Source: Isoetes taiwanensis (lineage: Eukaryota; Streptophyta; Lycopodiopsida; Isoetales; Isoetaceae). Taken from it: a DNA stretch of 64,000 nucleotides. Numbering within the stretch: position 1 is the first letter of the stretch; each line of letters opens with the position of its first letter. Shown one piece after another: positions 1 through 64,000 of the stretch. Under the pieces are notes generated by a model. The model had not been told where the DNA came from, ran no database searches, and saw nothing but the letters and a program-made list of their open reading frames with translations. The stretch covers positions 5,342,600-5,406,599 of the forward strand of contig JAJEKV010000058.1 of the NCBI GenBank assembly GCA_021234155.1, given 5' to 3'. Made by a program: the position numbers and the translations under genes.

Positions 1-682
1 TTATGTTAGAAAATAGCGCATCCGCAAATCAGTCCTTTGCATTTACGTATAACTTTTCCTAGAAGCAATTTGAAAATAATGCGGACACGTTAATTTTTAG
101 TCGTGACAGAAATAGAAAAGATGGGCAGAATGTGGTTATGTTCTATGTGTTATGGTCAAACATTTGTTGCTTCTACTTACATTCTATGTGTTTGCAGAGG
201 AATGGCACTAAAGGTCCTCAAAATGGAGCTACGGATATTATGTGAAGTGGAATGGGAAGGGGAAGGACATTCTTCCCAGTCCCACAAAATTCAAGATCGC
301 TGTTGAGGCACAACTGGATTCTGCAGGTCAAGAGGCTGGCAAGAATGCCTGACCCCTTCTTGTTCTATGACATCAAAGTAAGATTATCTTTTTCTATAGG
401 TTTTTGGCAGGCTATTTGCCATTCTCGATTAGAATGATCTTAGATTTTGCAAGAACACAGACCCACTCATCTCAATGTGAGAATCTGTATTTGGCAAATT
501 ATTGTGGTAACCATCAAAATATTCTTCAAGAAATGAATACTCGAGAGATTATGCAATATAACTTCATTTGATCCTATGACAAGCAACTCTCAAATCAACA
601 AGAACCTGCAGGGATCTAGGTTTAAGGCGACCTTTGCATAATTCAAATTCGTTGACCATAACACATAGAAGAAGAAGAAGAA
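1..682. other. Left flank, no gene recognised
   Basis: I see no recognisable gene here. A short open stretch on the plus strand at about 200-382 ends at a possible splice donor (AAAGTAAG), but its conceptual product matches nothing I know. The last bases (about 667-682) are a GAA microsatellite in which Element I begins. Confidence 0.4.
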
Positions 683-707
683 AAGTCCTATTTAATTAAA
701 GTGGGAC
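683..707 (+). repeat. Element I left terminal inverted repeat
   Basis: The 25 bp reads AAGTCC followed by TATTTAATTAAAGTGGGAC. It is the reverse complement of 13127-13151 except for one base. It begins immediately after a run of GAA units. Confidence 0.75.
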
Positions 708-878
708 AAATCTTGAATTTTGGGACTCGGACTGAAAATGGGACTCACACACCATAAAAGAAATTTCTGAATTGATTGCTTGAATAGAATTACACATGAC
801 ACACATAGAATTGGGTTACTTGTTTTCCTCATAAATTTTACAAACCACTAGTTGAGAAAGTTTTCAAACTTCTCAATA

Positions 879-3800
879 TTATGCACCCTCATACAATGAT
901 ATAGCATGGAGGTTGCTCATGGCCTTGTCCATCTCCTTTCTTGGGATCTTGTGTGTGTTGTCTTTTGCAATGTGAGAACTTGGATATGACCATACCACAC
1001 ACTCCACCAATTCCCTCCTTTGAGGGTCAGCATAATTTGGCCTCCACTTCTTCTCCCAAAGATCGGTGTATTGCTCCTTCAAGTTGCCCTTCTTGTGCCT
1101 CCCAATGGGCTCCCAATATTGAATTTGGAATCCGTGACTAAACTCCTCTCCATCGGGCATAGTGGTGGTCACATCAGAGAGTGCCACCCCTAACCATATT
1201 GGACAGTCCTCATCATCAGGCCTTACTAGCACAAAGTATCCTTCCTTGATGTCCTCAAAGGGATCCCACTCAGGAAGATCAAACCACTTCGGCTTTGAGG
1301 CCTTACTTCCCACAAACCACTTGGGACCCAAGTGAGCATTCTTAGACGTGCTTGCACCTTGAGAACCCTCCCATCTTGACTCGGCAAGAACCCGCCTCTT
1401 AGCTCCCTCCCACATGGTCGTTCAGGTTTCTAAGCATGTCACAACTTTCTCCCAAGACTTGATTAGGGAGTCCATTTGATTTTTCTTAAGAGTGGAGGTG
1501 TGCTTTCCATTTGAACATCATCCCGGTCGTTATGTAATCCTTGATGCCCTTCACCGGTTGGCTAGAGTCTTTGGTATCTTGAAGGGAGGTAGTGGTTTTG
1601 GCTGCCCTTTAGGAATGAGAACTTCACCAAAGACACCCTTTGCCACAACTCGATACCTTATGCAGGCATCCACAACTTGTCACCTGGTCTCCACTTATAT
1701 TGCATGATTGGTATTCCATCCCTAACCCAAAACTTGAATTGAAGTGGCTTTGTGTGTCCTGTCAACTGGTCCTTGCCATCTAGCAAGTATCCTTCTACAA
1801 ATGATTTCCAATCTGCAACCTCATCCATCAAGAAAGCCATTGGGTTGGGGTCAATGCAGCTCTCAAACACATCCATTAGTTCGGGGAGAGTGGTCACGTT
1901 TTCTCTCTTGAGCTTGGTGGAGAAAGTTCCAAAGAATCCATCTATATCATCATCATGTATGCCCAACCATCATGAATCCCACTTTCACAACTTTGAATAC
2001 TCCCACTCTTTGTCAAGTATGACATTGCCCCAAACATCCATCTATTCTTGTTTTCTTTCCAACAGGTTGTCCAAACTGGAACACATAGCTCCTCGTGCGG
2101 TGATTTCTCAAGTAAGGGGAAATCATCCCAAGTCCTCCTTGATTCACTAGACACCTTGGATGTGAGCTTCTTTATCCGCCTTTGGTAACAAAGCGGTTGA
2201 TCATCCATCAAAGCCTCAAAATGGGGGTTTGAAGGGGAATACCTCCTCCCTTCTATCGATCCTTTCTCTAGTGTTCTCAAGCACTTGAAAATAGAGCTCA
2301 CATGGAAGTTTGGATCATCTCTCCATAGATCAAGCACAAAATGACCATATGTTCCAGTTCCATGACCATGTGTTAATACACCCCGCCGGACTTACTTTCA
2401 TCTCAAAAGCGTTTTGACAACGCTTGGGTAAAGGATCTAGCTTTGGCAAGAAAGTCTTGTGTTGGTCCATCTTATCATGAATTATACACAAAAATTTGTC
2501 CGAATTGCATCTCGAGAAAATGTTCTCCACGCCAATACAAACTGTCTACATGATATTTGGTCCCTTTGGTGATCTGCAAATTGCTCCCTAATTGCCATTC
2601 TTTCTTTCTCTATTGCAGTTGATGCAAGTGTATCCTTGAGTTGAATGCAAGTGTTGCACTTTGAGAATGGCATGTGTTGTAGGACACTCACGTCCGAGAA
2701 GTGAGTGCTCCATAACTTGCTGAAATGTGATTGAGAAAGAGGCCTACCTCCGGTAGTTTCTAGGATGGAGTTGACCTCCTTAAGGCACTCCTTTTGGATA
2801 TAGTGTTGTGGCAACACTCTTTTGCACCACTCGCTGCACCGTGCTCGTTCACCTTCGACTTGTGGGGCATAGATTGAGACATGTATCTCACAAAGCTCTC
2901 AAGACCGCAATGGCCTTTAGAGTATTTGCTCTAGGTTTCAAAGTGAGTGCATTACCATGTTGGAACAAAGTGTGCCCTTTTCTAACCTGCTCCCAAGATT
3001 CCGTAAAATGAAGACTTGCTTCACCCCAAGAATCCATCTCAATGCTCTCATACATACCTTCATTCCCTCAATTGATATAGCGGTACCGTCCCTGTGTTTT
3101 CATCATAGCTGGAATTCCTACACAAGGAGTAAATGAAATTAATCCTATCTTTTTGAAGCTGTCCAATGTATTGGGACCTTATCTGCACGAGGTCATCCAC
3201 ATTGTAATGCACTGTGCAATCTAGGTTGCAACACTCTTGTCCCCTAATTGCCTCCAGGTTTTCTTTGGTTGGTGCCATACTTTCCATCCTTTCTAAATAT
3301 TTGTCACTTCTAGGCCTCTTGGGCACCTTTGGGTCGCCTTTTATGAAAGACATAGCGTCTCTTCCTTGTGATCAAAGGATGCTCATCGACCACCAAATCT
3401 TCCACATGGCCTTGGGTGGGCCTTGGGGTGTGTAGTTCAGTAGGGCATTCTAGAGTATCACCATTCTTGTGTGTAATAAATCTAATTGGCCATCTCAACT
3501 GAGCTTGGGACTCCCAGCCCGAAAGCACACAATGCAATCACTAGAGCTTCCCACGGGACATGATAGTATCAACTTCGATAAGAAGCTTCACAATGCCAAC
3601 TCCAAGATGTTCATCTCCCAGCCTCTCATCATTCACACTATCAAATGGATCAACTGCAGTTATTATGCCCTCTGCAAATACCATCTGGTTGCAAGGGTGC
3701 AACAAAAGGCAACCCATCCTCCTCCATTGGAGCCTAGGGCAATGGCCTCCTTTGGACTTCCCTGGCTCCATTTTACTCATCTCACATGCTCCTGGAATGA
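879..3800 (-). pseudogene. Element I transposase (broken, HEDID-type)
   Basis: Read on the minus strand this is one protein split over several frames. The N-terminal part (about 3800-3310) resembles the domain before many plant transposases, with a V-P-F-D-S...LG...VGI segment and later WPIRFI. At 3353-3060 comes an I-R-x-x-E-C-C-N-x-D-C motif and R-S-Q-Y-I-G-Q-L-Q-K-D-R. At 2817-2482 is a K-C-N-T-C zinc-binding pair. At 2500-2440 is D-K-M-D-Q-H-K-T-F-L-P-K, a likely first catalytic aspartate. At 1966-1658 is G-I-H-D-D-D-I-D-G-F-F, the expected late acidic motif, followed by F-K-F-W-V-R-D-G. The C-terminal part (1415-879) has F-V-L-V-R-P-D-D-E-D-C-P-I-W-L-G-V-A, a BAH/Tudor-like fold seen in relatives. 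I believe this is the transposase family often annotated DUF7869 (from memory). At least four frame breaks make this copy inactive. Confidence 0.65.
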
Positions 3801-3825
3801 AAAAGCTCACATTAAAACCATATAG

Positions 3826-4020
3826 CCCCAAACACCACAAATATGACCATATGAACCATATAAAACCATACAAACATATTAAATATAACCATATTAAATC
3901 ATACAACCATATTAACTAAAATCATATAACCATATTAAAGGATACAACCACACTCATTCTAAACCATATGTGAACATTGTAACCATATATACCATTGATA
4001 CTATTCAACCATTGAAACCT
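3826..4020. repeat. AT-rich tandem repeat (ACCATATTAA-like units)
   Basis: Degenerate repeats of about 10-17 bp built on ACCATATTAA and ACCATATAAA run from just upstream of the transposase start. They may form part of its promoter region. No coding potential is seen. Confidence 0.6.
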
Positions 4021-4189
4021 TATTAAATACATAAGACAACATATATAAACATATAACTAACCCTTTCATATCTTGGCATGGCCGTAATGCCTCTTCGGAG
4101 GTCAAAACCGCGGGCTACGCCAAGAATCCAAGACCGCCACGCCATGGAGGGCATGGCCCACACGCGATGTAAGTATATTATTGCACTTT

Positions 4190-4700
4190 TACGAGGGTTC
4201 GAGGGTGCAGCGTAATTAATCGCACCCTCTTCCTCTCCCCCACCATTCTTCCTCCCCCGTTTTCTCGATCGCCTCTTGAGCTCCCTGTTTCCTTAGGGCG
4301 CCTCGCTTTTACCGATCGGCGATCGAGCAAACCGAAAGCGATTCAGCGCCATCTTATGACAGCAGCCTTGGTCGACCGATCGGGACGCTTCCAAATACCG
4401 AAGTTCTCCAAGCAGTTCATTGTTCGATGGCGTTTACCACCGAGAAGAAAGTGAGGCTCTTTTTTGTGCCGCTTTTAGTCTTACGTAAGTCTTTTAGTGC
4501 ATTTTTTCTTATATTCTCGTTGTTAGAGGCTCTTATTAATCCCTCGATACAATTTCTGACCCGACAAATCCTTATTCACGCTTTGTCAACGACTATACCC
4601 ACATGGAATCAAGCGGAAGCCTCCTCCTCATCCGGCCAAATCTTCCGGTATGTTTTTGTAATATCATACCCTTTTTAATCTCATTTTTCTCAGATTGTTC
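4190..4700 (+). promoter_or_regulatory. Possible start of Element I cargo transcription unit
   Basis: This is a GC-richer leader-like stretch. ATG at 4428 opens a short reading frame (MAFTTEKK) that runs into a consensus-like donor (AAAGTGAGG). A second short open segment starts at 4603 and ends at CCG followed by GTATGT. These could be non-coding or short first exons of the rightward cargo gene, but no downstream exon can be joined with confidence. A small hairpin, GAGGGTGC...GCACCCTC, lies at 4199-4226. Confidence 0.25.
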
Positions 4701-5097
4701 TCCACTTTTTTCTCAGACTTTTTCTCCACTTTTCTCTGTTTTTCTCATTAATCTTAATAATCTTTGTATTGTTTTTGCATTTTTTGTTATCTTTTTTCTT
4801 GCTTGTGGTTGAATTGAATACATTGTACATGCACAAGTGAGAATAGTGGTTATAGTAGCAAGCAACCGAGAGAGAAATCATCGAGAGACCTGGTGTTAGG
4901 AAGTAAGATATTGCGAGCATTAACAGAAAATAACTAGGAATGTCTTTCTCCCAAAGAAGAATTCAGAATAGGAATTGCTTCACGTAATCTCCATTTCTAA
5001 CTCACAAAGCCAAAATCCGCTGCGGGGAGACATGCAGAAGGGAGTTCGCGAGTTGAAATACTTCAACTTAGCGGTCAGGGGAAAGTACGGGCCTTCT

Positions 5098-6720
5098 TTA
5101 CGACTCATGAGTCGAGAACTTCTACTGGGCGAGGCGAAGAGGGAGTGTACACTGGGCTGGCGGGTTGAGGGATTCTCGACTTCATGATTGGGATACCTGA
5201 CTACCCGATGTCTTCACATTCTTTAGAACCTGGCGACGGCTTCTCGACTCGCGGAGTCGAGAATGTGACTCCCCTCGCCAATGGCTCTTTGTGCGGTCGC
5301 CGAGTGCCTCCCACCGATCCCGAGCCACTCTCGCCCGAACCATGCTCATCAAATATTGCGAAGGGAGGCTCCGTGGGTGGAGGCCTGGACTAACCCAACC
5401 AACTGGCGGCTTTCACTGCGACTTCGTGAGTCGGAAAGCGAGCACTTGAGGACGATCTCAACCACTCTCCTTCTATCTTCCTCGGACATTGCGAAGGGAA
5501 GTGGTTTTGTTGTCTCGCAGCCAACTCTTAGCAACCCAATTCTCAGGTATTGTGGTCGCCGTGGCCTCTACCCAATCAAAGACCGTCTCCTTCGAACCAT
5601 CTTCAGCGAATATTGCGAAGGGGATGGGCTCGATTGGGTGGGAGGCCTCGGCGACTAACCACAGTTCTTTGGCGGTCTTTCTCGACTTCGTGAGTCGAGA
5701 AAACGCTTGAGCTCTAGTGCACTCTAGAGCTGGCACCGCAGATAGTCTTAAACACTCTCCTTCTATCTTCCTCGGACATTGCGCGGGGAAGTGTTTTTTT
5801 TTGCTCCCAGCCAACTCTTAGCAACCCAATTCTCTGTGTGTGTGGTCGCGAGAATGCATGCATTCCACGTAGCTTCTTTGTATGCATTCGACTCGCTGAA
5901 GTCGGGAATGCCTTACCCAACCCACTCCATGTGTACTAACCGGAGTTACGGATGGTTAAGGCATTCTAATTTGCGAGTCGAGAATGTAGACAGGAAGCCA
6001 ACGATCGCATTCTCGACTTCGCTAGTCGAGAATCCTCGCCTAGCCAAATCTTACGTGTGTGGAATCGCGGTGGCCTCTACCGGTCGAGCCACTCTCTCCC
6101 GAACCATCTTCGGCGAATATCGCGAAGGGGAGGGGCTGGGGCGGGTGGAGGCCTCTACAACTAACCACGAGGGAAACCACGAATTTCTGGCATGCGCATT
6201 TCGCCTCCACGAAGTTGGGAATGCCTTAACCAACTAGGCACTCCATGTGTACTAACCGGAGTTCGGATGGCAAGGCATTCTCGACTTGCGAAGTCGAGAA
6301 TGTAGAAGCGAAAATAACGATCGCATTCTCGACTGCCAAGTCGAGAATCCCTTAGCCGACCAATTCTCCTATGTATGGTAGCGGTGGCCTCGACCCGGTC
6401 GAGTCACTCTCCTTGAACCATCTTAATTCGAATAGTGCGCGAAGGGAGGGGCTCTGGGCTGGGTGGAGGCCTCTACAACTAACCACGGGGAAACCCGGAG
6501 GAAGCCAAGGCTTGCATTCTCTACAAATCTTGCACTTTCTATTCTCCCTTTTTAGTCCCAAGTGCCTCTAGCCCTGCTCGAGCCACTCTCCTTGAACCAT
6601 CTTCCTCGAATATTGCGAAGAGGAGTGGTTCTGGACGGGTGGAGGCCCCTCCCACTAACTACAAGAGGATGCATTTGAACCTTAGTCCTAGCCCGATCTA
6701 TGTACAACATTCCAAGTAAA
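5098..6720. repeat. Degenerate tandem array of ~200-240 bp units
   Basis: The recurring blocks include CTCTCC-TTCTATCTTCCTCGGACATTGCG (5466, 5756), ACCATCTTC..CGAATATTGCGAAGGGGAGGGGCT (5600, 6102, 6418, 6597), GGTGGAGGCCTCTACAACTAACCACG (6146, 6461) and CAACTCTTAGCAACCCAATTCTC (5522, 5812). The units are shuffled and carry the CTCGACT...AGTCGAG palindrome several times. Open frames across the block are in conflicting phases and look like by-products of GC-rich repeats. The function is unknown; it could be a subterminal or spacer satellite of Element I. Confidence 0.6.
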
Positions 6721-7558
6721 CATGGTCCATGGAAAAACAGACCTATAACGGGGCTCGTTCTTTACCCTCGATCCAATGTTTCCTTGCCGAGGCATCTCTC
6801 AACCTAGAGAGTAAATCATCTCTCGAAGTGAGAAATCTTTGGACAAGGAAACACTTGAATCCGTCGAGCTTATCGGCCAGTTCCATTATTTAAACACATA
6901 CGGCATGTTCTACAAGTTTAAATAACATAGGCATCTCTCAAACTCACCTCTTCACGCTAGATAATTCCTTGGGCCATTGTATCACGGATCCCGCAGCCTC
7001 ACCCGAGTCTTTGCTTCTTCCGCCGGTCTCTTCAAGAGTGTATTCGCATCTATTACGTATCATCGCTGCGATTCTCGCGTATCCCCTTTCCATGGCGCCA
7101 AGCAGATGTAGAGTTCGGTGAAACCGGCTCCTCTCCGCTTCCTACCTTAGCTCCGTGCTCATCGATCAATTCAATCCGCTTGCAATAGGGCCAGGGTCGT
7201 GAAAAACACACATATGCAAGGCGCTATTAGCAGCTTACCACGTCGCGGCGCCATTCCGGAAGTCGCTAACAGTCGATGATCCCCTCCGACCTCGAGTTCC
7301 CCAATGCCGCAGGGAAGATAAACTACGCTCCACTCACTTAGTCCCTTGATGTGATTCAATTTCGAAATAGTGTTTGGGCGGGCTAAAGCCGCCGTCTTTG
7401 TACCCTTAGCCCGCTTTTTTTCATAAATGATTGCATGTCCTTAACTTCAAATTAAAGAACACGCCCCGATCTTTTTTACATGCAGTCCTAAAACTCACAA
7501 CGCGGCGGGAAACTTAATTTACGTGAGTCGTCCGAAGCGGATGAGAGGGCATATAGAA
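6721..7558. other. No gene seen; hairpin at 7379-7418
   Basis: Nothing codes convincingly here. A short stem-loop with arms CGGGCTAA/TTAGCCCG followed by a T run lies at 7379-7421. It resembles a transcription-terminating hairpin by chance, but has no established meaning in a plant nuclear context. Confidence 0.35.
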
Positions 7559-8000
7559 ATGACTCCGTCCAAGAAGCGAGGCGCCGGAGGGGATGCTTCT
7601 GCCAGCGGCAGCAAGAAGAAGAAGACAAACACCCCAGGTGAGCTCTGAGGTTTTTGTATTGTCGGAATACCTTAAGCGATCCATCCGTTCTTCTTGCAAA
7701 GATTCACCTCGGACTCACCGGGTGATCACCGTCGAACTCCATTCTTTGTCATCGAGGGACTGGAGACAGAGCTTCTTGACACAAATGGCCATTCTTGGTG
7801 GTATGTCGAGGTATCGACAAGTGGGAAGGAGAAAGATCTGCTTTCTACACCAAAGGGACAAGAAGAGCTCGGGAGACAAGTACAAGAAAATCGGTGTTGT
7901 GCTCTCTCGCCTCGCCCGATTCAAGCATTTGACACTACATGTCGAGGACCCGGTAAGAGTAAGTTCTATCGCACCAAAAATTGGCGGTTTCAAATTATTC
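7559..8000 (+). pseudogene. Element I cargo, basic N-terminal exon and following coding-like segment
   Basis: ATG at 7559 opens a serine/lysine-rich N terminus (MTPSKKRGAGG..., then a KKKK nuclear-localisation-like run) that stops at a splice-donor-like CCCAG/GTGAGC near 7638. A second open segment begins near 7694 and has coherent composition (F-V-I-E-G-L-E-T-E-L-L...W-W-Y-V-E-V) up to about 7960. It resembles the start of a nuclear protein with a small chromatin-reader-like segment, but I recognise no family. The exon join is inferred, not proven. Confidence 0.3.
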
Positions 8001-8040
8001 TCACTCTTCCATGAGCAAGGCTAAGGGCACCGAAAAAGGT

Positions 8041-8600
8041 CGGGCGCCTTTTAAATTGTCGAGAACCTTGGGTGGAAGGATGGAAGGGATGAAGGAGGCC
8101 GGAACCCTAACATCCAGGGGAGCTTGGTATGGAGATTTTCAGTCGGGGAAAACTGCTCAATACGGGAGCTTCACATCTATTGTCTTTGAAGACTCTACAA
8201 CACTCTGCGTGGGGGAATGTTGTGGTTCATACACAAAAAGTCCACCAAAAACATAGATGGGGATGATGACACCCACACGGGAGGAGTCGATGACGAAGGA
8301 GACGAAGATATGGTCGACTCCCCAAACCTCGATCCGGATGATCGATCAGGATTTTCGAGAGAGGGGCACGTAAAATGGAGCGTCTAGCTCAAGATATCCG
8401 TTGGGAATATCACACAAGCTGCTGCTGGACATTAGACTACCTGAAGGTTTGCACGGGAGATGCCGTCTTGTTCAACCATTGGAATTTAATCCAAAGACAC
8501 ATGCCGGAGATTACGAACTCGATGGTGCGACATCCCATTGTGAGATCCAATGCTCGGGCGGATGTCATACCTTTTAGCGATCGACAGTGAGTTGTTCACC
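8041..8600 (+). pseudogene. Element I cargo, fragmented coding-like block
   Basis: The open segments at 8041-8255 and 8375-8590 are separated by an acidic stretch (G-D-D-D-T-H...D-E-G-D-E-D-M) that is readable in another phase. Composition and phase changes suggest an old coding region with frameshifts or unrecognised introns. No motif lets me name it. It lies between the basic N-terminal segment and the palindrome-rich repeats, so it may be part of the same cargo gene. Confidence 0.25.
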
Positions 8601-8886
8601 GGAAGTCCGAGGAAGATCTCAAGGAAAAAAGACGTCCGATTTCGGGTTGTAGACGGACAAGAGTTAGGGCTGCTCAAGTATTGCGGACGGAGAAGGAGGT
8701 GCCGAAAAAGGATCAAGGATAGATATGCCAAGCGAGAGTGCAGAGTTCTTCTACGGAGACGCCAAAGAACCGAACCCGGCCAAAGATTAGCCACCGCTGT
8801 AACACAATAGCGCGAAAGTGCCCGCCCACGTAAGGTAAATAACTCTCCGATCTTTCCATTCCATTCGATTCATGAAGTCGAAAGCC

Positions 8887-9241
8887 CCGCCATCCTAACA
8901 TTTGCCGATATCATCGGGTTTCTCACTCATGAGTCGAGAAAGCCCGGAGTAAATACGTAAAATCAAAGGATGTGGAGCTTTCTCGACTCATGAAGTCGAG
9001 AAAACCCTTAGCCAAGAAAAGAAAATTAGACAATCATCGGGGATTTTCGACTCGCGAGTCGAGAAAACCCTGCCATCCTAACATTTGCCGATTATCATCG
9101 GGGTTTTCACCGCCAGTCGAAAGCCGGTAATGCAGAAATCAAAGGATGCAGAGCTTTCTCGACAGCGACGAGAAAACCCGTGAGAAGTAAAAAGAAAATT
9201 AGACATTCAAGGGACTTTCTCGACTCGCGAGTCGAGAAAAC
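8887..9241. repeat. Two tandem ~180 bp units carrying palindromes
   Basis: Unit 1 (about 8887-9072) and unit 2 (about 9072-9241) share, in order, GCCATCCTAACATTTGCCGAT, an ATCATCGGG box, AATCAAAGGATG-GAGCTTTCTCGAC, AAGAAAATTAGACA and a terminal CTCGACTCGCGAGTCGAG palindrome. In unit 2 some palindromes have decayed (CGCCAGTCGAA, CGACAGCGACGAG). This is direct evidence that the palindromes spread at least partly by tandem duplication. Confidence 0.75.
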
Positions 9242-9425
9242 CCGGGGCTACATTTTACTGTTTATTCCTGGGTGTTTGTAGATACTTTCATGCTCTGACA
9301 TTGGTACATTGTCTGAATGCAGCCCTTATCCTGACCAGATCATACACGCCAGGGCAACAAAGTGGAAAGCATTGGGTTGTCCTCGGCCCTAAAGGAAACA
9401 GGCTCCCCGGATAAGTGGAAGACCT

Positions 9426-9971
9426 TTGAGAAACTATGCGTATATGTTCTCACTGGAGGGATGTGAAGATGACGAGGGAGAGGAAGAAGAGGAGAAGAAG
9501 AAGAGAACACCAAGGAAAGGCAGGGAGTCTCTCTCAGACCAATACGACCTCATTCTTAGCACTGAGGCGGTCTGGGAGAAATGGACTGAAATATGGGCTC
9601 AATGGACAAGAGGCAAGCTGAAGGACAGCAATGGAGAATTTCCAAGCAGGCCCGACCCCAAGTTGTTTGACAAGCAGTTCATGAAGAGGATCTGAGGCCT
9701 CACGGACAAAGAAACGCTTGACCTACAAGGCAAAATCTTGGAGGGAACAATCCTGCTGAGGAAGACCAGGAGTTCTAAATTGCAGGACGCAAAGGATTAT
9801 GCCACAGTCCTAAAGCGACAGCGTGCGTTAGAAGAAGGCATCACGGAGTTCTGCAACGTTGCATCTAATGAATACCATGAATTTGATTATTACAAGGAAA
9901 AGGCTGCCCTTGATGAGGAAGACATGAAGGAATTGAACCGTCTATGTCAACCCTACATCAACACCAAGTGA
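9426..9971 (+). pseudogene. Element I ORF, acidic/lysine-rich protein with one in-frame TGA
   Basis: One frame stays open for 182 codons except for a single TGA at 9693-9695. Composition is coherent on both sides of the stop. The N-terminal part has an acidic/basic run (E-D-D-E-G-E-E-E-E-E-K-K-K) followed by W-E-K-W-T-E-I-W-A-Q-W. The C-terminal part is helical (D-K-E-T-L-D-L-Q-G-K-I-L-E...L-K-R-Q-R-A-L-E-E-G) and ends at TGA 9969-9971. The product is unknown; it looks like a helical nuclear-type protein or an exon of the cargo gene. The stop could be a nonsense mutation, or the true exon could end before it. Confidence 0.4.
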
Positions 9972-11050
9972 AGCGCAGCGTCAAAACCCTTCCTTTCCCC
10001 TGAACGTGCTATGGCAATTACGAAAAGGAAGCTTGGATTCGGGGGTGGTCCCATTTAAGGGCACGATAGCTCCCCCATTTCGGTTACTTTGGGACACAAG
10101 GGATTTGGTGGTGCGAACTGGCACTGGACCCGTGGCACTATTTGCCATCAATATGATCAAGACCCCACCCTTTTTATGACAAAGCCGACATAGAGCGGTG
10201 GTACAAGGCGGTCCGGACATGACCGACACGGATACTTTCGGTTTCCTTGTCTTTTTGCATGCCGGGCAATCAAACAACCTTTGTCTCCCAATGGGCGGTG
10301 ATATTAACTTCACCAACAAGATCATGCACTCCATATAACGAACTTGATCATGAGTGCGGACTTGGCTTGCCGAAGGCACCAAGCTTTGCCAACATAGTTT
10401 TGGTTTTGATTTCAAGATCGGATCGACACGGATAAGTGGTGGTCTAGCGAGCATCATTATCTCGACAAGTTCATGATCTCTCAAGAGCCGAGATGGAACC
10501 CCGGAAGGGGGCAGGTTTATGGAGGATGTTCCATCGATGGACAAGGTCGCTAAGGATGGTGCGACCGGTCCTATACATAGAATTCCTATCCGCCAAGAGT
10601 TATCAAGTACTTCATCACCCGGCTTGGTCGAGGAAGATCAAATTGTATCGCGAAAGTGGTACATGAATGGCCTGTTGTTCTCTCGGGGGCTATCTTTGTT
10701 TGGAATGAAACCTATATCCGTGGTTGGAAATAAGGACATGGTTGAAACCATTGGTCATACTTGGATCTGCTTCATGAGCATTTCAAGGGAGGAAGACAAA
10801 TGGAAGCAAGAAAGACGACGAGGACGAGGGAGACAAACCCGGCGGAGACGAGGATGTCGAAGGATTGGACCGAATGCTGCCGAAAACATTATTGAAAGCC
10901 CTGAGATTGAGGTGAGTTTACTTTGTTTCTATCGGTGTTTCTCGACTCGCGAAGTCGAGAAAACTCGCTTCCTTTCAATACCTTTTCTTGTCATTCTCGA
11001 CTCGCGAGTCGAGAATACTCGTTTCCTTTCTGACAGTTGTCATCATTTCA
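9972..11050 (+). other. Interval between cargo ORFs, no named gene
   Basis: Several plus-strand segments are open for 60-150 codons (for example 10519-10920, with an arginine-rich R-R-G-R-G-R stretch) but change phase, and none is recognisable. Two intact palindromes lie at 10938-10962 and 10995-11015, probably in an intron. A TCATTTCAG acceptor at about 11050 precedes the HAD-encoding exon. Confidence 0.3.
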
Positions 11051-11082
11051 GGGAATTCGAGCTCAACTCCAAATCATTGTCA

Positions 11083-11890
11083 ATGGATTCCAACGGTTCA
11101 CGTCGCGAGGAGAATGCGAATGAAAATCCAGAGCAAGACACCGCTCCAAAATTTAAAGAACACGAAAAGTTAATGATCCCGCATTTGGATCCCGATGAAC
11201 CGGAAATATGGTCGAGCCAAACTCCAATCGGGATCCAATTTGGTCCCACCAAGCTTGTAATATTTGACGTCAATGGAGTATTAGCTGCAGTATACCACGA
11301 CAAAGACGTCCCCGAGATTAACACCTCGCAGATCCCAGTGAAAACAGAGCATAAAATAGTGTATCCGAGGCCCAGAGCTAAGGAAATTATTGAATGGTGC
11401 CCGCACGGGATTCAAGTGGCTATATGGTCTTGTATGGCAAAAAAAATATTGTCAATGTTCTTGGTGTTCTCGGCATTTCAGTTTTGAAGTTCAAGTTCGT
11501 TTGGGGAAACGAAAGGGTCGAAAGCATGTGAAGGATCTCGATCCACCATCACAAAGGGGAAGCCTATAATGGTGAAAAAATTTTGGGCGGTGTTTATGAG
11601 CAATTCCGGGACTTTGGCAAACACAACACGCTGATCATAGACGACTCGCCTACAAGTGCTATCATAACAGCATAAAAAAAATACAATCATTGCTAAGCCA
11701 TATCGACTGAAGAATATGAGACAGATAGGTGGTTGTCCTTGGTTCATCCGTCTTGGCGGAATCCCTCTTTGCCATTCTTGTCGCCGATGTGCTTTACGAA
11801 CTATCCGAGCCTCACGGAACCCGATCCAGAGAGCAAAGCCGATCATGAAAGCTATGGACGACAAATACTTTGGTGAACAAGAAGAGTGAC
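11083..11890 (+). pseudogene. Element I FCP1-like HAD phosphatase-type cargo (broken)
   Basis: From ATG 11083 the protein begins MDSNGSRREE and reaches K-L-V-I-F-D-V-N-G-V-L near 11266. This is the HAD nucleophile loop of the FCP1/NIF family with the second Asp replaced by Asn. W-S-C-M follows as motif II. A frameshift in the A run at about 11438-11446 moves the frame; beyond it F-V-W-G-N-E-R, then, after further breaks, L-I-I-D-D-S-P near 11632 supply the later FCP1 motifs. The reading frame then decays to about 11890. Plant genomes encode a host FCP1-like subgroup with the variant loop DLNGLL (known to me from the family), from which this was probably captured. At least two frameshifts make this copy non-functional. 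The strand is opposite to the element's transposase. Confidence 0.7.
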
Positions 11891-12249
11891 CCCCTTTCAG
11901 ATAGTCAAATTGTGTGAATATTGTAATCGAACTTTAACACATGTATTGACCATTTTGTAATGAATATACTTGTATATTGAGTTGATGATGCCTTTCTCGA
12001 CTCACAGTCGAGAAAGGCATGCTTGTCGTGTTGATGATATGCTTGTACAATCTATTATGATAATGCTTGTACATTGGGTTTCTGGGACTTTTCGACTCAT
12101 GAGTCGAGAAAGGCATGCTAGTTGTCTCGGTGACAAAAGCATTTGTATGCTTCCGGTGTGTGATTGGATGCAACCATATTCTAATGAGAATGGTTGTACT
12201 TTGACTTTATGGGCCTTTCGATTTCGCTGAGTCGAGAAAGACACTTCGG

Positions 12250-13126
12250 GACGTCATTGGATGCGGTTGTATGGAATGAATGTTCTCCGTTGTAATTTGA
12301 TTTCAACGTTCTTTTTGACTAATGACACCGTAATTGTTAATCATACTCTCTCCTTGCTCCGGTGGTTCAGCACGATCCGACACCGGCCACAGATCCCGCT
12401 TTCAGCATCACAAAGACCGCCTCCAGCGGCACGGATCCCGCTCAAAGGCGGAAGAAATACCGCTCGGGCACGAGATCCAGTCACGCTACACTCTTGCGGC
12501 CTTTGGGACAAGGTTGCTCGCGAATTCAGAGGTTGCTCGCTACACCACGGGAATAAAGAACAAAGCGAAGAACAAAGAGAAAGTCCGGGAAGCTCAAGGC
12601 ATATTGCAAGCATTGCATAACATCCACCGGAGGTTGGGGAAGGAGCATATTCGATGAAAGGTCATGGAGGCGAGTGGAGAAGTGGGGTGGACAGGTCGGC
12701 CGGTAGAGCTCCAGAGGCACCTCCACGTGAGGCATTCCACACTCTTCAGTTGCCCCAAGGCTTACTGAGACGGCATGAAGAAGCGCCACAAGTTAATCCC
12801 CTAAGGTGGACCACCTACCAAGATGATGTGATCAGTAGTGACAAAGAAGACCGCCATGGTCTCTGCGTCCGATGTAAAATACATTGTATCTGTTCAATTT
12901 ATTAATAAAAATTCTTTTTCAACTACATCTTTGGTTTCAAACTTTAATGAATTTCCTTTGTTTCAGTTGCATTGTTTTTGTTCTCGACTCGCGAACCTGG
13001 GAAAACTGCAGCACAGCTCGGATTCAGAGTTTTATTCAAAAATTCGAATTAAGGATAGTTTTCGGGTCGGGGTGCTACTTTTTATGTAAATTAACCGGGT
13101 TCCGAAAAAAAATGGGAATGGAATGA
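12250..13126 (+). other. Right end of Element I, possible last cargo exon
   Basis: A plus-strand frame open from 12334 to 12656 ends in a lysine-rich helical stretch (K-N-K-A-K-N-K-E-K-V-R-E-A-Q) and could be a decayed exon. I cannot assign it. Beyond 12900 the sequence is AT-rich and non-coding up to the terminal inverted repeat. Confidence 0.25.
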
Positions 13127-13151
13127 GTCCCACTTTAATTAAATACGACTT
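13127..13151 (-). repeat. Element I right terminal inverted repeat
   Basis: This is the reverse complement of 683-707 with one mismatch. It is followed directly by a run of GAA units, the same simple repeat that precedes the left terminus. Confidence 0.75.
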
Positions 13152-13175
13152 AGAAGAAGAAGAAGAAGAAGAAGA
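13152..13175. repeat. GAA microsatellite, right flank of Element I
   Basis: About seven AGA units lie immediately outside the right terminus, in the same orientation as the shorter run at 667-682. This fits target-site duplication within a microsatellite. Confidence 0.7.
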
Positions 13176-13244
13176 GATTTTAAAGATATGTTAGAAGCAA
13201 TTATAGCATATCGTAGACCTAGATTATTTACAATAACTTGTTCC

Positions 13245-13470
13245 ATGATGTCCTCCCTTCCTATCTCTAATATCTTGCTACATAGCCACCTTCCCTCAAT
13301 CTGATGGCTTTAATTACTTCTAACCTCTTTCTTCTTACCTCTTAAGTCTCGCCACCCTCAATATGACAGCTCTAATTACTTCTAACTTCTCCTTGCATGA
13401 TGTCCGATCGTTCTATCTCTAAAATCTCACCACGTCGCCACTTTCCCCCACTAATGGCTCTAATTGCTTC
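13245..13470. repeat. Three-unit minisatellite, ~85-90 bp period
   Basis: Degenerate units contain TCTATCTCTAA-ATCT-GC-AC followed by GCCAC-TTCCC, then GGCT-TAATTACTTCTAACCTC. Similar blocks begin near 13257, 13338 and 13410. No coding potential is seen. Confidence 0.6.
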
Positions 13471-13483
13471 TAATCTATCTTTA

Positions 13484-13591
13484 CGTAGGAAAAGATGCCC
13501 CTATAGGCCCTTACATGGGGCTCGGGCACTAGCTGGCCCCAAAGGGCTCGCCTGCCCTTACCCCACGTAAGGGCCTGCAGGGACATCTTAT
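13484..13591. mobile_element. ~108 bp foldback MITE-like element
   Basis: The left arm reads AAGATGCCCCTATAGGCCC then TTACATGGGG; the right arm, reverse-complemented, reads AAGATGTCCCTGCAGGCCC then TTACGTGGGG. The arms therefore fold on each other over most of their length, with a GC-rich centre. Size and structure fit a small non-autonomous foldback element. I see no clear target duplication. Confidence 0.6.
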
Positions 13592-14685
13592 CCCTAACAT
13601 AAGCATTTACGTTGCGGTCCTCCAATAAGATCACAGGTGTGTTCCTTGGCCCTATTGCAGATGGTCTCAATACATTTTCACCGGATGATCTGTCATGTTA
13701 TTTACCATCGCAAGTAATTTCCACTTCAAATATTCTCATCTCATTGGCCTATGAAAAGTATTCTTAGAATATTCCTACACCTACGATCTGTGCAAAAGGG
13801 TAACACAAAGGTAAACACTTTAACTTCAATGTATAGTACTAAAGTTTAAAATACGCAACCCTTGTTGGCTTCCAAAATTGACTCAATGGTATGGTATAAT
13901 CATTTTCAATATATTCCCTTTAAAATTTTCGTGTCATAGTTAGTGTGTATCTCATAATGGGTCTCATAAATACTTGGCTTTGTGAACCATATTGAAGCGT
14001 GTTTCATTAACAACGTAGGCTATTCCTATTTCGAAAGTTGCTTGACATTAAGTTGCTTTATTCAAAGACTCAATAATAACATGTACCATGCACTCGTCCC
14101 ACCACTTCAATTCAAATACAATATTTGGGAAACTTTTGTTTTGACATTTTTCTTTGGAGAAAAGAATTTGGAAACAAAAACGAAAGTAGAGAGGATCAAT
14201 CGGACTGGATAATTCTGCGCATACACTAGCTTACAACTCTAGTAGTTGGTGTTTATGCAAGCAAATCTTCATGTAGTGCATTCCTAGATCCTCATATAAC
14301 TGATGTATTGTATAAGATACAATGATAAAAAATGAAGGAGGTTTTATTCTATTATATTCTCATGTGTTCACTCTTTAGAAGTGTATCTGGAGGAGTATTT
14401 GAAAAGCACACACAACCAAGTGGCTAGAAGAATTCTCATCAGAAAGAACATTATTGTTTCAGATTCCAAAAATAAGGCATGGAAAATGGGGGACAAGAGA
14501 ATAATAGGAAAGTAGTCAGAATCATTGGTTCTATATATGACAATGGGCCCTTCACATTTCACACGATTTGGCTATTCTTAGAAACAAGTATCTGCAAATG
14601 CATGTTGCCTCCTTCAAATCAATCTGGCGTCCATCCTGCGATCCTTCTTTCGGTCAATAAATCTAAATCACCGACTTAATTCAAA
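13592..14685. other. No gene seen, ICL upstream region
   Basis: This is AT-rich intergenic sequence before the isocitrate lyase promoter. Short open frames are scattered and not gene-like. Confidence 0.4.
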
Positions 14686-14689
14686 ACCC

Positions 14690-14802
14690 ACATATATAGA
14701 TAGCGCTCTCAATTCGGAATTCACCTCTCCGTCTGCCTCATGCTTGCTTAGTGCGGGAGCTTCCAGTGCCAAGGTTGGAACGGTAGCTGTGCTTCTTAGA
14801 AG
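14690..14802 (+). promoter_or_regulatory. Isocitrate lyase core promoter and 5'UTR exon
   Basis: A TATATA box lies at about 14692-14698. It is followed about 30 bp on by a pyrimidine/CT-rich stretch suitable for a start site. The leader exon ends at AGAAG with the strong donor GTACGT at 14803. The transcript start is inferred from spacing to the TATA box. Confidence 0.55.
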
Positions 14803-15528
14803 GTACGTTCTACCGTTTTCTGCTTGTTTTATTTGATGATCCCTGAAAACGTATCGATTGTTTGCTGGTTTCTTTATTTGATGATCCTGGTAAGAATCCC
14901 TTCAAATTGTTTTTCTATTTGCAGAGTTTATGTGTGAATGGTTTGGTTATAAATTTCTCAGTATGTCCTCGAGTTTTGAAATCGAGCATTTGTCCTTCTA
15001 GATTGTTTCATTCGAGTAACTCAAAGTTTCAAGTCCTTGGGGCAGGAGTTTTTATTGTCGAAGAAGTTATTTGGATGTGCCCAGCCTCCATGTATTGATA
15101 AAAAAAAATACTTCGGTCACATATATTGTATGAGAGAATATGCTTATACTTCGGTCCACTGATTTCACTATATTAGAATAAAGCCTCCGTCACATATTCT
15201 ATGAGAGGATACTATATTAGAACAAGCTTTGTTTTCTTTTTTATTCTATGCTGCCAGTTTAATAAGTTAGAATTCTCCAAGGACATTTCAAGCTGTATTG
15301 TGGTTTGGGCCATCAAATTCTGGCGTCTTTTAGTTGTTTGAAACTTCAGTAGTGCTATATAGCTTTGTATTGGGGGATTTCATCTTTTTTGTATAGGCGG
15401 AATGGCTGCATGCATTCATTGCACTAAAAAAACTGATTCCCACGTTTATTATACTCTTTACTTCTTATATGAAACGGAACAATTCCGTTCAATTTTACTT
15501 ATTTGCTTTTATAACATGATATGTGCAG
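14803..15528 (+). other. Putative 5'UTR intron of the isocitrate lyase gene
   Basis: It begins with GTACGT after an AAG exon end and closes with a T-rich tract and ATGTGCAG at 15528, six bases before the start codon. T-richness through the interval is typical of a plant intron. Leader introns often support high or regulated expression in plants; whether that applies here is inference. Confidence 0.55.
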
Positions 15529-15534
15529 AACAAA

Positions 15535-17442
15535 ATGGAATTCAGCTCCAGAGCCATGCGGGTATGTATGCTAATATTACTCAAATTTAATGTCTTCACA
15601 CTTATCTTCAGTTTGAAGTTCTGCCAACTTTTGTAATGAGAAAATGGCTAAGACAACTTGAATTGTTGGTGTTAGGTTGTGGATGAGGAAGCTGAGTTCG
15701 AAGCGCAAGTGGCAGAAGTAGAAGCATGGTGGAGATCAGACCGTTTTCGCCTAACAAGGAGGCCCTACACGGCGAGGGATGTGGTGAAGCTAAGGGGCAC
15801 TTTGAGACAGCACTATGCATCAAATGAAATGGCCAAAAAGCTGTGGCACACTCTTAAGCAGCACCAATCCAACAAGACATGTTCTAGGACCTTTGGATCC
15901 TTGGATCCTGTACAGGTTGCTCAGATGGCGAAATACCTAGATACAATTTATGTTTCAGGTTGGCAGTGTGCATCTACAGCTTCTACCTCTAATGAACCAG
16001 GTCCTGACTTGGCAGACTATCCCATGGATACTGTACCTAACAAGGTTGAACATTTGTTCTTTGCTCAACTATTCCATGACAGGAAACAAAAAGAAGCTAG
16101 AATGAGCATGTCTAGGGAGCAGAGATCTAGAACGCCTTATGTTGATTTTCTAACTCCGTTGATTGCTGATGCGGATACTGGATTTGGTGGTACTACTGCC
16201 ACTGTTAAGCTTGTTAAGATGTTTGTTGAGCGCGGTGCTGCAGGTATTCATATGGAAGATCAGGCTTCTGTGACTAAGAAATGTGGGCACATGGGTGGAA
16301 AGGTGTTGGTCAGCACCTCTGAGCATATAAATCGTCTTGTTGCTGCTAGGTTGCAGATGGACATCATGGGTGTGGAGCAGATCCTGGTTGCTAGGTCTGA
16401 TTCTGTTGGTGCAACCTTGATTCAGAGCAATATTGATCCTAGAGACCATTTCTTTATACTTGGTGCTTCCAATCCCGCTGTTCGCAATAGACATCTTGTG
16501 GCAGTGATGAATGAAGCTATGGCACAGAACAAAGTTGGAGCACAGCTTCAGGCTGTTGAGGATGCATGGCTTAGAGAGGCAGATATCAAACCCTTCTCTG
16601 AGGCAGTTGCGGATGCAATTAAAAGGATGAATGTTGCTGAGAACATCAAAAGCAATAGGTTGAATCAGTGGTTTGGCTCTGTGGAAGGATTATCTCATAC
16701 TGATGCAAGGGCTTTGGCATCAAAGCTTGGCGTGAGTGATGTTTTCTGGGATTGGGATTTGCCTAGAACCAGAGAAGGGTTTTACAGATTTAATGGAAGC
16801 ACCAAAGCTTGCATAGCCAGGGGCTGTGCATTTGCTCCACATGCTGATCTTCTTTGGATGGAAACTGCAACACCTGATGCTGTTCAGGCTCGTGAGTTTG
16901 CCGAAGGAGTAAAGAGGCAGCATCCAGATGTCATGCTTGCTTATAATTTATCACCTTCATTCAACTGGGATGCTGCAGGAATGACCGATGCAGAGATGCA
17001 GAGTTTTATTCCTTATCTTGCCAGTTTAGGCTTCTGTTGGCAATTTATTACCTTAGCAGGTTTCCACGCTGATGCTTTGATTGCTGATACATTTGCTAGA
17101 GACTTTGCCCAAAGGGGTATGCTGGCTTATGTTGAAGATATACAGAGACAAGAAAGGAAGCATGGGGTTGAGACGCTTGCACATCAGACCTGGTCTGGAG
17201 CAAATTATTATGATCAGCTGCTCAAGACTGTAACTGGAGGGGTCTCATCTACTGCTGCAATGCAGAAAGGTCTGAATAGTTGCTTGTATATGTAGTATAT
17301 ATTAGTTTATGATATATGTGGTTATCTCTAACCTAAGTTTTGTGATCTTGCAGGTGTGACTGAAGACCAATTCAAAGAGACCACATGGGGTGGCAGTGAT
17401 GCCCATGGAATGTCTGCTGTGATGGCTAAGGCTAAACTCTGA
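15535..17442 (+). CDS. ICL: Isocitrate lyase (glyoxylate cycle), three coding exons
   Basis: The enzyme cleaves isocitrate to glyoxylate and succinate in glyoxysomes, the first committed step of the glyoxylate cycle that turns stored lipid into sugar. The coding exons are 15535-15561 (MEFSSRAMR), 15676-17269 and 17354-17442. They add up to 1710 nt, a 569-residue protein, close to the usual plant length. The introns obey GT-AG (CGG/GTATGT...TTAG; AAAG/GTCTGA...TGCAG). The catalytic K-K-C-G-H motif is at residues 210-214 and the metal-binding D-A-D-T-G-F-G-G lies about 35 residues earlier. The protein ends A-K-L, a type 1 peroxisomal targeting signal. The start was chosen because this ATG follows the leader-intron acceptor and gives an uninterrupted frame with the conserved E-A-E-V/W-W region. 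No break is seen. It is the clearest host gene in the window. Confidence 0.95.
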
Positions 17443-18000
17443 ATTGATATTATACAACTGCCTTTTGTTTATATAACTAAGTATATGTTTAGATTCATTG
17501 GCTGTTGTGTGAAGTTTTTGCTGCAAAGAAGACAGCAGCTCGTATAAGTTCAATGTATTCTTTTTCAGAACCTAGTACATTCAATAATTGGAACTCCACG
17601 TTTTTTTTGGCGTATGCAATTTTTTTGATTCGTAGTGGTGGTCATAACTTCTGTGTTTTATTTTTATAGTTGGTGGTCATTAACTTCTATTTAATTTTTA
17701 TAGAATATATATATTTTCTTCCTAATGTGGCTTTTTTACGACTGTGGTTTTTTGTATAGACTTAATTCTGAATTTTTTTTTCTTAGCTTTTAGAAGAACT
17801 GTGTTGCCAATAAATAATGAGTTCAAGAATAGAATTTTGTTTATTTAAAATATACAAGAATTTATTGCAGCGGCTATCGTTGTCGCCGTGTAGGATTTTA
17901 TTATGATTTAATGATTGAAAGAATAGAGTAGATTTTTTAACGTCTACAAAGATCAACAAAGATCAACGTCTACAAAGATCAACAAGTCATGGGATCCATA
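17443..18000 (+). other. Isocitrate lyase 3' region
   Basis: AT-rich sequence follows the stop. AATAAT (about 17584) and AATAAATAATGA (about 17809) are possible polyadenylation signals. A short direct repeat, AACGTCTACAAAGATC, occurs at about 17940-17980. Confidence 0.4.
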
Positions 18001-19480
18001 CAATAGGTTTGTGCCCCTTCAATTTCGTGGTTTTTTTGTTTCGTTGCCTCTTGTTATTTTTTGTTCTCTCTGTCGTCCATCACTTTCTTTCCATTATAGT
18101 TCAGCGAGCTTCTTTTGTATCTGCTCTGCTATTCGTACTGGTCCTATGTTTCTAAATCCTCCTATGGAGCCCTGCTATCTTGTTTATGCTCCATTTGTTT
18201 CCATAGTTCTTGTTACGCCTCCGTGTTCATCTGTGTTGACCCATCATACGTATTTCTTCGTGGAGTTTTTTCTCTCATGGCCTTCGCAGTTTTCATTTGT
18301 TCCAATTACCCAATTTGTTCCTCTCGCCTTTCCATTTCCAACAACAGTTTTCTATTCATCTTGCTTCGCTTGCCCTATGGTTCATTGGGTTTTTTTAGTT
18401 AAATGGATGTTTTCCTTCTTACATGGTTTAAGAGTTTTAGTATCTTCGTCGCGACTTTCATCACTTTCATCATTTCATTTAAGGTTTCTGTTCATCTTGG
18501 TGTCATTCGTTTTGTATTTGTTTTTTGAGTCTCGTTATACTTGTTTGGCTTTGTTGTTTTATTTTTCCTTGCGCGTTCTTTCATTGTTCATCTTCTTGAC
18601 CTTCGGTTGTGCTTATTCTATTTGACTGGTTGTGCTTATTCTGTTTGACATTGCCAGTCGTACTTTCATATTTTCTTATTACTTTAGTTCTCTCTGTTCA
18701 AGTTGCCCTGTTCATTAGAGTCCAATTTCATTACTTCGCTTTGTTAGTATCATGTTCTATATTACCTTTTTTTCCTTGCATCCCACTTGGTCCTTGTGTC
18801 TTGCCGATCCCTAGTGTTCTCTTGCCTCTTCAGTTTAGTTGGTTCTAATCATCCGTTATCCCTTATGGCCCATTTATTCCTTCTAGTGCTCTCGATTGTG
18901 TTTAGAATATAGTGTGATCACCTTCAGTCCCTTGCCCTTTGCTTGTGCATCACTTTTTCAACTTATTGTCAGTAGCACCTTCTTAGCATATCAATCAATG
19001 TCTTTACCTTAGTGTTTTGGCCTTCGATTGTTTAGCCCATGCTCATTACCAGGACTTTCCTTCTATCTATATTGTTCTTCTTGCTTCTTCAGTTCCATTT
19101 CTCCTTTTGTTAATTTGGCTGATTTCTCATTGCTTTGTTAGTTTGAGTGATCCATTTTGTTGTGTTAGTTTGTTTGCTTCGTTTGCGTTGGTTCTTTGGA
19201 CCTCATGCTTCTTTCTCCATTATTCATAGTTTAGCTTCGTTGCTTGTTTGGTTTATCTTTACCATCTCCTCTCCCCCCCCTCCCTTTTTCGGGGCCTTTA
19301 TTTGCCATGTGCCTCGTTGCTTCTAATGGCCCATTCGTTCAATTTGCCATTTGTAAATTTCTTTGCTTTAGTTGCCCCATTATTCTATTATTCTATTGCT
19401 CCTTTGGCTCCACTGCTGCTGCTTTATTTTTTATCCTTTTATCAGAGTTTCATAGGTTATTCCCATTTATCTCCCTATAC
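18001..19480. other. Pyrimidine-rich, A-poor block without a believable gene
   Basis: About 1.5 kb of the plus strand is dominated by T and C. The low A content removes stop codons and creates long hydrophobic open frames (18011-18625, 19244-19699). They lack any family motif and simply spell F/S/L/C/V/P. I see no splice-site pattern and no TIR. Weakly recurring phrases such as CTTCTAGTGCTCTCG, GGCCCATT and TTCATTTGTTCC hint at a decayed tandem repeat. Confidence 0.5.
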
Positions 19481-20094
19481 ACCTTGCAGTCAGCGTTGGG
19501 GAAACCCTTTCCCTCCCATCGGAAAATTTCCTATAGATTTCTCACCCAATCGGAATTTATAAGTTTGAATCGGATCGTTCCTGCAAACAAAATTCACAAC
19601 CGGATTCCATTTTACCAAGACAAAGAGAACTCAAAGTATATTACGACCAATTCACTACCACTATTCACCAAACACTCAATAGCTATAATATCAAATTAAA
19701 ATCAAATCAAAATGCTTAAGAATACAATAGCTTAAGAGGGAATTAACCCTGTTAACTGTAATATATTCGAAGAAGAATAAGTCTGGTTCCCCGTTGAAAG
19801 GAGAATTGATTATTTAAGGCAGAAAAGCAAGCATTAACACACATTGAAGTGAGAAAAAATTACTTCGAGGCAGCAAAGCAAGCATTACAGCTTACTACTT
19901 TTTTCCTTAGGGCGAAACCTTTGTTGACGTGGCAGTGAGGGAAACGGGAAGGCTAGCAAATTAGTTCAACCTTATCACACTATGGAAGATGGAGATGCCA
20001 CTCGGATGAGTCGTGGCGGGAACCGATTCACAGTCTTTAGAACCGATTAGGCACATTCAGAACTTCAGAGTCTTAAGGCCGATTCACAGTCTTG
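19481..20094. other. No gene seen
   Basis: This is AT-rich intergenic sequence between the pyrimidine block and the minisatellites. I see no coding region. Confidence 0.4.
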
Positions 20095-20260
20095 GGAAGC
20101 TTAGAAGATCCGGCCTTAAGCTTCAAATCCGAAATCCTTAAGCAAACCTTAAGCTTCAAAGATCCCTGATTCGTGAAAGTCCGTCCTTAAGATTTAAAAA
20201 TCTGACCTTAAGATTCAAAAAATTAGGTTTAAGCTTCAAAAATCCGACCTTGAGCTTCAA
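20095..20260. repeat. ~30 bp minisatellite (CCTTAAGCTTCAAA units)
   Basis: Five or six degenerate units of the form AATCCGACCTTAAG-TTCAAA run through this interval. No coding potential is inferred. Confidence 0.65.
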
Positions 20261-20384
20261 AGATTCTCAAGAACATCTTGATGCCATAGCCCACCTCCAG
20301 AACAAGGCAAAAAACTGTGCCGGAGGCTATTCTGACAAGGCGGGAGGCCATTTCTGCCGTATCAATGTCAGGTATGAGTTTGAG

Positions 20385-20600
20385 TGCGGCCTAAAAACTC
20401 TGCAATCCGCTACTCTGCAATCCGCTCCAGAATCAAGCTCTTCTTCCATGGGCAAAACTCCGCCTTCAGAATCATGCCTAAAACTGTGCCTAAAACTCTG
20501 CTTCAGAATCATACCTACAACTCTGCTTCAGAATCCGCTTGAACCATGCCTAAAACTCTGCAATCCGCTTCAGATGGCTTCAGAATCCGCTTGAATAAAT
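20385..20600. repeat. Minisatellite of CTCTGCAATCCGCTTCAGAATCATGCCTAAAA-like units
   Basis: The modules CTGCAATCCGCT, CAGAATCATGCC and CTAAAACTCTGC are permuted about ten times. The sequence is low-complexity and resembles the phrases at 34280-34810, suggesting a shared repeat family. Confidence 0.6.
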
Positions 20601-21859
20601 CCTTCGGATGGCATGATTTCACCCTCCGGACAAACCCTAAAATGCATTTCTTCGACGAATCAAGCTGAGTCGGATGAGTGATGGCCGGAAATGCCGGAGG
20701 GATAGGGAAAATCGCCCCTCCCTCATATTTCCCTCGTAGGTGTGCCATGTCACTCTGGGGCAGCGGTGGGGCAGCGGTAGTGTGATAGGAACTGCGCATT
20801 CCTTGCTTGCATGGCAGAAACATATTGGCTAATATTTTATAAAGTTGGGGAAGGGAAGATAGTGTGATTCCACCCTTATTACAACTAGTAACTTTTCCTC
20901 TTGGCTACAAATCGAAATTTGTGGTGGTGTAGTTTTAAATATGGCAAAGAGCCCATGGCAGACTTATTACAGAATATTCAACTAGACCCGAAAATATAAC
21001 AGAATGGATTTTGGGGATGAATGCAGTGTAAAACCGTCTGAGGGCAGTTCTACTCAGGCCAATGGCCAGTTGCAATAATAAAAATGACTGCCGTTCATTC
21101 AGTTTTGGACAAAGCCGCATTGGTTCTCTACATTCTGCATTCACAATACAATATGCCTAGGGGTTTGTTGGAGCAGCTGAATATAAGATATAGTCCTAGC
21201 ATCTAGTTGCAAGGGCAGTAACAATCGCTTAAAGACATCTTGATCTTCTTGCCAAGAAAGGACAAAGCTGGATCTTTACGTAATATAGGAAAGAAATAAA
21301 AAACACAGAGATTTACCTTTTAGAGAGTAATATTTTTCTCTGCAAAGCACTTTCTGGGTTTCAGTTTTCAGGTGTATTCCAGCTCTGTGTGTATTCCGCC
21401 AAGAATATAGAGAATATGAAGCTATATACAGAGATTGAGCAAAGCGCACCGATTTTGCAGAAATCTATACAAAAGAAGACGCAGAAGAAAAGGGGCGAAT
21501 TGTGAAGCGTAAAATATACACAGCAAACCCATAATCAGGAAAGAGCGAGTATATCCACAGCCGAATTAGATAAGGCAAAGAAACAACACGAGAACCCTGA
21601 GCGCTGGCTATGGCGGAAGGAATTGCCTCTTTCTTCATCGTTCTTCAGTTCTGGTCCTTGTTCTGCATCCGTTCTACGCCCTTGTTCTGGTCCGTTCTGC
21701 ATTGTTCTTCAGTTTATGTGTATTGACCATCGCTGAGGCAACGTCAATTTGAAATTAGAGGTAATAAGGCATCGTTTTTGTGTAGCAGAGTTTCCCTCCC
21801 TTTTCGTCTGCAATAAATTATGTGGGCGATTTGCAATAAATTATGCGGTGCTTCAAATG
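20601..21859. other. No gene seen
   Basis: I find no convincing open frame or structural RNA. A duplicated GGGGCAGCGGT lies at about 20757-20777. Confidence 0.4.
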
Positions 21860-23225
21860 GCTCCCGAAACTAACTTCAGCATCCAACCGGGTTCGCCCAA
21901 GCGAACCCCAAAAATTCGCCTAGGCGAACCCACCGGATTCGCCCAGGCGAACCCGCACCCCTGACGTGGCGGGAGCGTCACAGGGGCAGGCCCTGCGTGG
22001 CATCAGCTACCGGGTTCGCCCAAGCGAACCCGAACCGTGGTTTGCCATATGTGTGTGGCGACCTGGGACCTGGGCCACCTGCAATAAATAGCCCCCTGCC
22101 GGGTTCGCCCAAGCGAACCCACCGGCGGAGGGGGGCAACAGCTTTTATGGCATTATGGCAGTTGGCACTTGTACCTGCAATAAATGGCCCCGGGTTCGCA
22201 AATAAAGTGCGCGCATCATGGTTGCCCCGGCTATGGCAGCGCTGCAGCATGATTTTTCTTTTCGGTCGAGGTAGAAAACGATCCAATTCCGGCCCTCAAA
22301 TTTATAAACCATTCATTCTCCGGCGTCGATTTCGATTTTCTTAAACAAATTTGGCACAAAAACCCATCTCCGGCAGTCCTTTTCCATCCAGTTACGATGT
22401 ATCTATCTATCTCGCATTCATTGAAGGATTATAGAACCAATATATAAAATCCTTCTCAGCCGCGTCAATCCCGGTCATAGAAAAGGCCCAAAACCGTGAT
22501 TGAAGCTTCAAAAATGCGATCTTCTGATTTGGGTAGCTTGAATTCGGCTTGAATTTAGCGATTTATTGATTGGAGTCGGGATAAACAGAAATAATTGTAT
22601 CATAAAAATTTTGCTGGGAAAAATTTCGTGCTCGAAAAATCGGTTTTTGAGGTCTATGGAGGTACCAGACATGGCGGATTTTCATGAATGAAGGATTTTG
22701 ACTTGCTGGGCGTATGAATGGGGCAGAAGAAGCAGCTAAAGTTTTTGTTTTTTGGGTCGTGGTTGTCCTGATTTGAGGTCGGTTTGACTGTTGAAACTAT
22801 AGGCTTGAATTGAATGATAGGATCTTGCTGCAGCGGCGGTAGTTTCTGGTCTGCTTCTAGACCAGCTGTGAGAAATTGAAGACTCTGTTTTTTTACCCGG
22901 GGTTCGCCCAAGCGAACCCGGTAGAACCTGCGACCTGCTACTGCCACCTGCGATACCACCTGCCATCGAAGATTATTTTCTGCCATGCCCGGGGTTCGCC
23001 CAAGCGAACCCGGTAGGCGCCCGTCTGCGATCCGCCGTGCCTGCCGCGCATCTGCCACGCCTGCCACAAACCCGGGTTCGGGTTCGCCCAAGCGAACCCG
23101 GTAGGAATGCCACGTAGACCGGGTTCGCCGGCGACGCTCCCGCCACGTCCTCCGCGGGTTCGCTTGGGCGAATCCGACGGGTTCGCCCGGGCGAATTTTT
23201 CGGGTTCGCCTGGGCGAACCCGATT
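21860..23225. repeat. Array of GGGTTCGC/GCGAACCC palindromes in two inverted clusters
   Basis: A 20-bp palindrome, GGGTTCGCCCAAGCGAACCC (8-bp arms), and variants with centres CCTAGG, CCCAGG, CCTGGG or CCCGGG occur about eleven times. The left cluster has sites near 21889, 21917, 21937, 22010 and 22099; the right cluster near 22895, 22985, 23074, 23155, 23178 and 23200. The clusters and their neighbours (GACGTGGCGGGAGCG on the left, CGCTCCCGCCACGTC on the right; GGCTCCCGAAA on the left, TTTCGGGAGCC on the right) are inverted copies, so the whole region is an imperfect foldback of about 1.4 kb. It is probably a non-autonomous element; no coding region is credible. Confidence 0.75.
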
Positions 23226-23461
23226 GGTTTGCGAACTTCATTTCGGGAGCCAATAAAGTGCGCGTAAATTATGTGGGCTAGTAAGTGCCGGTTTGTGTTT
23301 TCCCTGTCGGATAATCCCCGGAATTCAACAATTTATGTGCGGAACTGGTTCCGCCACTCCACCAAGCTGGGCGGTGAACTGCTAATTTAAAACGGAAAAA
23401 ATGGCTCTACCCCGGAGTTTCCCCAACGCTGCTTGCAGTCCCTCGTATACTCGGACTTTGA

Positions 23462-23596
23462 TTTGGTTTGAGGTAGGTTCCTCTTCTATCGAATATTGAT
23501 AGTTTGGTGCATAGGATCTTTTCTATGAATTCTTGGGAAAGGGACGTCTTTCTTGGCTCAGACCTCATTTGGCTCCTTTTTTCCTATATATACTAT

Positions 23597-23688
<92 letters not shown>

Positions 23689-26033
23689 TCCTCATTGGTG
23701 TTCTCTTTGAGCTGGATCTTTGATTTTGTTGTCAGTCCCCTCCCATCCCGCCCTTCTTTCTCTTGAGGTAATTGGGTGGTTGGTTGTGTTTTGTCAAAGT
23801 TGCTTGCATAAGGTGGATCTACATTCATGGAGGCCTCTTTATTCTAATGCTTGTTGTTGTTATGGGTTTTGGCTGTGGATTATGGAGTTGGTTCGTCATC
23901 TCTCATGTTCTTTCTTAGCATAGTATTGTGACTTCCAAGTAGCATCTTTGGGGTTCTCTCGTTTTTCGTGGGGTTTTCCCTCGAAAATTTTCCCACTGAT
24001 CGTGCCTCTACTCTCTCTTCTCTCCCAGCGTAGCTCTCTCTTCTCTCCCAGCGTAGCATTTTTCGCTTCTGGGTAGGCTCCAAGGGGTTCTTCTATTGGA
24101 TGTGCCTATTTTTTCTTCCTGGTATAGCTTTGTGGCTTCCAGAGTCTCCTTAACTTCGAAAGTCTTTCTCTTCTCGGTGGAGCATTGTGGCTTTCAATTC
24201 TCGTCGTTGGATCTTTTTTTCTGTTGATCTTCTAATTTCCGCAATCTTCTTTCTCAAGTTTATGCTTGTGCCATCGAAATCTTATTCGCCTTTCATAATT
24301 CTCCATTTGAAATTTTTTCTTCAAGCCGACATTTCGTAAATGGCTGATTGCTTCAAACTCTAATACTTTGACAATTGGCGTGGTTGAGTTTTTCCTGGCT
24401 TTGCAGTGGAGAGATGCTTGAGGTGATAGATTTTGGCATATGGTCTGGGGCTGCGAGTTGCGGGGGTCGTTGGGTTTCTTCGATTTAACACACTTCCCGG
24501 TCTACCATGGGCATGGGCTCATCATCAGCGACTTTTTCGTTGGTAATTGCTCTTTGAGTTGGTTATTTATCATTAGGGTTTTCCTTGAAGTGAAATGGTG
24601 TTGTATTGATGAGATTGGATCAATAAATATAATGACTCATAGGAATATACAATGATAAATCCCAAATGAGTGAAACTAGAACCAAATGTCTCAGAACTAT
24701 ACAATCACCGAGGTCAAGTGAATGGAGTATGCAACAAGTAATCCTACAAGGGATCAGGATTTAAAGAACATTGCCAAAGGTAAAACGGTCCCGAGTCAGA
24801 AACTTATCGTTAGGATTAAAAACCCGCCCATTTGGGTTTTCGAGAAAAACCCTAAAGATAAATAACCGACTCGAAGAGCCACACATTACTCAGAGCTGAG
24901 TCCACTTTCTTTTGATAGTCCGCCCCTTTTCCTGGTTTGTCTCTGTTCTACTGACGAAAAAGTCATTGAAGATGTGCCCACACCCATGATAGTCCATGAA
25001 GAGTGTCAAATCGAAGAAAGCCAACGATCCGCGCAACATACAGCCTCAAACTATATGCCAAAATCCATCACATTGACCATCGCTCCATACTGCAAAGCAA
25101 GGAACAAATCAACCATGGCAATGGTCAAATTGTTATACTTACAAACAATCGGCCATTGACGAAGTGCCGACTTGAAGAAAAAATCCCAAATGGAAGATAT
25201 CTAAAATATGGAATAAAGTTTCAATAACAAGCACAAAGTTGAGAAAGAAGATTGAGGAAATTAGGACATCAAAAGGTAAAAATGTCCAACAAAGAGCTCA
25301 AAAGCCACAAAGCTACGCCGAGAAGAGAAAGACTTTGAAAGTTAAGGAGACTCTAGAAGCCACAAGGCTACATCAAGAAGAAAATATAGGCACATCTAGA
25401 AGAGATCCTTGGAGCCTACCCAGAAGCGACAAGTGCTACGCCGGGAGAGAGAGAGAGAGAGAGAGAGGGGGTAGAAGCACGATCAATAGAAAAAATTCAA
25501 GGGGTTGCGACAAGTGCTACGCCGGGAGAGAGAGAGAGAGGGTAGAAGCACGACCAATAGAAAAAATTCAAAGGGATAACCCCATGAGAAAAGAGAGAAC
25601 CCCAAAGGTGCTACTCGGAAGTCGCAATGCCAAGAAAGAATATGAGAGATGATGAATCACGTCCACAATCCATGGCCCAAACTTATCATAACAACAACCG
25701 TCATAACAAAGAGGGTTGAGCAACCACAAGTACATGGATCCTCCCTATGTAGGCAACACCGACCAAACCATGACCTCAAAAGAGAAAAGGGCGGGAGGGG
25801 AGAGAAGTTGAAGAGTCAAAGATCCAGCTCAGAGAGAACGCCGATGAGAACTGAGAGAAAGAACATAGTATATATAAGAGAAAGAAGCCAAATGAGGCCT
25901 GAGCCACAGAAAGTGTCCCGTTCCCAAGAATGATGGTTCTATTCATCTTGAATAAAACTGTTGCATTCGTAGGAAAGGTCTTATGCACAAAACATCAATG
26001 TCCGACAGAAGAGGAACAATCTCAAACTCAACA
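23462..26033. repeat. 2.6 kb inverted repeat with ~1.08 kb arms
   Basis: The left arm (about 23462-24545) matches the reverse complement of the right arm (about 24950-26033) along its length. Anchors include TTGTGCATA(G/A)GA, CTCATTTGGCT, TATATATACTATG, GAGCTGGATCTTTGA, GGGGTTCTCTC, TTTTTTCTTCAAG, GATTTTGGCATAT and GACTTTTTCGT. The spacer is about 400 bp. The arms differ by many substitutions and small indels, so the duplication is old. The frames inside are not gene-like. It could be a large foldback element or an inverted duplication; transcripts would fold into long double-stranded RNA. Confidence 0.75.
23598..23686. repeat. Compound (CT)n(CA)n microsatellite
   Basis: About 21 CT units are followed by about 23 CA units inside the left arm of the inverted repeat. 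The right arm has only short GA runs at the equivalent places (25447-25466 and 25528-25541), so the array expanded after the inversion formed. Confidence 0.9.
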
Positions 26034-26262
26034 ATATAGATATGCATGTTGTTTAAGATATGCTTAGCAATTGCTACCCTTCCAGGCATAGAGAATTTAG
26101 CAGTATCCCACCAAAAATGGTGCCTCCGCGACCCCTCTACTATGACATCTATTAGTTCCTTTATTACATAGCATATATACGCTTATTTGGCGCATGTCAT
26201 CCTCAATTACATTGAAACAGATGCAACACCCAATCATACACTGGAAATAGTGTATTTTTTAG

Positions 26263-26610
26263 TCCTTCAGCACTTTGCATATACTCATGTAACCAATGGG
26301 CTTTGATGTTCCCTTTCAAGGAATTGCTTCAACAATTTTATAGTCGTTGCATTTGGAGCAATTATCCTGAATACACACTGGCAATTTAAGTAATCTACCT
26401 CAGCTCCACGCACTTTGCATATACTCATGTAATCTCAAGGCACGTTGCATATACTCAAATAATCTCCTTCAGCACTTTGCATATACTCATGTAACCAATG
26501 GGCTTTGATGTTCCCTTTCAAGGAATTGCTTCAACAATTTTATAGTTGTTGCATTTGGAGCAATTATCCTGAATACACACTGGAAATTCAAGTAATCTAC
26601 TTCAGCTCCA
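26263..26610. repeat. Direct repeat, ~198 bp period
   Basis: A segment starting CCTTCAGCACTTTGCATATAC at about 26262 recurs at about 26460 and stays nearly identical for about 140 bp, through GGAGCAATTATCCTGAATAC. A partial third copy of the CACTTTGCATATACTCATGTAA phrase lies at 26409. Confidence 0.8.
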
Positions 26611-27027
26611 CGCTCAAGGCTTACACAGTCTGCCAACCACTTATCTCTCAGAAATCACAGGTTTTACCATAAGATGCAAGGTCAACGTCTTTCCCACTTG
26701 AACTTAGAGTATCTTGGAACAATTTGCCTTTCCCGCTTCCCTTCCTTCTCCTGCATTTTTCTCTGCCATCGAATTTTGTATTTTTTGTTTCTTTCCATAT
26801 CTAGAAGAGAAAACCTCTACCTCTTTGTGACTATGACTTCCATATCTTAAGAAGAAAAAAATAGAAGTAAGTCCAGACACCTATGAGTAGCATGTTAGAG
26901 CCCTGCTCCAAACCTCACAACAAAGTTAAAATCTAGTGATCCAAAACTAAAAAAATACTAGAATTATGCAATGCACACACTGAAAATCACCATCTCCATA
27001 GCTAGATCAAGGTAATATCCTTCTGAT

Positions 27028-27128
<101 letters not shown>

Positions 27129-27132
27129 GCAC

Positions 27133-27530
27133 TTGGCTGATATGCATGAAAGGGAATCGAAGGCTAATAATTTCAGAATTTCTGGCCTACCAGAAAAGGA
27201 GAATGAGGACACAAGCATGGCTGTTCAAACATTTCTTGCAGAGAATATGCAGGTGCAGGTGGATATTTTGGAGGCGTACCGGGTTGGAAGGAAGGGGAAG
27301 GAACACGGAATGTGTTGTTGAAGTCGCGATCCAAGGAAGCGAAGGCTCGAGTTATCAGCGGTTTAACATTGCTTAAGGGCAAATATATATGGGTCAATGA
27401 CGACTTAACTAAGGCCCAATTTCAGCGAGAGAAGAGAAGATCTTAAGAGGATGAAGGAGGCAAGAGCGGCTGGACAACGTGCTTACTGGAGAGGCGGAAA
27501 AGTGATTGTGGAGGATGCATAGGAAGTAGC
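27133..27530 (+). pseudogene. LINE A ORF1 remnant (RNA-binding)
   Basis: The frame shows F-R-I-S-G-L-P-E-K-E-N-E, then E-A-Y-R-V-G-R, then, after a frameshift, L-L-K-G-K-Y-I-W-V-N-D-D-L-T. These are the same steps as in LINE B ORF1 (I-R-I-M-G-L-R-E-E; A-F-R-I-G-K; L-L-K-G-K-K-I-W-I-N-D-D-L-T). This is the RRM/C-terminal region of an L1-type ORF1 protein, which binds the element's RNA. The upstream part is missing because the element is 5'-truncated at the CT array. Confidence 0.6.
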
Positions 27531-27589
27531 GACCGCCAGGTTAGTTTTCTTTGGAATGTAAATACGTTAAAAGTAGTAAGATCTGTGCT

Positions 27590-30500
27590 ATGGATGACTT
27601 GCTAGCAAATGTAGACATAGTTTTCTTTTTTGGAAACGTGTGAGCATGAGGAAAAGGCTCTTCGGATATTTTCGGTTTTATGCTATTGCATTCAGTATGG
27701 AATAAGAAGGGCTGGAATCTTAAAGGTACAGGTGGTATTGCATGCTATGCTCGCAATGAAATTGTGCACGCAGTGTGTGTTTTGACACATAAGGCAACTG
27801 CACAATACATTTGGATTGAATTGCCAGGTAGGGGCAACAAGATATATGTAGCTGGTTGTTATTTCCCCCCAAGGGAATCACCCGTGTATAACAAAGGAGA
27901 TCTGGATAAGGATGACCCATTCTTTCACTTAGAGCAGGATATACTAGCTTTGGGTTTGGCAGGGGAAGTGCTATTGTTAGGAGACTTTAATGGCGTGACA
28001 GGGGAAACCATCAAGCAGCTTTGGTGGGCCTAGATGGAGAAGAGAATGGTTGGAAATCTTTGGATGATCGAAATGAAGACAATTGGATGGAGCGTAACAT
28101 CGAAGACAATGTGAAATGGTCGACACCACAGGCGTCATGTCTTACATATGTGTAGCGGTTTTGAGATGGTGATCTTCAATGGCACGGATAGGTACCTGTG
28201 CTCGTAAGCGCACTTGTAAAAATACTAGCGTGGTGGATTATGTTATTGCCAAACCTACTTTTGCGAGAACATGTTATTAGCTTACGCATTGGAGATGAGA
28301 ATGAAAGCTTCGGATCATGTACCTTTGCTCATTGAACTTCATGTACGGTGGCATCATAGGCAACAAGAAGATACATATAAAGGTAAATGGATGTCTCTCA
28401 AGTATGATAAAGCTCATGAATATAGCGAGATATGCGAGAAAATGGCATCTTTGCATGGCCCGGATCGATAGGGGATATGAGTGAGGCGTTGTCTAGGGTT
28501 TTGCTTGAATCGCGGATGAATGTTTTGTATCCCACCCAAGCAACGGAGGGGGATGCCATGTAATGGATGGTTTGACATGGAATGTAAAAACAGAGGCAAA
28601 AATTTAGAGCAAAGACAAAGGCGACTAAAGTACGGGGAAAGGAAAGTGTATACCAAAGCTGGTCAAAAATAAGAAGAAGGCATATTTACATCGTAAACAT
28701 AGGAGAATGGTGGAAGAACTGCTGGTTGATCCAAAGAAATTTTGGAATAGGCTTAAACCCTTGAAGCATGGGGGTAATGTGTTGCAAGCGGAGGCACCAA
28801 TGGAGCATGTACGCAATTTATACCATGTCCATGGAGTTGAGGATAAGATGGCCGAAGAGACATATGAGATGGATGATATACTTACCTTTACTCTGGAGGA
28901 TGTTCAGGTGGGACTCAAGAGACTTGCTAATGGCAAAGCGGCAGATGCTTGTGGCCTTAAGGCCGAAATGCTTAAGTGGGCTGGAGAAGCGGTTACGAAT
29001 AGGCTGGTTGACAAGTTCAATATGGCTTTGAGAGATGGGTTTCCTAGGGCCTAGCAAGTTAATAGGGTTGTGCCATTGCACAAGTCAGGGGATGCATCTG
29101 ATTTGGGTAACTACCGTACCATTATGGTTGGCAGCCTTTATGCAAAACTGTATGCCTCTATACTTGAGGGCAAGATAAGCAACTGGGCAGAGGGTCACAA
29201 TGCTAGAGCAATAGGCCAAGCGGGCTTTAGGCCTAAAAAGTCTACAACTGACCATTTGGTCACCCTTCGTGCTATGATGGATTCAAAGGTGGGAAAAAGG
29301 AAACCTTTGTATGCTGTATTTGTGGATTTCAGCAAGGCCTTTGACATGGTGAATAGGCAAAAACTGTGGCATAGGATGGTAGATTTGGGCATCCCGATGG
29401 GGCTTAGGCATGCGGTAAGTGTTCTCTATAAAAAAGTACTCGTGCAACTCTCTTTCCCTTTTGTTGGAATGTGTGATGATGTAGTAGAGAGTAATATGGG
29501 AGTTAAACAGGGGTGTCCTTTGTCGCCTACCTTGTTTGGATTGTTCATAGATCATTTGGAGGGTGGATAAGAGCACATGGAGGGGATGGTACATCCTTGA
29601 ATGGGTATGTACTTATGCTCTTGCTATATGCTGATGATATTGTGTTGCTATCTCGGAGCATACAGGGGATGCAAAGACATTTGGATGTGCTTGCGGTTTA
29701 CGTGATGCTAAAAGTATGCGGAGGTGAACTGAAAAGACTAAGGTCATTTGTTTTTTGGAGCCGAATAAAACAGATCATGTGCGGCTACTTTACAAGGGTA
29801 AGCAAGTTGAGGTCTTTGAAAGCTATAAGTATCTGGGTTTGATTTGTAGACAAAAGTCCGAATTGGAATCAAAGTCGAACATAGAGTGAGTAAAGGGCTT
29901 AAAGGCATTATATGCAATGCTGAGAGAAGGTGTGTGAATGTCGACATTTGGAACTTTGAAATGAAATGCATGCTCTTCAAAGTATTGGTACAAACGGTTA
30001 TACTGTATGGTTGTGAAGCCTGGGGGCCAGGCCTCGCTAATGATGGGTGGAAAAAGGTGGAAAAAATACAAAAGAAATTTTTTCACACGGAACTGGGCAC
30101 TAAAATACAAACGCCATATAATATGATGTTAGGAGAGTGCGGGATGATACCCCTTGAAGCTGAAGCTCTTTGCAAAACCTTACGTTATCGTGATAAGGTT
30201 TTATATGATATGCCCGTGAATAGCTTGCCAAGAATTGCTGCAGAGAGTAGTGACAAAGGTTGGTATGCGGATATTAGTAGATGGCTGGTGAAATGGGGGA
30301 TGGATATTCACGAATTGCAGATGAATCAGGAAGATATTGAGGGATGGGTTCGAAAGAGTGTTCTCACTAGGACATGGAGTACGCCAGCTGTGAAGAAAGA
30401 GTACTATCGGACTCAGATGAATCCCACATTGAAGGCGCAAAGCAATATCTTAGTGAACCCATATCTATGAAGCATAGGCAAGCAATTGCGAGGATCCGTT

Positions 30501-30790
30501 AAGCTTCGCACCATCTTGGTGTGGAGGTACGGAGATGGGCGTACATCGCTCATGATCTTAGACACATCAGAACTTGTGTAGTGACGGTGTGGTGGAGGAC
30601 GAGGCTCATATCTTACTTTGTTGTCGTGCTTATTAGGACTTAAGAGTCATACATGGGATCAGTGCCACCTCCCTTGAGGAGTTCTTTTCGGTACCTGGGG
30701 GCATCCATTGGGGATATATTGTTGACATTCTTAAACATAGAGATGCTTGTTTGAAAAATCAAGAAGGTGAGAGATTGAGATAGAGGAGCC
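27590..30790 (+). pseudogene. LINE A ORF2: endonuclease-reverse transcriptase (decayed)
   Basis: The endonuclease part (27680-28015) has G-G-I-A-C-Y, Y-F-P-P-R-E-S-P and L-L-L-G-D-F-N-G, typical of the endonuclease/exonuclease/phosphatase fold that nicks target DNA. The reverse transcriptase part has P-L-H-K-S-G-D...N-Y-R-T-I (29070), Q-A-G-F-R-P-K-K-S-T-T-D-H, V-F-V-D-F-S-K-A-F-D (29320), G-V-K-Q-G-C-P-L-S-P (29503) and Y-A-D-D-I-V-L-L (29630), so the catalytic aspartates are still readable. A zinc-knuckle-like remnant lies near 30590. Frames break at about 28030, 28500, 29054, 29570 and later. It would drive target-primed reverse transcription if intact. Confidence 0.8.
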
Positions 30791-30910
30791 CAAAGGTGTG
30801 TTACTCTCTTAAGACGCCACGGATGACTTGTTTTATAATTTTGAATGTAACTTGTAAACGTCTCATAGACCTGGTGGTCTCGAAGACGGAATAATAGATT
30901 TCATTTCATT

Positions 30911-30913
<3 letters not shown>

Positions 30914-30982
<69 letters not shown>
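30914..30982. repeat. (CT)34 microsatellite between LINE A and LINE B
   Basis: A 69-bp CT run directly joins the TTTCA tail of LINE A to the first bases of LINE B. Confidence 0.95.
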
Positions 30983-30985
<3 letters not shown>

Positions 30986-30989
30986 TGTG

Positions 30990-32237
30990 ATGGCAAAGAA
31001 AAGAAGTTCGGATAAACCTGGCAGCTCTAAGATGGGCTGTGCAACTGCTGCTGATGCAACAAGAAAGGATCTTTTAAGGAAACCTAATATGCCGATTCCA
31101 GAAAGGAAAAAAAAAATCAATTTGGGGCTATCAGATGGGTCAGATTCGGATGCAGACTCCTGTGATTCCGTCAACTCTGAAGCACTCGATTCAAGGAAAG
31201 AGGTAAAATCTGCAGAGATAGAATCGAAAAAAGGAAGAGAGGTTGTGGCAGAAATAGAATCGAAAAAAGGAGGAGAGGCTGACTGGGGAAAGGAGATAGA
31301 AACGAAAAAAGGAGGAGAGATTGTGGCAGAAATAGATTCGAAAAAAAGAGGAGAGCTGACTGCGAGAATAGGGGATCGCCTTCAGCTCTTAATGCCTCTT
31401 TTTCTGATGCAGATTTTCGCCTGCTGTCAGATAAAAGGGAGACTACCGGAGGTCATACTATGAATTCTGAAAGTTCAGGAGTTATCAGAGGTAGGAAGTC
31501 TGAAATAATAGGAGTTATCAGAGATAATTCACAGCTGTTAATAGGAGGAGTTACCAGAGACGATCTGCAACTGGCAGTAGGGCAAATGAGGCAAGCAATG
31601 GAACAATCGATGCTGACAATGAAAATGGCAGTGGAATTCTATGCAAGGTATGGTGAATGATCTTAAATCCTTTCTTATTGCTCATGTTCAGACTGAGATT
31701 GATAAATGTAAAAATCAACTGATGCAAGAAGTAGATCACATTAAGAGGAGCATGAAAGAAGAATTTGAGTTGTTTAAGATAGGATTTAGTGCCTCAGGGG
31801 GGCAATCTGGTGATATCTATGGTGGAGATAAGAACAGTGGAGATAAGGAAAGTGATTTGGCAGATGTAATTACAGCTTATCTTAAGGAACAAGAAAAGAA
31901 CGAAAAAGCTTTGAATATTAGAATTATGGGCCTTCGAGAAGAAACTGAAGAGAAAACCACAGAAGTCGTGACGTCTTTTTGTAGGCAAGAGCTTCAAATC
32001 ATGGATGCTGGAATTGTAGAAGCGTTCCGGATTGGAAAGTTTAATGGCAGAGACAGACATGTTATTGTAAAGTTTCGTTGCAGGGAAGATAAGATTAATG
32101 TGTTGAAGAAAAAGACTCTGTTAAAGGGGAAAAAGATCTGGATAAATGATGACCTTACCAAGAATCAATTACAAGAATATAAAGAACAGTTGCAGCTATT
32201 AAAAGAAGCTAAGCAAAATGGTAAACGAGCATTCTGA
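30990..32237 (+). pseudogene. LINE B ORF1 (nucleic-acid-binding), nearly complete
   Basis: The N-terminal part (30990-31463) begins MAKKRSS and contains four or five degenerate copies of an 11-17-residue charged repeat (E-I-E-S-K-K-G-G-E). A middle region changes frame at about 31400-31650. The C-terminal part (31641-32237) has a heptad-like coiled-coil segment (D-H-I-K-R-S-M-K-E-E-F-E-L-F-K), then I-R-I-M-G-L-R-E-E-T-E-E-K, A-F-R-I-G-K and K-I-W-I-N-D-D-L-T-K-N-Q-L, the layout of L1 ORF1 proteins (coiled coil, RRM, C-terminal domain). It ends at TGA 32235-32237. The two frame changes make it a pseudogene, though only mildly decayed. Confidence 0.7.
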
Positions 32238-32310
32238 CGTCGTGGAAAGGTGGTAGTTGAGGAAGGAATCGCATAGGAATTTGGCACCACCAGGATACTA
32301 TGTGCTGGAG

Positions 32311-33210
32311 TATAAATAGCTTAAATGCAACAAAAGTAGAAATGATAGAGCATGTAGATTTGGTTTTTTTCCTGGAGACATGTGAGAATGAAGAACGTAG
32401 AGCTGTAGACATAACAGAATTCGATTTGGTATACTCTGTATGGAACTATAAACATTGGAGGTGAAAGGTCATGGTGGCATTGCATGTTATGTGAGACAAA
32501 AAATGAAACATATGGTGAAGTGGGTACAGGGAATTGGGTCTAAGCAACACATTTGGGTTGAAATACCTGGGCAAGCAGGAAGGATTTTTACACCGGGCTG
32601 CTATTTTCCACCACGTGAATCCCCAATTTATAACGGGGGGGTGCTGGACAGAGATGATCCATTTTTTAATTTAGAGCAAGACGTGCTTAAATTGCTGCCT
32701 CGTGGTGAAACACTCCTTATAGGAGATTTTAACGGTCGTATTGGGAATAGACAAGCAGCAATTGCTAATGGTGATGGTGAGCCAATATGGCTGGAAATGA
32801 TTGATGCTGATGAGCTAAGGCAATGCAGGTGGAGTAGAGTTTCTGGGATAAAATAAGATGGCCTACGCCTCAAGTTAATCATCTTTTGAATATGTGCACA
32901 GGTTTGGACCTGGTAATTTATAATGGTATAAATAGGTTTCCAAATTCAGGAAAACTCACATGCAGAGGTGCAAGTGTGGTGGATTTGATGATAGCACGGC
33001 CACAATTTGTGGAACAGGTTGTAAGCTTTCAGATTGATGATGAAAGACCTGAGTCTGATCATGCGCCAGTCTTTATTTCTTTACGAGTAGGCCGATATGA
33101 TATTCGGAAGGAAGCTATGATCGATTGCCTTAGAATTGTCATGCATTTCACAAGGTCATGCGATTTCACAAGTGATATGTGTTGGTCAACTATTAACAAG
33201 GGATGCTGAC
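32311..33210 (+). pseudogene. LINE B ORF2, endonuclease domain only
   Basis: The frame begins W-S-I-N-S-L-N-A-T-K, the usual start of L1 endonucleases. It passes F-F-L-E-T-C (the position of the conserved Q-E-T), then shifts frame near 32455. It then shows G-G-I-A-C-Y, Y-F-P-P-R-E-S-P-I-Y-N, L-L-I-G-D-F-N-G-R-I-G-N and, after another shift, L-D-L-V-I-Y-N-G...V-V-D-L-M-I-A and S-D-H-A-P-V at the end of the fold. Nothing of the reverse transcriptase follows. Confidence 0.75.
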
Positions 33211-34017
33211 CCTAGTCCATTGTCACAGACAGGGAATGGATTATCCAAGCATTTGGAAATATATAATCTAGAAATATCAATAGACAGAGTTTGGAAATAT
33301 CTTAAATAATATCCACAATTTCAAGGGCAGTTTCTGTTTCTATCCCACAGCAATAATAACATTATTATAGAAATAGTGAAAGTTACTTAATGTTGAGTAC
33401 CGATTTCAAGATATTTCGTGCAACAAGATAGGTTGGCAATATCCAGCCGATGCTCTTTAACGCATTTGTTGCAGACTGCCTACCACATCGTGCAAGAGCT
33501 GGTGTTTCCTATTAATCTATGCAAAATCTATATGGTTGGGATGCCATACAAGCATGAAAGCAAACGTGGAGAGAAGTGAATCTAATCTAGGTAAAAGAAT
33601 ATTACCTGTAAAACCCAATTTGTCCTTTGCATATCAAAATTCTATAGTGCAAATCTTGGATGCATTGCTTGGCATTTTTTCAATCTTTGGTGTGGCTATT
33701 GATATAATGTATATGCCGATAGATATTCATTTCGCATAATGCCAATAGATATTCATTTCGTATATGCTGCATAATGCTCTAAATAGGGAGATCAAAGTGA
33801 TGAAAAGCTAGGGATCAAATCAAAGGATAACCAAGATAATTGACTGTGCATAAATCAATGAGTTTGGCATGGATAATTGGAAAATGTGGAGTCCTATTAA
33901 TAAGAGGCTAGAAATATGCAGCACCATCAATGGTAGGCTAGTGCGGCATTAATAGAACATGGGGTCAACAAGTAGTTCTTAAAACCTCCATTCAAGGTAC
34001 ACAAGTGCACCAATGAT
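33211..34017. other. No gene seen
   Basis: AT-rich sequence with a few short direct repeats, for example GATATTCATTTCG twice at 33720-33760. Nothing is assignable. Confidence 0.4.
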
Positions 34018-34123
34018 GAGGAGGTTAACCCTCCCCTCGAGGGAATCACGGCAAATAACCCTCGAGGCCGGGAGGCCGAGAGGGTTGTTGCCGTAATTTC
34101 TGAGAGGGGAGGGTTGACCTCCC
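34018..34123. mobile_element. ~105 bp foldback (MITE-like)
   Basis: The left arm (GGTTAACCCTCCCCTC...ACGGCAA-TAACCCTC) and the reverse-complemented right arm (GGTCAACCCTCCCCTC...ACGGCAA-CAACCCTC) pair over about 40 bp, leaving a short GC-rich loop. It contains AACCCTC telomere-like phrases, but not in tandem. Confidence 0.6.
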
Positions 34124-35176
34124 TTAAACCCTAGTCCGAGCAGGTTCTCCATAGCCAGCTTAATTTGCGCTATCTGTGAATGAATGGAGATGGATTAAAC
34201 TGCCTCTGTGACAGCCTCTGAGAAGAAAACATCTTCGTATTTACGAATAAGATTTCGTAGTTCCTTAAGGGTCACCAAATACTTCTGATAGCTAGGCTGA
34301 GCTCTGCCATAGCTGAGCTCTAGAGCAAGTAAAGAAAAGGTTGAGACAATGATGACGGAAGTGGTAAGCGCATATGCAGAGCTTCTACCCTTAATCTGTC
34401 GCTTGCCTCCTGATTCGCGTTCCTGCTATGCTCAATTTGCTCGTGACGTAACATACAGTGAAGTCACCGATGCTTTGCAAGGTCTGCTTCGCCGGACATA
34501 TGATTTTGCAAATAACAGCCATATTTGCTATAACCTGCTTGCTCTGCAACCATATTTGCCATTTTTATTGTTTGCCATAGCTGAGCTCTGCAACAAATTC
34601 AGCTTGAAAAATGCAAATGGCTTGTGCGTACCTGCCGGAATTGAAATTTGTAAGAAGCAACTGCGACCTAGTCCATATCAGTTTGTCGAAGCAACCATGT
34701 CAAAACAGAGTCACAATGCCGAAGCAGATCTATGCCGTAAGCGCTAGAACAGTCATGCCGGAGGAGTCATGCTGAAGCAGAGCTATGCGCCAGAGCTGTG
34801 CCAAAAAGAGCCGAATATTCTCTGTAAAGGAATATTCGAGGCGTTATTACAGTAATCATTCGAATATTCGAAAAAAAAAAGAATATTCGAAAGGTTCTGG
34901 AAAATAACTCTCTCTGATCCAACGGTAGATAAGGTAGATAACGGTTGGATCTTTAGAACCTACGAGGACTAGGGTTTAAGGAACATTATGTCAACAATTG
35001 GGTGCAAAGACCCCCTTTCATTCGGAATTGCCAGAGCTAGGCCCATCAGATCAGATGGGGTAGGAGAGGATATCGTTAGAAAGCCTAGAAAGTACAATAT
35101 AGCTATAGTTATAGGATGCATTTCAATGTTTTTTTATAATGGTTTAACCTTTAAGTGGGCCAAATATGGCGCTCCT
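34124..35176. other. No gene seen, repeat phrases
   Basis: An open frame at 34349-34747 has no recognisable motif. It lies in sequence with recurring GAGCTCTGC and ATGCCG-AGCAGAGCTATGC phrases like those at 20.4 kb, so I do not call it a gene. This interval also holds the presumed 3' end of the alcohol oxidase gene, which is read leftward. Confidence 0.35.
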
Positions 35177-37682
35177 CTACGTTTGCTTGGAAATAAGGCG
35201 GAGATGCTCACTCACGGAATGCGCGATGCACAGAGCTATGGCTTCGACGCTCACCATCGGATTTACACCCAGTGCTGTAGGAAACAAGCTTGCATCTGCC
35301 ACAAATAATCCGCTTACTTCCCAGCATTCACCTTTCGGATCAACAGCAGAATTCTTTGGATCAACCCCCATTTTGCAAGATCCCATTTGATGCGCACTTC
35401 CGGTGGAAAGCGCAGGTTCTCCCATTTTTTTAGACCACATTTTGGCCAAAAATTGCTTCAAATCTTCTTCAGTAGCATTCCGACACTTAAATTCGTCAAT
35501 TCCTGGATGCTGGGTGCCCACTTCTTCAGCTCCGGCGGCAATCAAAATTCTCAAAGCTCGTTCGATCCCCTGTTTCAAGCATTTTTCGTCGGATTTAGCA
35601 AGCTGGTAACTGATATTGGGCGAAATGCCCTTTCCTTGGCTAACAGTTCCACTTCCCCTGTCTCTGGCTATGGCCATTATGTGGGCTGTTCTTGAATACC
35701 TGCTCATAAATAATTTAGATTGGATTCCTGATTTCCAAGGACTTAATGCTGCAAATGTGCCTGGAGCCAACGCCGGAACTTCCAAAATAGCTCCATAGCC
35801 ACTTTCTCCTTCTATTTTAGTCATGGCGGTCATGATTCCCCCGTCATAAATTTTTCCTTCCGGCCCCTGGCCTTCTGGAAAAAAGCCCCATGCAAATTGG
35901 GTCGGGTGGATATGGAGATTCCGGCCAATATTAGGGTTCTTGAGGCCGCTTCTCTGCAGCAGAACCGGAGTTTGGAGAGACCCACAAGCCACTACGGTGC
36001 ATTTAGCATTGATTATGATTTTCAATTGCGGGTTTCCTTCTACTGATGCAATCACACCTTGGGCTTTAAAGAATTTACCAGATTTGCTCCCAAGCTTAGG
36101 ATTCTTGAAGATCGATTTGCTCCCAAGATTAGGGTTCTTGAGGATTTTTTCTGCTCTGCAGCTTGCCAGAATAATCGCTCCGGCAGATGCAGCATCTACA
36201 AGCCATGTTTCTGCGGTGGATTGTTTCGATCCTGTTTTGCATCCGAATCCGCAGTGCCCACAATTATGCAATCTGCCACTATTTGTAGGTATATCGTCAA
36301 CCTTAATTCCTAATTTTTCACACCCAATTCTTAAAACCCTGTTCTGAAAGCTTTCTTCATCGCATCCGGCCTGGACGCCAAGTCTGCGACAGATTTTCGC
36401 CATAGCCGATCGGTATTCTTCGCTCAGAAACAGATTCAGTCCGTATTTTTTGCCCCATTCATCTAAAACATGATCTGGGGTGCAAATTGAAGCAGACCAA
36501 TTTACAGCAGATCCGCCTCCGACAGTAGATCCGGCAAGGAAACAAACGGAGCCATCGTAGGTGCTTAAGAGGCCGCCTCCTTCATACATATTGGCCATGG
36601 AAGGGCCTTCAAGAAGGGAGAGGTCTTGGCGGGAAAAATATTTGCCCTTTTCTAACACAATCACTTTGAATCCTCTGTTTGCAAGCTCCCCTGCTGCCAC
36701 TCCTCCGCCGGATCCAGATCCGACCACAATTACGTCGCAATTTATCTCAATTTCTCCTGAATTTGCCCATTTAAATTCAACCCCTTTTGATTTCAAAAAT
36801 GCAACCAGACCTTCCTTGCCGGATTGAACATCAAATACTGCATCTTCAAGCGGCCTTTTCATCTTAATTCCATCTCCCAATCTGTCGTTCTGCTCCGGAT
36901 TTTCGTACCCAATTGCTTCCCATACTCGATTCCGTCCTTCTGCATTCATCTGGAATTGGATATGTCCAATAAATCAGATGAAACACAGCAAAGTTTCAAT
37001 CAATTCTTATTATTCCAAGGAAGAAAAACGAACCGATGCATAGAAAGACCACAGGCAATAGCTCTTGAATAGCTTGAACATGGATTGAAGCTTGTGTATT
37101 GATCTGGACCATTGCTGCAGTAATTTTTCTCTTCGATTCAAAGGAAGATCTGCAAAATTTTGAATAAATGGAAATGATCCAGTTACAGCGGCAGAACCAC
37201 AGGAGAGGAAGGTCCCAATTCTGGTAGACAGAAGCCATAAAAGAAGAGTCGCAAGCTGTCGCAAATTCGGGTCTAGCCATTTGAAAATCAAACCGGCTAC
37301 CTGTAGCAGAAACCCAGATCAATTCTTTTGTTTAATTGATAAAAACCTAAAGAATTATGGTCTGAAACACGGAAACAAGAACAGGAAGAGAAAAATGAGA
37401 AAAATTTGCTTAGCCGATTAAAACTTAAAGAATTTACGATCCGAGACACAGAAACAACAATAGGAAGAGAATTTGGACCTGGGCATGTGTGCCGGATTGA
37501 GAAGCAGAAAGCTGATAGAAAAATGATTCATCGGGGTCTTTGTGATTGAGATCTTCAAGAGGAATTGAAGGGATTAGAGCATCACATATTGCAGCGGCAG
37601 TTCTTAGCTTCTGTCGATTTAGGGCATGCGGAAGAGGATTGGACATGCCCCTCAGCAGAGGGTGAAATTTTTGTTGATCCAT
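35177..37682 (-). CDS. FAO: Long-chain fatty alcohol oxidase (GMC/FAO family), three exons
   Basis: The enzyme oxidises long-chain fatty alcohols to aldehydes using FAD and oxygen; plant FAOs are membrane-associated. The exons on the minus strand are 37682-37479, 37300-37034 and 36949-35177. All junctions are phase 0 with GT-AG borders (CAG/GTCCAA, CTACAG/GTAGCC, TCG/GTTCGT, TTCCAG/ATGAAT). The product is 747 residues, the usual family size. Family marks include H-P-L-L-R-G and A-A-I-C-D-A-L-I-P-S near the N terminus, W-E-A-I-G-Y in exon 3, the FAD-binding G-S-G-S-G-G-G at residues 234-240, and the catalytic His677 (S-A-H-Q-M-G-S) and Asn720 (G-V-N-P-M). An in-frame ATG at 37715 would add 11 residues that duplicate the following ones. 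ATG 37682 was chosen because plant FAOs usually start a few residues before HPLLRG. No break is seen. Confidence 0.93.
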
Positions 37683-38140
37683 ATTCGCCAATTTGCATAT
37701 TGTTTGTTGATCCATATTCGCCAGATTGTTGGAGATTGGTTGTCCTTGTCTCGTTAAAAAGAACAAAAATATCGTTGGTGTTTCACATGGAAATTAAAGA
37801 TGGTCAATTGGTGGTAGATAGGATCATAATTATGTAAACTTATTACAACAATACATTATACAGCTCAACAATTCACTGTAAAGTTCTCACACACTGCACA
37901 ATAATATATGTCTAGAATACACACATCAATAAATAAATGCATACACACATGATGCATCATAAATGACAAAAAAAAAAGAAAAGAGATGACAAAAAAAAAA
38001 GGTGACAAACATGATGTTATAGCCATTTGCCATCCCAATTACCTTGAAAATGCACATCAAGGCATAAAAGTAAAATTGAAACTCTGCACTACCTGTTCAA
38101 ACCATATATCTCAAATTTATTATGATCTGACTATTTGTAT
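37330..38140. repeat. Duplicated segment, parental copy (FAO exon 1 and upstream DNA)
   Basis: This stretch contains part of FAO intron 1, exon 1 and the upstream region. It matches 51848-52486 and then continues into 59092-59182, on the other side of Element III. At 38050-38053 lies the uninterrupted counterpart of the Element III insertion site. Confidence 0.8.
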
Positions 38141-38240
38141 ATATCTCAAATTTATTATGATCTGACTATTTGTATCTACTGTAGCTATGTGAAAGCTATA
38201 CTTTACCATATGTCTCAATTTATTATGATCTGACTGTTTG
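38105..38240. repeat. Tandem ATCTCAAATTTATTATGATCTGACT repeat
   Basis: Three copies of a ~35-bp unit (ATCTCAAATTTATTATGATC plus TGACTATTTGTAT) are seen at about 38108, 38143 and 38212. Confidence 0.8.
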
Positions 38241-41159
38241 TATCTATGGGAAAGCTATACTTTTTCCCTGAATGGCACCCAACAGCTTCTATTTTTTTCT
38301 TAAATGGCATCCAACAGCTTCTGCTATAATTTAGAACTCATTTTTCATTCCAGAGCTGTGTAAACATTTATTGAGATACTACCAAAATATGACCAACATT
38401 TACATTCTAGTAAAACCATAGTAGGCACAACATCTTGCTCAGTTCTACCAAAAGATACTCCTTTTCTATAAATACAAATGTAGGCCACTAATATCCCAAA
38501 GCAGAGCTCTCATTGCAACAACAGGAGATTAAAAGTTCTTTCACTTTGTTTTTTGTTGTAGCCAACCGAAATTTATACATTGCAACAACATGAGATTAAA
38601 AGTTCTTTCACTTTGTTTTTTGTTGTAGCCAACCAAAATTTATACAGTTCATACCATAATAACAGATGTCATGCATTCTCATGTCTAATTTCTCACGATT
38701 ATATGGCTTCATATTAAATATCATAGCAAGGAACTCACAAAGAACACAAAAAACCGTAGGTTTGTCACATTCATAACAATGGCAATATACAATATTTTTT
38801 TGGGAAATGAATGGGTAGCTAACTATAAGAACAATATCAAGCTACTCTCCAAGAAATGAATAAGCAATGTTTGTTTTTTTCACTCCCAATTCTTCCTGTA
38901 AGAAAAATTTAAGTGCGCCTTATCTTAGGCTAGAGTTGCAAAGAAATTTATGGCCCATATTTGGGATCCATACAAACTACAGTTGCAGTAAAGTTTTATA
39001 GAGCATGTTTTTCGAAGTCCAACCTTCTATACCTCCTCTTTAGCATTTATTCAGCATAGCATAAAGTGCTCTCTCGCCCCCCGCAATCCTTTTTTTTACG
39101 CATTCTTTCCATCTATAGTGTGAACTGAATTCTAGACCGAGATATTTGTAAGTGTCAACTATGGTGGAGTGGATCATATATATCTAGATCATGTCTATTT
39201 ACACTTCCAGGCATATAAACTAAAGGTCATCTATGGTGGCAAAATGCTCCATGGGTAAAAATCCTCCATGGGTTGATGAACTCAGCGGCAATTATTATAA
39301 TCGACTAATCTATATAATTGGCCAATCTGGACCATTGGTCTAGGAAATCTACCACAGCATATTCCATATGCAGCAAGCATAGCTGTTCCCCCAAAATCAA
39401 GATGGGGTCAAACTGCTATTTCTACGTCACCTTGACTTGGTAACCATAGGATGAAAGTGAATGATATAGTCAACTAAAGAACATGGAATCGAACTACATA
39501 TTGTAAGGAAATGTTTGGTATAGTATAGAAGAAGCCCAAGAACTTTGCACCAATTGTGTATGTTATTTTTTCAACCAATTGGATATGTTATTTCTTTATA
39601 CAAATAATCCAAAAGAAACCAAGTACTTTGCACCAATTGTGTATGTTATTTCTTTGAACAAATAATCCTGCACAGGCATATGTGCTTGCAAAAGGCAACT
39701 ACCTTGCATGGAAATGAAGGTGACTTTAAATTAAAACCAGAACAAGATCTAGCAATCATACCCACTGCCATAACCTTGCTAAACAAACATCTCGAAAAAG
39801 GAGACGTAGAAAAACAAAAAAACCTTTGATGTTACGTTCCACCATCAGCATTGTATGCCCCACTATATTAATACCACACGTCAACCTTATAAAATCATAT
39901 ATCTGCCGCCCAGTCACTTTCTTCAATTTCAAAAGATAATTTCATAAAGCAAGTAACCTTTTTTATATAGCATCTTTATGGAACTCCTATCATCGAAGAA
40001 TATCTTTGCATTATACACGAATGAATATTGTGGAACTATGAGGTAGATGAGATGCCCACATCAATCTTTTTGGACAAAGAATTGGTGTAGTTGGTCATCC
40101 TGTTAAGGAATTTTGGACATATGAAAGATTGTTAACAATTGTCATCCAATTAAAAGGTAGAAAAATTGGATACCGACATGCCAACGACATGCCAGGCCTC
40201 CAAAATCCCAAATTCACAAGAATGAAGCAGAAGTCGCATTCTAGTAGACTGTATCATGAACACTAAAGTAATGTTCGTCAGAGAAGCCATAAAGCTTCAT
40301 AATCCATACAAATGCAATACAAATGTCATATAAATTTTATATACAAGATGGGAATACCTCCACGTACACCCTTTTTCTTGCCAATGTCTGTCAAATATTT
40401 CTAACTACCACAGCTCCAGCAACTTTCTGAATTCAGCATAAAATTAGGGCTATTTTCTTCCAATGTTGTAATGGAAGTAAAATGAATACAATAGATTCAA
40501 GCTAAGCTATTGTATTTCTGCAGATATGTAGAAGTATCAAGACCATGTTTAACTTGAGACTTTCTCTGCCTCTTAGCTTTACATACATTGTATCCCCTAA
40601 CTTTGAATGATGCCTCATGTCTGCACTGAGTAGATTTGCAGGCAAAATAACCCAGATATACAGAGCTGGATGATGCCTTATAATTATGCCTTATGATCTT
40701 TTTACAATAATCTGCTGGTTTTTACAAGGAAAAGCTTTCGATGTAATGTAACTTCTCGACAACATTGTCATAAATTGGGTCTATTTTTCTTCAAACAGTT
40801 CCAACAAGGAAAGAATTTCATTCAACGTAGATCTGTTGCACAAACGGAGATCTCCTGCAATTGTTCTAGACTGCTATAGAATTCTCCCTAGCTCTTACGT
40901 CTAGCTTATTTCTATCTTAAGTAGCAATAATCAGATGCATATATAAATATTAGAAAAGCATGGTACAGAGAAATGATCCATGGCAATCAGACGAGTGAAT
41001 TTAGCAAATACTACATAACATACAAGCACACCCACAAGTTATAAACATAAAGAATCTAACACAGAATACCAAATTTTGACATTAAATAAAATCAGTTGAA
41101 CAACAAATCAAGAGTTCAAGAGCCAATATAGATTTATATTACAAAAGACAAGATGGCAA
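38241..41159. other. ~2.9 kb without a recognisable gene
   Basis: This is AT-rich sequence with no open frame of note. It holds a two-copy 67-bp tandem repeat at 38510-38650 (GAGATTAAAAGTTCTTTCAC...) and a duplicated TTTGCACCAATTGTGTATG phrase at 39545 and 39628. It could be intron or downstream DNA of the minus-strand gene whose 5' exons lie at 43.2-42.8 kb; I cannot see further exons. Confidence 0.4.
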
Positions 41160-41345
41160 AATGTATTGTATGTCGATGACATGATACTAAGTGGAACTTT
41201 CGACCCCATGCATATGGAGCAAAGTTGCAATCTGCAATTATTGCAGCAACCCATCAGGAGCTGCATTTATCTAGTGCAGCGAGGCAGAGACATGCTTGGT
41301 GAGATTGTGACTTACATTGGTGTAGATGCATATCTTGGGTCTTGC
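41160..41345 (+). pseudogene. Tiny Ty1-copia reverse transcriptase relic
   Basis: The frame reads L-Y-V-D-D-M-I-L-S-G at 41166-41195, the catalytic Y-V-D-D box of copia reverse transcriptase. No other recognisable part follows in frame. It is a short relic only. Confidence 0.4.
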
Positions 41346-41639
41346 AAATTTTAAATTCTTTGGCCGTCGTGTTCATCACAGTCCAATGGGCAGGCTTTGC
41401 TTGCATTATTGTCTTGGTCCTTGCAGATTCCTATATCAAAAGGCCTTGGGAAAGCCCAGACAAATATGATGACTAATTAGGACAAAAGGTTGAGGTTGAC
41501 AATAGAGGTTTTAAAGTATGATAGACATTTTAAGCAGGGACTAAAATTGCCCAAGAAAATTGTATCATAATTGAAAGGTAAGTCCCCAAAGGAAGTATTC
41601 CGCTAAACTCTAGTACAAGCTAATCAGCAAATAGTGGGA

Positions 41640-41745
41640 GGAACAAATAAATGGGACATGCCAGAACGACTCATTAATGAGGCCAGCATGATTGCAAGCA
41701 CACAGCACAGTTACAAAGGTTATTTCATCTGCATGAGAACGAATA
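41640..41745 (-). pseudogene. Pentatricopeptide-repeat (PPR) fragment
   Basis: The minus strand reads D-E-I-T-F-V-T-V-L-C-A-C-N-H-A-G-L-I-N-E, a good match to the repeat D-x-x-T-F-x-x-V-L-S-A-C-S-H-A-G-L-V found in plant PPR proteins. It covers only about one repeat and runs into unrelated sequence at both sides. It is probably a relic of a retrocopy or duplication. Confidence 0.5.
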
Positions 41746-43030
41746 AACAAACTATGGACATATCTTTCGAGAGACACTGCAATATCATCTGCCGTCACAT
41801 AAGAATGAGTTCCTCAGCAAGCCATACAACACCACTCAAAAGTTCATACATGATGGTGCCAAAACTTATATTCAATACTTTAGGAGCTATCTAGATCAGA
41901 GAGAACTGCGTAATGAACTGCATCCAAGTCCAAGTCTCAAAAGAAAGATGTGCACTATCTCTAAAGTAAAATTTGCACTTTTTTGAGTAACACAGCCCCT
42001 AATTGTGTACGAAGTTAAAATTTAACTATCAACAATCTGGTTAGAATTCTTGGACCTAAGTTCATGATCTCCATATACTATCAGTCTTGAAAATAATTAG
42101 AGAGCTTACAAATCCATTGAGCCCACTGTGCTATCAAACGGGAAAATATTTGTGTCCATGCCTGCTCTTCATGCCTCTTTTTGTCCTTCCAATCATCATC
42201 AGCATTATCACGATCGCCATAATCATCATAAACCTGATAGATGAAACAACTGAAACAAGTGCCTGTAAGCTTCAGCAATCAGGAAAAATAGATTGGCAGA
42301 CGTATATAAATTAAAAAGCTAAGATCACTTGATAATGCTGAATATATATTGAGATAACAGTTTGACATCAGCCCGCAATTATCACAGGTAAGTTGGCATG
42401 AGAACGAATAAACAAACTAGACATATCTTTGGAGAGACACTGCAGTATCGTCTGCCGTCACATAAGAATGAGTTCCTCAGCAAGCCATACAACACCACTC
42501 AAAAGTTCATACATGATGGTGCTGCCAAAACTTATATTCAATACTTTAGGAGCTATCTACATCAGAGAGAACTGCGTAATGAACTGCATCCAAGTCCAAG
42601 TCCCAAAAGAAAGATGTGCACTATCTCTAAAGTAAAATTTGCACTTTTTGAGTAACATGGCCCCCAATTGTGTACGAAGTTAAAATTTAACTATCAACAA
42701 TCTGGTCAGAAGTTTTGGACCTAAGTTCATGGTCTGCATATACTATCAGTCTTGAAAATAATTAGAGAGCTTACGAATCCATTGAGCCCACTGTGTTATC
42801 AAACGGGAAAATATTTGTGTCCATGCCTGCTCTTCATGCCTTTTTCTGTCCTTCCAATCATCATCATCATTATCACGATCGCCGTAATCATCATAAATCT
42901 GGTAGATAAAACAACCAAAACAAGTGCCTGTAAGCTTCAACAATCAGGAAAAATAGATTGGCAGACGTATATAAATTAAAAAGCTAAGATCACTTGATAA
43001 AGCTGAATATATATTGAGATAATAGTTTGA
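41731..43030. repeat. Tandem duplication, ~664 bp units
   Basis: Unit 1 (about 41731-42355) and unit 2 (about 42398-43025) are nearly identical from GCATGAGAACGAATAAACA to TATATATTGAGATAA. Differences are single bases and small indels (for example ACTATGGACAT versus ACTAGACAT), so the duplication is recent compared with other repeats here. Each unit carries one copy of the 124-nt exon described below. Confidence 0.88.
42110..42233 (-). other. Duplicate copy of a 124-nt coding exon (exon 2')
   Basis: It encodes Y-D-D-Y-G-D-R-D-N-A-D-D-D-W-K-D-K-K-R-H-E-E-Q-A-W-T and onward to A-Q-W-I. Acceptor (CTATCAG) and donor (GTAAGC) are both intact. It is the tandem twin of 42775-42898. Because 124 is not a multiple of three, including both exons would shift the frame; one is probably skipped or they are used alternatively. 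Confidence 0.55.
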
Positions 43031-43238
43031 AGAAAGTACAAATGCTTGGCAACAAATAGTATTTGGAGTTATAGCTATAACTTACTACTGAGGCAGGTCG
43101 AACAACGTGATAACTGTCATCTATATCATTAGCTAGAAGGGGTTCGCTCAAATCATCGGAGTTGGAGTGTAACCTTTCATACTTACTCCCTCCTACATCC
43201 TCATGGTGCACACAACTTCTCACAATTCCAGACCTCAT
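42775..43238 (-). CDS. 5' exons of an unrecognised plant gene
   Basis: Exon 1 (43238-43086, 51 codons) starts MRSGIVRSCV and contains Y-E-R-L-H-S-N-S-D-D-L-S-E-P-L-L-A-N-D. It ends GCCTCAGTA/GTAAGT. Exon 2 (42898-42775) follows a CTACCAG acceptor and encodes I-Y-D-D-Y-G-D-R-D-N-D-D-D-D-W-K-D-R-K-R-H-E-E-Q-A-W-T-Q. It ends with a GTAAGC donor. The acidic, hydrophilic N terminus with an E-P-L-L element and the W-T-Q-I-F-S-R-L-I-T-Q-W-A-Q-W-I helix looks like the cytosolic start of a conserved plant membrane or trafficking protein, but I cannot name it. Later exons were not found in the window; they may lie leftward in the AT-rich 38-41.6 kb interval, or the gene may be truncated. Confidence 0.5.
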
Positions 43239-43726
43239 TTTGTCTTATAAAAGATCAGCACAAAATACAGAAAGAGTATGAATTCAACATGGAATTCAAG
43301 TTCAACTGTCTCCCATCAATACTTCCAATTTCCTACGCTGATAAGAACGGACCAAGATCTTTCTCCCGGATACTCAAATCCTAGGATTTGAACATAATAA
43401 TATTTAATAAACAAAAAACTGATCCGGATCTAGAAGGATTTAAGTTTATGCAGTCTCTGCAGGTAAAGTCAGAACCAGCATCGCCCATAAACTTCAATGA
43501 GAGGCAAGAATTGTCCCAAAATGTACAAGAATAGTAAAATAGCCTAAAGCCTTCATCGGATAAGAGAATTATATATAGATGCTCCAGACCATATAAGGAT
43601 TCTATAACTGAGCTCCGATATGGAGCCGGTTAGCCAGTTTCCACATCGGCCGCCCAGTAATACTGGCGACCGCCAGTTTAAGGGCAACACTAGGTTTTGC
43701 GCAGTTTTCGGAATATCTTAACCATA

Positions 43727-43754
43727 TTCCAGCATATGCTTAGAATATGCTGGA
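43727..43754. repeat. Perfect 11-bp-arm hairpin
   Basis: TTCCAGCATAT, a six-base loop, then ATATGCTGGAA. It is adjacent to a second small palindrome (TTGCCCCCCTAGGGGCAA, 43775-43792). Confidence 0.7.
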
Positions 43755-43879
43755 AACCCACATCAACAAGGGTTTGCCCCCCTAGGGGCAACCCAAAAAA
43801 GTAGACATGAAGCACGCGTGAAGCATGAGTAAGAACAACAAATACGCATATAAAAAAGGTGTCACAAAAGGTGGAAAAA

Positions 43880-44100
43880 TATAGCATCGTTAATCAGGTG
43901 GAAACTAATAGCAACACCCACTAGTGGAAAATAATAGCATCACCAATTACGTGGAAAAAATAGCATCATCAAGCAAGTGGAATTGATGGAAGATAATAGC
44001 ATCACCAATCATGTGGAAATTAAAAGCGTCATGAAGCAGGTGGAAATGTATAGCATCACCAATAGGTAAAATTTAACATCATCACCAATTAGGTAAAAAT
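43880..44100. repeat. ~30-35 bp minisatellite (TAGCATCACCAAT-GGTGGAAA)
   Basis: About seven degenerate units carry ATAGCATCACCAAT followed by A-GTGGAAA. The last units change to GGTAAAA. Confidence 0.75.
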
Positions 44101-45058
44101 AAACATAAAGTGTATATAACATAAACATAATAACACAAAAGAAATATAAATGGGAGGGTAGAGAAGGAAACAAGGGACAACAAAGAAATGTCGTTGGGAG
44201 AAGACATTGATAACTGGCTGGCCAAATGAAATGATATCACTTATAATACAGGCCTTATCCCTCCCCAGAGTGCTATTCAATGGCTCAGATCGATGCCATT
44301 TTGATATGGGACTCATAAATAGCAAAGAAAATCGATCAATACCATAGAACTTCCATTTTATAACCCCAGGTGATGAGAAATGACAAGATATTGAGTAGAA
44401 TCGAGTATCACATATCGGGAGTGAGAAGGCGTAAGGCTGCCATCGTCTGTAAGCACGAAGACATCATGTAGAACTCACCATGCAGCTGCTGTTGATGGAC
44501 CACCACGACGAGCAGAATGGGTACCATATGGAGAAGGATCGAGAAGATGAAAAGAAATCACCTAAATGACAAAATGATTTTGTTATGATCCCCATACATC
44601 AATTGTATGGGATGCTGACGGAATGCAGAAGACAAAACAAATCGAGCCAACATAGCAAAATACGTAGAAATATGGAAAGGCAATGAATAGACAAAATATC
44701 GGATGAAGCTCTCAAAAGAGAAAAAAAAATCAATGAAACAAGAAAACCTATATACGAAAAGCTACAACATCAGATTCACACCAGCTAGGTAAAAGGGATA
44801 AATCAATATAATTATGCTTCAACAGATTTCACAAACATAAATACATATCAAAATGCAAAAACATGTCAAAGGTCAAAAATGTGTGGAAGTTGGAGGGAAT
44901 TGCAATGGCAACAATTAAGAGTGAGAGTGAGAGAGAGAGGGGGAGAGGGAGGGAGAAATAAAATGAAATTGTATTATTACATCTGTGACGTCCAACCGAA
45001 TTAAAACAGAATTGGCATGCACCAAGAATAGTATATGCAATTCCGGAATGGCATGGAT
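44101..45058. other. No gene seen; GA-rich tract
   Basis: Non-coding AT-rich sequence with a purine run (GAGAGTGAGAGAGAG...) at 44920-44957, shortly before the left limit of Element II. Confidence 0.4.
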
Positions 45059-45258
45059 CAGTGACTAGGATCTCCAAAGACGCGGGAACTCCGTTGGCGG
45101 GGAGGATGGTTGGAGTTTCCTTTAGTGGTTGGCGGGAGAAATCAGAATTCGGAATTGCAATTAGAGAATTGCAATACCAATTCATACAATTCGAACAAAT
45201 TTTGCATTGTTTCAATTGAATTTTCAATTTGGAATTGTAATTCGAGTCGTGAATTTCA

Positions 45259-48200
45259 ATGGAAAGCTCCCCTGAAAGCATCGATTCAACTAGAAGAAGG
45301 ATTTTCTTGCAAATTCAAGCTGAAAATAGAAGAAAATCCCGAGAAAGGAAGAGACAGAGAGAGAAGGAAAACAATCCTCCTTCCAATACCAAAGATTGTG
45401 GTGTTTTGAGTGAAAGAAGATTACAGGAATTGTCGAAGAATTTGGAAGATTATTTCAATGAAATTACAAATACTTTTGCCTCGAATGTGGACAAAGGGAA
45501 GTTAGCATCGAGATTCTTCAAGAAGATTAAACATCTTCCACTCGATGTTGATGTAGCAGATCCAAAAGAAAATGCCCTTATAAGGGATTTAATTTTGAAT
45601 GTGAAAGAGACTTTTCAAGCTCAAAAATATGATAGAAATACTGATGTTCTTCAAGCAAAAAGGAGTACACTGCAAATGGTCGTGATCTTCAACAAAGGGA
45701 GTGAATCAATCAGCAATAGCAAGGCTTCTATCTATTCCAAGAAGAACTGTGGCAAGAGCATTTCAGAGACGTGTGTATGCAGAATTTGAAGCAGGTCCCT
45801 GGTCAATGTTTCAGAGGAGAAAAAGGTCTAATGCACTTTCAGATGAAGCAATAGGTAAGATAAAGAATTTTTGGGATGAGAATACTAGGATCTCACCATA
45901 TAAAAAACATGTGAGAAAACATGTTAGTGAAACAGGTGAAAAGATTGACCATCCTATTCATTTGCTGGAGGTGACACAAGTAAGCACATTCTGCCTCTTT
46001 TTTTTCTGTATTTTGCATGATATTGTTGCTGAATCTGTGTTATGATCAGTTGCAATTTTATCTTCAATCCAGGAAAGAGTATTCTGAGATCAATATATGC
46101 CAGCAAACCTTTGAGAAGCTTAAACCAAGCTATATTAGGAGATTGCAAGAAAGGAAGGAAGGAAGGAAGGAAGGTACTTTTATCGTCCACGGAGACCAAT
46201 CGGTCTATGGGACCCAATACAAAAACGCAGCAAGCGGATTACTGCCCGGATTAAAAAACTCCCGCCCCGAAGGGTTTTCGAGGGAAAAACCGTGGCAGCA
46301 ATCAGCCTGCTGACAAACTGTCCTAACAAATTTTGGTATTTTTTTTATATAGAGAGACTTGCTGCTGCCAGTACCACATGCACCTTGATTTTGTCATGCA
46401 GGCAATTAATAACATGAGGTCTGATCCTTATAGTGTGCACAAAGATTGCAAATGCGCATGCAGGGTATGTGGTCCAGGTCCAACATGCAATGCTAAGGAC
46501 AATATTTTCAAATCTACAAGTGAGTATTGGAGAAATGTGGTATGCCCCAAAGTAGAAGCAGATGAATGGCACAAACATGCATGTTTGATGCAGACCTGCA
46601 AGAAATGTGGTCTCAAGAGGTAAGTTATTAACATAGCTCATATATATTGTTTAACTTTTCATTTCTATGATATCTAGATAACATATGTCATATATATTGT
46701 TTAACTTTTCATTTCTATGATATCTAGCTTCAATATTCTCTTTACAAGACTTTCTCTAATCCACTTTATACAGATTCCAAAGTGTCCAAGGGAAACAAGT
46801 AAATCATTAGAACATCCGGTGGATTGGAAAGTTTTGAAAAAGTTAGTGTTGAGTTTGTGTTAGAAGGATCACATCATTTATACTAATTTGTTGATTCTAC
46901 TACTTGTAAAGAAGAAGTTTGTTTCTAAGAGAAACCCTAAGAAGAAACCAACTAAAGTTACAAGATTGGCCTACAAGACTGGTACCACTTTTGAATTTCG
47001 TGGGAACATGCAAGAAAAACAATGGCGCATTTGTGCCACACAACTACAAGGCTCATTGGCAAGCAAAACAATTCAGACAATGTTTGGCAAGTTTTGAGAA
47101 GACACAATAGTTTCAGTAATTGACTTTGCGTAAAACTATGGTTTCAAAGTTCAGCCAGAAGTTTAATCATGTCATTGGCACACCCACTGTGTATCCATTT
47201 TAGTTCATATCACTTACGTGTTTGAAAGGAAACAAGAGGTGGATGGCAATGACATCAAGAAGAAAAGAAAAGATATGAAGCAAAAAAAGATGATAACAGA
47301 GAAATTATAAAAGAGTGTTACTTCTATATTTTAGATGAGAAGTCTCATGACACTGAATTTGTACAGCATTGCCTCTTAAAACATGCCACTTGGTTGGAGT
47401 TAAATGGTATTCAATATTCCAAGCATTACGTATGGTCAGATGGTTGTTCATCTCAATTTAAGTCCGCAAGACCATTATATTTCTTGGGTAGATGGTACGT
47501 AGATCTTGGGAAGGAGATTATTTGAAATTTCTTTGCCATTTCGCATGGAAAAGGTGAGCATGATGGCCAAGGAGCAAAGATGGTAAAAGATTTCTCACAA
47601 AGGAACAATCAAGTATAATGGGAGAAAACTCAGGTGTCCGCAGATGTCGCTCGATTTTTAAATGAATTCTTTACCAACGGCTCATCCGATTCGATATACA
47701 CTGAAGTGGCATCAAGACTTGTAGCACTTGAAGCACTTGAAGCACTTAGACCTGTACTCTATAATAATTATTGTGCATGATTTTTATGTATGTTTGGTGA
47801 TACTTTGCTAGTTTTATACATGTTGAAGGCCATTTATGTACAAATATAACATTTTGAACTTTTTTTTTTTGTTATTGGAATGTTTACTTACCTATACAAC
47901 ACTTACAAGATTACATACAAGGTTAAGCACTTACAAAGCACTTGATTAATTGTTGCCTGCAGGTACTTTTGGGAAATTGACCCTCATAGTATAGATAGAT
48001 CAGAAAGGTATGATGCTCAGACCCTCAAAGGGACAACTAAAATTCATTGCATCATGCCTTTTGATAGAGAAAATCCTTTGAAGCTTGCGCATAGACCTTT
48101 GTCATGTTTTTGCATGTCTTGCCGAAGGGAAATGGGACTCCTCGTAGCACTAAATCTCGTGATAGGAGGTTGGGAGACAAATGAGTTGGTCCCAAAAGAG

Positions 48201-48640
48201 CGTAATCGCAGGAAATTTCGACAATGAGGTTGTGTTCAAGACGAGGAGACCGATAGTGAAGATGATGGTGACCATGATCCGATCGGCTCTAATGTAGAAG
48301 TAGGGGACAATTTTGCGCTGAATGCGAGGAAAGAAGGCAATGCTGAGGTGTAGACTTTTATGTCCTGAAATGTATTGAGACAAAGAACACATTACTAGAT
48401 GATTATGAAGATGGCTGGGGCAATGTTTTTGGAATTGGTGAGGTCATACTTTCTGGCTACTATTACAAACAATTGGAAGGAGAATTAAGTTTTCAACTTC
48501 TTTTAGACAAACCACTGGCCACAGTGTACAGCCACCTCGTTAGGATTTGCAAATTTGACATGACTTTGGTGGAAGACAACCTGTATAGTATGGATGAGCA
48601 GACATGCCAACAAATAATGAGCAGCCTGCCTTCAAGTTGA
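45259..48640 (+). pseudogene. Element II transposase (broken, Sola-like by inference)
   Basis: The N-terminal exon (from ATG 45259) reads M-E-S-S-P-E-S-I-D-S and then an R/K/E-rich helical region. Near 45690 the frame shifts into a clear helix-turn-helix stretch, N-Q-S-A-I-A-R-L-L-S-I-P-R-R-T-V-A-R-A-F. An intron with GTAAGC...GATCAG borders spans about 45981-46050. Next come K-L-K-P-S-Y-I-R-R-L-Q-E-R and the zinc-binding D-C-K-C-A-C-R-V-C-G-P-G-P-T-C...H-A-C...C-K-K-C-G (46430-46620). An I-P-K-C-P-R-E exon (about 46775) is next. The catalytic part (46890-47700) is degraded, but W-S-D-G-C-S-S-Q-F-K remains near 47430. The C-terminal Y-F-W-E-I-D-P-x-x-I-D-R-S-E-R (47965) is readable. It is interrupted by a 205-bp insertion at 46152. 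Confidence 0.65.
46152..46356. mobile_element. ~205 bp insertion inside the Element II transposase
   Basis: Alignment with Element III around L-Q-E-R-(E/K) shows about 205 extra bases here: GAAGGAAGGAAGG, then a unique segment with GGATTAAAAAACTCCCGCCC and GGGTTTTCGAGGGAAAAACC, ending TTTTTTTATATAG. A related segment (GGATTAAAAACCCGCCC...GGGTTTTCGAGAAAAACCC) lies at 24817-24858. This suggests a small dispersed non-autonomous element with a short internal inverted repeat. Confidence 0.5.
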
Positions 48641-48809
48641 TAACAGTTTCCAATCATCAATTGTGCAAAGAAGATAAAAATATTCATTGATAACTTAATA
48701 AGTATATCCAGATCCAAAGGATATATCAAAATGTATACATTAGAGGAAATTTGAGATCTCATTTCATCCCCATAAGAATCCTCCAATGGAATGGCTACCC
48801 TCTATTAAC

Positions 48810-49166
48810 TGCAATTAATGCAGCACCAACAACTTCATTGTTGTTGCTTTTCCCCCATAACTTTTGATCCACTTGTCAAAATGTTGCGGCGTTTGTTGCA
48901 TTAGATGCGGAATGAAAAGATCTTTCCAATGATATATGGTTATGATGTATTTCAATATGGTCATATGCGTTAACCTTAAAAAAATATGATTTTTTACTTA
49001 TTTCTTATATATTTATATCGTAAAAGATGTATGAATGGGTTATCACTAGATAGATCTTGTGAAGACGAACCCATTGCTACAAAAAGTTTTTGAATCGAAG
49101 TTCTGGATCAAAAGTTATAATGAAAAAATGATACTGCAGATGTTAGTTGCAACTGCATTAATTACA
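48810..49166. mobile_element. ~357 bp MITE in Element II
   Basis: The left end (TGCAATTAATGCAG...ATAACTTTTGATCCA) and the reverse-complemented right end (TGTAATTAATGCAG...ATAACTTTTGATCCA) form inverted repeats of about 70 bp. It lies between the transposase and the HAD cargo genes, with AT-rich non-coding DNA inside. No clear target duplication is seen. Confidence 0.6.
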
Positions 49167-49362
49167 GGCTGCCACATAATACTGGAATGAGATATACTGA
49201 AGCTCTTCTCTTATTAGACAGTTTAAAAAGATGACATGGCATTTTAAGCATCCCTTAATGGGACAATATGTGATCTCATTTTTCCTCTAATGCAAAATTG
49301 GCCAGCCTACATGAACAACAAAAATGGCTGGCTGTCAGTTGACTATTTATAATTTGTTTCAC

Positions 49363-50116
49363 CTAACTATTTACAAATTGTTTCAGGTGTTGCAAGGCAG
49401 AGTTGTTGATGAACTTGCTATCTGCCTGTTCAGTCAGCCACTTCACAAATGTAGAGTAATAGAGATCAAAAGAAACCTGCTGAGGAACTGTTAATATTGC
49501 TGCATCCAACCTCTCAAGAATTTCCACGGCCTCCATATCAAATAACTCCACAAATTGTGCTCTTCAATAATGTCTTCCAGTTATCATCCATTGCAAGTTG
49601 ATACAACAATGGAAATATGGAATCCACTAGCAAACTTGAACTTGACTTAAATTCTTCAATCCTCATGCTTGCTGCAATAATAGTTGTATAAGGTGGAGAC
49701 AAGAATGTCTTATAAACTGAGTCATCAACCAAAATACTATTGAGGAAACTGGCAGTACACTTTTTCCAAAGGTTTCATGAACACTGGTTTGTCAACATGT
49801 CCAGGTAACGTGAAAGGCATTTTGTCACAAACCTCTTGTCCCCAAATAAAAACAAACCTGTGTATAAGTAATGGACACAACTTCTGTAACACCTCCTTTG
49901 TATTGAAACCAGTCATAGATGACCATATAGCCAAGTCATAGTAAACACTTACCTTGTTTAAAAATTCTGTAACACCAGGCCTGAATAAAACTATCTTGTT
50001 TTTTGTATACTCTATAATGTGTGGGCCAGGTATTTCAAGTTTTTCAGACTTTGAATATGTTTTAACCAAAACACCATTGAGGTCCATAATCAATAGCTTT
50101 CTACTTTCGTGCAGAC
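49363..50116 (-). pseudogene. Element II FCP1-like HAD phosphatase-type cargo
   Basis: The exon starts at 50116 after a TAATGTAG acceptor, so an upstream exon exists. It reads R-K-L-L-I-M-D-L-N-G-V-L-V-K-T near 50084 (nucleophile loop with Asn in place of the second Asp), L-F-R-P-G-V-T-E-F-L, L-A-I-W-S-S-M-T (motif II), F-V-F-I-W-G-Q-E and K-P-V-F-M-K-P-L, then I-L-V-D-D-S-V-Y-K-T-F-L-S-P-P near 49730 (motif III/IV). The frame shifts near 49545 and continues as E-L-F-D-M-E-A-V-E-I-L-E-R-L to TAG 49363-49365. The segments are the core of an FCP1/NIF-type HAD domain, and the layout matches the Element III copy. Damage is limited to one or two frameshifts. It lies on the strand opposite to the transposase. 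Confidence 0.75.
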
Positions 50117-50288
50117 CTACATTAGAACAAAACAAATTCAAACAACCATTGCAAAGCAATTTAAATTTTTTTTATTAATAACACTCAAATGGCTACAATG
50201 AACACTCAAATACCTTCTAATGGCTACAATACTGCCTTTCATTGATATGGAATTATCTCCAATGGTCCCTGCATGGAATCAAGGCCAG

Positions 50289-51838
50289 CTAATTTTCATG
50301 TAACAGACTCTTGATTGAGACAGAATCATTTTTGTCATTCAGAGCATCAAGTATAGCTTGAAATAGAATACCTTCTTTTGGAGTTGGACCCTGATCTTCT
50401 ACTTCAACAGTAGCAGTGGCAGCAGATTGACCTGTCGTGATGATGCTTTCCCAAGTAGCAGCATTATTAAGTGCTACAAGTGCTTCATCTGTTGTTTGCT
50501 GCAACTCTAAACTTGTATTCTCATCAGCCTCTAATGCATCTTTCAGATTCTTCTTGCTTCTGAATGGATAAGTCCTCTTAGGTGCTTCTCCTTTCCTGCT
50601 TGCTTTATCTTTGCTTTTTCGTTTCTTTGGAACCGTGACTTTTGATTTGGGTGAAAATTTCCTTTTTCTTGAATGTTCCTTCACCACTTCTATCTCTCGT
50701 GTCACTCTCTTCATGTGACTCTCAATTTTCTTTTCTCCTCAACAACCTTCCCAAGGTTTTTCAGAGCTTGACTTCACCCTCATCATCTGTTAGTATAACA
50801 TTATTTGCTCCAATCTTATAAGGAGATCTTGAAGTTGAGGGTAACAGAGTAAGATTTCCAAGAGTTGATGGAAGGTGATCCGGTATTTTCAAGCACTGTC
50901 TCGTCCACAGGCACTGTCATACCAAGCTCTAAAATAAAGCGTAATCGATAGATGAAGTGCAAACAATGCATTTACCTTTAGCCAACAAAAAGTCAGTGGC
51001 ACATTAAGTGATACTCATGATCACATTTTAGTTTTATCGATAACCTGTAATTGCTTTGGAGAATGCTAATCCACATGCAAAGACAAGCGCCCCTCAAATA
51101 GCAGTGTAAGTCTCTACTAACTGCATTGACTCTAATTTCATACCTTTCAGTTCTTCCAAGTTTTTGAGGTTTGATCTCAGTATTGAGAGGTTAGCATCCT
51201 TCACGTGAAGTTCACCTTGCAATTCATCCCTTCTTGATGCTGTGTTTGCATTGACCTTCCTGTAACTTGCCTTTTTTTTGCTGCATAGGTCTCAAGCATA
51301 ATACTTGTTTCAAGCTCAGCAATGTCTTTCTCTAACTCTGGAGTTACCTGCAAAGATTTTTTGAGTTCTAATTCTTTTTTCATTTGCTCAATATTATTGT
51401 TTGCTTCTGCCACATTGCCACTTAAAGCCTGGTTTGAGAGATCTTCTGCTGACAATGTGACAAGGATGTCATTCAACTCCAATGCACAAGCTTCTCTCTC
51501 ACTAGAAATTCTGGTGATCTCATTCTCGATCAGTTCTACATTCTGTAAAATTTTTGTGTTCAAAATAAAAGATTCCACTGCCAACTTCTTTTTCCCTTCA
51601 GCTTCTACCGTCTTCTTCTCTGTATTTTTTGGTTCCAATGATTCAGGCTTCCTACACCTCCTGTATTTCATAATTTGAGCTCCAGCAGCAGCCCAATTTA
51701 CCTTGTGCTTTTCAGGATTTTTTTGTGCAGATATGCAATTTTCCCATGCAAAAGCATAGGCTATCTGTTTTCTGACCTCATTATTGCATAATCCCTCACT
51801 CTGATAAAGCTTTTTTATCGACCAGATCGAATGCACCA
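50289..51838 (-). pseudogene. Element II coiled-coil / RING-like / lysine-rich cargo gene
   Basis: The N-terminal part (51838-51201) reads I-K-K-L-Y-Q-S-E-G-L-C-N-N-E-V-R-K-Q-I-A-Y-A-F-A-W-E-N-C. It is followed by W-A-A-A-G-A-Q-I-M-K-Y-R-R-C and a long leucine/glutamate heptad region (coiled coil). The middle is frameshifted, but C-D-H-E-Y-H-L-M-C and G-K-C-I-V-C are still readable at about 51030-50965, the remains of a RING-like zinc site. The C-terminal part (50714-50289) is lysine-rich (K-R-K-F-S-P-K-S-K...P-K-K-R-K-S-K-D-K), a nuclear-type signal. The same order occurs in Element III. It may be spliced to the HAD exon to give one protein (inference). Confidence 0.65.
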
Positions 51839-51847
51839 TCTTAAAGC

Positions 51848-52486
51848 CAACAATGTCAAACAGAAACAAGAATACGAAGAGAAAAAAAAATCTGGGTCGA
51901 CTAAAGTCGAAGGATTTTACGATCTGAGGTGGCAAGAAACAAAAATAGAAAGAGAATTTAGGCCTGGATGTGTGTGCCAGATAGAAAGTTGATAGAAGAA
52001 TGCTTTATTGGGGGCCTTAGAATCGAGAGCTTCAAGAGGGATTGAAGGGATTAGGGCATCGCATATTGCAGCGGTAGTTCTTAGCTTCTGCAAATTTAGG
52101 GCAGGTGGAAGAGGATTGGACATGCCCCTTAGCAAAAGGTGAATATTTTATTGATCAATATTCACCAAATTGCAAATTGTTTGTTGATCCATATATTCAC
52201 CACATTGCTGAAGATGCAAATTGTTTGCCTATCCATGTCTGGTTAAACAAAAAAACGTTTGATATTTCACATCGACATTAAAGATGGTAGATTGGTGGTA
52301 GATAGGATTATAATCATGTAAAGTTACAACAAGACAATTCAACATGTTAGTGCATAAAGTTCCCACACACTGTCAAATGTATATCTAGAAGTAGCCACGT
52401 CGATAAATACAAAGTATGGGGCATCATAAGTAACACAAAAAGAAAGTGACAAAAATGCACTATAGCCTTATGCTATTTCAATGATG
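51848..52486 (-). pseudogene. Duplicated FAO exon 1 with flanks (dead)
   Basis: It is a copy of 37330-38050. The exon encodes L-L-R-G-M-S-N-P-L-P-P-A-L-N...A-A-I-C-D-A-L-I-P-S-I-P-L-E-A, clearly FAO. The original start ATG is ATT here, a CAA codon two codons later is TAA, and the exon 1 donor GT has become GC. No exon 2 or 3 is present on either side. Element II abuts it on the left and Element III interrupts it on the right. Confidence 0.88.
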
Positions 52487-52501
52487 GGGTGTACCCCAAA
52501 A
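52487..52501 (+). repeat. Element III left terminal repeat
   Basis: GGGTGTACCCCAAAA, followed by GCAC and subterminal AAGTGCTTTAGGTGCTT. Compared with the right end, it lacks about 15 bp between GGGTG and TACCCCAAAA. Confidence 0.8.
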
Positions 52502-52810
52502 GCACTGTCCGGACACTTGCTTTAAGTGCTTTAGGTGCTTATTCCTCGATCAAAATTTAGAGTAACGAATTATGAGGTTGTTATTCCAGAAATAGCAATC
52601 CTCTTCCGAGGAGAAAGGGATCGATGACATGGATTGATTCTTTGGGCGCGAGATTGATTTCTTAGTTGATTCTACCGGATGGCGGGATTTCTTGGATGGC
52701 GGGAATTTGTATCAGTTCTTGCTATCATTCTTCAATTCCGGAATGAACTAGTTCATTTCAATTGCAATTCTGACAAATTAGAATTGCAATTCCTTGATCA
52801 TATCAATTTC

Positions 52811-55800
52811 ATGGCAAGTTCTCCTGAAAGCATTGATTCTGCTAAACGAAGAATTTACTTGGAGCTAGAATCCAGGAGAAAACGAGAATCCAGAAAGAGG
52901 ATTAGAGAATTGGAGAAGGAGAACATTGCACCTTTAGTAATGAAGAAAAAGAACGTTCTCTCGAGTCAAAGAAGACAACGGGAACTTTCAAAAGAGTTAG
53001 AGGATTCTTTTTTCACATTGTAAGGAATTGTCTTTGATGATGATTCAAAAGGAAGAGTGGCACAGTTTTTTAAAAAGGATCAAACATTTACCACATGTTA
53101 CTATAGCAGATCCCAAGGAATTTCATGTGATGAAAGATATGATTTCCAATGTGAGAGAAACCATGCAGCACAAAAATTTCAAAGAAGTACTGATCAATGT
53201 ACTCCAGCAAGGAAGACCGCCCTCCAAATGGCAGCTTCCACGTTAAAGGGACTAACCAGAGAGCAATTTCAAGGCTTCTTTCAATTCCCAAGAAAACTGT
53301 AGCCCTGCATTTAGAAGACTAATATGTGCGAGTTTGATGTCGGGTCTATGGTCAATGCATGCAAGGAAGAAGAGATTTGATGCACTTTCCCCCCTTAAGA
53401 GATAAGTGTTGTGAGAAGGTTTTGGCATGAGAATACACGAGTTTCACCTTATAAAAACATGTTAGAAAGCATGTAACTCGAGAGTGGTGAGAAAATTGAT
53501 CATCCAATACATTTGCTAGAAGTGGCATGGTGTATTCTTTGAACCATTTATTTGTTATTCTCATGCTTTTTAGTTTCTATATTTCTTACATGGTTCTGAA
53601 ATCTAAATTTTTTTTTTTTTTGTTCAGGTTGCAACTATACCTTGCTTTTGAAAAGGAACATCCGATATGAAGATATCCCAAACAGACTTTTGAAAGATTG
53701 AAACCAAGCTATATTAGGAGGCTTCAAGAAAGAGAAACATGTTGTCGCCAATAATACCATGCATCTTGAGTTTGCCATGCAAGCCATAAATAACATGAGG
53801 ATCGATCCTTATGGTGTACACAAAGATTGCAAGTGTAAGTGCGAGAATTTGTGGTTCGGGTCCAACATGTATTGCTAAAGAACAAACAATCAAATCAACT
53901 AGTGATTATTGGAGACAAATTGTGTGCGCTAAGGATGAGAATGATGAATGGCACAAGCATGCATGTCTAAATGGGACATGTACAAAGTGTGGTTTTAAAA
54001 GGCAAGTGTGGTTTCCTTGCAATTTCAGTTTTGATTGCCTTGATTTTAACATATTTGATTGCTTTAATGTAGGCGCCAACATGCCCTAGAGAGAAGGTTC
54101 AGAATAATAAGTAGGATGTTAATTGGAAAGTGTTTGAACAGTAAAAGTAGTTTAGATTTTTACTTGAGTTTTATGTGTGTTAGTGTAGAGGTAAATTAAA
54201 GCTTTATCCTCTTCTGCAGCAAAGAAGAAGTACGAACAAGAAAACTAGGGCTGGCAAGAAACCTTCAAAGGTTACAAGATTGGCATACAAATCAGGTTCT
54301 CCTTTTTGAATTCCATCAGCATGCAACTAAAACTCTGAAGACATTTGTTCCACATAATTACAGAGCTCATTGGCAAGCAAAACAATTCAGGCAATGTTTG
54401 ACAGCATTTGCAGATGATACTATTGTCTCTGTGATAGATTTTGCAGAGAATTATGGATTTAAAATTCAACAAGAAGCTCAATCCTGCCATTGGCATACTG
54501 ATCAGGTCTCCATTCTTGTACACATCACTTATAGAAGAATGAGAAAATCGAGAGGCGAAGCAAAGACGAAGAAGGAAGAAGATGACAAAGAGATTAAAAA
54601 GAAAAATGCTGCAAAAGAGAAAAGAAAAAACTCATTGAAAGGAATTGTGAAGGAGACTCACTTCTATATCAGTGATGACAAAACTCATGATACTGAGTTT
54701 GTCCAGCATTGTCTCCAAAATCATGCAGATTGGCTAAAATCTATGGGAATTAACTATAACAAACATGTTTTCTGGAGTGATGGCTGTTCTTCACAGTTTA
54801 AATCTTCAAGACCATTTTACTTCCTTGGTAGGTTTCACAAACATCTTCAAAAGGACATTCTCTGGAATTTTTTTGCTAGCTCACATGATGGTGCTGGAGC
54901 TATCATCAAGAGGATTCTAACAAAGGAACAGATGAAATATAATGGAAAGAAATTGCAGTGTGCAAAGGAGGTAGTTTCATTTCTTAGGTGGTACTTCAAC
55001 AACAATCCCACTGATAATGACATAACAAGGTATACTTTACTGGTTTTCCTCTGCATACTTAAAGCACTTAAAGCACTTAAGTACTTAGAAATTAAGGGCA
55101 TGAATCTATAAATTGTTTGTGTATGTGGTTGTTAATGGGTTACTCCATTATGTAAAATATGATATTTCCCAGTCCTAAATCAAGATTGTCTTCTTTTTTT
55201 ATTTTTTGATATCGATATTCTTCAACTGTTTCAGCACTGAAATCACTTACATCACTAAGCACATGTGCAGGTACTTCTGGGAAATTGATCCCTCAAAAAT
55301 AGATAGATCTGAGAGATTTGACTGTCATACTTTGAAAGGAACTACACAACTCCATTGCATAAGACCATGTGACAAGGACAACACTCTAAAGGTAGCTTAT
55401 AGACCTCTCTCATGCTACGTGAGAATTGTGTTCAATTCAATGGGACTCTGCACTACCAAGTCACATTGGTGGTTGGGAAACTACTGAACTAAAACTGAAG
55501 GAGATTAAAGCTTAACTAATGATGCTAATAAAGCATCAGATGAAGACTTGCAGATAGAAGATGAACATGAAGAAGAGGATGATGAGGAAGACTATGACAT
55601 AGCTAGTTCTATGGTAGAGGTTGGCGATAATTTTGCTGTCAATGCAGAGGAAGGTAATGAAGAGGGGGTTGATTTTTATGTATTGAAGTGCACAGAAGCA
55701 AAGAACACTTTGCTTGAGGATTATGTGGATGGATGGAGAAATGTATTTGGAGTTGAATCTGTTATTGTCTCAGGATATTACTATAAACAGGTGGGTGGTC

Positions 55801-55963
55801 TCAAATTTGAGCTCTTTGGATGACCACCTGTGGCTAGTGTGTATAGCCACCTTGTAAGATTAGCTAACTTTGAAATGATTGCAGATGAAGAGGATGATAT
55901 GTTGTATACTATGGCTGAAGACACTTGCCAACAGATTATATATAGCCTCCCAAACTCAGCTTA
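52811..55963 (+). pseudogene. Element III transposase (catalytic half well preserved)
   Basis: ATG 52811 gives M-A-S-S-P-E-S-I-D-S-A-K-R-R-I and an R/E/K-rich coiled region. The helix-turn-helix part is badly broken (53020-53550). A C-rich zinc region (53815-53995; C-x-x-C-G at the end) follows with one frameshift, then P-T-C-P-R-E (54075). From about 54290 the catalytic core is open: H-W-Q-A-K-Q-F-R-Q-C, V-I-D-F-A-E-N-Y-G-F (likely first Asp), C-H-W-H-T-D-Q-V, I-S-D-D-K-T-H-D, W-S-D-G-C-S-S-Q-F-K-S (likely second Asp) and F-F-A-S-S-H-D-G-A-G-A. It runs to a GTATAC donor at about 55030. Its downstream exon begins at about 55272 (Y-F-W-E-I-D-P-S-K-I-D). The C terminus is acidic (55548 onward), with one TGA at 55821, ending L-P-N-S-A at TAA 55961-55963. 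Only part would be functional. Confidence 0.75.
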
Positions 55964-56272
55964 AATTCATTATTCATTTGGTATTCAGTCAAAATACTGT
56001 TCATATGGTATTGACTCAATTACTATTCATAGTTTGACTATTAAAGCAAAAGCACTCACACAAAAAACATCAATGCAATTGTAACCTGAAAAGCATGTAT
56101 TTATGTTCCTGTATTACATCAAAATTGTGGCATATCTGCCTGTATAACATGTACAAAATTGTGGCATGTCTGCCCGAGTTATATATAAGTCTTCACTATT
56201 TCAATATATAACCCAGAACTTTTGCATGAATCTGGTCTGTATCAACTTAACCTGAATCAACTTAACATTTGT

Positions 56273-57017
56273 TAATCCTGAATCAACTTCTGCATTCTAT
56301 CTCTGTGTCCTGAAGTATGAAAGGTCTCCCTTAACCATTGTAGCTGACCTTTGCAATATTGTTTTACTATTTCAGTGGTTTCCTTTCCCAATTCAAACTC
56401 TGACATTGTTTCTAGAATTTCGAGAGCATCCTCGTGTCTAATCGATCCGCCTACAATGCTCCTTTAGAATGTTAGAGAAATCATCAACCATTGCCACATC
56501 CTTAAGCAATGGGGGAATTGGTCCAATACATAATCATCCGCATCCAAATTAAAGCACGGAATCAAAAGAGATGTGAAAGGTGGAGAGGCAAATGTTTTAT
56601 GAATACTATCATCCAACAATATGCAATTGCCCTCATATTGTGGGTATTCACTAAAAACTGCAGATAAAGGTTTTAAGTACAATGGTTTTTCAGATTGGAT
56701 GGGCCACTTGAAAGGCATCTCTAAGCAATGGGTCTGATCCCAAATAAATACAAAGTCATGTCTAATAACTGGTGCTATGACATCCACAACTTCATTTACA
56801 TTAACCTTGTTCATGGATGACCAAATTGCTATGTCAAAGTGTACCATTGCTGCCTGCAGAAATTCCCGTGCATAAGGCCTTAAAACAACCAATTTCTTGC
56901 TTGTTTTTGAAATCCACAATCTGTTGTCCACACGTACAGGATTGTTCCTACTGTATGTCCTTACTAGAACACCATTCACATCTAAAATAAGAAGTTTCCT
57001 CTTCAAAGAGGACTTCG
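56273..57017 (-). pseudogene. Element III FCP1-like HAD phosphatase-type cargo
   Basis: The exon starts at 57017 behind a GTACAG acceptor in the same codon phase as the Element II copy, so the intron position is shared. It reads R-K-L-L-I-L-D-V-N-G-V-L-V-R-T near 56982 (second Asp of the HAD loop is Asn), L-R-P-Y-A-R-E-F-L, I-A-I-W-S-S-M-N, F-V-F-I-W-D-Q-T-H-C, P-L-Y-L-K-P-L, then C-I-L-L-D-D-S-I-H-K-T-F near 56610. A C-run frameshift near 56508 and another near 56430 precede the final segment H-E-D-A-L-E-I-L-E...L-R-E-T-F-H-T-S-G to TAA 56273. This is the complete FCP1-type core with a helical C-terminal extension. A host relative family (DLNGLL-type FCP1-like plant proteins) is known. Whether it retained phosphatase activity is doubtful given the Asn. 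Confidence 0.8.
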
Positions 57018-57309
57018 CTGTACATCTATCATTCAACAAATATAAAGTAAACACCAACTCAAACACAAACACAAACAGAAATTTAAAATACTAAAATAAT
57101 AATAACCTGTCAACATTTTGGTCAACATTTTGATCAACCATTTGTTCAACATTTTGGTCTTGAAATACAATTGTACCTGAACATTCAAACATTTATAGTT
57201 AAATTAAATCAAAGATTTTATAGACACATTTGAATTGCCTCTTAAGACCTCCATAATTGCATTCATTTTGGTACCTGTGTCTTCCTTTTCTGGTCCTTCC
57301 TTTTCTGTT

Positions 57310-58871
57310 TCTTCCTATTCTAGTTCTTCATTTTCTGGAGATTCAACCTCAACTTCCTGTACAGATTCCATATCCTTTGCCAATGCCCTCCTTCTAAAAT
57401 TGTACTTCCTGCCTTCTTGACCTGTGTTCTTTGCCTTTTTAATGTTTTTGCCCTTCTTTGTTGCAACCTCTCCATCTTTCCTTTTCCTTTTGTTGGCTGC
57501 TTTCTTCTCTACTCGAAGGGGTACTTTGTACATCCTTACTACATCCTGCATCATCCTGTTCAACAACAGTTTCATCCTGCTCACTTGCATATCCTGCAGT
57601 GGATGCTTTTCTAGCTGCTCTTTGCCTTAACTGCTTTTTAGGACTACACAATGCATCTTTCAGCACTTTTTCAATTCCAGAAGGTGGCACATAGTCTTCA
57701 GTAGCACAAGAGGACCTAAGTGAATCATGCTGATTTGTAGGTATATCTACTGTAGGCATATCTACTATTTTATTTCCTTCTACCGCTGTCACATGCATGC
57801 CAAGCTCAACAAATAAATCTGGATGAATTACACTCTCACATACCTTGCATTTACCTTCCTTCAACAAGGCTGCACAAGCCACATGGTACTCATGATCACA
57901 ACTCAAAATCAAAGACAATTTGTACCTATCATGAAAAAGTAGGCCACAAGCACAGCAAGCACCAAAGTTGCAGATTCCTAGTAGTCTTCTGCTGATAGTG
58001 TTGATGCAGAATGGATTACAACTTATATTCTTCAGTTCTGTAAGATTAGAAAGATTAGATCTGAGTTCTGAAATTCTGGCCTCTTTCTCTTTGATCTCCA
58101 CTTCCAAGGTATTCTTCCTCGAGCTGCTTCCTTCTGTATCTGGAGACTTGAAAAGGTTTTTAACTCGGTTACAGTAATATGTCTTCATTTGTAGTGTCAT
58201 CTCCAATTCCTTCCTCAGATCAGAATCCTCCTGCAACTCAGATATTGAGGTCTTCAAATCCTCAACTTTCTTCATGCTCTCTTCAAGTTCCACACTGAAT
58301 TTTTCATTAGACTTAGCCTCTGCAGCTAAACTAACCTCAATTGCATGCACCTCTTCTAACATGCTTGCCTTTTCATTCTCAAGCTTATTTACAGCTTCCT
58401 TAATCAATTCAAAGTTCTCTTTTAAAGCAGAGTTGTCTAATTTTGAACTTTCTAAGCAAGTAACTTTGCTAGAAGTGGCAACATGGACATCCTTTCCCCT
58501 AGACCTGCAATTTCTATACTTCATAACTTGAGCTCCAAAAGAGGCCCAATTGATCTTGTGCTTTGCAGGGTTTGAAATGGCAGTATCACAATTTTCCCAT
58601 GCAAAAGCATAAGCCACCTGCTTTCTCACTTCATTGTTTGGCATAGTTTCCTTTTGATATAATTTTTTCAACAATCTGTCCAATTTTTTTGGAACCGAGG
58701 CTGGATCATAGAAACTTTCATCTTATTGCTTGGGCCTTCTTGCCAAACCGAGGCCTATTGTGCATCTGTTACATTCTCTTCCAACCGTTTTACTTTCAAA
58801 GCAGGCTGCAATCCTTCACCAGAAAGTCCATGAATGTCTATGAAATCTTGCTCGGTCACCGCTTCGGCCAT
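57310..58871 (-). pseudogene. Element III coiled-coil / RING-like / lysine-rich cargo gene
   Basis: A Kozak-like start at 58871 gives M-A-E-A-V-T-E-Q-D-F-I-D-I-H-G for 38 codons to a TAG at 58755-58757. The main frame (58683-57439, 414 codons) is offset and may follow an intron or an indel. It has N-N-E-V-R-K-Q-V-A-Y-A-F-A-W-E-N-C near its residue 16, a long coiled coil (about 83-220), and a RING-H2-like site at about 238-282 (C-A-C-G...C-D-H-E-Y-H-V-A-C...K-C-K-V-C). The lysine-rich tail continues in a second frame (57590-57315: K-K-A-A-N-K-R-K-R-K-D-G...). By structure it could be a nuclear E3-ligase-like or DNA-tethered accessory protein; nothing in the sequence proves activity. It is transcribed toward the HAD exon, possibly as one transcript. 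Confidence 0.7.
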
Positions 58872-59061
58872 TGTAAATTGAACGGATCAAAGGATTGTGT
58901 GACAGAATTGGTGATCTAGGAAGAGGATTCGGAAACAGAGGATTCAAAATTGGGGCTGAATAAAGAAAGGGCGCGCGGGAAACGAGGCAAATGATGTCCT
59001 CTGAAAAAAAAACTGTCACTACTCGAATTTAGGTGCTTTAGGTGCTTGGTGCTTTCGCGCA

Positions 59062-59091
59062 TTTTGGGGTACCACTATCAAATTTACACCC
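59062..59091 (-). repeat. Element III right terminal repeat
   Basis: The reverse complement starts GGGTGTAAATTTGATAGTGG and continues TACCCCAAAA, then subterminal AAGCACC repeats. GATG (59092-59095) directly follows. Confidence 0.8.
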
Positions 59092-59182
59092 GATGTTGGA
59101 AATGCACAACAAGGCAAGGTGTAAGACTAAAATTCATCTAAGAATCTACTACCCATTAAAACCATAGGTCTCAAATTTATAT
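59092..59182. repeat. Distal part of the FAO-flank duplication
   Basis: GATG followed by TTGGAAATGCAC-AAGGCA...CCATAGGTCTCAAATTTAT matches 38050-38140. It was contiguous with 52482 before Element III inserted. Homology stops at about 59182. Confidence 0.8.
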
Positions 59183-59954
59183 AGGAGCTTATCTTGTAGA
59201 AGGGTGGGCGAAGCTTGAAAATCATAAATGAGGCATCCTACTTGACCTTCGCAAGGAAAATTTTAAAATTCTTAAATAATAGCATTTTTGCGAAAATTCG
59301 CCCCTTAAGGGAAACCCTGCTAAAAGATTCAAGAAAAGCACAAGGTGAAGTGCAGCAAGACAAATCTAACAAAGGTCTACACCCTACAAAAACAAAACAC
59401 CCAAAAGAAACTATCAAGAACCATTAAGAACAAAATACAAAGCATTAAAAATTAAAAAGGAAAAACAAGGCACCCGGTAACCCCAAGCAAAGTGGAGGCA
59501 ACTCGGCCGCACTCTCATTCATCTTGCATTCAAGCCTTCAAAAACATAAAACCATATTGGAGTAATTTAGAACCCACCTTATACTAAATTGTATTTATGC
59601 ATATTTCGAATTAAGAATAATAGCTAATAATTAAAGCCTAGATTTGGTTTTGTTCTATAATTAGATGATACTTATTCTGATCTTGTTATATTACAAGCTC
59701 CAAGAAATGCCTCAGGAGTAGAAATTTGTCAGGCAGTTTTACCCAAGGACGGGTGATGAGATAAGAGGATCGATTAGCTTTCTAGAAAGGTCGAGAAATG
59801 GCCGTCTAGGTCTGCCTCGGTAGAAGCAGATGCGCTGGACCTGGATAAAAAGCACAGAGGAAGAACCTATAGGAGATGTTGCCAGCATACTAGCAGATCA
59901 CCAAACAGTTTGGTAAACTCAAAGAGTATGGGATGAGAAAAAATCTGTAGGCCA
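59183..59954. other. No gene seen
   Basis: AT-rich non-coding sequence without recognisable repeats or open frames. Confidence 0.4.
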
Positions 59955-61310
59955 CTAAAAGTTGGATGCTAAAAGTGAGGAGTACTATCTAGTTGGATAT
60001 TTTGAAGAATCCAAAGGTCATCGTTTGTATAATCCAAGAAAGTGAAATATTCACATATCACGCATGTAATCTTTGATGAGATACGGTTGTATAGGAGTGA
60101 TCCAACTTCAATGAGTAAAGTTGATGAATGATGGATTCCTGTGGATTGGTTGGATGTGCAATCAAATACCAAGCCATTGGAGATCGAATCTGAAGATAGA
60201 GACGAGGAACATGGTGGTGTACTAGAAGATATTGATGGTGATGTACCTACTGTACTTGCACAGATGTTCAGAGAAAACGGTATGATGTTCCTGAACAGTT
60301 ATATGTCATGGTCGTGCCAAGCGGACAAAGCAACCATCAAAGATGCTTTGGAAACCTGGTGAATCCCAAGAAGAAGTCACTAGTGCATGCTTTCTAGTAA
60401 CTGAGCCAATATCATACAAGGAAGCAATGAAATCAAAGGATGCTGCTAAATGGCAAGCAGCAACTGATGCAGAATATATAAGTTTGATGGAGAGCAAGAC
60501 TTGGGTGTTGGTAGATTCTCCTCTTAATGCTCATGTGATTGATTGTAAGTGGGTTATGGTGCAGAAACTTGATCCTGATGGCAAGGTGGAGAAGTACAAA
60601 GCAAGACTTGTTGCTCAAGTTTTCTCACAGATTAAAGGGATTGAGTACAACGACAGATTTGCTCTCCTTGTGAAATCACCCACGGTAAAACTTCTTCTTG
60701 CTATGACAGTAGAATTTAACTTGATTGCAGGGACAATGGACGTAAAGGCAGCATTTTTCAATGGAGATCTTGAAGAAGTGATTTACATGAGCAACCCGAA
60801 GGATGAGAAAACAAGGTTTGTTTATTGAAGAAATCATTGTACGGGTTGAAGCAAGCTGCGAGACAATGGTATGCATGCTTAGATCAATTTCTCAAATCAC
60901 AAGGTTTTGTGACTTCTCCAGCAGATGATTGTATTGGAAGCTGTGATGATGGAGTATGTTTTATTGGGATTCATGTGATGACAGTCTCATTGTTGGGAAT
61001 TCACAACAATATGTGGATTTTGTGGAAAATATGTTAAGCGATTTCAAATGACAGATCAAGGTCACATACATCATTATCTTGGCATGAAGGTGGAGATTGA
61101 TCAAGATTAAGATAAAAGCCAAATTGAGGGAATATGGTTATGTTGAAAAGATGTTGGAGAAATTTAGAATGCAAACTTGCAAACCTGTGGCAACACCAAC
61201 TGTACCAGATACTATCTTATCAATGCAAATGAGACCTAAAACGCAGGGGAAGTATGAAGCAATGTTGAAGATACTATACCAAAGCTTGATTGGAGCATTG
61301 ATATACCGAG
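59955..61310 (+). pseudogene. Ty1-copia pol relic (integrase end to reverse transcriptase)
   Basis: The order is K-L-D-A-K-S-E-E-Y-Y-L-V-G-Y and F-D-E-I-R-L-Y (integrase C-terminal side, 59965-60090), a linker, then W-Q-A-A-T-D-A-E-Y-I-S-L and C-K-W-V-M-V-Q-K (60450-60560), Y-K-A-R-L-V-A-Q, M-D-V-K-A-A-F-F-N-G-D-L (60740) and S-L-Y-G-L-K-Q-A-A-R-Q-W (60830). S-L-I-G-A-L-I-Y at 61285-61310 is near the start of the connection to RNase H. The Y-V-D-D box has been lost by deletion near 60960-61000. Several frameshifts are present. It is cut at 61310 by the LTR element that follows. Confidence 0.85.
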
Positions 61311-62962
61311 TGTGACGTTCCAGGACAGTATACGGTCCCAGGACGTATACTGTACTGCCTCGTCACGTGTACACGCCACTCCGACCGACGTGTAGCCAGG
61401 TGGGTAGCCCTAGGGGGCAGCTTGCAAGGATTATGTGCAATTATTAATGTGCACACTTTCCAATGTACACATTAATGTGGGCACACATTTCCATGTGGAC
61501 ACTTGATGCCAAGTGGGCCATACCCAAGTGTGCAATTAATGTGCACATTTTCCAATGTACACATTAATGTGGGCACACATTTCCATGTGGGCACATTTGG
61601 CCACCTAGCCATTAAAGGAAAGTGGGCCCATTACCAATTATCCCACATGCCTAAAGGGGATAATTGGAAACCCTAGCCAACCCCTTGTCTATTAAGGAGA
61701 GGAAACCCTAACTTGCCCATTTTTCATTTCTAGGGTTTTAGAACTCTGTTTTGGCTGCCTCAACAGCCAAAACCGCCTCCTAGACTCTGCCTGAGAGAAT
61801 TGCAACATTAGTTTCCCTTGACTCGAGCGTTTCAGCAGGATGGTTGAGCTCAGGTCAGGAGGAGCCACTCAAGGACGGGTATTTGACCAATTTAATAGTC
61901 TAAACCCTATTTCAGTCATAGAATCAGTAGGTTTAGCCTATTAAATTGCCCATAGCAGCCTTCTAGATCTCTAGATACCAGCCTCTAACTAAAGAACCTA
62001 ACTCTATGATATAGATTAGATATAGTTCTTTAGTTCTTCTGTGATGTATATGGATGATGGATCTCTGTGAACTCCTTGTATTGGGAAGGGGGGTAGAGAC
62101 CTAAAGCTTGGTAGTAGATGCTCCTAGATTAGCCTCTCTAGCACACTATAGATTCGGCCTGTGCACAAGAACCACACCTGGTTGTGGGTGAAGGGGCCAG
62201 ACTGGCTGAGAAGGGGGTTCATGTCCCGACTCCTGAAAGATCCCTCTGGTGTGTAAGGCCTACTAGGGATCATTGTGACTAGGTCTAATGGCTCACCACT
62301 GAGTGCGGGTGAGGCATGGACTCGACACCCGTGAAGTGGTGTACACTTTCCAGTGGGTTCAGTCGAATACGGGCAGTGGCCCTCTAGTCACCCTGAGTCG
62401 GCATGTAGACCTCTGGAGGGAGTGATCCCTTCCTGCCTCATCGGAACTGGGAGGATGAAACCCAGGAATAGCCCTTTTGGCTATGCATCCGGCGGGCTAC
62501 AGTCAGGTCCTGACACTTTTTCAGCCTACTCTGCAAAGTGTGCACAGGAGGGGCGGATGGAGTGGACAACACTATGCCATGTTCATATGTCAGCCAAATC
62601 CATTGCCATGAATTCTGTCTGCAATGAACTCTGGAGACCCAAGCCGTCAGTCATCCCCTTGAGTCTGAGCCTTGGGTAGAACTCCCCATATGTATTGTGC
62701 TCACCTTGTTTATGCAGATGTGATGGACCACCCTTCGAGGTGGATATGTGTTTATGTTATATACTGACATGTATGTTTACGCTTCCGCAGCTAGGTAGAC
62801 CCTGAGGGAGACGGGGTAAAATGACCCCTTCACTCTTCCCACTGGAACCCGGCCACGGTTTGCGGTGTTATGTGGAGGGCCCCAGACGGCATGGAGCTGG
62901 TATGGGGGTGAACTCTGTTTGTATACGGTGAGTGCAACGTGATACGAGTAGGGGGCGATCCA
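61311..62962 (+). repeat. Putative 5' LTR (TG...CA, ~1.65 kb)
   Basis: It starts TGTGAC and ends GATCCA just before the primer-binding site. Near its start is GTATAC-rich dyad sequence (61328-61352), and at 61430-61610 are two copies of a ~90-bp unit containing TGTGCAATTAATGTGCACA-TTTCCAATGTACACATTAATG, probably promoter/enhancer repeats. The partner LTR lies outside the window, so the ends are inferred. Confidence 0.6.
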
Positions 62963-62965
62963 CGG

Positions 62966-62977
62966 TGGTATCGAGCA
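62966..62977 (+). other. Primer-binding-like site (initiator tRNA-Met type)
   Basis: TGGTATCGAGCA resembles the common plant retrotransposon site TGGTATCAGAGC, complementary to the 3' end of initiator tRNA-Met. It lies three bases after the proposed LTR end. Confidence 0.55.
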
Positions 62978-63749
62978 ATGTTCTTGGAGACCAAGAGCAA
63001 CTAACCGCCATGTTCCCAGTAGTACTAAATAGGATCCTTAAACCTCGAAAAATGGGAAAATTTTTTCTCATTTTTGTAGTTTATGCTAAGCTAGTAACAG
63101 TTAAAATGAATGAAAACATAAAAAGACTAAAATTGGTGAGCCAACCTTCAAAAAGTAGGGTGGTCTCACACGTCGCGCCGGAGACGGAGATAATGAGATT
63201 CTCATTTTAGGTTTGATAACGCGGTGAGACATTCAAACTTTGAAACATTAAGAAATGTCATGAATCACAGTAAAATAACTTGATAATTCTAATTTTAAGC
63301 TAAGAATCAGTAGAATTGGCATGTTACATGTTTAAAAAGTACAAAATTTAGTAGTGGGTCCCACCATGTCTCACACGTCGCGCCAGGACAGGAAATGACT
63401 TTTTCATTTTCGGGCTGGGCGCAACGTGTGAGACCTTGCTTAATTAGGTGTTTTAGATGTTTTAGGCAACCCAAAAAGGTAGTTTAAAAGTGACCTAAAA
63501 ATGACACCTATAAATAGACCTAGACCCCTCCCATTTCCGCGTTTTTTTTCCTTAGGAATTTGCTCGTGTTCGCCAAGGCGATCTTCTGGTGCTTAGCTCC
63601 GATCGACGAACTATCAAACGATGGCCCGCCAAAACAGACTGCTAGGAAGCCTCTCGCCGGGTTTAATCCCCAAATGGGGCCGCCCCGCCTCTTTCAGAGT
63701 CCTTCAAGAACGCCTTTTTTTCCGAAGGTGAATCTTCTTCGAGTTTAAG

Positions 63750-64000
63750 ATGCAGGATCTGGACGGAGCGACACATACAGAGATCATAGAGGACGACCGG
63801 CCAGACATCATGCATCAAATTCTCGAGGAGATTGCAGAGGAGGAGGTAAGGAGCAGGGAGCAACGGGAACAGACAGGGCAGTCAACAGCTGAGGAGCAAC
63901 TCCAGACTGAGACCCACCTGCAGGAGGAGCAAGGGAGAGAACAGCAGCGGCAGCCGACGCTTAGCCCCGCAGAAGAAGCAGATCTTGCGCGCTTCATCAG
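63750..64000 (+). CDS. Gag-like ORF, partial at right edge
   Basis: ATG 63750 opens a frame that stays open for 83 codons to the end of the window. It starts M-Q-D-L-D-G-A-T-H-T-E-I-I-E and is very rich in Glu and Gln (E-E-I-A-E-E-E-V-R-S-R-E-Q-R-E-Q). No stop occurs. Its position after the LTR, primer site and leader makes gag the likely identity, although no capsid motif is reached yet. A separate host gene is less likely. Confidence 0.5.
   Translation, partial: MQDLDGATHTEIIEDDRPDIMHQILEEIAEEEVRSREQREQTGQSTAEEQLQTETHLQEEQGREQQRQPTLSPAEEADLARFI

Follow-up and report, generated by a model that had tools for sequence, protein, structure and literature searches.

Are the phosphatase-like genes carried by DNA transposons in this part of the Isoetes taiwanensis genome passing cargo, or a standing part of the elements? 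The DNA analysed here (64,000 nucleotides, hereafter the window) holds three such elements, and a preliminary description had noted in each a HAD-fold gene with a DxNGVL loop, lying opposite to the transposase. Motif reading of Elements I, II and III confirmed both the loop and the orientation.

Anatomy of the elements in the window

Element III is a complete 6.6-kb DNA transposon (52487..59091) with the 4-bp target duplication GATG on both sides and ends resembling those of family A. Its plus-strand transposase (52811..55961) includes the blocks SVIDFAENYG and WSDGCSSQFK. The minus strand encodes a HAD exon (56275..57017, start approximate; motifs LLILDVNGVLV, AIWSSM, and LLDDS), with frame breaks near 56510 and 56450, and a gene (57275..58871), also with frame breaks, for an N-terminal motif, a coiled coil, a RING-H2-like finger, and a basic stretch (CC-RING). 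In Element II, a decayed plus-strand transposase (45253..48637), aligned pieces of which are 37-84% identical in amino acids to that of Element III, is accompanied on the minus strand by a HAD exon with frame breaks (49363..50116; LLIMDLNGVLV, AIWSSM, LVDDS) and by a gene for a coiled coil, a RING remnant, and a basic stretch (50292..51860; 40% amino acid identity to Element III over 175 aa). No ends of Element II were found. The 5' end of the gene on its minus strand is overlain by a dispersed repeat (51860-52444) with ~75% identity to 37369-37977.

The HADs of Elements II and III sit 3' of a larger coiled-coil/RING-like gene and are probably part of it, a feature that the preliminary description had missed. 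A donor-like GT in phase 1 was observed by eye at 57273-57274 in Element III, where the acceptor would be at 57018, and at 50370-50371 in Element II, where an acceptor-like AG at 50117-50118 (also by eye) adjoins the HAD exon; by eye, II, III, and family A share the position of the phase-1 donor. On these splice-site-like signals, the CC-RING exon and the HAD of type II/III elements are predicted to be, probably, one gene joined by a phase-1 intron, and a form not using the donor would end just after it. RING-H2 fingers follow the consensus C-x2-C-x(9-39)-C-x(1-3)-H-x(2-3)-H-x2-C-x(4-48)-C-x2-C. In families A, B, and III, copies agree with it (C-x2-C-x14-C-x-H-x2-H-x2-C-x8 or 9-C-x2-C), and Element II gave no match to the pattern. 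Scores fell below the Pfam zf-RING_2 cut-off of 27.3 bits in locus L018 (20.6) and Element III (13.3), and L017 gave no match at E 0.1.

Element I, a 12.5-kb DNA transposon (683..13151), is set in an (AGA)n microsatellite, which makes its target duplication unreadable; its terminal inverted repeats (683-707 and 13127-13151) are 25 nt long, with 24/25 matching. The minus-strand transposase pieces (882..3371) match DUF7869 in 1661-1969 (PF25273, 49.3 bits; cut-off, 26). On the plus strand lie part of a second gene (9393..9968), homologous to the gene of group C loci (tblastn E 3.6e-6 to the L028 protein at 9519-9845), and a broken HAD segment (11083..11886), recognized by pairwise comparison and by its motifs (LVIFDVNGVLA, AIWSCM, and LIIDDS, partly read by eye). 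All three window copies are damaged: the breaks in HADs I, II, and III and in the Element III CC-RING gene are accompanied by stops in the Element II transposase. Rfam families had no match in the window at their gathering scores.

Linkage of the HAD to two transposon classes

The 1.66-Gb host genome contains thousands of loose HAD candidates, most of them unscored. Each genome search used the best 101-150 scored places of 3,261-9,902 candidates, and since only these best places were compared, the co-occurrence counts are lower bounds. For type II/III, 130 of 133 matches to the Element III transposase (best 130 of 8853 first-look candidates scored) were paired with 150 of 151 matches to HAD III. 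Among the matches listed, a HAD lay within 7 kb of at least 13 of the 22 transposase copies ≥85% identical to Element III (chance expectation, 0.0013 per copy); all 13 pairs were convergent and spaced at 1.3-1.7 kb. When wider gaps and remnants were included, the HAD or a remnant of it was present at 18/22 of these close copies. For close copies, then, it is not the case that most lack the HAD or that the HADs are separate host genes. At the other four, no HAD was seen: L042 had CC-RING alone, and L041, L043, and L046 had nothing within the 2 kb examined. Over all identity ranks, HAD pairs occurred at at least 51 of the best 130 transposase places, 51/51 convergent; among places <65% identical, only 3/34 had a HAD among the matches listed, which may mean little. 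Within 1.5 kb of the 10 best HAD-III matches (window copy included), transposase pieces were found in 10/10 and CC-RING in 9/10. In the CC-RING search, counting each locus once despite additional pieces reduced 104 matches to 89 loci. At no fewer than 51 of these 89, among the matches listed, a HAD followed downstream on the same strand (51/51 pairs in the same direction), at a distance of 370-1388 bp in 49/51 pairs; among the matches listed, 7/27 close CC-RING places lacked one.

In the type-I search, the best 150 of 5932 first-look transposase candidates were scored. A HAD lay within 16 kb of at least 27 of these 150 (0.43 expected); all 27 pairs were divergent, with 19/27 spaced at 8.0-9.5 kb, and within 30 kb 31/32 were divergent. 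The majority of the best 150 HAD-I relatives scored were free of inner stops. Among the matches listed, a type-I transposase accompanied just 1 of the 20 highest-scoring HAD-I places, which may mean little. In these DUF7869 elements, the HAD stands at the end of a gene different from the CC-RING gene, and no recognized RING was found beside it. By eye, two stretches of the group C genes had looked ParB-like and methyltransferase-like, readings without support from Pfam, PHROGs, or NCBIfam.

That the two classes have different transposases, as first described, held up: hhalign on shallow alignments gave a probability of 0.1% for DUF7869 versus the II/III transposase, with no detectable similarity, and the II/III transposase had no Pfam match above cut-off. 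The elements combine terminal inverted repeats with target site duplications, as cut-and-paste transposons do. Duplications of 4 bp flank 8/8 elements with both ends readable, namely, Element III in the window and 7/7 loci (of 10 examined), one of which (L021) sits in a microsatellite; family A has an exact 30-nt terminal inverted repeat in L012 and L017. The HADs could instead be ordinary host genes with transposons inserted alongside, and host-like NIF genes with DxDx do occur in the same genome. However, wherever both ends were read, the HAD lies within the inverted repeats, and the flanks are different DNA with 4-bp duplications; orientation is also uniform in the pairs listed (51/51 and 27/27). 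This explanation is refuted for the sampled loci, and we give it virtually no credence.

Family, active site, and selection of the HAD

Window HADs II (44.2 bits) and III (58.0 bits) pass the curated cut-off of the Pfam NIF family (PF03031, 21.8 bits). The broken HAD I falls below it (11.8 bits), and its intact relatives pass it in 4/4 cases tested (40.4-42.3 bits); loci L014 (77.7), L017 (76.1), L018 (75.9), L022 (74.7), and L028 (70.2) also have high scores. HADs II and III share 45% identity over 121 aa, and HAD I shares 38% with either over 63-64 aa; those of II, III, A, and B are mutually only 27-51% identical. The closest family matches are the NIF, dullard-like, FCP1-like, and UBLCP1-like protein phosphatases, with best scores below the NCBIfam subfamily cut-offs for TIGR02250 (FCP1; 32.3 versus 135), TIGR02251 (dullard-like; 46.0 versus 139), and TIGR02245 (UBLCP1; 41.5 versus 192, and 27.6 versus 192 for type I). 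UBLCP1 (3shq) was the sole solved relative found by sequence, and a HAD III structure model built from three sequences had a mean pLDDT of 42. A nucleic acid end-processing enzyme acting in transposition, like the HAD part of polynucleotide kinase-phosphatase, would suit both the fold family and its presence in two classes of elements that have inverted repeats, but the top family matches are protein phosphatases, and we regard such a role as very unlikely.

NIF phosphatases have a DxDx(T/V) active loop, the second Asp of which is the acid/base. In the elements this residue is Asn in 26/26 sampled DxN-type loci (16 by PF03031 score and 10 by HAD-III score), for which the row pattern required Asn there, and in 8/8 type-I copies, for which it did not. 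Four of the 20 loci sampled by PF03031 score (a hand-picked spread of 71.7-84.8 bits) were host-like DxD genes, not DxN. Among the 29 rows, those that reach the respective column conserve the remaining catalytic positions: nucleophile Asp in 29/29, motif III Lys in 28/28, and motif IV DD in 27/27. Among the type-I copies (n = 8), the DD block is out of frame in L055, and L049 stops before it. The element HADs share domain family, nucleophile Asp, Lys, and DD with FCP1/SCP/UBLCP1 phosphatases (PF03031), but differ in being DxN rather than DxD and in scoring below the subfamily cut-offs. With these residues kept, and in elements with their own transposase, the HAD might still be an active, if slow, phosphatase whose substrates are encoded by the element itself (transposase or CC-RING protein); its role would then be to tune transposition and not to oppose the host. 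The Asn at every sampled DxN-type locus and type-I copy speaks against this, as does the presence of the same HAD type beside two dissimilar transposases, and we consider it unlikely.

The expectation of dN/dS below 1 in the HAD segment was borne out in most pairs, among copies found by HAD score, which favors intact ones. Differences between HADs II and III at codon positions 1/2/3 were 0.43/0.36/0.65 (Fisher p 2e-6). Median dN/dS in the older groups was 0.18 (family B) and 0.16 (group C); among young copies it was ~0.65, only mildly below 1. The transposase comparison covers II versus III only.

Host-type genes also lie within other plant DNA transposons, namely, Pack-MULEs, which often carry captured host genes without use, and ULP1-bearing (Kaonashi) MULEs. 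In both, the host-type gene is inside the element, as here, but transposase class and cargo are different. A host HAD gene picked up by chance and carried unused in Pack-MULE fashion would fit the dN/dS of young copies, in that single copies decay, and the absence of the HAD from 4/22 close copies. Yet most close copies keep it, which already disfavored this reading, and the same arrangement recurs in II, III, A, and B under purifying selection despite the low identity of their HADs; we find chance capture barely credible. The anatomy, linkage, mobility, and selection of the HAD-bearing elements are established by these data. Given the linkage, fixed orientation, 4-bp duplications, and dN/dS, two transposon classes regularly have the HAD, under selection, as a component of a second gene. 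The earlier term "cargo" was right in that HADs belong to at least two transposon types, but too weak for a standing part of the second gene in most close copies. Selection on an altered phosphatase domain suggests that the transposons use this gene, perhaps acting on host proteins.

Precedents and a candidate mode of action

To our knowledge, few accessory enzymes are common to different transposon superfamilies. The closest precedent is the TET/JBP gene that, according to Kojima (2025; PMC12730594), is borne by several fungal DNA transposon superfamilies and passed between transposon lineages. As here, a single accessory enzyme type is common to several superfamilies; there it is a dioxygenase in fungi, whereas here it is a DxN FCP1/SCP-type HAD in a plant, beside RING or other domains. 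The term "phosphatase" is absent from the main text of that paper, and no TET/JBP dioxygenase appeared among Pfam matches of the scanned element proteins. Its introduction names plant Vandal MuDR elements, which encode a silencing regulator acting on the elements themselves, and transposons bearing SET methyltransferase genes (PMC12730594). These, too, are transposons with a further gene acting on silencing, but neither HAD nor RING is named in that passage. In our literature searches, no title or abstract opening among the matches listed mentions a transposon that carries a HAD or FCP1-like gene, and "DUF7869" was not found in the papers searched.

On balance we favor, as the likelier account, that two classes with dissimilar transposases encode an auxiliary protein ending in an FCP1/SCP-type HAD with the second catalytic Asp changed to Asn, acting by a phosphoprotein-grip mechanism. 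In type II/III, this protein would run from N-terminal motif through coiled coil, RING-H2-like finger, and basic stretch to the HAD. The HAD is proposed to grip a phosphorylated nuclear protein, because nucleophile Asp, Lys, and DD are kept and release should be slower without the acid/base Asp. Ubiquitin may then be delivered to the bound protein by the RING part, and the outcome would favor element expression or movement, most likely via weaker host silencing. The preliminary description had suggested RNA polymerase II tails, among other partners, as a possible target. The ubiquitin step cannot be general, since no recognized RING accompanies the HAD in DUF7869 elements. More tentatively, and with less than even expectation, the DxN HAD could be a general module by which plant DNA transposons counter host defense or license themselves, joined to different partners in at least two classes, with loose candidate places numbering in the thousands in this one genome, and forming, with RING in one class, a transposon-encoded phosphoprotein-directed ubiquitin ligase. 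TET/JBP directly indicates which host silencing step it may oppose; a selected phosphatase-fold module in two transposon classes, once with RING, points to a phosphoprotein step limiting transposons in this plant lineage.

Relationships among the HADs and their elements

For the putative host source, proteins of the DLNGLL type, a search of the host genome with the degenerate pattern DLNGLL(A/V)D(I/V) gave 0 places, and scans of viral and prokaryote contigs with the HAD or transposase (few short patterns each) gave no relative. The HAD tree grouped type I, group C, and family D (SH-aLRT 83) and II, III, and A (88), with family B alone (97); the order among the three groups was not resolved, and both trees carried long-branch warnings. 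No host DxN protein was included, so the number of captures is not inferable from them; the HAD may have been captured twice or exchanged between element types, as first proposed. The CC gene, compared in its N-terminal block, puts II and III closest (0.61), whereas transposase and HAD put III and A closest; in this comparison, the transposase C-terminal and zinc blocks had no usable comparison, and catalytic-block rows B2 and B3 are short pieces. Type I and type II/III hardly mix: cross pairs were found at one place each way, against 0.38 expected in either direction. Contig C1020 holds the two places, and there a type-I element seems to have a III-like element nested in it.

FCP1-like HAD segments in three transposons

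The preliminary description placed FCP1-like HAD segments with a DxNGVL loop (49363-57017 and 11083-11890) inside three large DNA transposons, Elements I, II, and III, and all three segments were present. HAD I, II, and III, named for their elements, retain the motifs claimed for them, namely the D-x-N-G-V-L loop and the W-S-(S/C)-M and D-D-S blocks. Against Pfam PF03031 (cut-off, 21.8 bits), HAD II and HAD III scored above the threshold, at 44.2 and 58.0 bits. The Element I copy is broken and reached only 11.8 bits; its intact relatives in the host genome scored 40 to 42 bits in four of four tested. Amino acid identity was 45% between HAD II and HAD III (121 residues) and 38% between HAD I and each of the other two (63 to 64 residues).

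Element III (52487-59091) carries GATG on either side, and Element I (683-13151) has a 25-nt terminal inverted repeat; because an (AGA)n microsatellite surrounds Element I, its target duplication is unreadable. A search of the window for the ends of Element II found none, and a dispersed repeat overlies the 5' end of its minus-strand gene. This is one of two direct copies (37369-37977 and 51860-52444; 75% identical). The transposases differ between Element I and Elements II/III, as had been claimed: that of Element I matched DUF7869 (49.3 bits; cut-off, 26), no Pfam family matched the II/III transposase above cut-off, and hhalign comparison of the two, with shallow alignments, detected no similarity. 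Many near-palindromes of the form TTCTCGACTCGCGAGTCGAGAA occur throughout 5200-12300 of Element I and are possibly binding sites.

Linkage of HAD and transposase across the host genome

A PF03031 search of the host assembly (1,658,258,908 bases) returned 3261 first-look candidates, and the best 150 of these were scored. We took 10-kb stretches around 20 hand-picked places (71.7 to 84.8 bits) and found 4 host-like genes that keep the second Asp of the active loop (DxD; DLDHTLL) and 16 loci in which Asn replaces it (DxN). Pieces of the II/III transposase are present in 10 of the 16 DxN loci (families A and B), and nine of these 10 also contain CC-RING, the coiled-coil and RING-like region found 5' of the HAD in Elements II and III. 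Inverted repeats in families A and B begin GGGT or GGGC, and identical 4-bp flanks were seen by eye in all seven loci with both ends readable among 10 examined (CAAA, TATT, TACT, ATCA, ATAG within a microsatellite, AGCA, and TATT). With Element III of the window, 4-bp duplications thus occur in 8/8 elements with readable ends. The remaining six loci form group C (DMNGVLL), and in the stretches fetched DUF7869-type pieces were present in two and absent from four. In one of the two (L014) these pieces are divergent from the HAD, like Element I; in the other (L019) they lie downstream of the HAD on the same strand, a misfit to that arrangement. A further HAD family, family D (DVNRIF), was noted at 506-1189 (minus strand) of locus L012, with ∼25 closer matches in the genome and many dispersed ones at 26 to 34%.

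The Element III transposase, searched alone, gave 8853 candidates, and co-occurrence counts are lower bounds since only the best-scored places (here 130) were considered. At places at least 85% identical to the query, at least 13 of 22 had a HAD within 7 kb among the matches listed, in every case on the opposite strand, downstream, and 1.33 to 1.68 kb away. By identity band, the listed counts were at least 13/22, 14/27, 21/47, and 3/34, or at least 51 of the best 130 places overall; all 51 pairs converge, and chance would give 0.0013 per place. From the HAD side, at least 52 of the 150 best-scored places had a listed transposase. Three more of the 22 close copies have a converging HAD 14 to 29 kb off, a distance that nested insertions would give. 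Among the nine close copies lacking a near HAD, 2-kb stretches held HAD pieces in two (L045 and L047), CC-RING alone in one (L042), and nothing in six, three of which are the copies with a distant HAD. The preliminary description had called for a count of HAD-carrying transposon copies; taken together, 18 of the 22 close copies keep the HAD or a trace of it.

CC-RING, searched alone, gave 89 distinct loci, at least 51 with a listed HAD; the HAD is downstream on the same strand in 51/51, at 370 to 1388 bp in 49. A listed HAD accompanied at least 20 of the 27 loci with 80% identity or more, and at least 23 full triples of transposase, CC-RING, and HAD were counted.

For type I elements (those with the DUF7869 transposase), the best 150 transposase and best 150 HAD places yielded at least 27 pairs no more than 16 kb apart, including that in the window, against 0.43 expected. 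All 27 are divergent, 19 at 8.0 to 9.5 kb; within 30 kb there were at least 32 pairs, 31 of them divergent. A listed HAD was near at least 8 of the 20 best transposase places, and a listed transposase near only 1 of the 20 best HAD-I places. Among listed matches, a HAD of one type lay near the transposase of the other at one place each way (0.38 expected). Both places are on contig C1020; a III-like element is apparently nested there within a type I element (G000:C1020:139042-156052). DUF7869 gave 9902 first-look candidates in the host genome, and the best 150 all scored above cut-off; the genome carries a large transposon load of this class. DUF7869 had no match in 14 control genomes, and neither did PF03031, so this control says little.

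Gene structure, active site, and selection

On the minus strand of Elements II and III, a conserved N-terminal motif (NNEVRKQ.AYAFAWENC) is followed by a coiled coil, a RING-like finger (reduced to a remnant in Element II), a basic stretch, and finally the HAD exon; this arrangement suggests that the HAD probably forms one end of a larger gene. In Element III and families A and B, the finger's spacing matches the RING-H2 consensus, and its score is below the Pfam cut-off despite this. In II, III, and family A alike, a phase-1 splice donor was seen by eye at the equivalent position and a phase-1 acceptor before the HAD; in family A several acceptors are possible, and one of them fits. Directly past the donor, all three share a short conserved tail (AL.GKSN(V/I)S(I/L) etc.) that terminates at a stop, out of frame with the preceding exon in two family A copies examined. 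The gene may thus yield two products, CC-RING alone as a short protein and CC-RING-HAD as a long one. The gene preceding the HAD in group C is a different one, with homology (E 4e-6) to the gene on the plus strand of Element I. Stretches of the group C genes (L019, L020, L022, and L028) appeared by eye ParB-like (VIAGQHSMMAMQML) and methyltransferase-like (VEVNCGGNIAREALLMGR); family searches returned no match for either.

Of 29 element HADs, all 29 keep the nucleophile Asp; the Lys is present in 28/28 and the Asp pair in 27/27 of the rows reaching each column, and the second loop Asp is Asn, as the row pattern required. The loci themselves were chosen by score, and 26/26 of the DxN type (16 of the 20 sampled with PF03031 and 10 by HAD-III score) yielded an Asn row; Asn was also found in 8/8 type I copies chosen without requiring it. 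Among named subfamilies, the dullard-like, FCP1-like, and UBLCP1-like phosphatases come closest, each with a score below cut-off, and sequence searches found a single solved relative, UBLCP1.

At codon positions 1, 2, and 3, the fractions of sites that differ between HAD II and HAD III are 0.43, 0.36, and 0.65 (one-sided Fisher P = 2e-6), and the coiled coils of the two elements show a similar pattern. The preliminary description proposed looking for HAD dN/dS below 1, and pairwise medians were indeed 0.16 to 0.67, in copies picked by HAD score and hence biased toward intact ones: family B, 0.18 (15 pairs); group C, 0.16 (9/15 pairs not saturated); family A, 0.67 (6 pairs); III-like copies, 0.64 (39 of up to 45 pairs below 1; highest, 1.93); and type I copies, 0.66 (27 of 28 pairs below 1). 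The corresponding CC-RING values were as follows: family A, 0.76 (3 pairs); family B, 0.36 (6 pairs); and III-like copies, 0.72 (17 of up to 21 pairs below 1). Constraint is strong across older splits; decay is partial in young copies, as one would expect of transposons. The data show that both element classes carry a second, HAD-bearing transposon gene under selection, whose HAD chemistry is altered at one residue.

Origin and proposed role

In the HAD tree, which carried long-branch warnings, element HADs separate from host DxD proteins (SH-aLRT, 100) and fall into three groups whose order is not fixed: type I, group C, and family D together (83), II/III/A (88), and B alone (97). Since the tree contains no host DxN protein, it is compatible with a single capture, repeated capture, or exchange. 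Within type II/III (elements with the II/III transposase), HAD and transposase alike place family A nearest to III, which fits joint inheritance of the two genes; the N-terminal block of the coiled-coil gene instead puts II and III closer.

We propose that the HAD recognizes a phosphorylated nuclear protein and that Asn in place of the acid/base Asp would make release slow or abolish it. In type II/III elements, the RING part could hand ubiquitin to the HAD-bound protein, and the element would likely gain weaker silencing or better transposition. That the HAD of this second gene aids the element in this manner, as an auxiliary factor, is the reading we somewhat favor; its bolder form, a counter-defense function, is tentative and the less probable of the two. 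A literature search, at the level of the titles and abstract openings listed, found no description of a HAD or FCP1-like gene inside a transposon. The nearest published case is that of fungal transposons of several superfamilies, which carry TET/JBP enzymes and show transmission between lineages (Kojima 2025, PMC12730594); the Isoetes elements work alike and differ in enzyme, kingdom, and further domains.

Elsewhere in the window, a plus-strand frame at ∼15500-16000 resembles plant isocitrate lyase by eye, and an imperfect inverted repeat occupies 23466-26027 (arms of ∼0.9 kb each, 72% identical). Two related plus-strand sets of open frames, up to 57% identical in amino acids, lie ∼4.8 kb apart at 27207-28366 and 32055-33206.
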